Assembly (NCBI GenBank): GCA_029532415.1
Contig: JAQOTA010000018.1
Location: 62,001 to 126,000, forward strand
Direction of reading: 5' to 3'
Source: Marasmius tenuissimus
Lineage: Eukaryota > Basidiomycota > Agaricomycetes > Agaricales > Marasmiaceae
Length of the DNA stretch: 64,000 nt
The position numbers and the translations under genes are program-made. Each line of letters opens with the position of its first letter. The first letter of the stretch is position 1. Below, piece after piece: positions 1 to 64,000 of this stretch. Below the pieces are notes generated by a model. It was not told the origin of the DNA. It was given only the letters and a program-made list of their open reading frames with translations, and made no database searches.

Positions 1-1
1 A

Positions 2-3000
2 CGCTCGTTCGAAGCTATAGCACACGATCTGCAAAAATTCAGCGGCCTACTTCCTTGGGTACACAATGTACGACCTATCTTTTCCTGTTGGACATACTTA
101 GAGTTCAGACCCCTCCCCTTTCAGCCTTAGATGGAAAAGTGGTTAAGGAGCAGGGAAGAATGGAGTATGGGAACGCTCGAGAGAACAACGACTACAGGGC
201 GGTCGTGGATGTTTTAGAATCTGTTGTCAGAATCCTTGATCGTGTTGGGGATGTGATACCATGCACTCCTTTGAAGATTGTCACCGCTGGGCTCTTAGAG
301 CTCTTCGGCCTATATCAGGTGCGGGTCATAATCATAGACTTTTTCTGTCTAACCCGGACGTCTACTAGAAACGCGCCGACAACGTGGAGAAGTTCGCGGA
401 GTTCCTTCGCAGCATGAAGGACCTGGAAGTCCTTCTTCAAGATTTCTTGCGACCGGACGTGAAAAAGCACCCTGATCTGAGAAATCGCTTTGAAAAACTC
501 GTAGTGTGAGCACATCTGCCTCAATGTTATGCACCGAATCATACGCATTCGCATTACAGTGATTTTGAAGGGTACCAAGCCGAGATAAAGATCCGCATGG
601 AACAACAACGTTCTCTGGTTGCTCGAGCCAAACGGTTTCTCCTGGTACGACAGGATGCCAGGTTTCTCTCAGATCTGGCGGGGAAGATCACCGGTTCTGT
701 ACAAAATCTTATGGTACGTCAGACCGATCATCCGCATGATAGGCTGTTACTGAGACCTTTCGACAGTTCGGGCTTGCTGCCCGTACACATGGCCAAGTTA
801 ATGTAAAAATAAACAGAATCTTTCGCCGCTTTTTCTGACGTTCTCCGCACAGCAAATCGACGAGAATGTGAACGTGAGTACGCTCGACTCTCCACGCAAT
901 CGAAATTTTACGAAGTTCCTTTCTGCTTCCAGACCTTACTCGACCTTCGTGAGCTATACCGATCTTTTTTTCAAGACGACGAACTCACATTAACCCCTTT
1001 CAGATCTACTAGAACGGCTCCGCCCTATTGAAGAGGCTGCTTACAACGGGCGAGATAGGCCTCAATGCCAATTCGGCACAAGAAGGCTGGTCCTCCAAGA
1101 GCTTCTTGAATGGGCACGGTCTAGAGATTCTGAACAGGTTTGTTGGCTTTCAGGGCCACCTGGTTCAGGGAAGTCTGCCATCGCTTGTTCGTTCTCGCAG
1201 GATCTCGACCAGGCTTCCGAAACAACCATTCTCTTGTGCAGTTTCTTCTTTTCTGAGGGGGACAACATCCTGCGTTTGGTCCCGACCTTAGCCAACCAAC
1301 TCGCTGTCCGCCATCCACCCTTTCGTCCCTTGTTGAAGAGGGGCATCGAGACACATGAAGGTATAGGCAGCGGGAAGTTCGCTGACCAGCTGGATCATCT
1401 GCTGTTTGCCCGCCTAGGGACCCTATTTGTCCGTAACTCCCTGCCAGTTGTCCTGGTCATTGACGGACTCGAGCAATGCCCTAACAAGGATGAATTCGAC
1501 CGAGCCAATGTCTTTATCACAGAACTAGTGGCTCGTCTACCCAAAGCCCCGTATGTGAAGGCTCTCTTCACTTGCCAGCCCACCACTCGGCTGGAGCTTC
1601 CCGCTCTCGGGAGAACTCTAGCTATAGGACCTGGAAAATTTGAGGTTGACGATGACATCCGTCGCTACTTCATCTCACGGTTGAAGGGATTCAACACTAC
1701 ACATGATCAACCTAAACGGCAGATAAACATCTCCAAGGCTGTTCAGAGGGCGAATGGTTCCTTTTTCTGCGCATCCTATATGTTCGAGCTACTCAGAAGC
1801 AACTACGAGGAGTTTTACGCTCTCCTCAACACTGCAGGAGATCTCGTCGGGTTGGAAGCTGTCGAGGCGAGTTACGAGCGACTTCTCCTCGAAGCGCTCC
1901 GTGCAGAAGGCCAGACCAATCAGTTTCACATGTACTCGTTCCTGTTGACCATTGCTTGCCTAGAGTTAGCCCCGCCGTTGTCGTTCCGCGATGCCAGCGG
2001 CCTTTTTGAGGGGGAGGTTGGCATTGGACAACTACGGATTTTCTTCCAACGGCTGTCAAGCGTCGGCATTCATATGTCAGGTGACGACGCTGATGGAGTT
2101 GTCCTCTTCACCGACCATGTCTTCAAAGACTTCCTTCTTGCGCGTGCCCAAGCACCGCCGGATCCGATCGTTTCTACGCCGCTTCATCACTACCGGATGG
2201 GACTCGATCTCTTTCGTTACATGTGCGAACGACTTAGAAGAAATGTCGTTCGCATTCCTCCAATGCAGCCTTCGAAAAACGTCGATTACTCGCATACCAT
2301 AGATCCCAAGCTCCAGTATGCTTGCCGGAACTGGGCCTACCACCTAGAGAGCGGGCTGACGGAAATCGACACAGCCGAGGGTGTTGTCTCAGAAGTTTTG
2401 GATGCGCTCTCCTCGTTTGTTCATGAGCGCTTGCTGTATTGGATCGAAGTCCTAGCTCTACTCAGATCCATCCCAGTCGCTGTACAATCACTGAAGCGGG
2501 CGAAAAACTGGATGACCAGCGTGAAAGTGAGTCACCATGTCTAATCCTCGTTATTTGTGTTCATAAAAATGTCGCCAGGTCATACCAAGTCGATACCGGG
2601 ACGACCTCGTCCCACTATTCGAGGCCACTTTATCTGCTATCCAAACATGCCGAGCCGTAATCGAGGAGTACCCATGCCAGGTGTACGAATCCCTTCTCTT
2701 CCCTCCGACCGCGTCTACACTCGCTACCACATATGACCACGTCCAACCATTCGTGGCTGAAGTCGAAGAACGCCTGATGAGCCAAGAGATAGTCACAGAC
2801 TCGGATGTTGTCATTTGCTCCCTCTCCCCTGATAACAACCACCTTGCGACAGGGCACTCTGACGGTATGGTCAGGGTATGGGCGATTGCCAGTGGCCGGT
2901 TGTTGAGCGAAGCGAGGACACCGGAAAGTGAGGATGATCGAGGATGTACTGTGCACGACGCTGCGTTCATAGATCGGCGAAGGGTCATGACTATCATCCT

Positions 3001-4588
3001 CAACAGTCAGAGTTTTTACCTGGAGGTCGCTGCATGGGATATCACCCAGAATCCGGCGCGTAAAGAGGTGTCGTTGGAGAAGGAGTCTGGAGCGACAGCA
3101 ACCCAGGCGCCAAAGCTGACATTGTCTGCGACTGAGCAATCTATCGCGGTGCTCGTGAACGGGACTGTCACGATCTGGGACGTAGAGACTTTGAAAACCA
3201 CGCACAGGTTCCAACTACGTATCGATAAACTTTTAGCTCTTTCTTCAACGCATTTGGTATCCGAACGCGAAGTGTGGACAGCCGACAACATGGAAGCGAT
3301 TCACCGGTTCTCTCACGATCTCGCCAGCGCGGCCTACAACAGGAGCGAAACGATCCTCGTAGTCAAAGCCCACAACGAACGAATCTCAGTTCACGACGCA
3401 GTCACCCTTACCATTTTGCGAGCCTTTGGCCTCACACACTGCGACCCAAAGCTTCTTGAACCTTCTTCTATCAGGTTTTCTTCCGACAATCACCACTTTT
3501 CCGTGTTCGGCCCCTCTTTTGTAGCTGTGGGCAAAGGCCAACAACCGTACGAGAAAGTCTTTTTCATCCCGAAACCCAACAGGGCCCGTGTGTTCGATGT
3601 TCACTTCTCCGATGACAACTTGGCATTCACCGTGGCATCTGCTCCGAACGAGTGTGGCCGCATTGTTATTCACGGATACGCACTTGGTCCTTCAAAACCT
3701 TGCTCCCTTGCCACCGCGGCGACTTTTGCTTCTAATGGGAACGTTGTTGCGATAGGATACAAGAATGGGACCATTGCGGTGTACGAGAATCCCGGGCATG
3801 GTCACCTTCTTGGACGATACAAGCATTCTTGGCTGGGCGAGAGGAACAAGGTTGTTCACCTCTGTTTCAGTCCCGACGGGAGACACCTCGCCAGCACAGC
3901 CTCCAGTGGTACGACAACAGTAAGGCGTGCAATATCTTCAGCTTTGGAACCCCTGCTCAAGCTGGAGTCGTCCCCAAGAAAGACATATCTGCCTCTCTTC
4001 GCATTCTCTGGCGACTCGAGACGTGGGGCTGGGATATTCAGGTTACCGTTCATGCTCGACAATGATCTGTACGTGGAGGTGGTTGCGCTCGGTGCCAAAT
4101 CCACCATAATCAATCTCCGAATTCGCTCCAATGCGTTGAAGACTGGAATACCTGAGAGCACCGACCCTCCCCTGTCAATGGCTCTCTCGGGAGACGGCTT
4201 GGTCTGCGCCATTTCGTTCACAAATTCCATACTGCTGTGTCGCAACCAGCATCCTTATCTCTCGAGGGATCGTAAGAGAACAGTCGAGGTACCTTTAGAG
4301 GACGTCGTTACGGTCAGGGTTCCTGGCGCTGGCTCGCTTTCGTTTACGCCTGACGACCGCTTCATTACTTCGACTGTGGGTGTTTTAGATGCGAACACGT
4401 TACAACTCCACAACACCAGTATTCCTCATGACCGTTGTCATTTCAAGGAAGGATGGATTATGGACGTTGCGGGTAATAAACGATCGTGGATACCAGTCGG
4501 AAAGGATCTCGTGTTCTATGCATCGCACAGGACGCAGATCTTGTTGGTAACAGGTGGGAAACTAGTGCATATTCGTGTCCGTTTGTAG
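2..4588 (+). CDS. NACHT-WD40 STAND (NLR-like) protein, 5' partial
   Basis: NLR-type signalling ATPase whose start lies upstream of the window. Exons can be followed from base 2 (reading about 2-58, 109-318, 369 onward), giving a helical N-terminal region with the stretch ADNVEKFAEFLRSMKDLEV. The nucleotide-binding domain follows, with Walker A GPPGSGKS at about 1154-1177, Walker B VVLVIDGLEQC at about 1447-1480 and a sensor-like VKALFTCQP. An intron at about 2527-2577 leads into a long exon (to 4588) with degenerate WD40 repeats, for example SLSPDNNHLATGHSDG and CFSPDGRHLASTAS. Basidiomycete genomes carry many such genes, linked to non-self recognition and cell death in the few studied cases. 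Exon boundaries between 590 and 1010 are not resolved. The N-terminal domain is not one I recognise. Roughly 1,300 residues lie in the window. Confidence 0.88.
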
Positions 4589-4705
4589 ATAGAGTAAAGG
4601 CCCTGAATGAATTGGAGACTCGCAGAGAGTTGATTTCCATCCGCGCTCAAAAGCCAGGGTCATGGCTGGTGAATGGGTTGAAAAATGTGGTTGCAAGAAA
4701 GTAGT

Positions 4706-4788
4706 GGACACACTGGGAATTGAACCCAGCACCCCCCGCACAAGCCAGAATGCTAAGCGGATGTGATAACCAACTACACCATGTGCCC
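4706..4788 (-). tRNA. tRNA-Ala (AGC) with short intron
   Basis: The reverse strand folds as a cloverleaf: acceptor GGGCACA/TGTGTCC with the G3.U70 wobble that is the alanine identity element, T arm CTGGG-TTCAATT-CCCAG, anticodon stem TCCGC/GCGGG and loop TTAGCAT holding anticodon AGC. The 83 nt are explained by an intron of about 10 nt directly after position 37, the usual eukaryotic place. CCA is not encoded. It sits between the 3' end of the NACHT gene and the 5' end of CDH1. Confidence 0.9.
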
Positions 4789-4946
4789 TTGATAACGTCA
4801 CAATGGGCAGATATCACAATCAACGATCATCGTCCCTGTAGGCCTCCACCCGAGGCACCCTGGGCTGTTCCCAACTCTACCACATACCACCACCATCGTT
4901 CACTACACGCAGCATGCTATATCATCCCACACCATTTTCATAGTCA

Positions 4947-6852
4947 ATGTCATCGCTCAAGAATTCATCCTTTGGAAAACGTCTACGCGCTTCTCATGAG
5001 CAAGGCAATGAGAACTCCCCCCGACGAAAACGACGGCGTATCGACCTAAGCTCGACAAGTCCACCTCCATCGCCTTCGAAAAAGTCCTCGTCGTCGTCTA
5101 CGAGCAGGCCTCTCTCGACAGCCGCTTCAGATATTACCAACACTCCCGTTCGTCGACATAAAATTCGATATAGCGGCGGACACAGTGGCGAACTCGGCGA
5201 CCGGTTCGTTCCAGGACGAGATACGAGCAGCATCCGGGCATCATACAGTCTGAAGGGGGAAATTGGGTCACCTATCGCTCTAAAGACGGCGACTACTCAA
5301 CGGTTTCCACCTGACCCAGTTAGAGGTGCGTCTGAAAAGCCATATTTGAGAACGTCGACGCGTTACTGAGGGTGCTTTCGTCAGACCAAGCAAATGATCT
5401 CTACAAATCCATTCTCCGCTCAGAACTCTCCACTTGCTCTCCTTCACGTCTTCCAGCAACGCCCTCACCTACACCAAAGCGGATATTTGGTTACAAGCCA
5501 TCAGTGCCACTTGCACTCGAGCCTAACATCTCGCCAGAGCGTCTCAACAACCCGTTTGACATGTCTTACCAAACGAGCCCGGTCCAGAACGAGACACGTT
5601 CCCTCATGAGCCAACCGAGGCCTCAAATACGTAAGGTCGATAGGGCACCTTACAGATGCTTAGATGCGCCAGATTTGTCGGATGATTTTTACACGAACCT
5701 GGTTGACTGGTCTTCCTCTGGTATCTTGGGTGTCGGTCTCGGAGGAACGGTTTTTCTTTGGAGAGCAGACAACCTTTCGGTTTCCCAACTTTGCTCGGTC
5801 AGTTCACCCAAGGACGAGTACAGCTCGGTTGCATGGATGAAAACGGTGAGGCTATCCGATCTTGATCGCTCGTCTCCTGTTACTCAATCACCTGTGTTAT
5901 GCTGTCATTCGCAGGAAAATACCGTTGCCGTTGGCACGTACGACGGACACCTCGCCATCTATGATGCCGTTGCGCAGAAACTACTCCGCACCTACCAAGA
6001 TGCACACGACGGGAAGCGTATCGGATGCCTATCATGGACCTCAAGCGTCATTTCTTCTGGCTCACGCGATCATACTGTCCAGCACCGTGATATACGCGAC
6101 CCCTCCTTCTCTCCGTTCAAGACTTCGACAGGTCACAAGCAAGAAGTCTGCGGGGTAAAATGGAGCGGTGACGGTGGACCCAGCCACTCGTTGTTGGCAA
6201 GCGGCGGGAATGACAACAAAGTCTGCGTGTGGGATCTACGAGGGTCTACACGGGCACAGACGCTTGGGGTACCGAGCGTGACTGAAACGTCATTTGTTCC
6301 TCCACCGGTTGGCCCACTGCAGAGGATATCCGGGGATATGCCGTTGTACAAGTTCCACCAGCATAAGGCAGCCGTCAAAGGCCTTGCGTGGGATCCCCAT
6401 ATCTCTGGTGTTCTGGCATCTGGTGGTGGGCAGAGGGACCGATGTATCCGTTTTTGGAATACGGCAAATGGGACAATGCTTAACGAAATAGACACCGGGA
6501 GTCAGGTACGCTTTCCGCTACCCCGTCTTTCAATAAATTGATGGGACGTTTTGAATAGGTCTGCAACTTGCTTTGGTCTGTTAACTCGCACGAACTCGTC
6601 TCGACCCACGGCTATTCCACAACAACCGTTCCCAATCAAATCTGTGTATGGAAGTACCCCACTATGACTATGGTGTCATCACTTGTCGGCCACACTCAAT
6701 GTGTTCAGTACGTCGCGTTGAACCCAAACGGTGACACTATTGTTACTGGAGGCGGTGACCAGACGCTTCGATTCTGGAGCGTGTTTCCTGGGCGTACGCA
6801 ACCCTCCAAGAACGAGGATAGCGTTCTCAATCATGACAAGCTCATCAGATGA
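4947..6852 (+). CDS. CDH1: APC/C activator Cdh1/Fizzy-related (WD40)
   Basis: Co-activator and substrate receptor of the anaphase-promoting complex, acting in late mitosis and G1. Exons 4947-5325, 5385-5845, 5915-6505 and 6559-6852 give 574 residues. The N-terminus holds a basic patch (SPRRKRRRID) and the C-box as DRFVPGR, followed by ILRSEL. The propeller closely follows Cdh1 rather than Cdc20: LDAPDLSDDFYTNLVDWSS, VGLGGTVFLWRA, GHKQEVCGVKWS, LASGGNDNKVCVWD, CIRFWNTANG and STHGYS. The protein ends in Ile-Arg, the IR tail that docks on APC3. The first intron (5326-5384) is needed to join the C-box frame to the ILRSEL frame; the 59-nt GT-AG choice restores phase exactly. This is the fission-yeast ste9/srw1 type. 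Confidence 0.93.
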
Positions 6853-8572
6853 TCTTGTCCCCCGAACTATCGTCCATGTTCTTTGTTTTCTTTCTAGTTG
6901 CTCCCCCTCACGAGCTCTCTTGCATCACATTCAAATACCACTGTGCGCACACTCTCCCTTATCATTTGTTCTCATACTTCACCTTTGCAACGCATGTTGT
7001 CTTTTGTAATTGCTCTCTCATTCGTATGCTCGAAACATCCACATCTTTGATTCTCTTCATCCTCATAGCCTCTCCTCGGTACACATTGTAACGCTACACA
7101 TCTGCTAATTATTACATGAACAAAGCCAGCTACATAGTATACACTCATTTTACATGGAATTTCGTTTTCGTTAGAAATATCAGCCCCATTCTGATCAATC
7201 GCCGTGCCCTAGACGTAGTCCGTCTAAATATATAGTCGACGAGCGACAACGATATCACCCGAGCCGGTGGTGTACTAAGGGAAATGTTGTTTACCGTATA
7301 CATATATTTCGGTTCTTCAACTCGAAGAGAAAGACAAAATTTGAGACTTGTCGAATCGTCCATTTCTGAAAAGACTTTTGGTCTTTGAGGGGGTGTCGAC
7401 GTGTCGACGTGATTCCACCTAAGATGAGGATCCCCAGCTCAAATGGAATCCTCCCGCTCGGTCGTATTCACAAGACCGTGAGTAGCAAAAATGACGGACC
7501 CAGTGAGATGTCCATAAACTCTGTGTCACCGCAAGGCCTAGGCCCACAATCCTCCAAAGCCAGGTAATCCTTCACCGCCGCGTATTGTCCGTTCCTCCAA
7601 TACATCCCTACCTAGGCGTCCAGTTGTAGCTTAGGAAATCCGAAATTTCGACAAGACACAGTCCAGCTACACACATGGAATTTCAAACGAGAAACATGAA
7701 TGAAACAGAGCATACAGAAGGCGCACTTGACCTTGAATCTGATGACTTTGTAGTCCTCGAATTTCGCATATAGTTTGGATGGGTTTGGATCGAGTTTGAG
7801 ACGGTTGTAGAAAGACCACCAGGTTTCGTCTTCTCATCTCTCCGTCCCTCCTAAGCCACAGTGTATGTTGTTGGTATTGGATGCGATAGAACTGCAAATG
7901 CTGAGAAATGCTGGTAGCGTGCTGGCAGTGGAATGATCGTGCTGGGGGTTGTGTAAACCGCTGAGCTAATAATGCGTTCGCGTTTCTTCCTCCCACAATC
8001 ACTGCGATGCCATCGTGAATCTTCCATCATCCTTGGTTGTTCCTGTCGTGCTTCACTAGTGGCAAGCTAACTTCATCCCTGGCACCTTCCATGATCGTTT
8101 CCGAAGTATCACCGCCGTACACAACAGTTGTGTAAGTGACTCCAAAGCACGCCTAAGGTTGACAGAGTTCGGAGTTGGGGTTCACATACATGGCGAAAAT
8201 CTGGCATGATACATGGTTCCTAACTCTGAGTTAATAGGTGGCAGCAATCAGAAGACATGGATGCATGGCCACCCGCACGCCACCCGGGGAAGAGCCCGAC
8301 ACCCATTCTTGGAAAGCACCAAGGTTGAACTCAATCGAGACCCGATAATCTCCCTTACGGCCTCGTTCACATCTGAAATGACAGTAATTCACGCTGGAGA
8401 ATGAAAGGGGTCTTGTCATTGAGGGTTGGGTCAAAGCATCGATATTACATATCTGTGTCCTGCATGTGTCTTTCTAAATCCGCACCAGGTTAGCCAATCA
8501 GTTATATACGGTCTTTTGCGAGTCAAAGCGTTGCTCACATCGATTTTCTCAGTCCCACTGTAGAATCTCACG
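6853..8572. other. Intergenic, no gene seen
   Basis: Downstream of CDH1 there is T-rich 3' sequence to about 7100, then about 1.4 kb with only short uncorrelated reading frames on both strands. I see no RNA gene or repeat. The last 100 bases should include the promoter of the MDP-1/5'-nucleotidase gene. Confidence 0.5.
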
Positions 8573-11500
8573 ATGTTCCCAAAGCTCGTTGCTCTCGATA
8601 CAGAGTGGGATTCTCTGATTTTCCTCTACGGTTATCGGTTCTGATATTCAAGGTTTGCAGTGGTACGATCTTCACTGGTCAGCTTGACCAAGATGTTTGG
8701 GGAAAGGGTCCGAAAGCTGCAGATAAGCTTGCGGATAACATTCACAAGGTTGATGAGCTCACCCTTGAGGACAGAAGGTGAGTATACGCAGCGACCTTTA
8801 CTCCGGATAATACGGCTAATACCTCGTTTTGCTAGTGCTCGCGACAACAAGGTCAACATGAACCCCGACATTCCTAGGATCGTGACCGATATTCTCAGCA
8901 ACGGTGCCTCTCTTGCGATCGTGTCGCGAAATACTAGCAAGGCTCTGTGCGTACATCTCTAACGCGACATGAGGTGCCGGGATCTGAACGACATGGTGAA
9001 CAGATGTGACCGAGCTTTGGACTATTTCCAGGCCAAAGATCCCAAGTCTGGGGAAACGAAACCGATCATCAAACTTGTGCGCTACGACGAAGTCGTTGAC
9101 GGTGGGTGTAATTCTCTTGAGGTCAAGGAGATCGTTCACATATCCTCTGTATACAGAACCAAAATCCGAGCACTTCAAGCGAATCCATGGGTGGTCCAAG
9201 TACGACTACACCGATATGGTCAGCATATTTCTTTAGCTCCCGGGAATGTGATGCGACGTAGTTTACAGGTTCTCTTCGACGACGAGGCTCCAAAAGACGT
9301 CAGCGATCTCAGTATGTGTCCTTCGTCTCATAGTGTCGCCTTATTGCTCAACTTCTTGCAGGAGTCGTCGTGAACGACTGTCCTGCCGAAACCGGTTTGA
9401 CTTGGGAAATCTATTCGAAAGGGATTGCGCACTGGGTTGAAAAACAGAAAAAGCGTTCAGCTCCTGGAACAGCTACGACATTGAGTATCGCTCACTTCAA
9501 CGACGTGTATCAGGTTGGAGATCAAGAGATCAAGATAGATGGCAGGCAGGAGACGATCAACGTCACCAAGTTTGCGACTTCGTTGGCCGACATAACCGCC
9601 AAATGGAACAAGAGGGAGGATGGCAAAAAGGATGGCCTGATCGTCTTCTCCGGCGACTTGTTTTCACCCTCGAGAGAAAGCGCCGTCACTAAAGGCAAGC
9701 ACATGGTGAGTCGCAAATGCTTCGCCGTCGACTTGACGGCTGACCTTCCCTTTTACGACAGCCACCTATCATTAATGGTCTCGAAGTCGACGTTGCGTGT
9801 GTTGGTGAGTCTAGTTGTGATCTGTTGCAGACCACCGTTGACCTCGTTATGTAGGAAACCACGAATTCGACGTTGGTGCGTTATATCTCGAGTGATGTCG
9901 TCTGGCTTACTCATGTCCCAACAGCGGTAGTCGATCTTCAAAAGCTGATCAACAATACTGCATTTGTAGGCCATAACCCTCAATACGAACGATTTTGCGT
10001 GTTGAAGACCCCGTTTCTATAGCCTTGGCTTCTCAGCAACGTCGTCGACGAAAAAACCGGAAAGGTTCCTGAAACCATGCAAGAACTATACGTTTTAGAA
10101 AGAGCTGGCGTTCGCATCGGCTTCGTTGGTCTTGTGGAGAAGTACATCTCGTACTTTTTAGTCCCCGGGGACTCCTCGCTCACTGGTGTGCTAATAGGGA
10201 GTGGATCGCTACGGTAACTGGATGGCCTCCGAACTACAAGTGGAAGGATATGGCAGAGGTTGGGAAGGAATTGTCCGCCGTGCTTCGCAACCCCATCGGC
10301 GAACACAAATGTGACCTTGTGATCGCTGTGACCCATTCACGGTATGGATATGAACCTCTCCTGGTGACGCTTTTAACTGACTCTTGTACTTAAGTTTCTC
10401 AAGGGCAAGATATCCAAAACTTTCTTACAGGCCTGGGCTGAACCCTGATACATGATCCATAGGACATCAAACTTGCTAGAGCCCTTGGTGCTCTTTCCCC
10501 GAAGGGCCAGGAGAATACGGATATAAATTCTCTTCAGGGCGTTGATCTACTCTTGGGTGGACATGATCACATCTACTGGATCTCGAAAGGTGTCACTGAG
10601 TGGGATGGCTACGACATACAGTCATCTCAAGAAGGCGCCGAAGATGATGAGGGCGACACCCTGATCGTCAAAAGCGGCACCGATTTCCAAGACCTTAGTG
10701 AGGTAATTTTGGAACTGAAGGATAACCCGCCAGGAAGTGTCAGAAACAAGGTTATACAGAAGATCACAGGTGAGTCAGTGGCGAGAAACGGCGGCCGCTT
10801 GCTGATAGGACTCACGCCAATTGTAGGAAAGCGTCACATCACGAGAGACAGCACGCCCGTGAACAAAGCTATGAAAGCTATATACGATGAGCAGCTTGTA
10901 CACATCAATGCTACCATGGTTGAACCGATCCTCAATACAGAGGTTCAACTGGACGTTCGTTCGTCCTTCGTTCGCCTGCAAGAGGTATGTTGGTTCTTTT
11001 TACGCCAAGTCGAACTGACAGTCCTGCAGTCTCCCATTGGAAATTGGATCACCGATTGTATCAGGCCTGCGTACGATGAAGTGCTCCCCAAGGTGGGCAA
11101 GGGCTACGGAAAGACAGATTGCGTCATCGCTTGTTGCGGCGATTTCCGTAGTGACAGAATTTATGGACCGGGTGAGGGCTTGTCTGACTTGAAGGGATCG
11201 TGACACTGCTGAAGCTGGAACTCCAAGGGGTTTTCACAATGAAGGATTTGGTGGATGTCTTACCTTACCAAGATCATACCGTCGTCCTTGAGCTCGATGC
11301 GAACGCTCTGTGGGATACAATGGAATCTGGTCTTTCACAGTGGCCTGCTCATGAAGGGTACGTTATCTAGTTGGATCTCTCCAGACATTATTCTGACCTC
11401 ATCTTGCAGTCGTTTCCCTGCCATCTCTGGCATGAGAGTCACCTGGGACAGCAGGAAGCCCGGTAAAAGTCGTGTCCTCTCCATCTGGCTCACGGAACAT

Positions 11501-12455
11501 GACCCGAAGAAGCCCGGTGTGATCGTGGACAAGGAGGAGGTGAAACGTACCAGCACTCGGAAGTATCTTGTCATGGTTGGCGAATACATGGCCAAAGGCG
11601 GTGATGACTATAATATCCTTGTGGGCAAGAAGCAGGTTATCGACGGGGAGCATGGACTCCCTAAGAGCTTCCTGATCAACAAGTTCTTGAGTGGTGGGTT
11701 GGGGCTCTTAATCAGTACAAGCATTTACGGACTATTAATCCACAGGCGCTCAATTCATCAACAAGCAAATGATAGAGAAGCCCTCAGCTCGTGATGCCAT
11801 GTCGGACAAGACGTTGGAGATCATCGAGAGTTTCGAGGATCGATTACCAGAGCTTCCAAAGTTCAGCCTAGAGAATCTCCCGGACATGCCGTCCTGGAAG
11901 GCGCCTTCTACACGAAGTATACCTGAAACCCCGTCATTGACGACGCCCTCAGCTTCGTCATTCAAAGCATCATCGATACCAGAAAGCAAGCGCCCACCCA
12001 TGCCCAATCTACCCTCGTCCGACTCGTCCCGCAACAGCTTGTCCGATGTCTCGAGCGCGGTCCAGTCAACGCAGGATCTTGTTCAGGATTTCGTTCAGGA
12101 CACTGCTCAGTCCGCGCTGGACCTTGGAGTCTCTACCATAATATGGGTCGCAGCTGGAATGCTCCTCGCTGGTGCGCTCGCAGTGGCCGACAACGAGGAC
12201 ATGGGGTTGCTGGACCCCTACGAACGTGTTCGTACGCGTGCCACGGCCAGCCTGCTTCGTAATTCAGACTCAGCGAATATCAACCCGGGAATGAACCTTT
12301 TCGTTTCCAGAGCTGTCGACAGTGACGAGGATCACAAAGCGGCTGCAGATGCAGTGGACGCGAAGGTTGATGCTGCTGAAAAGGAGGCACAGAAGGCACT
12401 CCCGGTCATTCATCCAGTTGTTGATGGGAGGTTGAAGGACGTAGCTAAGGCGTAG
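8573..12455 (+). CDS. Gene A: MDP-1-like HAD phosphatase fused to 5'-nucleotidase, C-terminal membrane anchor
   Basis: Two-enzyme fusion of roughly 900 residues. The first ~195 residues form an MDP-1/acid-phosphatase-like HAD domain: nucleophile motif ALDTDGTIF (joined over the intron 8605-8660), motif II LAIVSRN, motif III HFKRI and acid motif VLFDDE, then LTWEIYSKGIAHW. In the same exon (about 9362-9705) it runs without a break into a calcineurin-like 5'-nucleotidase domain: IAHFNDVYQV, FSGDLFSPS, VACVGNHEFDVG, LLLGGHDHIYW and IGNWITDCIRPAYDEVLPK. The tail is Ser/Pro-rich with one hydrophobic segment, VSTIIWVAAGMLLAGALAVA (about 12130-12190), and an acidic, Ala-rich end. Both halves keep metal-binding and catalytic residues. 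Splicing around 10330-10465 is unresolved. The start is the ATG giving MFPKLVALD, matching paralogs B and C, each with a 32-nt first exon. Confidence 0.85.
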
Positions 12456-12941
12456 TGTGATGGGTGACAAGCCACAAGGAAATGTATCATCCACCCAGTA
12501 GCATCTTTTAAACACTTTTTCAGTTGACCTCACACTCAATTCCTGTCCGACGCACGATCGATGGCAATCGCTCTGTTAAACGCCCAGGATGACACTTAAG
12601 TCTGGTAAATTTGGAGTCAATGGGTGAAGCGACCCGGTCCAGATTGCCAAACAGAGATTAACTGACAGAATCGAGAGTACTCGTGAACATGAAAAGGACA
12701 TACATATGTACACACACTGTTGAAAATCTGCGTACAAAAGGTTGGGAGGAGATCCCTGATCTGATCATCCAATATTCTCGAAGTTCGACACAAAGTCGTT
12801 ACGCGTGTCCCGAGGAATGGTAATGTTTTAGTCATATTCCGCTCATAGTCTACATTCTTCGTAGCCTTCTACTGGCTGTTTGACATGCGGCAGATCAATT
12901 GATCATAGCGCACCGGGCCCAGACTTTAGCAGCGCAGTGGC
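12456..12941. other. Convergent 3' intergenic
   Basis: Space between the 3' ends of the MDP-1/5'-nucleotidase gene and the broken NmrA-like gene. I see no coding signal, RNA gene or repeat. Confidence 0.5.
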
Positions 12942-14010
12942 TCATGCCGGGACCCAGCCCTGGTCAACGAAGTTCTTCCATTTGTGACCGACCCAGAGGT
13001 GATTGTCATTGGCCTTGGCACCTTCTCGAAATACGTCCTTCTCGTAGTCGAACGTCGTGCTCCCCTGCCCCTCGTTCCAGATTGACACAAGGTAGTTTTT
13101 TCAGGTTGCCTAGGAATTCACCTGGTACACGATTGGTAAAGACGATCTCCTTACCTTGCCTCTTTCCCCATCTCAACGACGGTGGCATGATCTCCCTCAA
13201 TGCAGAAGCACCTGTTCTCGAGCTCCTTGGGTGGAAGAGCAGTCAAAACGTGAGCAGTAAGCCCTAATGTTTGCGCATCAGCTCGCCAGGACAGAAAGGC
13301 TGGCTCAATTAGGCCCACTCACCGCCGATGTCTGCCTCGTCCGTGAACGAGACAGGCTTGTCACCCTTTCCAAGAACGTTGACTTTTCCATTCTCATCCT
13401 GACCAGTGAAAAAGGAGAGATATCCAAAGAAGGATCCGGTCCAGTTCCTGTGTCATTTGATGCTTCTGAAAGGGACGATACGTCTTGCTCACCATGATAC
13501 GATCGGAGCATAAGGAAGCTCGAGCTTCGTGAGTGATCCTGTATGATCGACGCATCGTTAGAGAAATTTATACGTCGATACTGACTAGTAAGTAGATACC
13601 TCACCGGCGAATTTATCTTTCCATACAATTATCGACTGCTCTGGACTTGGTGCGTTCGGGGCTTCGCTAGCGCCTTGAGCAACGACATCTTATTCCAAGG
13701 GGACGAACAATTTAACACCTGTCTGCTTTGCAGCCTCGGAGAGTGGATACTGCAGAGCCAAAACAGCGTTTGCAAGGGTGCAAACGACTTCGATATTGTT
13801 CTCCTTGAGAGTTTTGGCGACCTCGTCGACGTTTTCGTAGGACTCCACTCTCACCATAGCCAGCGAAGTGTCGGGAAATTTTGTAGCAAAGTTGGTGTTG
13901 GATGACTTGCGTGTCAAGATGACTGGAGTGACGCCTTTTGCGACGAAACCGTTGACCAAATGAGTGCCGATGTCGTCAATGCCAATGACCGCGAAGACTT
14001 TATTAGACAT
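12942..14010 (-). pseudogene. Broken NmrA-like/isoflavone-reductase-type NAD(P)-binding protein
   Basis: The start reads MSNKVFAVIGIDDIGTHLVN, a Rossmann fold with a degenerate glycine motif, continuing to KLFVPLE at 13693. Homologs continue with an aromatic residue here, but this copy has an in-frame TAA (13690-13692); sequence after it is still recognisably coding (DVVAQGASEAPNAPSPEQS, then GYLSFFTGQDENGKVNVLGK with DKPVSFTDEADI, and the tail HKWKNFVDQGWVPA ending at 12942). Frames near 13080-13160 also do not join through standard splice sites around a run of six As. I therefore read it as a recently inactivated gene. A sequencing error at the TAA, or an unrecognised intron, would be the alternative. 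The family binds NAD(P)H as a redox sensor or oxidoreductase. Confidence 0.65.
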
Positions 14011-14616
14011 TTCAGGAGATGGTGGGGACTCCCGACAGCTGGCTCTTTGAAGGTAACAGAAGTGAGTGAACAGTACATCGAGTCAGCCGAGCGTACCCAC
14101 TGATCGTGTCACCCGCGATCTTGTTCTCATGCTCACATTACCGCAAGTCCTTGTATGTGAGAGGGAGTCAGGAGGGAGTTGACAGTACGGGTACCACTGA
14201 GAAGGCCTTGGCGCAGAAACTTGTGAGATTAGGAAGCCCGAGAATGCGACTAAGATTTGACAAGATTGCAGCGTATCTTCACATGTATCTGGTATCTGAC
14301 CTTCACCTTGTCAGTCGTGTTGTGGGTCGGAACGCGCCATCTGGCCAGGGGAGGATAGGGGAGGATGGAGTGCAGAGCTGAGAAATGTCGTGGGAAAATC
14401 AGATCTAACGGCGTCTCGGATCCCCAAACGCTCTAGCGCTGGTCATGACTACAATGAGGACTGCAAGCTCCGGAGTCTAGCTGGTCGCTCGATGGCGAGT
14501 TTCAAACCTATGTATCGTGAACAAGAAAATCTGCATATGCATAGTGGTCCCACATAGAGGTGTTAACGATAAGTAAAATTGTGTTACAACGAAGTGATGA
14601 GGAATTAGTTCCGCGA
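14011..14616. other. Intergenic, no gene seen
   Basis: Upstream of the NmrA-like pseudogene and downstream of gene B. Only short frames; nothing supportable. Confidence 0.5.
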
Positions 14617-16315
14617 TCACAAACGTGCCTGCCTAAAAGTCGGGCGTTCATGGTGTTTTCGGAAATCCGCCTTCGTTTCCTCTGGCACCTTGATATTCCA
14701 TTCCGGAATCCTATGCTCGTACCGGAGGTTCACCTTATTCTTGATGGCTTGGCTGAGTTGGGCGTCGGTCATACGTTTGATAACGATGAGGTTTTGCTGC
14801 GTCTGGCCGTATATGACCAGCTCATTGAAGCGTTGCGGGGTGGGGATAGGGAACATGAGCCCATCGCGTTTCCCCATGTTGGGATGCCGAGAAAAGAGCA
14901 CGTAGGGACGGTGAACCCCCCATGCGGCAACCTGCTTGTCGCGTTTGAGTTCACTAGTTGCAACGGTCACCTCTTTCTCATTGACGTGCGTCTTCAGGTC
15001 ATGTCGATGATCGGGAACCCAAATCTGTAGACCTTTCATGAAGATGGCCATCGTCTCAGAGTCCAGGAGATGCGTACCTTGTCCATCTTGTCCCATTTAT
15101 CACCATCCCTAGCATAAATCTCGCAGACGATGGTCTTCGCCTGAGGACCGAAAGCGGTGGCCTTAATCCAGTCGGAGAAGTATTTCGCACTGTGAACGAG
15201 TGAACGGCCAAGTGTCAATGGCGGGGACAGAAAGGTACTGACACGCGTGGGTCGTCTGCGACGTACATGGCATACCCCCATCGGGCTGCCTCCTTCCTGT
15301 CGTGACGCCTGCCGCCCTTCTCAAGGAGTTCGATGGTGCCGATGTCCATTCCGGAATACCCAAGCAACTTGCGCTTTGGATAAGCTGTAAGCTGAAGTCC
15401 GTGCCATGGACTATGAAGGGCTTTCGTACGACGCCAGTTGGCGATCCCTTCTTGGTACGTCGACCAATTCAACCCGTTTGGACAGTACTGAAATGTCACG
15501 CCTGAATCGACCATATACATTTCAGCATCCAACATATATCGTATCGAGACTGAAGTCGTGCTGACCTAGCATCATCTCGACCCTGGTACTCTGTTTCATA
15601 CGGTCGAACAGAATCTGGTATATGGACGATCAGGTGAGGGAAGCAAGCCCGAAAAGGTGTTACTGACCATATCAGCGTAACGTTCTTGATTGTAACCGCG
15701 TATTGCACGGAAGTGAACTGTCTTGTGTTCTGCAAGACGGAAGACGCGTCGGGTTTCTTTCTGATAGACACGTGGGGATGGTGGCTCACTGTCGTACACC
15801 TCATCGTAGGTGACCAGCCGTATGAGACGACGATCCTTTCCATGCTGATCCTTGACCATGAAATAATATAGCGCCCTGTCCATCCTACAGAGAAGGCCGA
15901 GCGTCAGCTACTACACCTATAGAATGTCATGAGACAGGCCGTACATGGCTTTGCTCGAGTTTCGGGAAACTATGGCCAGCTTCGCCCCGTTCTTGAGGAT
16001 GTCGGCCACAATCCGAGGAATGTCAGGATAGAGCTGGCACTTGTGGTTCGCATTGCTGAGAAGGTTGTCGGTCACGAAGAGTACGACGACATATAAGGTA
16101 TACGAGAGACTCACGTTCGGTCCCGGACTATGTGATCGTTCACCCGGTGGATGTTATCTTCGATCTTTGGACGAGCTCCAGGTCCCTTTCCCCAGGTGTT
16201 CTTGTCAAGGTTTCCTGAGAAGATACACCAGCTTTCAAAACGTTCAGCGATTTGGATAGGGAGGGGCAACAGAAGAAACCCACTCTGTGGCTAACGCGAC
16301 AACCTTTGGGTACAT
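14617..16315 (-). CDS. Gene B: MDP-1-like pseudophosphatase fused to ART-like domain
   Basis: About 430 residues, paralogous to gene A over its first half. First exon 16315-16284 (32 nt) encodes MYPKVVALATD, then WCIFSGNLDKNTWGKGPG, YPDIPRIVADILKNG, LAIVSRNSSKAM, MDRALYYFMVKD and LNWSTYQEGIANW. The HAD active site is lost: the nucleophile Asp of ALDTD is Ala (ALATD), the motif III Lys is Arg (HFRAI), and the acidic pair DD is DR (LFDRM). The second half begins in the same exon (about 15535-15260): LLGYSGMDIGTIELLEKGG, WGYAMYVADDPRVAKYF, IVCEIYARDGDKWDKMDKI, WVP. This layout resembles ADP-ribosyltransferase/PARP-like folds, with the usual first-strand His replaced by Ser (GYSG). The last ~150 residues are not recognised. 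An upstream in-frame Met exists at 16480; I chose 16315 by match to A. The ART reading is tentative. Confidence 0.75.
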
Positions 16316-17137
16316 GATGAACAATCCAGGGTGTATGAGCGATGGGTTTATAAGTGGTGACTTTATATCGTCGGCCCTCAAAAGGCCCTGTTCGTTTGGC
16401 AGCAGGAATTCTTGTCTGTCCGAGACGCTCACGTCAGAGTCAATATTAAGTGGGATCAAGGGCTCCCTATTGAGCTGCACTCTCCAAGCCTAAACATTGA
16501 CAACCATGGTATAGGATGTGTGACTTCAAGTTGCGACGTCTATTGAGCGGCTGACCGTGTACCTTCTGACTGGTTGGAGTTTATTGATTCGGAGTTTGTG
16601 ACCATATTTCATGTCAACGTAGCGCTTGGGCGCGAATGTTGTTTCTGCAAAGGTGACTGTCAACACGAAGGGCACATATGCTATGGATGAATCGGCCGCT
16701 TACCGATTGAACCGATTGAACCGATATACACCACTTTCTATCTTCAGCAAATCTTTGAGCGCGAGTCTGACGATCCTGAGTATGTGAAAATACAACACGT
16801 CAATCGATAGCGACACTTGTGCATAGAACATGTCAGGAATTTCGTTCATTGACGGGATTCATGACAGAAATGAGGGTGGAGGATCCAGGGAGGCTCTTTA
16901 AAAGGCATTGCATTGTGGGAAGAAGAAGAGGGACAGAATTCATTACCTAAGTAGTCAGCCGGCTTTCTTCCAACTCCGGTATCTTCATGAACTTGACTTC
17001 CATCGAGCCGAACACACTGACAGCAACATGTGCCCCAAGGGGGAGATGAAAAGCCAAATGTCGTCCAGAGTTCTTCCTTCAACCGCCTTCGAATCCGCCC
17101 AAATTGCAGGGAAACCCAAACCAACCGCTACCACACT
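16316..17137. other. Divergent intergenic between genes B and C
   Basis: The 822 bp between the divergent starts of the ART-like and kinase-like paralogs. No coding region is supportable. It must hold both promoters; I see no clear TATA element or shared motif. Confidence 0.5.
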
Positions 17138-19055
17138 ATGACCATCAAAGCCATCGTTTTTGAACTCAAGTGCGCTCTCAGGTTCACCTCTCACCGAAGC
17201 TATTGTTGACGTTTCCTTGTGGGTAGTTGGACTGTATGGAGCGGCAAACTCGACCCTCAAAAATGGGGGAAAGGTCGCACAGCCAGCCCCAAACTCGAAG
17301 ACAACCTCGAACGGGACGTTTCAGACAAGCACTTGATTCGCGATGTTAGGTGAGAAGGATCGACATCCGGTCTTCCAATGATGATGAACAGTCTTCCTTC
17401 AGCGACTACTCCCGCGAGATACGCCTCTTTCACGACATACCAAAGATCATCCATGACAAAAAAGAGACGTATTCCCCTTGGTTTCGTCTCGAAGGACTCA
17501 CCACGAGCAATGTAAGTCCCTCAGCCGTGGCCTATGTGACCAAGATCGACCCAAAGACTCCATAGATGTGACCGAGCACTCTATCTCTTCGAATACCCAG
17601 ATGAAAACCAACGGGACAAACCAATAATCGAGGTCGTCGACTACAACGAGACAGGCAATGGTACGTGCACTCGTATGATTTCTCAAAAACGACTAGGTAC
17701 ATCAATGCTAATGACCTCACAGGCGACTTTATAAGCATCTTCAACAACGTTAAGGATTGGGCGTCCGCTCAAGGAAGTGAAATCGTACGTTGACCCCCAG
17801 GGTTCTTCTGTCTCGGCTGCTCTCAAACGCTATCCAGCTCTTCTTCGACTGCCATGAGGAGAGCCTCAAAGTCAATCGCGAGTTAAGTGAGTTGATAGAG
17901 CGCGCCTACAGGCCCGACCATCTATCTGACTTTCCGAACATAGGCGTTCCCGTGGAGATCGTCAGCCATCGTACCGGAGTAACATGGGAGATATACAATC
18001 GAGCCCTTGAGAAGTACGGTCACAGCGGCGGCGGCGACAACAGTCATGGAGGCGGAAAAGGACCTGATACACCTTATTGTACGACCTCACGATTCCCCGC
18101 ATCGTCAGTCCTCACTTAGACTAATTGTTCAACCAGACGGTCAACCAAAAACGGGCAAACTTCTCGGCGAAGGAAAATTCTCCAAAGTCTACGAAGCCGC
18201 CGACGACAAAGACGCGGTAATCAAGGTGCTCAAAAACTGGACCACAGAGCAACGTCATCGTCTCCTCGAAATCTACGCCGTCATCAAAACCGGTCGCCCT
18301 TTCGACCCAGGCAACAATCAACAAGACCAGTATCTTCTCATGATCGCCTTGGAGCTCCGTAACCTCAACATGATACACGAGCTGAAGGATCCAAAACCCG
18401 AAGACTTCTCTGGTTGGTTCAAGATGAAAAAGATCGAAGGGACCCACATCTGGAAACACCATCTGTACAAGAAACATCCATTCAGTGTCAAGTTCCAAGA
18501 GTTCGTCAGGGCGTGCATGCACCTTGCCATGGACGGGATCGAGCATGTTGTCAAGACGTATGGTGTCGAGCATTGGTTAGGGTCCCGCCACATCATATCG
18601 TTCCGAGTCCGTACTTATCAATACTCACAGCGATGCGCATTTCAAGAATGTAGTCTTTGACTTTGATGGCGACAAGCCTGTGCGAGCGAGCCTTCTGGAT
18701 TGGTATGTTAGTTCTCTGTAACGCTCGAGGAGCCTTGTCGCTGACGAGTTTCAGGGGTATCGCCGTCAAAATGAACTGGGACGGTAGTCGATACGTCAGA
18801 GGGGATGATTTCCAACTCATCGTCCCCAAGTATCAAGACTCTAAGCCTGGCTTGAAATACACCCCCGACGAATTCGTGAGTTTGGGCTCGTGTGACTGTT
18901 TCGTGAACTTACACATGCGAACGACATAGCGACGCTATTGGATCGCGTGGATGGTCAAGACGGAGTACACTGCTCTCTGGTCGAGGAATGCCATCACAGA
19001 AAAAGACGGTCAGGAGTTCTTGAAAGATCTAGATTGGTGGTATCATCGTTCCTAA
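17138..19055 (+). CDS. Gene C: MDP-1-like pseudophosphatase fused to protein-kinase/APH-like domain
   Basis: About 450 residues. The first exon (17138-17169, 32 nt) encodes MTIKAIVFELN, continuing WTVWSGKLDPQKWGKGR, then HDIPKIIHD, CDRALYLFEY, IEVVDY, LFFDCHEES and VTWEIYNRALEKY. The HAD signature DxD reads ExN and the acidic pair reads DC, so phosphatase activity is unlikely. A Gly-rich linker (GHSGGGDNSHGGGKG) ends at the intron 18079-18136, which has a CTAAT branch-like site and joins in phase to a kinase fold: glycine loop LGEGKFSKVYEA, lysine AVIKVL, catalytic loop HCDAHFKN (formed across the intron 18569-18632) and LLDWGIAV in place of DFG. These core residues are intact. One junction at about 17470-17566 does not splice cleanly with consensus sites: the good GTAAGT donor leaves the wrong phase, so that exon end is uncertain or damaged. 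Confidence 0.78.
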
Positions 19056-19389
19056 TCTCAATAAGGCATCTGCTTCGGCATATCGTCGATTGCTGTCGTG
19101 AATACCCAAGAATTGTGCATTGTCACCGTCACCCCTTGGACTTATGTTTGCGGAAAGCATGGCAAGATATAGAACGTCGGCCGAGCCTACCGTGATCATC
19201 GTGTCGCTCGTGGTGAATAGTTGGATGTGGGAGGGAACTAGGAGGGAATCGACGCCACCAAGGTATTTTGATATTGAAATCGACGCCGAGCAACAAATTG
19301 AGAAGAGATAGCAAGTCTGTACATACTACCCCGCCTATAATGATATGGGAGAACGAGGACCAAATCGGCCAATTGATGGGTATAGCGGG

Positions 19390-20145
19390 CTAATCAAAGA
19401 TTCGATTCAGGAGACGAACGAGGGACATGTTCAAACCAGACCGCGGCGTGGGTGTCGGTTCGTGCTCGTTGGTGCATGGTTCCGTCTTGAGGCGGACATT
19501 GAACGTTGCCCATGCCTGGGCCCAAAAGCCTGAAGGGAGGAGAGCGTTGTCGATAGGCCATGGAGTGAATTCCCTTGCTTCATCAAAGGCCAAGACGGAG
19601 TTGAAAAGGAGTGAAGTACTACGAAGGGTGGTTAGGAACTGGAAGGGAAACAAGGGTCCATGCTTGAATGTTACCCTCGAATTCACTCGTAACGACTTCG
19701 CCTCGGTTTCTCCGGTTGTCGAGCGTGAGCGGTAAACCTGGGGTCTTTAGGCAAGGCGAACGTTCGGACTGCCTCGAGCAGTCGCATCTATCCAAAGGTA
19801 AAAGAGATGTGTTGGCGAACGTTTAACATGATGTTACGCCGTCAAAGCCTTGGGTAGGAATGATAGCAACGAGTATAATTGTGCTTGCTCTGGTACCAGC
19901 CCATGAGAAGTCGAAGGCGAGAGTTCACGATTTGAAGTGGAGATACCGGGGAACGATCGGGACGCGTCTTGAATGAAGCGAGGGCGATATCGAGTAAATC
20001 GCCCTGTCGCAGGCGGAGAGAGCCATCGGGAACCATCTCTCGTCCTGTACGAGCCTATTCAGTCTGAACGATCAGTTCATCAAACAACTGGCTACTCACC
20101 TAGTACCATGCAGATAAAGAGAGGGCCCGTGGTTTCATCGCTCAT
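19390..20145 (-). CDS. Possible uncharacterised gene
   Basis: Weak case. From an ATG at 20145 (MSDETTGPLFICMVL) a GTGAGT intron leads to VPDGSLRLRQGDLLDIALAS and SPVSPLQIVNSRLRLLMG; further 3', a frame to a stop at 19390 includes FTPWPIDNALLPSGFWAQAW and ends SLVRLLNRIFD. The pieces have coding-like composition but I could not join the middle exons in phase and recognise no family. It could be a decayed gene or chance frames. Confidence 0.28.
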
Positions 20146-21183
20146 TGTACCTGTCCGTTCCGAATGACCGAATACCGCTACTCTTCTCCATGCACAGATC
20201 GAATGGTCGAGTGCTTGTCGGGAACATTGTATCCATCAATGAAAATGAGAATGAGCGTGCAAGTATTCGACCAGTCCGTCCTCGTTGTACGATTGGGCGA
20301 TGCCATAAATATCAGGCTTGGAGTCAGCCGACGGGAGGAAAACAAGAATGCGGAGGGTCTCGTAGGAGTGTTGCAGTGTATAAGGTGAATGATAATTAAT
20401 TTGTATTCCGGTGAATTTGATGCAAGCTGAGCGCGGTTGAATTGCCATAGCGCTGCTGAGCCAATCTACCCTCATGGCCGTCTTTGGCCGTGTCTGTATA
20501 ACTGGATCTATCATCAGCTCGTTCCCGGTGCCCAGCGCTCTTGGTGCCTCAACTTCAATCAGTATAAGCAAATACAAGATTGAGGGGATCAACACATACC
20601 TTGATCTAGTTTGAACGTTTACTTGACCGTCGTTGCAAGCTGGGCAAATTGACGAGCCGCAACGCCAATTTGTCATGACCACGTGGCAATACTGTGCCGG
20701 CAAACTCCGGCAAATTGTTGAGTTCCACTGCCACTCATGTTTCAAACACCTCTCTTTCTTATCACCGACACGGCACCCAGCAAGTCAGAACTCCCCGAAA
20801 AGATCTCCCTGGCGCACCATTAGCTGACAAAATGACGCCAACCTCTACCAAAGATGCTTCAAGCTCGCATCGTCATGTCTCCAGAGCACTATTGATTTGG
20901 ATATCGCGACTCTATCACTCCGAACTCGATTATAGAATGGAGAATTCAGACATTGTTTTGTCGTTTCATCTATTCATAACGTGCCTTGATGATCATCACA
21001 GTTCGGGACTCCCGTTAATCTTGCTGGGGCCTAGCGAGGCTGTCCTCCGACGACAATTCAATCTGACAAGACTTTTGCCTGAAGTAATGGCAACCTGTGG
21101 TATCTATCCGCTTCCGTCTACCGTTTACCGTGATCTCCTTGCCTCGAGGTTGTGTTGGAGTCCTCAAAAATTTTCAGCGGACT
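20146..21183. other. Intergenic with unsupported frames
   Basis: A 169-codon minus-strand frame (20236-20745) and a 175-codon plus-strand frame (20694-21221) overlap each other here. Neither shows a recognisable domain, and the plus-strand one runs through the TATA region of the next gene, so I treat both as chance frames. Confidence 0.45.
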
Positions 21184-21191
21184 TATATAAA
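21184..21191 (+). promoter_or_regulatory. TATA box of the adenylate-forming enzyme gene
   Basis: TATATAAA lies 89 bp before the ATG at 21280 and is followed by the pyrimidine-rich leader common before fungal starts. Confidence 0.55.
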
Positions 21192-21279
21192 GGCATGTTG
21201 TATCTCTTTGTTTTTAGTTGACCCTCATCTCTGGACGCCCCTCCCTTTTCCGACTCCCCCTCCTCTTTCAAACCTCACC

Positions 21280-23251
21280 ATGTTCAGGACACATCTCGAT
21301 GTCCTTGAGTCAAGTTCTCTTTCATATCCATCCGAGCCCGTCTTCCGAATACCAGTTCTCCGCTCATCGCCGTCAGATAGCTTTCAATGGGACACGATAT
21401 CGTATCGGAGATTCCACGACGACGTATTGTTATTCTCTCGGTACTGGGCACGGAAGCTGAGACGGGATAACATTCCCCAAAGATCAGTCATAGGGCTATG
21501 GTATCGCACCCCCCATTTACCTCTTTACCCATGCCTTTCTAACTCGTATGTGTCATAGGATTGCCGGGACCACATACCAAGACGTTCTCCACATATACGG
21601 TCTATCCCGCGCGGGCTACATCCCCCAGCTCTTCAGTATCAAACTCCCGAACCCGGAGGTCATATTCGAGTTACTAAACAAATCTCATGCGCGCGCACTG
21701 ATTTGCGACGACAACTTTTACGGAATAGCAGGACAAAGTCCCGTGCCACTCCACGTTGCCGTCGGACTCTCGGGGATAGATGGTCATGGAGGCAACGAGG
21801 CGTTACCATTGCCTGAATTGCCATCCGTGCGGGCTGACGATATTGCGTTCTACTTTCACACGAGCGGGTCCACCTCAGGGAGCCCAAAACTCGTACCGTG
21901 TAGTTATACATGGTTGAACTCGGTCGTTGAGAAATCTCAACAAGCCTGCACCCCCTACCATTCTGATCGTCGCGACGTTGTTACTTGGATGTAAGCCTAC
22001 CTCCCTACGATTCTCTCCTAGTTGATAGCTCGGGTGCTGATGATTCGATCTCTTTTTTTTTACTCACAGGGGAAGTATGTGCCACATAGGTCAAACATTC
22101 AGTAAGCGCTTCCGTCGTCCCGGATCATTTGGAGACACGTCGACTTACCGACCAACTTTTCTTTCTATTTTCAGTGTTGATCGGGAGTCTCCAACACGGG
22201 GCCTGTGTCGTCCAACCGACCTCGATGCCATTCTCGGCCCAAGAGTTGATGGATATGATCTCGAACGCGGGAGTAAACCGGCTATGGGCGTTCGCTGCTT
22301 TCCTCTCTCTCCATTTCAAATCGTCTCGTCTAGATCCCAAATTAGAGTCGATGCTTACCGCTCTTGACGAAATCCTGACGTCTGGGATGCCTCTTCCCCG
22401 GGAAGATGTTGAATACGCGGGTAGAGCAGGGTTTGCATTGCGGGTGAGTAACCAATCATTCGTTCAGTCTCAGCGTCCGAGAAAGCTTGTACTGATGCCT
22501 ATTTTTTGCCCCTTTTTTCATCACTAGAACGTATTTGGCAGCACTGAAGCCGGCGCCACTCTGTTGTCCTCCCGTGGGCATGGGCAAAGCTCGGGAGCAC
22601 TGAGTACTCTCGATGGCGTTTCCTACCTCTTCAAACCCATCCATCAAACCCCAACACCCGGGGCGCATCAGTCTACCGCGCAGATGCTCGAGTTTATTAT
22701 CTTGGCTGAATCGCCGGACTGTCCCGACGCGTCCCTCCGTGCAGATGACGGACACTTCCATACTGGAGATCTATTCATGGAGATCGAGGGAGGTAAATAT
22801 GTGTTCTGCGGGAGAGACGATGATTGGATCAAGAGCCAGAATAGCTTGAGGTGTGATACCAAGTAAGTGTCTCTTTCCCTATCCTTGGTTTATGATGAGA
22901 TGAGGGCCTAACGTACAATTGGTGTTTAGGGCTATTGAAGACAATGCACGCGCAATGTGCGGGAGTATCATCGCCGATTGTATTGTCGTGGGTACTGGTC
23001 GTCCCTCCCCGACGATCTTTGTGGAACCTTCGGTAGATATGGCCGAAGCCAAACTTAAGAAGGACATTCTCCGAAAGACCCGGTTATTCCACTCCAGAAG
23101 GTATCTTCATGAACGAATAGTCTCTGACAAGTTCATTGTCGTCGTCCCGAGGGGTTCGCTGCCTCGGCCCGCAACTAAAGGAAATATCCGTAGGGCTGCG
23201 GTGGAGGAGATGTGGAGGGATACACTGGACAGGATATACTGTGGAGCCTAA
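21280..23251 (+). CDS. Standalone adenylate-forming (ANL superfamily) enzyme
   Basis: Acyl/amino-acid-activating enzyme of about 540 residues in six exons, beginning MFRTHLDVLESSSLSY. Core motifs are in order: phosphate loop FHTSGSTSGSPKLVP (about 21850), NVFGSTEAG (A5), DGHFHTGDLF (A7), CGRDDDWIKSQN (A8) and RPATKGNIRR, whose Lys matches the A10 lysine. Introns (about 21500-21558, 21990-22070, 22102-22173, 22444-22527 and 22863-22929) all restore phase. There is no carrier-protein, condensation or reductase domain in or beside the gene, so it is not a full NRPS or reductase and no biosynthetic cluster is visible. The gene resembles the adenylation half of fungal NRPS-like/aminoadipate-reductase-type proteins. 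The substrate cannot be told from sequence. The next gene is convergent. Confidence 0.85.
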
Positions 23252-23578
23252 GGCAGGAGAAATGGGTCCCAGCAGGTCATCTCATTTCGACGTATGAGGG
23301 TCAGAGCCCGGAGCTTGGCCCTGTGGCGTTTTCGCACCTATCATTATGCTAACCTATGCTCATTGCCTTCACTCTACTACTCTAGTTCAAGTTCTTACCT
23401 AGTACACATCGTTATAATTTATATTCTTAGAGACTTAGAACAATCATCATCACAAGACATCTGTAGCAATAGTTTTACGCGTATCAACCATCGATAATTT
23501 AGAGTACATCCCAATAGGCACCATTGCATCTGGTATAAAAAGTAACCTTCGTCTTTACCCAACCCAACGCTCCACCTT
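23252..23578. other. Convergent 3' intergenic
   Basis: Short space between two convergent genes, rich in T and A and containing the likely polyadenylation regions of both. No gene. Confidence 0.5.
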
Positions 23579-23974
23579 CTACTTCTGTCCACCTTCGCCG
23601 TCCTCCTCGTCCTTGGGATACAACCAACGCTGGGCGGCTTTAACATAGAACATGGTTTCCATAGTCCCGACGATGGAAAGGAAGATGAGAATAGTAATTT
23701 TCACACCGCGGGTGGCTCCCATCTGATCTAGACTGGCATTTATCCGTTGCAGAATGGAGGCTTTTGGTCCTGTTTCGGGTCCTTTGTGGCCCTGTTTGCC
23801 ATCGGTTGGGGTGTTTCCGTTATGATTGCTACCACTCTGGGAGATGCATCGGACCTGCTGCGTCGCATATAGACGCGAAGGCCTCACGAGGGGTAAGGTG
23901 CTGCTGCGCTGGCCGGCGTTGAAGATGCGTGAAATGCGCGCAAGAGAGCGCCCCGCTGCTGTTACTTGGGACAT
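23579..23974 (-). CDS. Small mitochondrial-type single-pass membrane protein
   Basis: Intronless frame of 131 residues. The first ~40 residues are rich in Arg, Ser and Ala without acidic residues (SLARISRIFNAGQRSS, then VRPSRLYATQQ), typical of a mitochondrial presequence. A polar Gly/Asn-rich middle follows, then one hydrophobic segment (KITILIFLSIVGTMETMFYV) and a charged tail (LYPKDEEDGEGGQK). The size and layout fit small inner-membrane or respiratory-complex accessory proteins, but I recognise no family. The start was chosen as the first ATG giving the presequence. Confidence 0.68.
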   Translation of the reverse strand: MSQVTAAGRSLARISRIFNAGQRSSTLPLVRPSRLYATQQVRCISQSGSNHNGNTPTDGKQGHKGPETGPKASILQRINASLDQMGATRGVKITILIFLSIVGTMETMFYVKAAQRWLYPKDEEDGEGGQK

Positions 23975-24461
23975 GCCACAATGCGCTGTAGGTATGACTG
24001 ATAGATGATAGCTCGGGAGCAGAGACGACGTCTGTGATTGAGACGAAGGAATGGAGTGTATAGACTTTTAAGGACTTCATTGCACTCGCAAGTCGCCGAA
24101 AGTTGCTATCGAGTCATTTTTATCAATTGAAGAGTTCGGGTGAACCAGGATTCCCAGACGGGGAGAATATCCCAGAGGTGAGTCCTAATGGTAATTCAAA
24201 CCAGTAAAGCAGAGAGATCGGACTCCGTCAGTGAGTTGAAACACATCGTCAACGAAGACGGAACGTAGTGGTCATGAAGTAAGTCACTAAGTCACAGTGC
24301 TTGAGCCTCCATTCGCACGTGTTCGGGACCCGGACCTAGAGAGCTTCCGAGGGGTACAGCCACTTCAATTTCCGGCCAGTTCGCATTGTCATTGCCGGAC
24401 CGGTAAATTTTCCCCGCCCACCATATCCATATTTGTTCTCTGTTCCTTGTCTTCATCATCC
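23975..24461. other. Divergent intergenic
   Basis: Shared upstream region of the small membrane-protein gene (minus) and the thioesterase gene (plus). No gene or repeat seen. Two proteins with mitochondrial-type N-termini are divergently transcribed from it, so co-regulation is possible. Confidence 0.45.
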
Positions 24462-25623
24462 ATGTCAGCGTCAATACGATCCAGGCTCTTCACCTCTATA
24501 CCCAATAGAATACGACCTATCTCTAGAGCTCCCTTTCAAGCGCGCTCAATATCTACATCTCGGCCAACACTCAACGCTGTAAAGGCAGCTCCACCGTCGT
24601 CTGGAAGCAACTCAAACGCACCTCCTCCCAGGAATGGCCTGGGACGCAGCACATTTCTCGCAGTGACCTTCCTGACAGCGCTATCTGCGTACACATTAGG
24701 CTCCTTATTCCCTCCATCTCCCATCTCCCTACTCTTCCCCCATCCCGCACCAGCACCAGCTTCCGATCCTAATTCCGATGAATCCAAAGCATATCTAGAA
24801 GACTTAGAGAAGCGGATGCTATCATTACCTTTCTTAGAAGAGCTCAGAAAGGCTTCCGACGCGAATGAATGGTACGAAGCACGCCCCTACAAGTATTTCG
24901 ACGAAGAGCGACGAGTAAACAATTTGACGGCGGGAGCACTGAGAGGGCCGGGGAAGCTGGCGTTACCACCGCTCGTCAGAGCGAGGTGGGACGAGAAGGA
25001 ATGCATCTTCGTAATTCATGTCGGCAGAGGGCTTTGCGGGCACGACGGAATCATTCATGGTGGGTTGCTGGCAACGTTATTGGATGAGACGTTGGCAAGG
25101 TCGGTAAGTGACGAGATTCGTTTTCCCCAGGTCATTTCGGTGCTTCATCACTATGTAGGCCATCAATAATCTCCCGGAGAAGATCGGAGTCACTGCGAAA
25201 CTCACTGTGAACTATCGTGCACCGACCAAGGCAGATCAGGTACAGCAGCTGACTTCATTTCATAGCCGTTTAGCCTATTCACCCTCTCTCCACCACTAGT
25301 TCATCATTATCCGAACCGAAATAGTAGACGTCAAGGGTCGAAGAGCAGATGTGAAAGGCAGAGTAGAAGACCTCAGCGGAACGCTGCTGGTAGAAGCAGA
25401 GTGAGGTGTTCAGTTTGTCTTCCCTTGAGGATTTCCATTGACTTTTTTCACCAGAGCCACGTTTATCCAACCACGCTATGCCAAATTGCTCAACAAGGCT
25501 GCCATCAAGCAAGTAATGGGTGCCCCGCCGAGTGATCCTCATGCCCCTGTGGTGCATCTGGCTGATGGCGAGAATTTGAAGGCTCTGAAGGGACAGGATA
25601 AACAGCCTGACGGGAAGCACTGA
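24462..25623 (+). CDS. Hotdog-fold acyl-CoA thioesterase (4HBT/PaaI type), mitochondrial
   Basis: Exons 24462-25103, 25159-25239, 25300-25400 and 25455-25623, about 330 residues. The N-terminus is Arg/Ser-rich (SIRSRLFTSIPNRIRPISR), a likely mitochondrial presequence, followed by a proline-flanked hydrophobic segment (STFLAVTFLTALSAYTLGSL) that could anchor it in the inner membrane. The hotdog core is HDGIIHGGLLATLLDETLA, then KLTVNYRAPTKADQ and VDVKGRRADVKGRVED. HGG and the Asp-Glu pair fit the 4HBT active-site helix. Family members hydrolyse acyl-CoA or aryl-CoA thioesters. All introns join in phase. Fungal mitochondrial FMP10-like/THEM4-like proteins have this build; the exact acyl substrate is unknown. 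Confidence 0.85.
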
Positions 25624-25911
25624 GTTCCAACACGCGCAGGTTACGGGAGTGCTTGCACAAGGGACTTTTCGTTATCTACAATGAATCACTTATGCCTAAG
25701 TTAGAGCTACAACAACCCAGCTTCGTGATGTAGACAAACTGGATAGAACCGATAGACGTATGTGAAGATTGTACTTACATGTGGATGTACGAAACAATGC
25801 GTGGCAACAGCGAGAGATAGTGCGAGGTAAAGATAGTGTCGAGATAAATGTGGTACATACCAAGAAAAATGTTCAAGAAGAAACTACGAGATCACATCAA
25901 GCATCGCTCGC

Positions 25912-27800
25912 TCAGTTGAACGAGTAGTCGTCTTCGTCGTCCAACTCATCACCGTCCTCGACGACAACCTTCAACTCCGACCCGGGCTTAACACCAGCCC
26001 TGCCAACTGTCTCCTCACCAACGCATGGGATGTAAATGTCGCCACCATCATCTTCTTTGACCACCAATAGCTCCAAGCGCGATCTGTACAAAACAACGTC
26101 AGTTCATCACAAACACAAGGCGAACGACGGCGTAACGATACCTCTCGGGATCCAGCTTGAACGTCTTACAAGCACCCGTCAAAACTTTCTTCATCTTATG
26201 CCTGTCTTTGGTCATGAACTCGGCTCGATGACTGCGTTTGGGTCCGGATATGAAGATTTTGAATCGACCATCCGCTTGAATCAGGTTGTCTTCTTCTCCG
26301 CCTGCTGGTGTCTCGTTCAATACAGGGCCTTGTGTTCCAGGCGGTGGTTCGGCTGTAAAGTTGCACAATAGTGTCAATTGACGGCTTGGATAAGGCACTT
26401 GTACCAAAAACTTACTTTCGTCCCCTGAAGCGAAACGGGAAGGAGGCCCAGTCTTTTTAGAGCGAGACTTCGTATTGCTGCTGCTCTCGCCGTCATCTAA
26501 ATCCTGTAGTCAGCGACGAAAGGTCCAATGAGGGCGCGGAGCGAAATATACCATCCGTTCTCTTCGGCTTTGGAACTGCCCGCCGAGGTTGCGTCCTGGA
26601 TATAGTTTGAGGGTCTTCAATGATAGGCTCTGTACAGCGATCAGTCAGATGTAATCTCAATCCAACCAAAGCAAGACACCCACCGGACACTTTCTTCTTG
26701 ATGTGAGAACGGGATGAAGGCCCGGGAGGTGGAATCTCGTCTTCGTCAGCATCAACGTCAATGATATCCTCATCTCTCGGCTGCTTCTTGTCCTTCGCCT
26801 TCTTCTTGTCGAAGAACTGAGTACCAAACCTGAAGCCATTCGTTTCCCGCTCAGATTCGGGCTCGAGCTCAGGCTCCTGTTCTGGGTCTATCGTGAGCTC
26901 GTTCAGCACCATGTTCTCTTCGACAGTGACAGAATCGTTGAACAGTTGATCCGCATCACGACCGTTGTTACCGCTGCCACTTGCCACGGGAGCAGCAGCA
27001 GATCTACTCTTGCTTCTAGCGCGAGGAACAACAGGCGATGGAGGGGCTTTGAACGGAGAGACTGGAGGCAGGAGTGTTGGAGTGAGCTTTTCCTTTGAAG
27101 AACGAGACTCTGGAAGAGGCGTGGAGGTCGCAACCGGGGATTTTGCTTTCTTGCTGGTCAGGAAGTCACGCCGGACAGATGAGGGAGGTGAGGGAGAGCG
27201 AACACGAGGCTCTGATGGTGGAGGTGGTTTGGGAGATGGTAGTACATCAACCATGCCGGATTCCTCTTCGTCAAAGCCATCGCCTTCTGGGTAGCCACTG
27301 GTCGATAGGTCCGGTGCACCCGATTTTGGTGGAAGAGCGGGCTGTGTATGTATGGGACTCGTCGGCGGCGGCGAGCCCTTCGAGCGTTTTTCAGGTTCAT
27401 TAGAAGTCGAATGCTCGGATGCGGCAGGCGTAGGAACAGAATAAGTCTCTTTGGCTTTGCCTTCTAAATGAACAAAGGTGAACGATATTGATCAAAGATA
27501 CGACTATCAAAGAAACTTACTTGAGCTCGATGATGCTCCCACATCTCGCTGAGAGACATTTACATGCAACGTGTGCAGATGAGGTGCCATGTAGCCATAA
27601 GCACTCTCATCGACCTCTACCCTTGCCCACTCCTTCTCGCACTCGTCAAACTCGTTCACTTCGAGGCACATCTCGGCGTTCTCTTCAATATCAAACTTTT
27701 GGCGGACAAAACGATGCATCTCCTAAATAGTCCGACGTTACAGAGATCAGTCAGAGGGTAGACGAACAAGCCAACGTTGACCTACCTCGTACGACTCCAT
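25912..27800 (-). CDS. Uncharacterised protein with ubiquitin-like (beta-grasp) C-terminus
   Basis: Multi-exon gene of roughly 480 residues. It starts MESYEEMHRFVRQKFDIEEN in a compact acidic N-terminal region, continues through a long disordered Ser/Pro/Lys-rich middle (KPPPPSEPRVRSPSPPSS, FFDKKKAKDKKQPRDED, DIIDVDADEDE) with nuclear-localisation-like clusters, and ends in a compact domain: FKIFISGPKRSHRAEFMTK, KMKKVLTGACKTFKLD, LELLVVKEDDGGDIYIPC and GVKPGSELKVVVED. The latter looks like the SUMO-like/ubiquitin-like fold seen in Rad60-type and other fungal nuclear proteins, though no specific family is certain. The C-terminal tail is acidic (DGDELDDEDDYSFN). The first exon (27800-27779) is only MESYEVG-like before a GTAGGT donor. 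Function unknown. Confidence 0.7.
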
Positions 27801-28537
27801 TCTAGAGAGGTATTTTCGTTTTGTTCCGCACCGAACGATGATAATAGGTACATCATCACCCTGTCCTGTATGAGAGTGGCATTTCGAAGGAAGAAGCATG
27901 CTCGACTAATCCCCGACAAGAATTTCTTCGAACAAAGAGAGACGAGTTGGGGCAAGGGTAAGAGTCAGACACAAAGACGCGACGATCACGTGTGGATTCC
28001 CAACATCAAAGCGCGTTGCGAGATGACCGGCCCTAAACTTGGCCTATTAGTCGCGTCGAGATCCGTGTCCCATCAACCTCCACCTTCCATGAAGATCATG
28101 GCTCAAGGTCATGTTGGCTAGACTCCATATTCTCGAAGATCTTCCAGGATGCTCTCCATCGCACATAGGACATCATTCAGTGGTGAGTTGGACCCCTGGA
28201 CGCGCAGATACCTTACACCTCAGGATCGATTCTCCTCGGGGAAAAGGCAAGAACTATTGACTTCGGATCTTCATTGATGGAAAGAAAAATCGATCCGTCG
28301 AATATCCCGATGCACGTTAGCACATAATTCCGACCACCAAGCGGATGATTCTACCTGGGGGACGCTTCAGGTATTTATGTCGGAAGGCAGATAACTGGAG
28401 AACTTACACCCAAACTGGACCACTGAACGGAGCGAGAAAGAAAGGCCAATCTCCCTCGACCTATATCCTTTCACGACTACGATTATCGACCGCATTCTTC
28501 TTGTTCTACGAGGCAGTGATATACCCAAAAAGTTACG
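27801..28537. other. Divergent intergenic
   Basis: Between the beta-grasp gene (minus) and the small PLPG-family gene (plus). No coding region I can support. TATATCC-type AT-rich sequence at about 28462 is the only promoter-like feature. Confidence 0.45.
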
Positions 28538-28948
28538 ATGGACCCAAGGGAACCTTCCACTGAGCCCCACAAACCCACACTCATACTCGACACGACCACC
28601 TACAATGGTCACCCATCTCCCTGGCCGTCCTCACTAACTCTATCCTCCCCATCCCAATATACAAGTACAGTCACTCCCACATCACCTTCCTATTCCGATT
28701 CATTCGACCCTCCCTTCGGGTCCGTCATCCCTCTTCCTGGTCCCCGTCGGGCCCGCTCTGGCTCGTTTGGCGGACGTCGGGGCTACAGTTTATCAATCTC
28801 ATTCAGCGCTCCCAGACTTCCGGGAGATGTCGCCCTCCCGAAGGGCCATTTAGAACCGCGATTGGGATCATTGCCGAGGAGAAAGAAGAAGAAAGTTGTC
28901 ATGAAAGATCCGACAATAAATGAGGATGGGAGCCGTGCTGGAGAGTGA
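28538..28948 (+). CDS. Small basic PLPG/LEPR-motif protein, copy 1
   Basis: Intronless, 136 residues, starting MDPREPSTEPHKP. A Ser/Thr/Pro-rich N-terminus is followed by FGSVIPLPGPRRARSGSFGG and then LPKGHLEPRLGSLPRRKKKK. These two motifs recur in the copies at 34.5 and 39.8 kb (AALPLPGxRRARAGSFSE; KGELEPRAGxLPRRTRRK), the rest being divergent. The Arg-flanked SGSF/AGSF serine looks like a basophilic kinase or 14-3-3 type site, which is inference. There is no signal peptide or membrane segment. I do not recognise a described family; it looks lineage-restricted. Confidence 0.68.
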   Translation: MDPREPSTEPHKPTLILDTTTYNGHPSPWPSSLTLSSPSQYTSTVTPTSPSYSDSFDPPFGSVIPLPGPRRARSGSFGGRRGYSLSISFSAPRLPGDVALPKGHLEPRLGSLPRRKKKKVVMKDPTINEDGSRAGE

Positions 28949-30131
28949 GCTGGGTAGTCGTCTTGGACGGGAGGTGTAGGCATATTGCGCATAGTGGTAC
29001 TTTCCCATAGCGGCTGTTCAACTTTCCACCAACGCTTGAATGTTCACTACGGGGCGTGCGCAGTCTATTGTCAGTTTGATGATTCCCAGTAATCTTTGCC
29101 ATTGATACTTGTCAATGTAAGCACAGAATTCATGGAGGCGATCTATCATCTCCCGAGAGTCTTGCCCGCTCCAAATTATTGAGAGCCACGCACAAAGGAC
29201 TACGTAGGATTCAAAAGGCTGCTGAGGGCAAAAAACAGTAATGTAATTGTGTCTACAAGGTCCTACAGGGTCCCACAACTTGAAGCTGAAGCTCAAGGTA
29301 CAACATGTGCGTTTACATAGGATTCAAGGCTGAATGTCGATTTCAATCTACTGTAACCCGAGAGTAACAACCTCAGATATAGAGCGGCTGAGAGAGTCAA
29401 TTCGACTCATGGGAGACTGCAGAGAAGATTTTTTCCTTCAAGGCGATTGAGTAGATTGAAGTGTAACGGTGTGAGTCACTACTACTATGAGTCACGCGTT
29501 CGCTTTTCCGGTCCGGAAGTTCAAGTCCTTTTTCCCATGGCTATCGTCGTCCTCGAGAGCTCTGCTTCAATTCTCCATAACATACCACGGCCGCTACAAA
29601 GCTCAATCTGGCGCGAATCCTGGAGTGGTATGCAAACTATACTGTTTTTCTGATAGCAACTCAATGTTTCGCAAGCCTCAGACCAGTTCAAGGCCAGTCT
29701 TCCTATTCCCTCAAAACTCAAAGTTGCTCTACTCCCTACCCAATCCTCCTTACATCTTGCATTCTCGAGTTTCTCTTGCTCTGTCTCAATGTGCTCGGAC
29801 GCTCTCCGCGCTTCCTGAACTTTGCTATCTTCGGTACAGCTGATTTCACCTAATTTTGAGTGAGATTTTCGGTCCCACCGTCGGAGCTGGCTGACTCACC
29901 AAGCTGAAAATAATCGAGGAATTCGAGGGGTCATCCTTAGGCAAAGTTTGGCGCTCACATAACTCAAGTCTTGCCGTTTATGATTGCAATACGGTGGACA
30001 ATCAATCGAACTTTATGAATCACATCACATTATCATACAAGGTACGTACATCGCGAGTCATCGATTCTGGTGGTAAGTTTTTTTTCTTTCTCCGAAGCTA
30101 AAGCGCAACACACAACATCAAACGGAAATAA
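28949..30131. other. Intergenic, no clear gene
   Basis: About 1.2 kb. A plus-strand frame at 29487-29843 starts with a good ATG (MSHAFAFPVRKFKSFF) but shows no domain, and the only intron that would improve it is about 29 nt, too short for this genome. I leave it uncalled. Confidence 0.4.
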
Positions 30132-31700
30132 TTAATTTCTCCCCTCTTCGACAGCCACACAGCGGCACCATCTCCCGCCTGTGCAGTTAGCGACGTGATT
30201 AATCTCCGGAGACTCGCCACGAGGGAGTTCATCAAGTGCCGGTGTCATCAACCTGATTGACCGATTGAGGCTAGAGTTGAACTCGTCGACGTTACAAGCA
30301 CGTTGTGCATCCCCTGCAGCCGCAATGGCCTCACGCAGTGCGTCCTTCTTGGCCGTCCCCTCTTCTGGAATCGAGACCATACCCTCCGCTGTGCGCTCGA
30401 AATTATTCAACAAGGCTCGTAATCGAATGATCCGCACATCCCTCCGGTCAATCGAGAGGACGCGGAAAGACGACCCGGGAGGGAAGACGTACTCCGTCTT
30501 TCTCTGGCTATCCGACAGCTCCGTCACATACGCCACCGTATCCCAGACCAACGAATCGCCAGGTGGTTCCAATACGAGAAGTATCCCATTCGAATAGCGC
30601 ATCGCGTCTGCCTCAGTATCAGTAAACGACCATGTCATCTTGGTAGTGATGATCGAGTCTGGCTTGAGGAAGCTCTCTTCAGCGGTAACGAAGGCAACTT
30701 CGAGAGTGTTTCCGACGGGACCTTCGTTTCCCGGAAATTGGAGCATCTCAATGCCAAATCGGTTCATGCCCATGTGTTGAATATCGACCTGACCACTGAA
30801 GAGGTATGGCTTCGCAAGGATGCAGGTACGGGGAAGTGATTGGACTGCGGCGGTGAGGAGGCGGTTTTCGACGTCGCTAAACTTGTGAAGCTCTGAATGA
30901 ACTTTCATGAGTTGACTCTCGACCTCCAACTGTGTTTCCGCTGGTTCCATCATGAACGACTTCATGTAGGCGGGATACTTGGGGCCATAGCCATTCCAAG
31001 TCGTCTGCCAGATCATCTGTGCGAGAGATCGCAGATCGAGTGGGGGAGGGGTCTGACGGATAGAGGTGTACTGGAAGACTTTCAGGAACACCATGCGTAC
31101 GAACGACGCCGTAGTCCAGTCGTATACTACCGCTGCAAGCTGGTAGCTGTGGGGGCTCCATGGGAAGAAACGCAGCCCTAACTCTCTGAGCGCCTCGGGA
31201 TCTTTAGGGTTATGCGCAAATTTCCGATGATCCGGATATGGGACGTATTTATTCGCAATCTTGTCGTCGATGTACGCAACATCATCATCCGAGACTTCAG
31301 GAAACTTTTTGAAGACGCCGGACAACGTTAACGTCACAGGATTGGGGGGAGAGTCTGTACCAGGGCAAAGGGATGCTTCGAACGTTCCATTGTTGGAGAT
31401 CGTAAGGGAAACGTCAAAAACTGTGTGCCCGCGATTGGGCCACATGGAGCGTTTGTCGTTGAAGTCGAAGACGAAATTCGAAAGCTCCTTAGCCTCAGGC
31501 AGGATGTGCGGGACGAGGTTGAGCGTGGTGATGTCCAAGAAGCCTTGTTCGTGGTCAATAAGACGACATGAGACACCTGAGCCTCCGCGTGCGACACCCA
31601 CGACAGGCTTGCCGTCGGTGAACGATAGAATACCACTGCCTCCTTGGTTGTCGACCTTGGTGATAACCCAAAGCGGCGCCTGTGGTACCATCGAAGTCAT
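30132..31700 (-). CDS. Uncharacterised single-exon protein with ART-like C-terminal domain
   Basis: Uninterrupted 522-residue frame, unusual in this intron-rich genome; the first true ATG is at 31700 (MTSMVPQAPLWVITK). The N-terminal ~200 residues are a beta-rich unknown region. The C-terminal third has the order expected of R-S-E mono-ADP-ribosyltransferases: PYLFSGQVDI where the first strand usually has RG, KMTWSFTDTEADAMRY where the S-T-S strand would be, ILLVLEPPGDSL, and KTEYVFPPGSSFRVLSI in place of the E-containing ARTT-loop/FPPGT strand. The catalytic Arg is not where expected (LFSG), so activity is doubtful. The last 70 residues are charged with a Cys pair (GGRWCRC). The ART assignment rests on motif order only. 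Confidence 0.72.
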   Translation of the reverse strand: MTSMVPQAPLWVITKVDNQGGSGILSFTDGKPVVGVARGGSGVSCRLIDHEQGFLDITTLNLVPHILPEAKELSNFVFDFNDKRSMWPNRGHTVFDVSLTISNNGTFEASLCPGTDSPPNPVTLTLSGVFKKFPEVSDDDVAYIDDKIANKYVPYPDHRKFAHNPKDPEALRELGLRFFPWSPHSYQLAAVVYDWTTASFVRMVFLKVFQYTSIRQTPPPLDLRSLAQMIWQTTWNGYGPKYPAYMKSFMMEPAETQLEVESQLMKVHSELHKFSDVENRLLTAAVQSLPRTCILAKPYLFSGQVDIQHMGMNRFGIEMLQFPGNEGPVGNTLEVAFVTAEESFLKPDSIITTKMTWSFTDTEADAMRYSNGILLVLEPPGDSLVWDTVAYVTELSDSQRKTEYVFPPGSSFRVLSIDRRDVRIIRLRALLNNFERTAEGMVSIPEEGTAKKDALREAIAAAGDAQRACNVDEFNSSLNRSIRLMTPALDELPRGESPEINHVANCTGGRWCRCVAVEEGRN

Positions 31701-34505
31701 GTTGAACCTATTCAATGCTGAAGAGAGAAATTAGGTGTCGATAACTTCGGAAGTAAGAAGACATACTGACTAGTCTGAAGTTTGTCTGGTTGAAGGAAAC
31801 GATAGTGATAGGTTCGTGTGGTTCAACCATCCGTTTAAATAGACATAGGCTCGCGCTCTGCCTCGTTGAACTGTCTCCGTATATTCTCGCTGTGACCATA
31901 AGGGAATAGCAGTTTGACCGCCGCGCCCATTGGCATGAGATCCAATAAATTTCTCCTGGGAACAGTTGAGGATAAACCATACGGGCCTGAGATGACTCTG
32001 CTGCATGCATCCATTCATTATGCCAAACTTTACTTGTTTCATTCACTTATCTTCTCCGAAGTTATTGAGCCCAAGATACCTACAACTGTACCTCTTCACA
32101 CATCCAAGGTCACAGTAACCTCTTTTAACTCCAGTGTTGCCGTCATCACAGTCGCTGCCACCACGGGAACTTTCTGCGACCGTTTCACAGGCCGGACTTT
32201 ACATGCTTGCAGTGCGTTATGGCAGTCGGCCACCCATCGGTTGCACCCCTCACCGTCATTCAACGTAATCTAGAGGCAGAGGTGCTCTCACAAGACCTCC
32301 ACCATCATCCATGGACGCCGGAACCTTCGCTATTAATGACATTGTATCATAGACGCTCGTAAGCGCTGCGAGTTCGAATGTTCTTCGTGAATTGATAGAG
32401 TGACGTGACACTGAAAACTGAGAATGGGTTGGTGAGCAATGTCAGGAAGGAGGCTATCATCTCCCTCGTCCACTGTTCAATGTTACATGCAGAGTTGCGA
32501 ACCAGATTCGTCGTCTCCAATTCGTTGATCGCTAGAAGGTCGGCTGTGATGCTCGCGGTCAATCATCCTGCGACCTGTCGTAGTCGTTCGGCATAGAAAT
32601 CTATTTCTTCGAGTTCCCCGTCTCATGAACTTAATGTGACTCTTTGTTCTCGAAGTTGTCAATGGGTAAGAGGCCTTAGGAGGCTACAAACGCACGAACC
32701 TTCCTATTCACACATTTCGGCAATTCCCGGTCAAGTGCCACCGCCCGACCTCCTGTTAGTAGCGATTGACCCCGCTTTGATTTACATGGTACAGTTTGGA
32801 TCAAAACATTATCGGAACACCCGTTAGATATCAAAAACGGGGTTGGATTGGAGAGGCAAGGGACTGGTGTCATGTATGGTGCACACCGCTACTTCGAACC
32901 GGTCCAGCAACAACTTTGGCTTTGGGCGCTTAGCTGAGCGCTTGCGTGCAGGGGCTTAGAACCTGCCAGAACCTGCCCCATCACCACCATCCTCCTCCAC
33001 CACCCCGGGTTTCTCTGGTGCTGGAAACCACGTCCATGAGCGACCCCAGAGCCTCGCAAACGGACGCTGGGCTGAAGCCAAACGCGCTTAACGGGGGTTT
33101 GACAGCTTTTGACAGGGCACTAACTTGATACCGCGCCAAATTGGCCGAACATTGAAAGATTAACACGGCCAGGTTTGCTCCAACGGACTATCGCTCTAAG
33201 AGTTTCAATCTTCATATACATATTTGTTTTTTTTTGCAAGAGAGCTTGGTTATCATGATTGAAATTGCATGTGCTACAATTTTGGTACAAAAGTAGTGAT
33301 GACCAGCCTGCGGCCGTGTGCACCACGGGCTGTTCGCTCCAATCACCACTAGCTTTGAACGTGTTCAGAGCGTCTGGTGCTTCTACATGTTCGAGCTCTG
33401 AAATGAAGACAGGACTTTGAGCGCTGAGTCTATTGAATCTGTGGCGCCACTAGCGCTGAATTCCAGTATCGATACGACTCCACTGTCAAGGTCACTTGCC
33501 ACTTTCAGAGGAGTCACTCCCTTTACATACTGAGATGAAATCGACACATCCATTGAGCGTGTAAAAGACGTGTAGGCCTCCTGTCAAGCCGTGGTATTTT
33601 CATATCGGTCGACACGCAATTCTCATTTGGACCACTGGAACTGAAGAATTACATCCTAGTGTCAGTCTGCTCTACTAACTGTCCTAGAACTGGAGGCGGA
33701 CTCGATTGAGTAGAGGTCATTAGCTCAATCCCGGACCGGAAATCCACTCGACCTCGAACGACACTGTATCTCGATCACCTGAAGGCGCCCATAACGCTGC
33801 TCAGTACCCCTCAAAGTTTCAGGTCAACTCGACAGTGAGATCTTCTCGTAAAAGGAGATCATACTGGGATCGAACATTAGCCCGACCACATCCCGCAAGA
33901 TATACCGTATAAGCCCTCACAGACACGAGAAATGGGTCGTCGCTTCATGATCAGAGCAGTGAATATTGTTGAGGGAAGATTTGGTGGGTTTCGAAATCTC
34001 CATAGCCCTAAATTCGTGATCAGCGATCTCAGATATATGTTTTCCACATGTTAACGTATTTCAATATCTCCCCAGGTTCCCCAAGCACAAGCCACACGAG
34101 GCATATTCCTAATCGGAAGTGGTTCCGCTGCTCGCGCGCAATCAGCTGATAGACACGCCTGCTAGATTCGACAACAATGTCACCAATATACCGAGTCGCA
34201 TCTGGGGGCGCTTTCTCGAAGCAATGAGCCTGAGAACAAATGGGAGACCGGGAGACCAACTTCATCCCCTAACAACCGCCCTGTGTACGACAGTTGAACG
34301 AAGGAGTATCAGTCAATGATGATCAGTTTTTTCATCCCCAGATTGAGTACCGTACTATATGTTCCGCGTGGACGGGTCCCCAAATCGCAATCATGGACGA
34401 CGACGAGTGCGGTTGTATGGATGAATAGGGTCAAGATAGATTATAGCACGCGCTGGAGCCAAGAGGTGATGATACAAGTGCCAAGTGACTTCTCCAGATA
34501 CCGGT
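31701..34505. other. Long intergenic region, no gene seen
   Basis: About 2.8 kb with no reading frame over about 120 codons and no recognisable domain on either strand. A T-tract at 33226 and a few tRNA B-box-like strings (for example near 33870) do not fold into tRNAs. It may hold non-coding transcripts or decayed repeats that I cannot identify. Confidence 0.45.
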
Positions 34506-34904
34506 CTATTCCATCCCAGCAAACAGTTCGAATTCCGTCTTCTCCTCTATTTTAACGGGTTCCTGGACTTGCGCAGGCTGAGGCTGAGGTTGCGCTTTCC
34601 TGCGAGTACGACGAGGTAGAGTACCAGCCCGCGGTTCGAGCTCCCCTTTGGCTGCCGAGGCCTCTCTAATAGGTTTAGCCAGATCAATATGGATGGTCAA
34701 GTCATGTTTGAATTCCCGTTGCTCGCTGAAAGACCCAGCACGAGCTCGACGAAAACCAGGCAGAGGGAGAGCAGCTCCAGAAGGAGGTGCCACGAAGTCA
34801 AATTGGCTGTTGGCGTACATCGCGAGAATGGGTTCAGGGGTAGACGACGTGCTCGCGAAGGACGAAGTAGAGGATGCAGCCAGTGAGAGGTTGTAAAGCG
34901 ACAT
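34506..34904 (-). CDS. Small basic PLPG/LEPR-motif protein, copy 2
   Basis: Intronless, 132 residues, MSLYNLSLAASSTSSF at the N-terminus, then EPILAMYANSQFDF, GAALPLPGFRRARAGSFSE, HDLTIHIDLAKPI, KGELEPRAGTLPRRTRRK and an acidic end FELFAGME. Nearly identical to copy 3 at 39823-40212, differing mainly in the middle and in the Gln/Pro-rich stretch before the end. The near-identity extends into the 5' flank, so the pair arose by segmental duplication. Retained frames in both copies despite flank divergence argue for function. No family I can name. Confidence 0.72.
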   Translation of the reverse strand: MSLYNLSLAASSTSSFASTSSTPEPILAMYANSQFDFVAPPSGAALPLPGFRRARAGSFSEQREFKHDLTIHIDLAKPIREASAAKGELEPRAGTLPRRTRRKAQPQPQPAQVQEPVKIEEKTEFELFAGME

Positions 34905-35036
34905 GGTCAGGATGGGTTATGAGAGCGTTGGTCAAAGAGCTAGATGCTTGAGCGAGGGTTGTGCAATGTTCACTGACAGGTGGTTGTAGTTCGAGAGAAA
35001 GAACTGATGAAGAAACGTTGAGCGGAGAGGCGAGTC

Positions 35037-35044
35037 TTTTATGG
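35037..35044 (-). promoter_or_regulatory. TATA-like element of PLPG copy 2
   Basis: Reads CCATAAAA on the minus strand, about 135 bp before the ATG at 34904. The same element and spacing are kept in copy 3 (40339-40347). Confidence 0.4.
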
Positions 35045-35230
35045 ATTTTTGGCGAGAGGCCCCTTTTGAAAGGGGTATGTTTGAGAGGTAAGTCATAGGT
35101 TCCCGGGAGTTGTACTTGCGAGACTGTGCTGCATTTCACGCCAACAAAGGGTCCATCGGTATTCAGATTGTCAGCGTAAGTTCGAGCTGGAATAAACGAG
35201 TCTTTGGTGCGCACCTTGAGCTCGACCACC

Positions 35231-35856
35231 GACTAACCCACTCATCATCGGCCATAGAACTCAACTCGACTTTGAACAATCTAAGCGCTCTTTTTGAGGC
35301 TGCGGCTGCTGAGCTAGCTAGAGCGGATTTCTCTCTCTATCAAAGCGCCGAACGTCATTCTTCAATGTTGAACCGAAATGCAAAGGTCGAGGTGACCCAG
35401 GAGCCAGAAGTCTAAACCGTTGCCATGAGTGCTTGCGGATTTAATTCACAATTGCGACGGCACATCGAATGCAGCCCAGTATGAGTTTTTGCTATGGAAA
35501 GGTATCGGAATCCGACGACGATCTTTGGAGGCATACGGTGGGGGATGGTGGGAGAATCTGGGAGAAACCTGGCTGGTAAGTGCGGCGTGCTGCCTGCCCT
35601 GCTCACCGGGGCCGGCAATACTCCTCAGGCCTCAGTACTCAGTCTCAATGATCATCGATCATCTTCCGCACCAATCTTTCTGACTACCTTCTAAAGTGTC
35701 CACTCTAGTGGCCCGTGTTTAAGGGTATTGAACATGAGAATCTATTCAGTTCAAAACAATTACGCAATACGCAGGAATGTGGCTATGGTACTAGTCTAAG
35801 TTCGAGTCTGAGGAAAGTCACATAACCATCCAATGGCTACAGCTGAGCTCTTTTAT
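35231..35856. other. Intergenic
   Basis: Between the duplicated segment and the P450 3' end. Only short frames. Nothing supportable. Confidence 0.45.
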
Positions 35857-37781
35857 TTAAGCCTTGGCCAAGATCTCGGTGACCTTGCTATCACGAGGAG
35901 TCATCGAGATGCGGAAGGGAACGGGGGAACGGCCAGAGAGACCATCGTACTCCTTCAAATCGATGGGCTCGTTAGGGAGCGATTGGAGGTTGAAGGCCCA
36001 GATAAGCCTGGCAACGACCAAGAAGATCTCACGCTCAGCGACCCACATACCAGGGCAGATACGACGGCTGTGAATGATAAAATGAGCAACGAGCACCCAA
36101 GCCAAGTGGTGGAGGCACACTTACCCAACACCGAACATCCAGTGGTCACGCTCGTATGGGTTGGCAAGGTTGGCGGATTCAGAGGCGAGGGTAGAGTCGT
36201 TGACATATCGTTCTGGGTTGAACTTGAAGGGCTCGGGGTGCCTGGCGGGGTCGTGGTGCATGGTGTAAGTGTTCAAGACGACGACGGTGTCCTTGGGGAT
36301 GAACTGGCCACGGTAGGTGAAGTCGGCAGAGTTGACGTGAGGGGTACCGAGCCAGAAGGGGTTGTGGCAACGCTCGACTTCCTTGATGATGGCGTGGACG
36401 AAGGGAAGGTTCTTCTCGTCTTCGATCGTTGGGAGACGGTCACGGCCAACGACTCGGTCAACTTCCTCCTGAGCCTTCTTCTGGATGTCGGGGTAGGACG
36501 GGATCAAAGCAGAGAACCATTGCATGATAGACGCGGTCTGCAAAGGACATTAGACACACAGGCGAAAACGGGCGGGAGAGATCACTCACAGTCTCAACGC
36601 CACCGATCATGAAAGCAGAAATCATGATGGCCATATCGAGGTGATCGAGCTCTTCTTCCTCCTGAATTTCGATGAGGTGCTTGACCAAGCAGTCCGGAAC
36701 CTTTTCACCAGCCTTCATGCGCTTCTCCATCGCGAGGATCATTCCACCGTAGGTCTCAACGAGATCCTTGTTGAGCTGTTCACCACGCTTGATCATGTAG
36801 TTCCAGTCGCCGAGTTTCTGGAGGATAGGGACGAAGTCGGTCAAGTTGGAGACGGGGCCAGTGCAGTTCATGAATTCTCGGGAGAGCTTGAGAGCTTTAG
36901 CGACCAAGGGATCATCGATAGACTCGGTACGCATGCCAAAGGCGACAGTCAACATGTTGTTGAGACTGCATCGTCCAGCGTGGGGCTCTGAAAGTCGATA
37001 GTAAGACGCCGGTTTGCAGCAGGGCAACGGAAGTCACTTACGAGGGTTGATGGGGAGGGCGCCATTGTTGGTGTGTTGCAAGATGTCCTTGACAAGAATG
37101 GTGGCTTCGTAGTCGAGAACGTGAGTGTATCCATCGACGGAACGAGCGACGAGGGAAGTCGAAGCAATACGGCGGTGCTTCCTCCATCTGTCGTTGTAGG
37201 GCTGGAGGTAGATTGAAGTCAGTTACCCTTTGAATTGATACTTGCGATCAGTGATTAGATTAGACTTACAGTAGCAGTGATACCGCGTCCAACGAAGATC
37301 TTCTTGGACTTCAAGAACATCTCCTTACGGGAAGAGAAGACGGCGCCGTTGGTGACCATGAGATCCTAGCAAATTGACATAAGTACTGCAAGACTCGCAG
37401 TTGCATATGGCCGTCGCTTACCTTGACGATTTGAGGGTCCGAGATCATGAGGAAGAGCTGGTTTCCGAGCCACACGGAGTACATGGGACCATAGCGCTTG
37501 GCCCAGTGGTCCAAGGTGAGTTCCGGGAAGTGGGTAAGGAACGGGTGAGAGCCTAGACGAATATGTCAGTTCCCGAAAGCCTAGGCTTCAAGTGAGGAAA
37601 AGAACCCACCGACGATGGGGAGACCGACGGGGCCAGGAGGGATTCCATTGCCAGCGCTATCCGTGAGCTTCCTGCCAAAGACGTATTCTTTCAAGGTTTG
37701 GAAGTAGACAAAGACCGTCGCGAGGGTCGAAGCGAACACAATTGTCCTCAGCGAGCTGAAGAGATCGAATAATTCTGACAT
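35857..37781 (-). CDS. Microsomal cytochrome P450 monooxygenase
   Basis: Heme-thiolate monooxygenase of about 520 residues in several exons. The start at 37781 gives MSELFDLFSSLRTIVF, an ER anchor, followed by the proline hinge GIPPGPVGLPIVG. Hallmarks in order: WRKHRRIAS (C-helix), FMIGGVETT (I-helix oxygen groove), KEVERC (ExxR), FNPERY (PERF-type) and FGVGRRICPGMWVA (heme loop with the Cys ligand). Length and motifs match fungal class II P450s of the O-methylsterigmatocystin-oxidoreductase-like group. A P450 reductase partner is assumed, not seen here. No other pathway genes flank it, so a role in secondary metabolism or detoxification is open. All key residues are present, so it should be active. 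Confidence 0.92.
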
Positions 37782-39822
37782 CGTGTCAGTGTCGGGAAGG
37801 CTTTGGCTGGAAAGGTCTGGAAGCTGGGTGTGGAATGTAGAGGAGAGGTGCTTCGACACTCTAGCTCAATCTAGCCCCCAGCTTTTTGTACTCCTGGAGT
37901 GTCCGTCAGGGTAGATAACCTGAGTATAAGCTTGCAATTTCCAAGGAAAAGTTGAACTGTCTAACCTTCGAACACGGAAATATTCAGTTGTTTGATGGCC
38001 GGGCGATGTCTACGCTGGAGGATCGGATTGACGTCAGGGACATACTGTTCGACACTTCAACTATTACCCACCGGGTGTGGACATTACGCACTGAGAATAG
38101 GGCAATGAGTGCCTCCCGCAGTCCGAATAATTGCCATGCTTGCCACTCGGGGCTCTCGGTCTCCTATAACCGGGGGCCGTACAAGAAGGCGAAGCACCGC
38201 GGCCTGAGTACCAACTGGGCAATGTGGCACGTTTCATCACTCAAACGCGAGCGATGACCCGCCCAGCGCGAAGTAGCATCACTAGTGGTCTCCTTCAAGG
38301 TAGAACCGGTTTTGAAGAACGACCTGGGTTAACCAGTGAGAATTACATATCCACTTCCAGCTAGGATGCATCATAGCTTCGGGGTTTCCGTCGAACGTGA
38401 GTGGCCATCTTTCGGTATTGAGAACTCATCATGCCAAGCTGGGGCTATGGAAAGATTGACATATAGGACATGAAGATTCTGACGACAAAGTCCGTGCCCG
38501 CCATCCACAGCGGCGCATACCTCGTTCATCACCGCGGAGCCATCTCCGTGGGCGGGCCATCCGAATCGGGTTCCCGCGTTAGATGGCGGCTTATAATCCA
38601 TTGTCCGCCGTTTAACGAGGTCCGGACGCTCATGCAGTCTCTCCTTCATTATCTTCGATATATGTATCTGCTAAACGAAAACACGGTGAGGCCAAACCGC
38701 TGGTGACATACATCGATAAACCACAACAAGGGGTTGAGAACCAATGGAGAATGCGACACAACAGGAGATTTGAGCACATACCGAGTGCAAGAGTCGATAC
38801 GAATAGTCGATGATCTGGTAACAAGATAGTCAGCGCAGGTTCTAGCTAGAGTGAACGGTGCAGGCCTTGCTGCGTACCTCTGGCCGACCCATTTGTCCTC
38901 CACTCAGCCTCACACAATCTTCAATAGTCGCTGAGATTGTCGATCTGTCTCTCTCGATTCTCGTATGCCCAGCCATCATAGTTATCCGAAGTCAAAACGA
39001 GATCCACAGCTGGTTGCGGTAACCCAGGAGATGTAAATCTAGGCCGCTGTCTTTTCTTGCTTGCAGGTGATGGAGTTTCGATTGTGGGGATTTATCGCAG
39101 GGAGCTAAGACCATTTGCGATGGATGAATAGATGTTCAAATTTGGTTGGAATTTTATGACGGTCTTTCCAGGCGTGTGGAAGGTTCAAAGAGAATGTAAG
39201 GCGCTCAGTGCCGTTATTCAAGGTGAAAGAGAGTTTGAGGTTGAAGGAATTCCCCAGAAAGAGTTAATGCAAGAGAGGCCAGGGTTCCTCATCCTCTCTG
39301 TAGATGTGGTTCGGATGAGAGGAGGGTTATGACAAGAACGACGCGGTTAGTCACGTGTCCGTCACAATTTCGCACTTGGCTTCGTTCAAATTTTGACCTC
39401 TATCCAGCGATTCGTATACTAGTTGTTGTGGGAGAGCAGCCGGACATTTCATGTAACCGGCAGCCTAGGTCCTGCAGCGCAAAGGTTACGACGTATGTAT
39501 GCCAGATGAAGCATCGTTTAGATTTCATATTTCAATGCCCATGCCACACGAGAAGCTGAAGATACAACTTGAATAAAGTACACATCGTGGATGTTCGTAA
39601 AGGGCCAAACGGTCATGGATTGGTGAGGTATAACATTGCTCTTTCCCTCGTCCCTTAAAGGACTACGAATGGCCTATCATTCGAACGGGAGTAGCAGTGA
39701 TAGGGTAGGTGGCTTTCGCCAACACCTCATAGGTGAGAGCATAGAGGGCTACGGCGCTGGAAAGGACACTGAAACTTCTCCAGCTTCTGGGCCACAAGCC
39801 CAACAACGCTCCCTTGCAGCGT
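37782..39822. other. Intergenic, no clear gene
   Basis: About 2 kb with short frames only. A minus-strand stretch at 38649-38903 (start MEDKWVGQ) has intron-like boundaries but no recognisable product, so it is not called. No repeats noticed. Confidence 0.4.
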
Positions 39823-40212
39823 CTATTCCATTCCAACAGTAACGAACAACTCGAATTTCTTCTCCTCGATTTCGACGGGTTGATGTTGTGATTGGGGCTG
39901 CACTTTCCTACGGGTACGGCGAGGTAGAGAACCAGCTCGGGGTTCGAGTTCCCCTTTGGCTGCCTTGACCTCTCCAATAGGTTTGGCTGTATCGATTTGG
40001 ATTGTCAAGTTATATTGGAAGCAACGTTGTTCGCTGAAAGACCCAGCACGAGCTCGACGAGGACCGGGCAGAGGGAGAGCAGCTCCAGAAGGAGGTGCCG
40101 CGAAGTCAAATTGGCTGTTGGCGTACATCGCGAGAATGGGTTCAGGGGTAGACGACGTGCTCGCGAAGGACGAGGTAGAAGACGCAGCGGGTGAGAGATT
40201 ATAGAGCGACAT
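39823..40212 (-). CDS. Small basic PLPG/LEPR-motif protein, copy 3
   Basis: Intronless, 129 residues, nearly identical to copy 2 at the N-terminus (MSLYNLSPAASSTSSF) and through EPILAMYANSQFDF and GAALPLPGPRRARAGSFSE. The middle differs (QYNLTIQIDTAKPIGEV), then KGELEPRAGSLPRRTRRK, a Gln-rich stretch and the end FELFVTVGME. Frame-preserving differences (indels in multiples of three near the 3' end) suggest that both copies are under coding constraint. Confidence 0.72.
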   Translation of the reverse strand: MSLYNLSPAASSTSSFASTSSTPEPILAMYANSQFDFAAPPSGAALPLPGPRRARAGSFSEQRCFQYNLTIQIDTAKPIGEVKAAKGELEPRAGSLPRRTRRKVQPQSQHQPVEIEEKKFELFVTVGME

Positions 40213-40338
40213 GGTCAGGATAGGTTATGAGCGTTGGTCGAAGAAATAGACGCTTGAGCGAGGGTTGTGCAATGTTCGAGAGATGGTTGTAGTTCGAGAG
40301 AAAGAACTGATGAAGAAACGTTGAGCGGAGAGGCGAGT

Positions 40339-40347
40339 CTTTTATGG
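40339..40347 (-). promoter_or_regulatory. TATA-like element of PLPG copy 3
   Basis: Reads CCATAAAAG on the minus strand, about 130 bp before the ATG at 40212; conserved with copy 2. Confidence 0.4.
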
Positions 40348-40530
40348 ATTTCTTGGGAGAGGCCCCTTTTGGAAGGGGGTATGTTTGAGAGGTAAGTCAT
40401 GGGTTTCCGGGGGTTGTACTTGCGAGACTGTGCTGCATTTCGCGCCAATAAAGGGACCATCGGTATTCAGATTGTCAGCGTAAGCTCGAGTTGGAGTGGA
40501 CGAGTCTTGGTGCGCACCTCTGTCATCGAC

Positions 40531-42347
40531 ATCCTCAACCCGGTTCGGCTCAATCTGGCACAATCCAAGCCTTTTTCGCAGTCGTCATTGAGGTAGCAGG
40601 TGTTATTTCGTCTCTCTCTCTCTCGAAGCTACAGAGGTCATTCTTCGATGCTTGCCCGAAATGTGGAGGTCGAGGTTATCTAGGAGCTGGAAGTTTGAGC
40701 GGTTGTCGTGTCGTGCTTGCAGATGGTTACCGGTTGATATATGATACCGGATCGCAGAATTCCAGCGAGTCACAGCCCAGTAAGAGTCTGAGCTACGGAG
40801 AAGTGTTCAAGTCTGACGACAGAAGCTGACATCGAGCCGACCGAAGTTGAGAGAAACCACGCCCAGGGCCCGTGTACAGACCTGCCCTCAAGTGGTCTGT
40901 GCGCACTGCGCCATCGAACCGGCAGCCGCACAGATGTCACTCACTCTTTCCCACGTTCCCTTTCATTCTCCCAACCATGACTCGAGTTTTGCGGCCATGT
41001 TCAAAGACAGCATCCTGTCTGCGTATGGCAAACTACCAGGCAAAATATTGAACTTGTGTGCTTTGTGACTAGTTCTACCTCTTTTATCCCTTACCTCAAT
41101 GTCTTATCGCGTAATCCCTTCGTCTGGCTCGTTGCAGGCGCGCGTTGATCTATCCCACCTAGGGCTATCTGACTCATCGTCGATCGAGGTACAAGGACAA
41201 ATGAAAGAAATATGGCAACATTCTCGTCCCGTGGTGGATATATGCTCATTCGACTGACTGGCGGCTAAATCTCCAAGATTCATTCTCCATGAAACCCCTC
41301 AATATTCTTCTCAGCACTTCCCCCAACAATCGCCTGTGTTCGCTCGCTGCAGGTTAATGTGGCAATATATAGAGCAGCCTCGCTCTCCTCCATTACTTCT
41401 CCTGTGCTTCTTCGTCTTTGTCTTACCTGCACGTACTACGAATCCCGTGGTAATTGATCCAATTCTCGAGTCCATCGTTCCATCGTTCCCTTGCGCGGAT
41501 GCTCATCAAAGCTTCACTCCGCTCGACCTTGATATGACCTCGGAAATACACAGACCGGCGAAGTTCTCTCAGCCCAAACCCGCGCCACTCTCTGGTTGAA
41601 AAATTGCATTTGTGCTTGGATATAGAGTCCACCTGACCGCGCAAGTTCCCCAATGTCAGCACTACTCTTCTGACACTGGGGCTTAGCTTATGCGGGGCTG
41701 GTCGTCGGGGTGAGTATCCGTGGAGAGCCTTTCGCTCGGGATTGTTGAGGCTCTGCTTCCACTCCAAATTTTTCCTATCTATAGCGAACCAATGGAGTCG
41801 CTGGCTCCAAGGACGCCACCATTACCATCAATGCTTACCTCTGGCCCCGAATCATTCAAGACGTACACCGTGACGACAAAGGTCCTCTTCGATGACCTTG
41901 ATGGTCGCCCGTGTCCGACATTGTGAAGTGACATTATACCGCGCTCGAAGTCGTGTTCATGTTTGTTGTTGAGTCCGAGTATGACGCCGCAAACTTTCTT
42001 CGACGTTTCTCAAGTCCCTGCTCGACCGGCGTGATGAAGATGGAAAAAGACGTATTCTACCTTCGTAACTTTTGACATCATGGAACCTGAACGTCAACAG
42101 TCACGACAGAGACCCAACTTGTACCGAAGATGAATCTCCCCATCGCCGTCAACACCAGTTGCCCCGCTAGTTTCCACCGATTGGTTCCCTTACTTCGACT
42201 CCTATCTCGACGACGTTGAAATTATCCAGCCACTCAATTATTCTATATACAGTATAGTAAAGTCGAATCATACAAAAAAGACATCAATATCGACTGAGCT
42301 GTGTCCTCTCCCTAACGCCACAGGCTGGGACTGACTCGAAGCGGCGT
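40531..42347. other. Intergenic, no clear gene
   Basis: A CT-repeat tract at about 40612-40627, otherwise short unrelated frames. No domain or RNA gene recognised. Confidence 0.42.
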
Positions 42348-43895
42348 TCATGGGCGGTACGCTCGCGGCATTTGAGCCCCCTCCAAGTTGTGTCCGTGAA
42401 CTGAACTCTCGTCGGAATGGCACTCCTGCCTGGAGCCCTGCAAATTATCCACCTTACCATACCTCGGTTCCTCAACCCTAACAAAAGTGGGAAGAGCGAG
42501 TTGCTCGTCGTGACTTGTGTCTGGGTCATCGCCCATGTTGTCCCTACGCTTCTTTTTCTCTTCTTGAACCTCCTTCCAGGGATTTTGATGACCCGTAACG
42601 ACGAATACAACGTCGTTCCGCACGGAGCGCGGGCAGCGTCTGAGCAGGGCCACAACATCCCGGCGTCTGGAGTAAGCCAACTTCAAGGTTGACAAAACTG
42701 GGTCAATGGCAACTGCTATTGCAAGGAGCTATAGATCGAGTGAGTAGACGGTTGATGCCCTGCGATGGCTTAGACTCACCTGTCCGTATGAAAGGACTGC
42801 GAAACCTTCACCTCCACCGGGCTTGTCGCCCTCTTTGGCCTGTCCAAGATCCTGCAAAACTCGGTAATAGTACCAGCGCGTATCGAATTTGAAGATGAGG
42901 AGCAAAGCTCCCCATATGAGAAAGCATATAATGATGGTATACGGGAATAGCCACGGATGAGACAGTTTTATAACGACCCTGTAATCAGAAGCAATCAGTA
43001 TGGAGTGGAAAGAAGTGGACAGGGTCGATGGGGGTAACTGACCACTGAGAGATGATGAAGGACTTGATGGCCCTCCCAAACTGCTGAACCCGACCGAAGT
43101 TTCCTTGAGTCCAAGTGGGAATATCTTTCTCTTTCCACACGTGTCGCTTGTACTCCTCTCGGATATCCGTGAAGTGTCGAATGAAGTAGACGATCCACAT
43201 GAAGGGGATGAGCAACACGAAGTAAATCACAACGCTCAAGTTGTCCAAAGTTGTGAACTTCTTGTAGGTGAGCCACCCTCTTGGACTGGGCCTGCATTTC
43301 TCGAAGATCGTACTGCTGTAGAGTACTATGGTATACACGACCCACCATATCAACATGGTGATCGCAGATACGCAGGTAATGTACCTTGCCGCTGGTTCCA
43401 GAGATTTGAAGAGACGGTTTGGCCTCTTTAGGAGGAAACGGAAGATGGACGAATAGATGAGATATAGAGAGACGGGCGTGATTGTTAGAACGAGTACGAA
43501 GTGAGCGTCGGCCTGGGAGAGGGATATCCTAGTACCTCCGCCGACTATCAGGGTGATTACCGAGCACACGAGGATCGTGAAGTTTTGGAGGAGTAGGACG
43601 TCCACAGCGCTCTTGACTGAGCTGGGGTCCGACCATGCGATGAGTATGGCTTGTTGGGTGAGTTAGTCTTCTATCGAGCCCGCAACGACTCAAGAATGAT
43701 ATAACTCATACCTATGCATATGTGAGATACAAGAGCTACGTGAAGAGCGACTAGCCTCAGAATTTTAGGACGAGTATGAACATATAAGAAGAACGCACCG
43801 GCCAGTCGAACGGCAAATCCTTGGATATCCGAACTTCTGTCGTTTGTTGCCATGCATCGAAGATAGTCTGTGTTACCGCCTATATCGTCCGACAT
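42348..43895 (-). CDS. Polytopic membrane protein, uncharacterised
   Basis: Multi-exon gene starting MSDDIGGNTDYLRCMATNDR at 43895. Successive hydrophobic segments can be read: LVALHVALVSHICIG, NFTILVCSVITLIVGG, HFVLVLTITPVSLYLIYSS, YITCVSAITMLIWWVVYTIV, LSVVIYFVLLIPFMWIVYF and PYTIIICFLIWGALLLIF, so about six or seven spans. The charged C-terminal tail (KEVQEEKKKRRDNMG, ending at 42348) is predicted cytosolic. Mushroom genomes contain large families of such seven-span proteins of unknown function. No receptor or transporter signature is visible. The final intron (about 42730-42780) joins the last exon in phase. Confidence 0.72.
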
Positions 43896-45748
43896 CGTGT
43901 TCGGGGGACTATTTAGAAATAAAGATCCTGAGGGAAAGAAATGGACACTTTAGAACGAATTCGTCTTTGCTTTTAAAGCATGCCTACATGTCAAAACTCA
44001 AAGACAGTCACCAGTGCGCGCCCTAACATCGATCAAATGGAGCTCCACGAGAATGACTATGTGGCAACTCTATTTCTGGAAACATTGAATGCGAGAAGGC
44101 AAAGCTTGCCGTCCTGGACGGGAAGCACAAAATAGTCTGTGTTTAGAAGCTCCAGAGGAAGGTGGGGCATTCAATGGGGGTGAGTTGAGGCCGTCTTCCC
44201 CGAGTTGAAAGTAGCCACTCGGGGTGTTATTACGGGTGAGCGGTGTAGGGCTTATGACGACGGGTGGCGGAGCAGTCTAAAGTTTTTCGTCGGTGCCACC
44301 GTGAGAGTCGGTTTTAAGATTCTGAAAGCAGTCTGGCATTATAGAAACAGTTGTCAGGTGTCAGAACGAGATTTTACTTCAACACCTCACCTAGGCAGTG
44401 TCTTTCATAGCTGTTGTCGTCAGAGTGGATGTAGGGTGTGAAATCAATGTGGGATAGTATATAATCAAGATTCCGAGTAGCCCCTAAGGACCTACACTAG
44501 CCTACAATTGTGACAACCACTGTAAATTGGCCAGGACCAGGACCAGGAGCCAGGACCAAAAGTCGGACTTCTTTCCGGCACCTCGTTCTCTGAGTGTATT
44601 CATGGGCCGGGGCCCTTTTAAAGCACGAGAACGCCACAGCAACATGCACAGCGACGACATCCCTTTCCTCCAGCGCCCCTACCATTACCATTTCTCCCGT
44701 CTTGTCCCATGTTCCATCGGGATATGCCCGGGAAACCCAAAGTCTCACCTCCTCCGAATGATGTTGATGAAACACTTGAACTGGTAAAGCAGCAGCATGT
44801 GCATGAACGCTTCGAGCTCACCTTCTCGTTCCCACGACTAATAAAGATCTCCTTGCAACATGTCGACGTCTTTTCCATCCCAATAACACGGAACAGCTCA
44901 AATTCCTGGCGGTCCCTCTCGCTCAGCAATCAATCCTCCTACCCATAGGCCGAGGCATTTTATTCGACCATTGGTTCGTTCGTGCGTATGCTGTATGTGT
45001 CAAGCAACCCTAGTCAGAGGGTGAAAACCATTGCCAAACTCTGTGGTAGGGTGCGACAAATTCACAATAGCCTCAAGACGAAGTTAACGCGCCGAAAAAC
45101 AACGATGCAACAACAAGTCCCCGTCCCCCCACTGCTCGACCGACATATGGGACCGGTCTGTCAACTTGCTCAAGAAAACACGTATACCAAGTCGCCATGA
45201 GGGGGCAAACCCGTGTACAACTCAAGCTTGAGGGGAAACCATCAAGAGTAGTTCGATGTGGACGAGACTAGAGTACGAGTAAAGGGAATTTCAAATCGGA
45301 TGTTTTGCGATCCGGTCTCAATCATCCGTAAAGTTGCTGAGGAAGAGGGGGTGACTCGACAAGTCGTGCTGGCCATGAACACTGAGAGGCGAACTGTTGT
45401 AAGCACAGGAGAGGCAGTGTTAGTAGAAAATAGGCCGATGACATTATCATCATGAGTTATCAAAGGCGAGGAAACTACACAACACTCGAAGAGCAAAGTT
45501 GAACATTGAAAGCAGTAGTGAGTATTACTAAAGAGAAACAGGGAGAGATAGACAAACACCAAAAACATTCCAAAAATATTCGTAGCCACTAGAGCCTGAT
45601 AACCACGTCGACCTCGAGTCGCGCATATGTTCTGCACGAGTTCTAAACTCAGGTCATTCAGCTGTGACGAACCAACAGCCTTCCGAAAGTCTGGATTGAG
45701 GTACGCACCATTTGATTGTACTTAACAGCTCGATGGGTAACCATAAAA
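43896..45748. other. Intergenic with a trace of a PLPG-family 3' end
   Basis: No intact gene. On the minus strand at about 44872-44908 the frame reads EFELFRVIGME, matching the FELFAGME / FELFVTVGME ends of the PLPG copies, so a decayed copy may have been here. Bases 45430-45560 match the 3' flank of the WTWI-family copy at 53 kb. Confidence 0.4.
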
Positions 45749-46614
45749 TCATTGAATGTGTGAATCCACCCCGCTGTTTAAATACATCCATCTGGAGCGC
45801 GTACAGGAAGTAGAGGTGGTTGGCGGTCCTCTGTGTTGAATCACTAAAAATCGGATCGTTTCCAGTCATCTATCATGGCTCCGGATGCCGATTGGAAGCG
45901 AGAGACGTACCTTCAGCGTGGACACAATTGTCAACGACAAAACGATACGGGTTCTCGAAGGCCGACGAATAACGATACGGCACGACCTGAGATGGCTGTC
46001 AAATAGCCTGTCTCCGAGAACGTTCGGCTTTGAAACAACTTTGCTTGTCCTTCTCGTGGGCTTGCTGCAGGGGTGAAGGAGAGGGAAAGGGATCAGTAAG
46101 AACTTCGCAACTAAGAACGAGATATACACACAAGAATCTTCCGTTTCAGGTCTTCAGATTGATCAGACCAACGCATGATCTCTGGAATGAGTCGAGGATG
46201 GAATTCGACGTATGTCCATAAAACTGATCCTTGGAGGTATTCCTCGACTATTTTAGATGCCGCAATGTTTAAAATAAGTGAGTTAGCGCAATCGTGTCTG
46301 GGCTGGAGGCTGAGATCCAACTCACTCAAAATATTCATCCTCCACTGTGGGTGATACGAGTTCACTGTGTTTTGTGTATACAAATTCAAGACATCTCAAA
46401 GCGTTTTCCAACTCCGAAAGTGTGAGACAGGGATAAAAGAGCTTTCTGAGGTATCTGTACACAATGAGGAGCCCTAAGTTGAAGTTTGTTGAGGAAGCGC
46501 AGTCGAGGAAGAGAAGACAGATTACAACGATCACTGCGGCATGATGCCTAATTGAGCCATGGACTCACCAGCACTGCCGAGCCCTATCCAAGTCCAATTC
46601 ACAGCTTGTTCCAT
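45749..46614 (-). pseudogene. WTWI-family gene, copy 1, with internal nonsense codon
   Basis: Five-exon paralog of the genes at 53.1, 59.7 and 62.7 kb. It starts MEQAVNWTWIGLGSA (46614), then FYPCLTLSELENALRCLE, YTKHSELVSPTVEDEYFE, KIVEEYLQGSVLWTYVEFHP, RLIPEIMRWSDQSEDLKRK and HEKDKQSCFKAERSRRQAI. There a TGA (45999-46001) replaces the AGA found in the other copies; coding homology continues beyond it (SSAFENPYRFVVDN; final exon ending SGVDSHIQ at 45749). The protein would stop about 50 residues early. Either a pseudogene or a C-terminally shortened variant. The 5' leader is conserved with the other copies. Confidence 0.75.
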
Positions 46615-46699
46615 GTAGTTTTGCTTCGAGATGTCGGAAGGTGTTTCTTACGCTTATGAAGTGAAGGGAGGGAGGAAGGAATTCACCCTCGACATCTCA

Positions 46700-47370
46700 G
46701 GACCATGATTTTAAGATGTAAGTCCGTGAGACTCGACGGGCTCGCTTTCCCCATTTATTCTCAATATAATCGAGATCTTCGATCTGCCTGCCTCCAAACC
46801 TAGCTGTGCTGTATGTCACTGTCACCAATGTCACCAATAATTCCTGGGTTCCATGGTCCCATATATTTTCTCCATGTAGAGTAACATGTACCGAAAGGAG
46901 AAAGGAGGCAGGTTTCATATCAAGCCTCGTTGTGTACAAACGGATGTGCTGTGTTTTTCACAAGCATCCTGATAATTCAGATTTTGCAGAAACCAGTAGC
47001 AAGCGGCCACTGATGGTGACTGAGGAGGTCTGTCCGTCTTTGAGTTATCTCTACAAGGTTGAGCAAGTGGTGTTCTAGCTTATGTACATTGTTTGGGCAG
47101 GAGAAAGGCCCAAGGGTTCAGGGCAGATGAATGAAGTTTACCACCTATCCAAGGTCGATTCAGACTGATCAGCCTTGAGGCAGCCAGATAAGTCGGCTCC
47201 AGAGGTCCAGACCAAGAGAGAGAGGGAGAGAAGGAGAGGGAGAGGCCAAATGGCCTACAAGTTCTGCGTTGGTTGTTTGAAGCATGGAGAAATGACATGT
47301 AGGCAAACACCATGGGATCCTTTAGAACACGAATCCAGGCTCTTATTAATACCAGAATGATCATCGTTCA
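46700..47370. repeat. Upstream repeat block of WTWI copy 1
   Basis: Diverged but clear matches elsewhere: 46707-46880 to 50149-50340 (shared start CATGATTTTAAGATGTAAGT), and 46930-47370 to 51660-52070. It lies immediately upstream of copy 1, so the duplication unit carried upstream DNA with the gene. Confidence 0.7.
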
Positions 47371-50148
47371 CCAGAGTGCGTTGTAAAGCGCCACTCGCGG
47401 TGTATAATAAAATCTAACTCGTAGGTCAAATCCTCCCAACACTCAAGAGTGTAGCTGAAGGGTGCGGGAATCGGGGATCGGCGTTGATCGTAGGTTCCGC
47501 TCTTAGCCAGACTGCAATAGTAGGCTGAAGGAAATCTGACTCAAGAAACTATCCAACTAAGGTAGCTTCGCCTCTGAAACCAGTTCGGAGGTCAAAAGTG
47601 GGGTTCGGAAGAGAGGTTTATAGGTTGCTTCGGGGAGCGTAGAGTTTTGTTTGGTGCTTCGGAAGTGCGTTCTTAGGCTTCAACTAGCTTCAGAGCCACT
47701 CGAACAGCGAGGGGTAACAAGACAATCAAATCAAACAATGGCAATAAGACTCCAATCAAGTCTGTCAATGACCGAAGACCAACTGTCAACGGCGAACAAT
47801 ATCCTCAGCCCAATTAGCTTCGGAAGTTCAACAATAGCTCAGCCAGTCAAGTCGGCGTTGCAGACAAACAATGCAAAGTCAAGGTCAAGCAAGTGTTCAA
47901 TGGATTTTCTAGGTTTGGGCAAACAAAGTTCTATTCCGTTCTAATGTCTCTCCAGAAGCGCTCCCGAGTCAACTGACTACCCAACAAGTGGAATAGCTTC
48001 GTATCCTCTGAATACTAATCGTACGGATTGCTTGGGGATTCTTGATGAAAACCCCACTGCTTATATACCCTAGGAGGCTCTAATTCTACCAAATTGTACA
48101 AATATCAAATAAACCATGCCTCGGAGGCATAAACTACCTACTTTGGAATATACTTGGAGAGTTTTTGTGTTTAATCTACGCTTTTGAACCCCAAAGTCAA
48201 AACCAATAATTTGCTTCGGAAGTATCATCAGCCTCGAACATTCTCTAACATTCTTTTCTTCCGGGTCTCTCCTATCGATGGTTCCGTTCTGCCTATCTGC
48301 CTCCGCAGCATTGATTCTCCGGTTCTAGACCCTTCAATCGTCATAGGTCATCCTGTTCTGTCTGCCTCCGAAGCATATACTCCCTTCGTCTGAAGCAAAG
48401 TACGTGCCTCCGAAGTGCTGCTAGATGCCTATATTCATGGAGTTACCCAGCCGTTCATAGCCAGGTCAATGTCCTTTCTGTAGCTTGGATAATTCTGACG
48501 TCCTGCCATCCATATGGCCGCCCCACTATATCCAATCTTGGTACCTTGGATACCGGGTAATAGTTCAATGGTTCAGCCAGAACTCCTACTCAATTCTTCG
48601 GTACACCATTCCTTTCTTTCTTAGTCCCTTGCCTTCCAGTGCAGTTGAGCACTGCGTTTTGCTACCAGCACCAACTATGCCCTTAGTACAGTCAATATCT
48701 CCATGTACGAGTACAAGGGAGGTACGTCGACGGTGCAACTCCTTCGATCACTTCTCGATCATTGTTTAGCGCCCAGTGCCTGGTTCGGATCCACGCCTCT
48801 GAAGCGCTAATTTCCTAGTTTCCGAAGTAAAATTTCCACTTCAGCGGCAAGTCCAGAGGTCAGTAAAAGCAAGTACTAGGTTTTTCCCAATTCCTTGCTT
48901 ACTTTTCCCCCGAGCGCACTATGGCACACTTGCATAACATTGAAGATCACTTCCGCAACTTGCTTTATAGTAAGTCTTTCTATTTTCTAGATTCCGAGGC
49001 AGCCTTCTGACTTCCTCTCCAGAGTTGTATAAACTCTGGTGGTATCCAGAGGATTACTCTGATGAGATCAAGGAGCGCCGCATCATCCTACCCATTCCAC
49101 TCGACGCAGAATGAGAGGCTATCCTCGGAATCATCTTCCAGCAGTTCTTCCTCAGTCGCCACAGATCCATCTACTGGGGCTATGTGATTCGTTACGACAT
49201 GATCCAGGATGAAATCTATCTCTGCGAGGACACCTTTGACCACTTCATTCCTCACAACGCCAGGTCTGTCATCGACATGGTCGCCGAGTCCATTGCTCGA
49301 GTTGGTTTCCTCGACTTCAAAACCGCTCGTACTCCTGGAGCCATCAACGCTTGGATCGACGCCGTCGTCAGTTGTGCTGAGTGCCCAGCACCTCCAAAGC
49401 TTGACTATACCAAGCTCTCGTTCTTCAAGTACTCCCCTGTCATGGGTCATTGGCTCTCTCAATCCTTTTCTTTCTATAATCCTATTTTATGCGATCCATT
49501 CTATACCAATTATCTAGATCATGAAACCTTCATTGATTCTTATTATCCTGAAGATTCCAACGTAGATAATTACTTCAGTTGGGATGAGGTAGCTCTAGCC
49601 AATATGGATGACTAGTGTAACCTGTAGTATACCTAGTATACTTGAATCAATCATGCCTCCAAAGCGAGGCCTCGTCCTTATACCAAGCTTCTTGAGGCTC
49701 GACTTAGTCTCGCTTTCCAACCATCCATGCTTCCGCAGCGTCTTCCTCTGTCTAGCTCTACTAGTACGGGTCTTCGTCAAGTCTGATTCTATTATTCTAA
49801 TCCTTAGTACGATGCCTCCGAGCCACTGGAGATATTCCCTTGTTATGACTACAGGTCCTAGTCGTGCCTCCGAAGTGATACTTTTGTCAGTTATACGACT
49901 CCTACAGTTTTCAGAGATAAGGAGAGATGCCTCCGAGGCGCTATTCTCTCCTTATGCTAGGATCTGAGCCTTTTACTAGCCGCTCGGGACTCGCTCTAGT
50001 ACCCGTATTACCTAGTCATTTCTTATCTGTTTTATGCTAAAATTGCACAAAAACAAGGCTCCGAAGCTGCTTTTTAATCGCAGGCGCTACACCGGGAGCG
50101 AGAATAGACGTTATCAATCAATCTATTAATCCTGCTCAGGCACAGCGC
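47371..50148. repeat. AT-richer insert with recurring GCCTCCGAAGC motif
   Basis: About 2.8 kb inserted between repeat blocks that match each other on either side. The string GCCTCCGAAGC and close variants (both orientations) occur about eleven times, for example near 48112, 48209, 48368, 48408, 48799, 49655, 49812, 49864, 49929 and 50062. One broken gene (48921-49615) lies inside. I see no long terminal repeats, integrase or reverse transcriptase. A non-autonomous or decayed mobile element is likely but unproven. Confidence 0.5.
48921..49615 (+). pseudogene. Broken uncharacterised ORF inside repeat insert
   Basis: An ATG at 48921 starts MAHLHNIEDHFRNLLY; a GTAAGT intron (48970-49020) joins in phase to KLYKLWWYPEDYSDEIKERR and LPIPLDAE, then an in-frame TGA (49112-49114). 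The same frame stays open afterwards to 49615 (AILGIIFQQFFLSRHRSIYW, IQDEIYLCEDTFDHFIP, ARTPGAINAWIDAVVSC, ending ALANMDD). The long open frame on both sides of one stop suggests recent inactivation. No domain recognised; its place within repeats suggests an element-encoded protein. Confidence 0.5.
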
Positions 50149-50340
50149 ATGATTTTAAGATGTAAGTCCATGAGACTCGATGCCTGGTGCCCAGGCTTCT
50201 TATCATTTGTTTGGTAGAGATAGATCTTCTGAGCACTCCCCCATGTATCCTCAATATAATCGAAATAGATCTTTGATCCGCCCGCCTCCAAACCTAGCTG
50301 TATGTCACCGTCACCAATGTCACCAATAATATTTCCCGGG
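50149..50340. repeat. Partial copy of the WTWI upstream block
   Basis: Matches 46707-46880 with small indels (shared CCTCCAAACCTAGCTGT and GTCACCAATGTCACCAATAAT). It marks the right-hand border of the 2.8 kb insert. Confidence 0.65.
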
Positions 50341-50759
50341 TTCCCTGATCTCCATATAGAGTATCTCCTTCTGACCCTTGTCCTGGGCCTTTTCCCATTG
50401 GCCATTGCGATACCACCGACTGCATCCCCATCACAACCTTTATCCGCTCCCCGGCTTCTTTCCGTGACCATCTATCATGAAGCCATTATCCGCGGATTCA
50501 TGCCACTCCAGTGTTCTTTTTTTTTCCATATCATCGGCAGCTTGGGCCATAAAAACCTTGCAGAACAAGTACATATTCCCAGTCTGGTCATCACCCATAA
50601 CCACGACAAGTTCAAGGCCACGTCAAGACTGCATCCATTATTGCTCGTAATCCATCTGGATTAAGTCATCTTTATCATTATCCAGCCTCCCAAATGACTC
50701 GCGAAGCTGCTTGACTCTCTCACTACACGTGAGGACTAGTCTAATGGAATTTCCGCAGG

Positions 50760-51239
50760 TGTCGGAAATTTTATTACGGTCTTATAATCCGAGGTGCCGT
50801 TACAAGGCGTCGCCAGGCGTCGCGAGAGCAATTTGGCTCCGTAATGTACCATAATAGGCGAAAAAATGGCATTTTTTGGCCTATTGCCGAGGTTTACAAG
50901 GCCCATAATAGACTCACTCCGGCCCCCAAAATAGTTTTGTCCACTGTGAGTGCGTGAAGGGGGATCCCGTTAGGACCTCTCACGCAGGAAGTCAGCATAC
51001 ACTATACTTGCTCATGACAAGCAAAGTTCTTCAAAAATCTGTCCTGGGAGGGAGATAGGATTGCCTCACAAGGAAACGCTGTTTATTGTAAGCGGATCAC
51101 AAGGCCTTGTATGGGCTTCACAAGGCTAAAAAAGGCTAAAAAAGGCTCCATAAGAGCCGTTTTTCTCGTAAGGCAATGTATATTATGAAGCATTACGGCC
51201 CATATAATGCCTGATGAAACCGTAATTATTTTTCCGACA
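50760..51239. mobile_element. TIR element of about 480 bp (MITE-like)
   Basis: The ends are imperfect 21-bp inverted repeats (50760-50780 and 51219-51239; both begin TGTCGGAAA and end ATTACGGT when read inward, 18 of 21 matching). There is no coding capacity. Inside are a near-perfect hairpin (50853-50885, AATAGGCGAAAAAATG against its complement) and a tandem AAAAAAGGCT near 51127-51146. No clear target-site duplication is visible. The right end abuts a truncated WTWI gene. Confidence 0.65.
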
Positions 51240-51411
51240 GAATCCTGCTGGGTCCCAAGGGGATGTATCTGTACAGGACCAGAAGCCCTGAGTTGAAATT
51301 GAAGATTATTGAACAGCCGGCGAGGAAGAGGGAAACAGGCGGTACGCCATGATGACTAATTGGGGCATGGACTCACCAGCACTGCCAAGTCCAGTTCGCC
51401 ACTTGTTGCAT
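51240..51411 (-). pseudogene. WTWI-family remnant, copy 2
   Basis: Only the start, first intron and beginning of exon 2 remain. The ATG at 51411 reads MQQVANWTW, then loses 11 bases relative to copy 1 (the IGLG part), which breaks the frame. Homology to exon 2 ends at about 51264, next to the TIR element. The conserved leader is still recognisable at 51412-51490. Confidence 0.7.
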
Positions 51412-51659
51412 GTGGGTTTCGTTTCGAGATGCTTGAATTTATTTCTTGCGCTTATGCGGTGAATGAAGAGAGGAAAGGGATTCAACCTCGACATCTCTGG
51501 AGACTCATCAGTAGTAAAGGTCCTAGCGGAAGTTGCCGCGGCGTTCAACGTTCACACAAAGGCATTGTGGGAGCATAGCTATTCAGTTCAATCACAGCCA
51601 ATTGCCGCCCTAAACCATAATCATCCGATACTCGCTAATTCGGGGAACCATTAGACATG

Positions 51660-52070
51660 GCCTATGCTGATAGTCAGGCGCTGCCGTGTTATTCATCACG
51701 CGTCCTGATACTTCGGAATTTGCGGAACCAATCGCAAGTGGCCACTGGCGGCTGAGGAGCTCTGTCAATCGTCATCTCTACAGGATCGCAAAAATTGGTG
51801 ATACAGCTGAGGGTCTGGCGATAGGGACTTTATTGATCGTTCAATCGAGATGGAGCGGACAAATGAAATTTGCCGCCTACCCAAAGCCGTATCACAGTGA
51901 ACGCCCTTGAGGCAGATGGACTCGACTCTAGAGGTATATGGATCTGGAGAAAGAGGGAGGCGAGGCCAAAAAAAAATAATCCCTGCGTTGATGGTCTGAG
52001 GCAAGGATAAACGACCCGCCAAGGCAAACGCCACGGGGTCCTTCAAGGTCCACATCCTTACTAGTACCAC
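51660..52070. repeat. Upstream repeat block of the WTWI remnant
   Basis: Diverged copy of 46930-47370, lying at the same side of the gene remnant, so gene and upstream block were duplicated together. Confidence 0.65.
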
Positions 52071-53051
52071 ACCCGTCGACCATATAATGCGGCTCAGAGC
52101 TCATATACGTACCCCGTATCCATACCCCCCGACGAATAGCGCGCGGATTGCTGACGAGCTTTCTGGCACTGCGTTCGTCTCGTCGGACTTGGTAGCCTGG
52201 AGGATGTGTGAACGGTCGAATAACGCGAAAATGGGTGCTACAGAAGGCGCATACCCTACCCCTCGAGCAACCCACCTGAGCCTAACACGACTCTGATTGG
52301 AGTCGAATTTCCATTCGGTCCTGCACCGTATTACAAGAAAGGGAGGTGAGGAGCCATGAATGCAAAAAACGAAAACGACAAATCAGTCCTATACTCACCG
52401 TGCGAATTTTTCCAGCATGAGATGTCGCTCAACTTTCTACACCTAGTATGCTTTCTCAGTCCCCAGGTTTGTGACTTTGGCCGCCATGAACACAACCGAA
52501 ACGTTAGCCAACGGGCGTAACGAAGGTAAGACGATGAGAAATCACTGATGAGGGATAGGAAGAAGGTCGCGTAGGAGAGAACGGGTCGAAGACTGGGTGC
52601 GAGAGAGGAAGAGCTGGTAGGTCCGATGTTTGTACACGGAAACGACGCGCGACTATGAGTGATCGAGGATGAGGGACACGAGCTAACGAGTCTGGTTTAT
52701 GGTAAAGAGAAGTGATCTGTTGTAACCTCAGGTGTCGCGTCAAATAGAAGAAACCGATGATATTGACAGTATAAGAAATCGAGGAAGCCACACAGCATTT
52801 GAAAAGCAGAAAAGAGCAAACAATCGAAAGCACTCTTCAAAAGAAAAGAAAAAAGAAGCGATCGAGGACAGAAAGAAAATAAGAACCGAATGGTTGTTGC
52901 CGAATGAATTTACAAAAACTGTAACCACATCGACTCCCTTGAGCCCACGTGTAGATTATGTGAGTTTGAGGACCTATGAGTCCAGCTTTATTATTCAGTC
53001 GCGAGCCTTCGATTCGGAGAGAGTTACGCACCGTCAAACAGCTCGTAATCA
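52071..53051. other. Intergenic; 3' flank of WTWI copy 3
   Basis: Bases 52735-52870 match the 3' flanks of the other WTWI copies (45430-45560, 60740-60860, about 63800-63910 on the respective strands), sharing a CTGTCAATATCATCGG-type string. The 147-codon plus-strand frame here overlaps that flank and is unlikely to be a gene. Confidence 0.5.
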
Positions 53052-53942
53052 TCACTCAATGTGTGAGTCTACCTCGCCGCGTCCGTTCGAGTACATCCGT
53101 CTGAAACGGGTGGCTAACGGTCTTATGGGTATATTCACTAAGAGTAAATCAGTCGCGCCTTGTCCCAGTGCTTGAAGGGTACTTACCGTGAGTTTCAGTG
53201 CGGATACAATTGTCTGTGTCAACTACAGAGCGATATGGACTTTCGTAGGCCGAGGAACTTGTGTATGAGACGTCGGATGGCATCGGGTGTCTAATAGCCT
53301 GCCTCCGGGAATATTCGTATTCGTAACGATTTCGTTTGTCCTTCTCGTGGGTTTGCTTCAGACAAAGAGAGGAGAGAAGTATTAATAAGAGCTCGGTCAG
53401 ACAGAGACGAGGGGGTACACACAAGGATCTTCCGTTTGACATCCTCGGATTCGTCATACCAACGTACAACTTGTGGTACGAGTCGAGGGTGGAATCCGAC
53501 ACACGTCCACAAAGTAGAATTCTTGAGGTGTTCTTCAACTAGCTCGGATCCCGCGATAATCAACCTGAGTTGTCTGAGTGTGGCATGTTGTGTGGCTATC
53601 GAGGTTTGCACTCACTCGAAGTACTCGTCGTCGATTGGGGCTGATACGAGATTGCTGTATTTCGTGTACATCTTTTCCAGAGCTTTGAGGGCATTTTCCA
53701 GCTCTGAAAGCGTCAAACAGGGATAAAAGAGCTTGCGGAGGTATGTGTACGTGATGAAGAGCCCTAAGATTGTTAAGAAAGAGCATTGTTTCGAGTCAAT
53801 CCGAGGAGTTGGAGGTTGAACGTTGAAGGATAAAAGCATACGATGATCACGTCAGAACTGTATCGATGGCTAATCGTCTCGACTCACCAGCACCAAGCCC
53901 TATTATCCAAGTCCAATGATTCGTAACTTGTTCAAGCTCCAT
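53052..53942 (-). CDS. WTWI-family protein, copy 3 (intact)
   Basis: Five-exon gene encoding about 210 residues. Exon 1 (from 53942): MELEQVTNHWTWIIGLGA, a short hydrophobic start. Exon 2: GLFITYTYLRKLFYPCLTL, SELENALKALEKMYTKYSN and SAPIDDEYFE. Exon 3: IIAGSELVEEHLKNSTLW, VGFHPRLVPQVVRWYDES and EDVKRKIL. Exon 4: THEKDKRNRYEYEYSRRQAI, SSAYESPYRSVVDTDN. Exon 5 ends MYSNGRGEVDSHIE. All junctions restore phase and no stop interrupts. Exons 1-2 together form one likely membrane anchor, with a helical, basic remainder. Similar short anchored proteins occur in mushroom genomes without known function. The leader before the ATG is conserved among the five copies. Confidence 0.75.
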
Positions 53943-55079
53943 GTAGGATGCGTGTTTCGAGGTTTTGCTCGTGTTCCTTACGCTTGTGAAGGAAGGAAAG
54001 GATGGATAACATAGCCAGAAGGAGAGTCTGTGGTTTTAAGTCTCCCACTGTCAACCGCCGTTGGGATGATGGGGAGCGCAATATCGCGAACCTCCCATAA
54101 ACGAGATGTCGATGAGTTGCCATAAGCCCGAGAGCGTGCCCGGGATGATGATCTGGCGCCGGCGACGCGCTTCCATGGAACTTTCGCCATCATGAGATCA
54201 CACCAGCATTTTTCGCACGAACTAGTGATCACGAGAATCCTTCCGTCTCTCTCCTTTTTTCTCTAGCTGTGCAGAGGTCTAGAGTGGGGAGACTCTGTCC
54301 GAAGGCGCTTTGGAAAGCTGGTCTTGCCCGTGCAGGGGAAGTGAACATCAAAATGGCTCGAAAATAGCGTCCATAAGGGGAAAAGGCAGAATTCAGCTTG
54401 CCTGAATCAGTGCAGTCCGACCAATGCCATTGCCAAAGGACCTGTAATAAAGCACATGCTCCGCCCAGTTTAGTCTGGCATCGCCCTTTGCTTCGATTTA
54501 CTGTCAGCAACATGACTGACCATACTTATGACCGATATTTGGTTTTTCCTTCCCGACAGTGGACCAAAAATCGATGTATGAGGTGCGCCATTCGTAAAGT
54601 CGGGATTGACGGGATTGAGAGACTAACGAAAACCGGTATGGAGTGACCATGCCTTTGACTAGACATTCCATCAAAATCAACGTTTCAAGCGGAGTCTCAG
54701 TGGTATGCTAAGTATCACAGAACCGACCAAATGAGCGGCCTAGATAAGGTGCCTTGTCTATTTTTCAACACCAAACAAGGATCATAATGCAGCAAGCGAA
54801 GGATGAGTGGTGAAATGTTGAAAGTTCGGGGAGGGCCAAGCATCGCTCGATGAGGTATAACGCCCTCCTTCCTAGCCCCGGCCCCCCTTCCCCCAAAATT
54901 GACCTATCATCCGACGGCGGTAAGAGCGGTAGCGCCAATATGATAGGTGAATTCACACACCAAGCTGTGGTCGCATTGATAAGTAGCCCATCAACGCTTC
55001 CAGACCTTCCAAACCCGGCGTCAGCGTCTATTTGACGCCAGCGACCAATCCGAACCCTTTCTCTCCTCGATTTCAACAG
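53943..55079. other. Intergenic
   Basis: The first ~70 bp are the conserved leader of copy 3 (AAGCGTAAGGAACA, then ACCTCGAAACACG just before the ATG). Beyond that only short frames are seen. Confidence 0.45.
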
Positions 55080-55485
55080 CTTGGGATTTCCAAATTCCTC
55101 GTGCCATATCGTGGCTCGAGTTCTCCATTAGGTTTGACTGAGTCGATTTGGATAGTACACACAAACATAGCCTCGTCATCCAATCACTGACCCAGCATGC
55201 ACTCAGGGAGGAAGAGCAGATGAAGTTGATTTGACTGTTGGCATATAGCCCGGTTAAGGATTCGTGACCTCGCCGTTCGCTGGACGACCCGGGGCCGTAG
55301 TTGGCGACTTTCCGCCCTTTGCACGTGACCTCTGGGAAACTAAAAAATGCAAATCGCGCACCGAGAGTCAGGAAGAGGAAAGGCGGCTCCTGAGAGAAGG
55401 ATCATAAGGTCGAATTGGGTATTGGCGTGGAACGCTGGTGGATTCCGAGGTGGAGGCGAGGGAGGTTGGAGAGCGACATTGTGAA
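55080..55485 (-). pseudogene. Decayed PLPG-family fragments
   Basis: Two pieces of the small-protein family in tandem. The first (55485-55345) starts MSLSNLPRLHLG, shifts frame, and reads ANTQFDLMILLSGAAFPLPD. The second (about 55255-55060) reads ANSQINFICSS, later TIQIDSVKPNGELEPRYGT and VEIEERKG, matching the middle and end of copy 3. Frameshifts and missing parts rule out a working gene. Confidence 0.6.
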
Positions 55486-55659
55486 CAATATGGTTTGTGG
55501 ATGCTTCCTCGCCGAGCATATGATGGTGTTTGGAACGGCCAAATTTGGTGAGAAAGGATTCGTAGGAGGGGCGAACCATGATAGGCCATTGCGAAATAGG
55601 CACTTTTTGAGAAGTAAGTCATCGACGGAGGCAATCAGAGTCATAGTTGCGAAACGTTT

Positions 55660-56040
55660 GACTCCTTTACGCAGGATTCAAGGAATGGTCAGTCTATGGT
55701 CTGTAGCTAGTCGAAGACGATGTCGAGAAAACAGAGCGATTTTCCTTGCTCTTGACTTCTTTCTTTACCATCCAGTATCAGTTTGATGATTCAAAGTCTT
55801 ACAAAAATTCAGGCGGAATAGAAGTGAGCCAGGAGCCTCGAGTCATCAAGAAATCCTAGACATTGTCAGGTAGCGTCCACAAGATAGAAGTGTCAGTGGT
55901 CGACGTTTGACTACTTTGCGCAGGGAAGAGACGGTCGGTCTGTAGCTGACAGTGCTCGAGTCAAAGACGATGTTGAGGAAGAATAGCTCTTTGCCCTCGT
56001 TCTTGACTTGACCAGTTTCCATATCGCTTGATATCAGTTG
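55660..56040. repeat. Diverged direct tandem duplication
   Basis: Bases about 55660-55790 and 55895-56035 are diverged copies (shared CGTTTGACT-CTTT-CGCAGG, then GAAGACGATGT-GAG-AA, then CTTGACTT and ATATCAG/TATCAG), each about 135 bp. Part of a minus-strand frame (55846-56295) spans the second unit, but I cannot support a gene. Confidence 0.5.
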
Positions 56041-56395
56041 GATAGGACTGCGCCGAATTACAGATAAGGGTGAAGATGAGCCAGGAGCCTCAAATTCGTT
56101 GTTTGGGGTGCCATCGGGATAACGAAAAGTCCAAGGGTAGAGCATATGAGAAAAAAGAAAGAAGGATTTTTTACACGGCATGCCGCATGGTCTACGAATG
56201 AACGTCCCGGGGAAGGAAATCCCACACGTGGTTGTCAAACGTGCAAAAGGCGGTGTAGCGCCCAGCAAGTGTAACATGACCGAAAGGCTATGCATCCCGC
56301 ACGTCGTTCAACTGTATCAACAGCTCTCATCACGATGATGGAGAGAACATCCCAAAATACAACTCTTCTTTCGACTACCACCATCAGTGTGAACC

Positions 56396-57569
<1,174 letters not shown>

Positions 57570-59716
57570 TCGGGTGCCGGCATACTGAAAATGTGTACTA
57601 TGTACGGTGGTTTAAATTTTCCGTGGTGATCAACGATTCTTTTGGGATCCTTATGATTCTCACTGCAGCCTGGGCAATGGAAGTTGTCGCCTAGTGAACC
57701 TCTACTGCTTATAGGGAAGGGGGCAAGGAGGGGTTCGCCTTTTCTATTCTGTAGTTCACTTACAATCCTGTTGAGGCATAGCGTAGCACAGGTTTCCATT
57801 TCAATCGGTCCAACACACCCGCCTCGATGGGTTCAAACGTTCAGACGCTCAACCACCAACTTGAAGCACCCAAGCCGCCACTGGCCGGGACCTCTCCCTA
57901 TTTTGAATATTCAATTGTAATTGCACAGACCACCGAGGGCAAAGGCCCACTCACTGTCCCGGAAAGTGAGCGGGATCTTACGCCCGGTGTACATAATGAT
58001 TAATTGAAGCCTCCCAGAGACCGGTCCCGTTCCTACAGCGGGAGAACGATTGTCGACAGCAGATGATGCCAGTGGGCGAACTTGTTTGGGTGGGCAAATG
58101 AACAAAGCTGAGAGATAACTTCACACCGTGGCGGGTATCGGGTCATCTTGAGCTGTTTGGAGGTATCTGCTTCGACGGTATGTGACGCCACAACCACAGC
58201 ACTCATCTTCCAGGCGGTTTATCTGCGAGTTTGGTTGGGCGGATACTTACTCTACAGGTGGGAGGTCATTCGGCTTCTAGAGGCAGAGAAGGTGAACGAA
58301 TGGACTTGCCTCGGTTGGTTTCGTGGATGAATAAATTCTACCAAAGAGTCACATATACAGGCAGTCGAGAAACAGAGTCCTCCAATACTAGAGTGGGAGT
58401 CGTCGAGAGCTCCTGGACCCCAAAGACCAAGCATACAGACCAGCTAACCTCCTATAAGTTCCACTGACGTCAATTGGCGCAAGTTCGGACACGAACACTC
58501 CCACCCTGCACTAGTAATCATCTATATCATCTATCCACTCGGGAAGTGCCGCTTGCAGCGGCGGCACACCTTGCTTGTCTTGGAGATTCGTACAATCACT
58601 GTTGTAATCTGTGAGAGTTGAACGTTAGACATCAGAGCTAATCACAGAGCCAAAGGATATGAACGGTTCAAACGTTGCCGTTGTCGAGTCGGAGCAGTTG
58701 GGCGTGAAAGCGAAGGTAGGATAAGCTATTATGGAAACAAAGATCCATTGAAACTTCTGCATAGTGGATACAAGTGGTAAGTTTACACAGAAACTGTGAT
58801 AACTCTGTCAGAGAAATGATTTAGTATTGGGCCATTGGCCGCCGCTGGCACGTACCCGGTTGAAACCCGGTATTGAGCACACCAATCTATCCAAAAATTT
58901 CTGGATGGGGCAGGCAAGAGGTGCTCATGAGCCTTGATTTGAGCCGCAAATGCGAGGGGACACTGAAGCTGAAGTTTGGACTCGGTCTGGACTCCGAAGG
59001 GAATCCGAAGTTACAAGGTAATTCTGACGAGGGTATTCCGGGCCGGAAAATAGTTCCGTCGGATCACTGGTTTGGTTGTGTGTACGATGTAAGTCCCGAC
59101 GGGTGAATTATCACATACGAAGGACCTTGACAAGCAAGGTGATCTCTCCATGGATCATACTGTGTGATATGGCATCTCTTGCAAGTCGGACACATGTTGA
59201 TTGGCACTCACGCCGGCAGCTGTTTTCATCTAGAATTGTATGTACCCGCCACCATGGCAAGGAAAGTCGGACTCTGGACTCGTATGTTGGATTGACCCTT
59301 CGGCTCGATTTAAATTCCTACAAGATGTTGAGTAAGTTTTTGAATGCTCAATGCTGAGTACCGTCCCTATACAACCTTACATTGGTTTACGGTTATATCA
59401 AATCCTCGTACACAACGCGTGTCCTTCTCACGGTCTCAATCCTAAAGGAGACGGGCTCGCCTGATTCACCGACAGATGACAGAAGCTATATGTCACATGG
59501 GAAAGATCTGAGATTACAGTTTTGTGAAAATACCGCTTACCATAATTGGTGCCATTGCCCATCTAAGTTCATATAAAATTGCTACTGGCTGCCAGTATAC
59601 GATACTTAGTGCCATACTCAAAAACCACAGGTTCTTCCTCTGAACATGTTGCCCATTCTCCTTTCCTAACGCGAGGAGCACCTTCAAAACCTCGAAACAC
59701 TCATCCAGATCGCTAC
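57570..59716. other. Intergenic; leader of WTWI copy 4 at the right end
   Basis: About 2.1 kb with short frames only. A palindromic ACCCGGTTGAAACCCGGT at about 58855-58872 looks tRNA-like but has no cloverleaf. The last 75 bp are the conserved leader of copy 4 (CTTTCCTAACGCGAGGAGCA, then ACCTCGAAACACTC). Confidence 0.45.
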
Positions 59717-60573
59717 ATGGAGCTTTGGACTTGGATCATGGGAATTGGTACTGGTGGGTCAAGATGTCTCGACTGGTCGTTGATTGATGACGTGATCGCC
59801 GCCTACTCTCTTCCTCTCTGACTCGCTCTTTCTCAACGACTCTAGCTCTCCTTATCGCGTTCAAATCCCTTCGGAGGTTTGTTTATCCTTGCCTGACGCT
59901 TTTGGAGCTGGAAAATGCCTTAACGTCCCTCGAAGCTGCGTATACAAAACACAGCAACCTCATATCAGCACCAGTCGACGACGAGTACTTTGAGTGAGTG
60001 GACTTCAGCTTGAACCTCACAACATGGAATGCTAACTCGAATAACATAGAACAATGATCACCGGATCCGAACTGGTTGAGGAACACCTCAAAGGATCTGT
60101 ATTGTGGACGTATGTTGGGTTCCGTCCTCGACTTATACCCGAAGTCGTGCGTTGGTATGATCAATCCGAGGATGTGAAACGGAAGATTCTTGTATGTATT
60201 ACGGGTCTCTGCTATGCGATGCTCTTACTAATACTTCTCCCGTTTACGTCTGAAGCAAGCCTATGAGAAGGACAAACGAACTCGTTACGAATATGAACAT
60301 TATCGCAGACAGGCCATTAGACAACCAATATCATCCGGCGTCTCATGGCATGTTTCAACTTCGGCCTACGAAAGTCCATATCGCTCCGTAGTTGACACGG
60401 AAGATTGTATCCACGCCGAAGGTCGAGGTATGTCCCTTTTAGGCTTTTGGAATCACGACCTACGATTCAAAATTGATGGACTCTTAGTGAACATATCTAG
60501 AGGACCGTCAGAGGTTCGTTATGGGTTGACGTACTCTAACGGACGCGGTGGGACAAATCCACATAACGAGTGA
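59717..60573 (+). CDS. WTWI-family protein, copy 4 (intact)
   Basis: Same five-exon plan as copy 3, opposite strand. Starts MELWTWIMGIGT; exon 2 FVYPCLTLLELENALTSLE, YTKHSNLISAPVDDEYFE; exon 3 MITGSELVEEHLKGSVLW, VGFRPRLIPEVVRWYDQS; exon 4 AYEKDKRTRYEYEHYRRQAI and TSAYESPYRSVVDTEDCIH; exon 5 VNISRGPSEVRYGLTYSNG ending NPHNE. About 205 residues. All junctions restore phase and there are no stops. The strongest conservation is in exons 3-4. Function unknown. Confidence 0.75.
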
Positions 60574-62296
60574 AGGTCGCCAAATGATCGAACCCCAGTT
60601 GTTCAGTGCTATTAGTAACTGGTGCTTAACTCTCCCCGGTTTGAAAACTTTCAGCTGACCGACTCGAACTTACAGGACTCACCCGCGAGCTTAATTGCGT
60701 TCGCGCTCGTATCACTCAAGCTTTCTGATGATGTTGACTGGTTTTTCTTTCTCTTTCTGTTTTCCTTATTGTGCAAACTGCTCTCAATTGCTTGCTTGCT
60801 CTTGTCCCGTGTAACTTTCTCGTGCCTTCGATATCATTAACTTATTTTATTCAACGAGACGCTTGTGTGCCTTCGACAGGCCGACCTGACCAGTCGCCTC
60901 TCTTTACCATCCCGACTCGGAACCCGAATTGTCGATCTCCGGAGACTGAGTGTCCTGTGTTCTTCTTCATGATTGTGTGTCATATTTTCGGGAGTGAAAA
61001 TCCAGACGCACCACCGTTTCGTATGTTTTCTCGGGCGTAGGTTATATTTCTGCACTGTTGAACCCCGCTACAACCTCCGTGGCTGGCCGCTTTCCCAATC
61101 CGACCCACCCGCTCCTGGCTGACCTGTGCAAACAAATATTCATAGCGGAGGTGTTTGCAGAACCCAGTAGGAAGAAATAGTCACGGCCCTTTGTCAAACA
61201 GTTAGCACAGCTTGTGAGCTATGGATATGGCTGAGAGAGCTCGGCATCTTCGGGAGATATTTTTGGACACTGCGGGAGAGGTTGAGGCGCGTTCAATGAG
61301 AGTTGGTGGCCCGGGGAGTGGTCGACCATGTAGCCATGAGAGCCTGCAGTAGAAAAAATTATCCAGCCACAAAAGCTGTGAACAGGCCTCATCCCTTTTA
61401 GTGACCCGCATAGGTCGTCTGCTCCAGGTCCTTTTTTCCTATATAGCTCCACTACTCTCGGCGCCCTTACACTGAAAGAACTTCCTCCGTCGAATCAATT
61501 GCTCAGATTCGCTCGCAGATCAACGAGACCGAAAGATAGATTCGCTCCTGGCTCAACTCTCGATTTCCCATCTGAATTTCAAGAACTCAAGCTAATATCG
61601 GTGGGTCTGCATGAAGTGGTAGGCTAGTCAAGCTAGGAAGAAGAGAAGTAATGGACGGCCGTGAACTCGTGGTGTATAGATTATGATCTCCCTTGAATCC
61701 AGTCTTCGACTCGGCCCGCATTCTCGATCCACTACCTGAGAGTTAAAACTCTCGCTTTCGCGTATCGATAGCTATGCCAGTGATAAATAACGGACTTATG
61801 TCATGGGCCCCTCCCGGACCGTCAATTAGATTGGCCTACGCCCGAAAATAACCCAAGTATTATGGGAGGAGGAGGACTTGATTACACGGCCTGGTTCACG
61901 TGCTGAACGCTGGTTCCGAGATGCGCCTCGGTGACTACCTATGTATACTTCGATCCCGGGATGCCTCGCTACCTTCCAGGTGAGCTCACAGCACACGAAG
62001 TCTGGGGTAGATCTGGTCAGCAGGGAGTCACCGCTATGGTTTTTTACCGAATCTACCCTACACCCACGAGACGCGTTTAACTTGCACCCAAGACCAGACC
62101 CACTGCAACAACCCTCACCACCTATGATATTCTCTTGGTACGTAAATCACCGTTTCTTCGTATATCTTCATAATGTCGAATATATACCTTGCCGTCATCT
62201 AGAATCCAGGCCTCCATGAACATCTCGACCAGGTAGGCCCTGTATTCTCTCGAGATTCCCGTGCTGTAATACTTCTGCCCTTGTTTGTTTAAGCAC
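60574..62296. other. Intergenic; 3' flank of WTWI copy 4
   Basis: Bases 60740-60860 match the other copies' 3' flanks. The rest has short frames and no recognisable gene or RNA. Confidence 0.45.
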
Positions 62297-62530
62297 TCAT
62301 ATGCCTGTAAGCACTCGCAAGTTGACCAGCGGTGGGTGGTTATACTCAAGGAGGGCATGCCCGGGAGTTTCCACGGCGTAGCGGCAAAATTGACAATTCC
62401 CCTCGTCATGAGGAACTTGCAATGGGAAGTATCGTCTGACAATATCGCGTCTCCTTTTTGATTCGAGCAACACCCCCAAAACGCACAGGCCCGTTGACCT
62501 TTCCAGTTCCCACGGGACTAGTAGCAGGTT
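62297..62530 (-). mobile_element. Non-LTR retrotransposon fragment (3' end of the RT ORF)
   Basis: The minus-strand frame reads VLGVLLESKRRRDIVRRYF, then NCQFCRYAVETPGHALLEY and LVNLRVLTG. The pattern C-x2-C-x8-H-x4-[C] is the zinc-binding region found downstream of reverse transcriptase in fungal LINE-type elements; here the last Cys is Tyr and the frame soon stops. No RT palm motifs or endonuclease are present, so this is a short relic. Confidence 0.55.
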
Positions 62531-62732
62531 ATTTATGGACTTTGCCCGGTGGCGTATATCATCAATCCGATATGGAAAATTTGTAGAAACTACTCACGAT
62601 CCGTTGATATTACATACCTGACAATGTTCTCAAAACCACAGGCCCTCTGGAGTTGTGATGTTGAAGCCCTTTCTTCCCTTCCTCTACCACAAGCGCAGGA
62701 AAAACCTTTGAAACCTTGAAAACATATCCTAC

Positions 62733-63642
62733 ATGGAACAAGTTGCGAGCTATTGGACCTGGATAGGACTTGGTGCCGGTGAGTCGAAGATCGATTCGTT
62801 TCATGATCCTCGGACCGCAGCGATGCCTATCTCACGCACTGACCTTGACGTCAACGCCCACCATATTTTCCACATTTCGTCTTCCTCTCTGACCCGTATT
62901 GGTTTTGCTCTAACACAACAATCGTAGGGATCCTTACTATTGTGTGCCAATGCCTTCGGAAGGCTTTGTACCCATGCCTCACCCGCTCGGAGCTGGAGAA
63001 CGCTTCGAACTGTCTTAAAGCTGTGTATACGAAACACAATGATCTCGTATCACCGCCATTCCACGACGAGTACCACACGTGAGTAAATGATTAGCGCTTT
63101 AGCCCTCACATCATCCTATTGACTCGATTAAATTTAGATTACAGACTGAGGCATCCGAGATAGTTGTAAAGCACCTCCAAGAATCCGCCTTGTGGACCTA
63201 TATCGGATTCAATCCTGGACTGATTCCCGAAATCGTGCGCTGGTACGACCGGTCTGAGGAATGGACGCGGGGAATTCTTGTATGTTACCCAAACCTGAGC
63301 TCTTACGGATTCGAATACCTTACTCCCCCTGAAGCTGGCTCATGAGAAGGACAAACAGAGTCGTTACGAGGCTGAACGTCGCCGAATACAGGCTATCAGA
63401 CAGGCTGTCCCAGATCACTACTCTTCGGCCTACGAAAATCCATGTCATTCTGTAGTTAACAATCGCGGTCATACCTTTACGGTTGCTACTGAATGTGTGT
63501 CCTTCCTTTTGATTTTGAGTCATGACTTATACTGGAACGTATCCTAGTAAACGTACTCAGGAGTCCGTCAGCCACCTCTGGTGCCCGTACGCGTTCTAGA
63601 CGCGTGTATCCAAATGGCGAGGTAGACACACGCACCCGATGA
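62733..63642 (+). CDS. WTWI-family protein, copy 5 (intact, most divergent)
   Basis: Starts MEQVASYWTWIGLGA; exon 2 GILTIVCQCLRKALYPCLTR, SELENASNCLKAVYTKHND and SPPFHDEYHT; exon 3 TEASEIVVKHLQESALWTYI, GFNPGLIPEIVRWYDRSEEW; exon 4 AHEKDKQSRYEAERRRIQAI, SSAYENPCHSVV; exon 5 ends VYPNGEVDTRTR. About 210 residues, with all exon junctions in phase. Exon 4 is shorter than in copies 3 and 4. The leader and 3' flank (about 63800-63910) are conserved with the other copies. Confidence 0.72.
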
Positions 63643-64000
63643 TGTGTATACAAGGCGATTCGTCGATCTCGACGTTTAGTCGGTACGTACCTCACTCCAG
63701 ATCGAACGTGGCTCATCGCCGCTGAATAGAGTTTGGAGAACTTATACAGAATATACGCCGGTAGTCGATTTTCGGATTACAGTTTCAACTGCATTCAGAT
63801 TGTTTTTGCTATCCTGAACCTCCATTTTGTTTGTTTGTTTTGTTGATTTCATTATGGATACTGCTCTTGTCAATATCATCAGGTTACCTTACTCAACGCG
63901 ACATGCTATCAATAGTGTATTGGTATCACCCGGAAACGTTGTCTCTTTACCATGCCAGCCACCGGACTCATTATTCCTTAAAGTCTGAGTACCTCGGGCA
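63643..64000. other. 3' flank of WTWI copy 5 to window end
   Basis: T-rich sequence with TTTGTTTG repeats (about 63827-63842), then the conserved CTTGTCAATATCATCAGG string near 63867. No further gene begins before the window ends. Confidence 0.45.

Follow-up and report, generated by a model that had tools for sequence, protein, structure and literature searches.

A family of mushroom proteins is described here in which one N-terminal domain, related to the HAD phosphatase MDP-1, is joined to a 5'-nucleotidase, to an ART-like domain or to a protein-kinase-like domain. The same three joined forms recur in many mushrooms, often near one another, which suggests a co-inherited and previously undescribed multi-enzyme system. 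Calculation establishes the fusions, the single origin of each, their co-clustering and purifying selection; it also shows that the kinase type and the group of gene B have lost the HAD nucleophile. As the best explanation we propose, tentatively and at somewhat less than even chances, that in this co-inherited family each of the three C-terminal domains became linked a single time to an MDP-1-like HAD domain, forming an NAD-linked hub set that perhaps serves defence or incompatibility. We infer a role in NAD/nucleotide chemistry or in conflict, to which a metabolic cluster is the close rival. The first-pass annotation of this DNA knew of no described family with these fusions, and none was recognised in the literature searched (subscription papers being outside its scope); the excerpts of PMC13324453 and PMC9815663 that were examined contain nothing on this HAD-fusion family.

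Organization of the Three Genes and Their Array

The window, that is, the whole stretch of 64,000 nucleotides analysed, contains three such genes (Table 1). The annotation had placed A, B and C here with a common N-terminal domain, and both the coordinates and the common domain are upheld by PF12689 matches and matching introns. The splice model of A gives a closed frame of 975 aa, of which residues 1-200 are 100% identical to PM082_006782 (P0090), a protein of 963 aa carrying PF12689, PF00149 and PF02872. Gene B has a closed frame of 414 aa that agrees from end to end (100% identity) with PM082_006784, a Marasmius tenuissimus protein; exact protein identity thus assigns the window to that species. 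The frame of C is broken in this assembly because exon 3 has 109 nt and not 111 nt, a break that had been missed; its intact relatives are an orthologue, P0106, from another M. tenuissimus record set, and a paralogue at C8:56.9-58.8 kb.

Table 1. Coordinates of genes A, B and C and of their parts within the window
Feature	Position	Strand	Description
Gene A	8573..12455	+	MDP-1-like HAD domain with all four catalytic Asp, then UshA/CD73-type 5'-nucleotidase and C-terminal extension
A, N-terminal HAD domain	8573..9443 (end approximate)	+	7 exons; PF12689 on residues 2-181 of P0090; motif positions
A, 5'-nucleotidase domains (metallophosphatase and C-terminal domain)	9480..11693 (ends approximate)	+	
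Gene B	14617..16315	-	MDP-1-like HAD domain with Ala in place of the nucleophile Asp, joined to ART-like domain
B, ART-like C-terminal domain	14617..15410 (start approximate)	-	Invariant Tyr and Glu; putative His position holds Ser
Gene C	17138..19055	+	Degenerate MDP-1-like HAD domain and protein-kinase-like domain; reading frame of this assembly interrupted in exon 3
C, exon 3	17403..17511	+	109 nt versus 111 nt in A and B; site of frame break
C, intron separating N and kinase-like domains	18079..18136	+	58 nt, GT-AG
C, kinase-like domain	18137..19055	+	139/139 6-mers of its first exon present in P0106

Six introns interrupt the N domain at corresponding places in the three genes. Their computed phases are 2,2,2,1,0,1 in both A and B; in C the first two were computed as 2,2, the third is 0 because of the frame break, and the later introns of C come from visual inspection of the sequence. 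As had been claimed, the fusion points of A (9362-9705) and B (15501-15243) each lie within a single exon, and the 58-nt intron noted for C is confirmed, lying between its N domain and its kinase-like part.

The three genes belong to an array of nine (five ART, two 5'-nucleotidase and two kinase types; ~38 kb), where they stand at the right-hand end; the array shows copy turnover and remnants. At two places of the array a kinase-like gene stands divergently beside an ART-like gene; a blastn comparison of the region between divergent array genes 5 and 6 with the B-C region gave no match. A sugar-transporter-like gene lies to the left (C8 ~39.9-42.1 kb) and an AMP-binding-enzyme-like (adenylate-forming-enzyme-like) gene to the right (window ~21.5-23.2 kb). 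The neighbours include an NAD(P)-binding NmrA-like gene and, within the array, an NRK1-like gene (one case, which could be a chance neighbour). Elsewhere in the genome, 5'-nucleotidase matches 36-62% identical occur on contigs C20 and C21, where no N-domain match is listed, and no match to the ART-like or the kinase-like domain was obtained outside the array (E up to 0.1). A candidate remnant of a kinase-type first exon at window 7667-7833, read by eye, gave no tblastn match and was dropped. On contig C37 there is a relocated N-domain copy, the last exon of which stays open into what we interpret as the beginning of a hexokinase-like gene; it could be a fourth join.

Since these fusions are known here from gene models, not transcripts, and C is frame-broken, it might be argued that neighbouring genes were wrongly joined. 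However, the same fusions are annotated in many species, the junctions of A and B fall inside one exon, and no unfused ART-like or kinase-like copies were found in the genome. Misjoining was rejected on the conservation of the fusions together with this lack of unfused copies, and an artefact of this kind is hardly credible.

The Shared N-Terminal Domain

Every one of the 58 ART-type and 18 kinase-type proteins scanned has a match to PF12689 (E up to 0.1), as has the database protein of A, far above chance. The scores are 91.5 bits for B (P0001), against a cut-off of 27, 76.1 bits for P0090 and 67.5 bits for P0106. With the MDP-1 equivalog model TIGR01685, six proteins were compared: five lie under the cut-off of 53.75 bits (38.4, 28.0, 36.5, 32.3 and 25.5) and P0106 has no match.

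The catalytic residues differ among the types. The HAD nucleophile is present in 14/17 rows of the 5'-nucleotidase type (1 gapped), in 60/84 of the ART type (14 gapped) and in 0/20 of the kinase type (2 gapped), so that it is lost in every one of the 18 kinase-type rows with the column filled. Ten ART-type rows carry another residue, and nine of these are P0001-P0009, the group of B. The four motif positions read A,D,D,R in B and E,N,D,C in the orthologue of C, while the database protein of A keeps all four catalytic Asp. All four acidic positions are intact in A and in 55/84 ART-type rows, which suggests that catalysis is kept in many members.

Compared with array copies, A, B and C give dN/dS values of 0.05-0.23 (where dS could be computed), and the N domains are under purifying selection. 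Given this selection despite loss of the nucleophile, we read docking or sensing as the main role of the domain.

The C-Terminal Domains

The annotation had labelled the three C-termini as 5'-nucleotidase, ART-like and kinase-like. The first label stands, with scores above the Pfam cut-offs; the other two are plausible but lie under the curated cut-offs where these are shown. In P0090, PF00149 scores 25.9 bits (cut-off 21.5) and PF02872 76.7 bits (cut-off 23.6), and the metal-binding motifs HFNDVY, SGDLF, GNHEFD and GGHDH of a 5'-nucleotidase are all found. Comparison of A with the PDB also matched 5'-nucleotidases (best E 2.6e-15). Against the NAD nucleotidase model TIGR01530 this part reaches 63.5 bits, under the cut-off of 436, and another nucleotidase model scores higher (72.5).

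For the C-terminal domain of B, an ART assignment is weakly indicated by residue conservation and profile matches. Set against an H-Y-E (or R-S-E) catalytic triad, the alignment of 58 ART-type members has Tyr and Glu both invariant (58/58 each) but lacks the usual His, the position taken for it being occupied by S in 48, A in 5, T in 3 and V in 2. Sub-threshold matches to ART catalytic domains extend across profile positions 198-272. ART structures match the ART-type profiles at non-significant values (E 0.29-1.8, best 0.29-0.47), outranked by unrelated chains (E 0.005-0.28); an ART-only profile, built from 14 of 17 sequences, matches an ART structure at E 0.41-0.47. Two higher-ranking chains, a designed binder and a t-SNARE (E 0.005 and 0.016 in the C-terminal stretch of the ART-only profile, positions 143-204), were taken as chance matches; with the full profile they reach E 0.09 and 0.28, still above the ART structures. 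DUF5910 matches 28 of the 58 members (E up to 0.1; best 1.6e-4; under the cut-off in the rows shown), and the literature search found no paper naming that domain; searching the genome with it gave no match anywhere, even for the controls.

The kinase-like domain shows the G-loop, Lys, catalytic Asp/Asn and metal Asp of a protein kinase-like fold, with the motifs present in P0106. Among the 18 rows of the kinase-type alignment (P0124 is gapped there), K234 is invariant and D352, N357 and D374 occur in >=90%. PF00069 matches 13/18 members (E up to 0.1; best 1e-05), with P0105 (21.1 bits) and P0106 (21.3 bits) below the cut-off of 31.7 bits. A PADLOC scan of five proteins gave matches confined to the kinase region (best E 1.3e-5).

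A HAD phosphatase, a kinase, a 5'-nucleotidase and an ART/KptA-like domain might together process nucleic-acid ends; by analogy, such activities would suit an RNA repair set. Against this, the scans of the ART-like domain gave no KptA/Tpt1 match, and the matches of the kinase-like domain are to protein kinases rather than to polynucleotide kinases of the P-loop kind; we regard RNA repair as very improbable.

Origin and Co-occurrence of the Fusions

The first-pass annotation had proposed a search for the N domain with tabulation of C-termini and local clustering. When carried out, it assigned 121 of 125 homologues to the three architectures: 84 N+ART, 20 N+kinase and 17 N+5'-nucleotidase. Only one of the 125 (P0103) has two C-terminal types. 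In the N-domain tree (117 of 126 rows) each architecture is one group and 2 changes suffice for the 3 types; each fusion thus arose once. From these single groups, and from the recurrence of the fusions in many species, it follows that the joins are old and that the local array reflects duplication of finished fusions.

Co-occurrence was counted on 97 named proteins from 31 assemblies. The kinase type is found in 12 assemblies, all of which (12/12) also have the ART type, and the 5'-nucleotidase type in 11, nine of them (9/11) with the ART type. A contig is shared with an ART-type gene by 12/15 kinase-type and 10/14 5'-nucleotidase-type genes. The ART type is alone in twelve assemblies, so the kinase and 5'-nucleotidase partners are not obligatory. 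The distribution of the family is patchy, each type being present across orders, and finished fusion proteins have probably been transferred horizontally between lineages.

These data bear on the earlier idea of a module diversified by C-terminal swapping inside 10.5 kb, as in a modular conflict system; with C-termini swapped onto a constant N domain, such a system would be comparable with polymorphic toxins. An N domain common to several C-termini in one array would suit it, as would the possible fourth join on C37. However, the fusions have a single origin each, occur across orders, and almost never combine two C-terminal types. Ongoing swapping was rejected on the N-domain tree, local diversification is not supported, and the modular system as a whole is improbable. 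A conflict or self/non-self role is itself compatible with the patchy distribution, the copy turnover and the probable horizontal transfer.

Possible Functions

Under the explanation we prefer, the MDP-1-like HAD domain, most widely paired with the ART-like domain, would have been joined once per C-terminal type, and the finished proteins would later have been duplicated, lost and probably transferred together. The N domain would be mainly a common docking or ligand-binding module uniting the three activities. At the core would be the ART-like protein, which would act on a target, modifying or depleting it with the use of NAD+. The kinase-like partner and the nucleotidase, whose HAD domain is intact, could adjust this reaction or recycle the nucleotides that it yields, perhaps as part of an intracellular response in defence or incompatibility. 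The score to the NAD nucleotidase model and the NRK1-like gene serve as sequence-derived leads towards NAD. A more specific version, which we regard as rather unlikely, would be a mobile, multi-component NAD-centred defence or incompatibility system. In it the shared MDP-1-like domain, partly pseudo-enzymatic, would be both sensor and assembly hub, bringing in the ART-like protein as effector, the kinase-like one as regulator and a nucleotidase that hydrolyses NAD/NMN; conflict would drive array expansion and horizontal transfer between orders.

The family could also be a lineage-specific expansion of metabolic enzymes (salvage, detoxification or a small-molecule pathway), with HAD, nucleotidase and kinase acting on small molecules and no conflict role. 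The transporter-like and adenylate-forming-enzyme-like flanking genes would fit such a metabolic cluster; the NRK1-like and NmrA-like neighbours, the intact metal-binding motifs of the nucleotidase, purifying selection, and the HAD domain intact in A and many ART-type members also speak for it. The loss of the nucleophile throughout the scorable kinase-type rows, the copy turnover and the remnants argue against it, and we hold this metabolic reading to be a real but minority possibility.

Three enzyme-like domains that have one common partner and lie close together in many fungi provide a natural experiment in the conversion of a phosphatase fold into a non-catalytic hub. An NAD-based multi-protein system would be added to fungal biology if NAD+ is indeed used by the ART-like domain.

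Comparison with Known Systems

Like MDP-1 (PDB 1u7o/2wm8; TIGR01685; PF12689), the N domain belongs to PF12689, with a PDB profile match at E 2.5e-11, and the database protein of A has the same four catalytic Asp; the fused C-terminal domains and the lost nucleophile of the kinase type and of the group of B set the family apart. The same database protein resembles UshA/CD73-type 5'-nucleotidases and NadN in combining PF00149 and PF02872 with the metal-binding motifs, but A carries an N-terminal HAD domain. With mono-ADP-ribosyltransferases of the H-Y-E class the ART-type domain shares the invariant Tyr and Glu, the surroundings of which we take to be comparable; it differs in having no significant sequence match and, where the His would stand, Ser, Ala, Thr or Val.

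The sections of a review on fungal immunity deal with NLRs, TIR-related domains, HET-domain genes and gasdermins (PMC10197012). In type III CRISPR, the CARF-HAD (Chp) effectors are described as multi-domain proteins with a HAD phosphatase domain, and Chp performs nucleotide chemistry in defence, a likeness by description to the present fusions; a section heading of the same source says that toxicity does not require the conserved HAD residues. Chp differs in being bacterial and in having a CARF sensor and membrane helices (PMC12715507). Polymorphic toxin systems, as outlined in PMC3482391, likewise combine a constant part with alternative C-terminal domains; recurrent swapping, however, is not seen on the N-domain tree, and the mushroom fusions are of single old origin.

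Gene Structure and Integrity of the Three Fusions

The genome analysed comprises 71 Mb in 70 contigs, and the window corresponds to bases 62001-126000 of contig C8. All three genes (A, B and C) were recovered where the first-pass annotation had placed them. They are the last three of an array of nine genes that share the MDP-1-like HAD N domain (PF12689), located at 42.7-81.1 kb of C8 and comprising five ART, two 5'-nucleotidase (5'NT) and two kinase types (tblastn survey of C8:34-126 kb). At two sites of this array (genes 5/6 and 8/9), a kinase and an ART gene stand head to head. Closed spliced frames were obtained for A and B, and PM082_006784 of Marasmius tenuissimus is identical to protein B. 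The N domain contains six introns at matching positions in A, B and C (those of C after the third were read by eye). Their phases are 2,2,2,1,0,1 in A and B; the first two of C are 2,2, and the third is displaced by a frame break. This agreement is strong evidence for the common descent of the three N domains. The fusion junctions also agree with the earlier description: A and B each have theirs within a single exon, and that of C adjoins a 58-nt intron.

The third exon of C measures 109 nt versus 111 nt in A and B, and the conserved residues on either side of the break fall in different frames, so that C is not intact in this assembly. Its orthologue from a second set of M. tenuissimus records (P0106, AAF712_007426) is intact, as is a paralogue at C8:56.9-58.8 kb; the orthologue contains all 139 6-mers found in the first kinase exon of C. 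The break may reflect a true mutation of recent date or a fault of the assembly. The dN/dS of C against this paralogue is 0.065 in the N domain (41 codons) and 0.075 in the kinase (144 codons), and C was therefore constrained until recently. Against array copies, A gave 0.22 and B gave 0.11 (copy 1) and 0.07 (copy 6); masking of low-identity windows lowers all of these values, those of C included, and synonymous change in B is saturated overall against copies 2 and 4 and nearly so against copy 6 (dS 2.1).

Regarding the C-terminal domains, the 5'-nucleotidase of A, which carries metal-binding motifs, is securely assigned. The kinase-like domain retains the Lys, the catalytic Asp/Asn and the metal Asp, and scores below the Pfam cut-off. 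In the domain of B, previously annotated as ART-like, a GYSG-type motif occurs together with a Tyr and a Glu that are both invariant, the Glu lying in an R-x-N-E context; this pattern resembles known ART motifs. Profile searches gave only non-significant ART-class matches over the first part of the domain, ranking behind unrelated chains. It is fairly likely to be an ART.

Distribution and Origin of the Fusions

Three database searches, restricted by shared words and length and thus liable to miss further architectures, yielded 125 distinct proteins (89 with B, 16 with the N domain of A and 21 with the intact kinase-type paralogue as queries). Tabulating the N domain by its C-terminal partner, as the first-pass annotation had proposed, revealed that the three fusions recur: BLAST against the three C-terminal domains assigns 84 proteins to N+ART, 20 to N+kinase and 17 to N+5'NT, while two have the N domain only and one the ART only. 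The remaining protein, P0103 (584 aa), alone among the homologues, matches the 5'NT as well as the ART-type domain; it may represent a fourth architecture or a gene model joined in error. The named homologues belong to Agaricales, Boletales, Polyporales, Corticiales and Russulales. Three ART-type proteins (P0083, P0085 and P0088) occur in the ascomycete Lasiosphaeria (Sordariales), whereas nearly every other named member belongs to the distant Agaricomycetes. One 5'NT-type protein is filed under a willow and was taken as contamination.

In the 97 named rows, which come from 31 assemblies (willow included), the ART type is present in 12 of the 12 assemblies with a kinase type and in nine of the 11 with a 5'NT type, and it occurs alone in 12. 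Local clustering was also evident. Excluding two fragments, an ART-type gene lies on the same contig for 12 of 15 kinase-type and 10 of 14 5'NT-type proteins, counts inflated by long contigs and depressed by short ones; nine and eight of these, respectively, lie within 12 locus-tag numbers of it. All three types share one contig in Cylindrobasidium, Collybiopsis and Pleurotus djamor, in addition to the present array.

The N-domain tree (117 of 126 rows, at least 140 residues; a quick method with SH-aLRT only, 47 of 114 inner branches open) explains the three types with two changes, the minimum possible. Therefore, each fusion was assembled once and afterwards duplicated whole, and the proposed diversification by local C-terminal swapping is not supported. 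Mouse MDP-1 forms a very long branch, which leaves the root and the order of the fusions open; from its wider spread, we infer that the ART type is ancestral.

In both of two further trees, one of them the ART tree, Steccherinum ochraceum (Polyporales) groups with proteins of Marasmius, Cylindrobasidium and Collybiopsis. Identity to B is 83% for the B-like Steccherinum protein P0003, 86% for Marasmius oreades and 60% for Cerrena (also Polyporales); for the kinase-type protein of Steccherinum, identity to the M. tenuissimus query is 82%. The simplest reading would be an array transfer involving Steccherinum, but hidden paralogy may also account for the pattern, and resolution within the clades is poor.

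The HAD Active Site

With mouse MDP-1 as the reference, 14 of 17 5'NT-type rows (one gapped) and 60 of the 84 ART-type rows (14 gapped) keep the nucleophile Asp. No kinase-type row does (20 rows: two gapped, 16 with Glu, one with Ala, one with Gly). Asp occupies all four acidic positions in 6/17, 55/84 and 0/20 rows, respectively. Ten ART-type rows have another residue at the nucleophile, nine being P0001-P0009 (the group of B), eight of which form one clade with SH-aLRT 100 in the ART tree, where P0005 is absent. At the acidic positions, A has four Asp (scored on its database entry, P0090), B has A,D,D,R and the C orthologue E,N,D,C. Domains that keep their sequence and lose catalytic residues are usually retained for binding. 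Because the N domain is conserved while catalytic residues are lost, we read it as a putative docking or sensing module. Counting against this, the window's A and many ART-type copies could be active phosphatases.

The Array and Its Surroundings

Features of the array, its flanks and related loci
Feature	Location	Strand	Remarks
A	window 8573-12455	+	HAD + 5'-nucleotidase
B	window 16315-14617	-	HAD + ART-like
C	window 17138-19055	+	HAD + kinase-like
ART-type C-terminus remnant	window 12768-12898	-	just downstream of A; tblastn survey
Weak kinase-type remnant	C8 about 45.7-45.9 kb		two pieces, E 0.006 each
NRK1-like (nicotinamide riboside kinase) gene	C8:55.6-56.6 kb (locus L032, 2644-3558)		left of window; between ART-type and kinase-type array genes
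NLR-like gene, NPHP3_N/NACHT + WD40 repeats	window 994-4585	+	within array
CDC20/Fizzy-type WD40 gene	window 5336-6535	+	within array, between gene 6 and A
NAD(P)-binding, NmrA-like gene	window 13693-14082	-	between A and B; Pfam matches sub-threshold
Sugar-transporter-like gene	C8:39.9-42.1 kb (locus L030, 5930-8090)	-	just left of array; PF00083 83.9 + 45.0 bits, two open frames
AMP-binding-enzyme-like gene	window 21494-23245	+	right of array; PF23562 40.9 bits; PF00501 25.9, below cut-off
Split A-like N domain, exons 1-6	C37 423.7-424.4 kb (423712-424444)	+	loci L034, L035
Split A-like N domain, exon 7	C37 415.0 kb (414911-415000)	-	loci L034, L035

The two remnants suggest lost copies. The ART-like and kinase-like domains gave no further matches in the genome at E up to 0.1. 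Relatives of the 5'-nucleotidase lie on C20 (36-62% identity by piece) and C21 (36-43%). The two parts of the N domain on C37 are ~9 kb apart on opposite strands, and by eye the sequence at each break end looks repeat-like. Exon 7 reads open into a stretch taken by eye as a hexokinase start, and a Pfam Hexokinase_2 match lies about 1.1-1.6 kb beyond it; the locus could reflect a fourth join or a mere rearrangement. In the PDB, the NRK1-like gene has just two matches, both to nicotinamide riboside kinase 1 (best E 1.1e-10), and an 88% relative is found on C10. The NmrA-like gene has relatives with 45-53% identity on C30, C7 and C10. NLR-like NACHT/WD40 genes are plentiful in mushrooms.

Proposed Role

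Our best guess is a protein set centred on the ART-like protein, in which the shared N domain would provide assembly or sensing, with the proteins that carry the kinase-like and nucleotidase domains as partners. Three observations, each weak alone, point to NAD: the possible ART, the NadN score reached by A (63.5 bits versus a cut-off of 436; another nucleotidase model scores higher, 72.5) and the NRK1-like array gene. For this set, a role in conflict is suggested solely by patchy distribution, copy turnover and probable transfer. The transporter-like and AMP-binding-like genes that flank the array speak against such a role and make a metabolic cluster a close rival.

The first-pass annotation knew of no described family with these fusions, and likewise none was recognised among the papers found on MDP-1 fusions in fungi, Acid_PPase/PF12689, DUF5910, fungal ART/allorecognition, HAD/MDP-1 and cluster transfer. 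The component families are already known; it is their joint arrangement that looks new.
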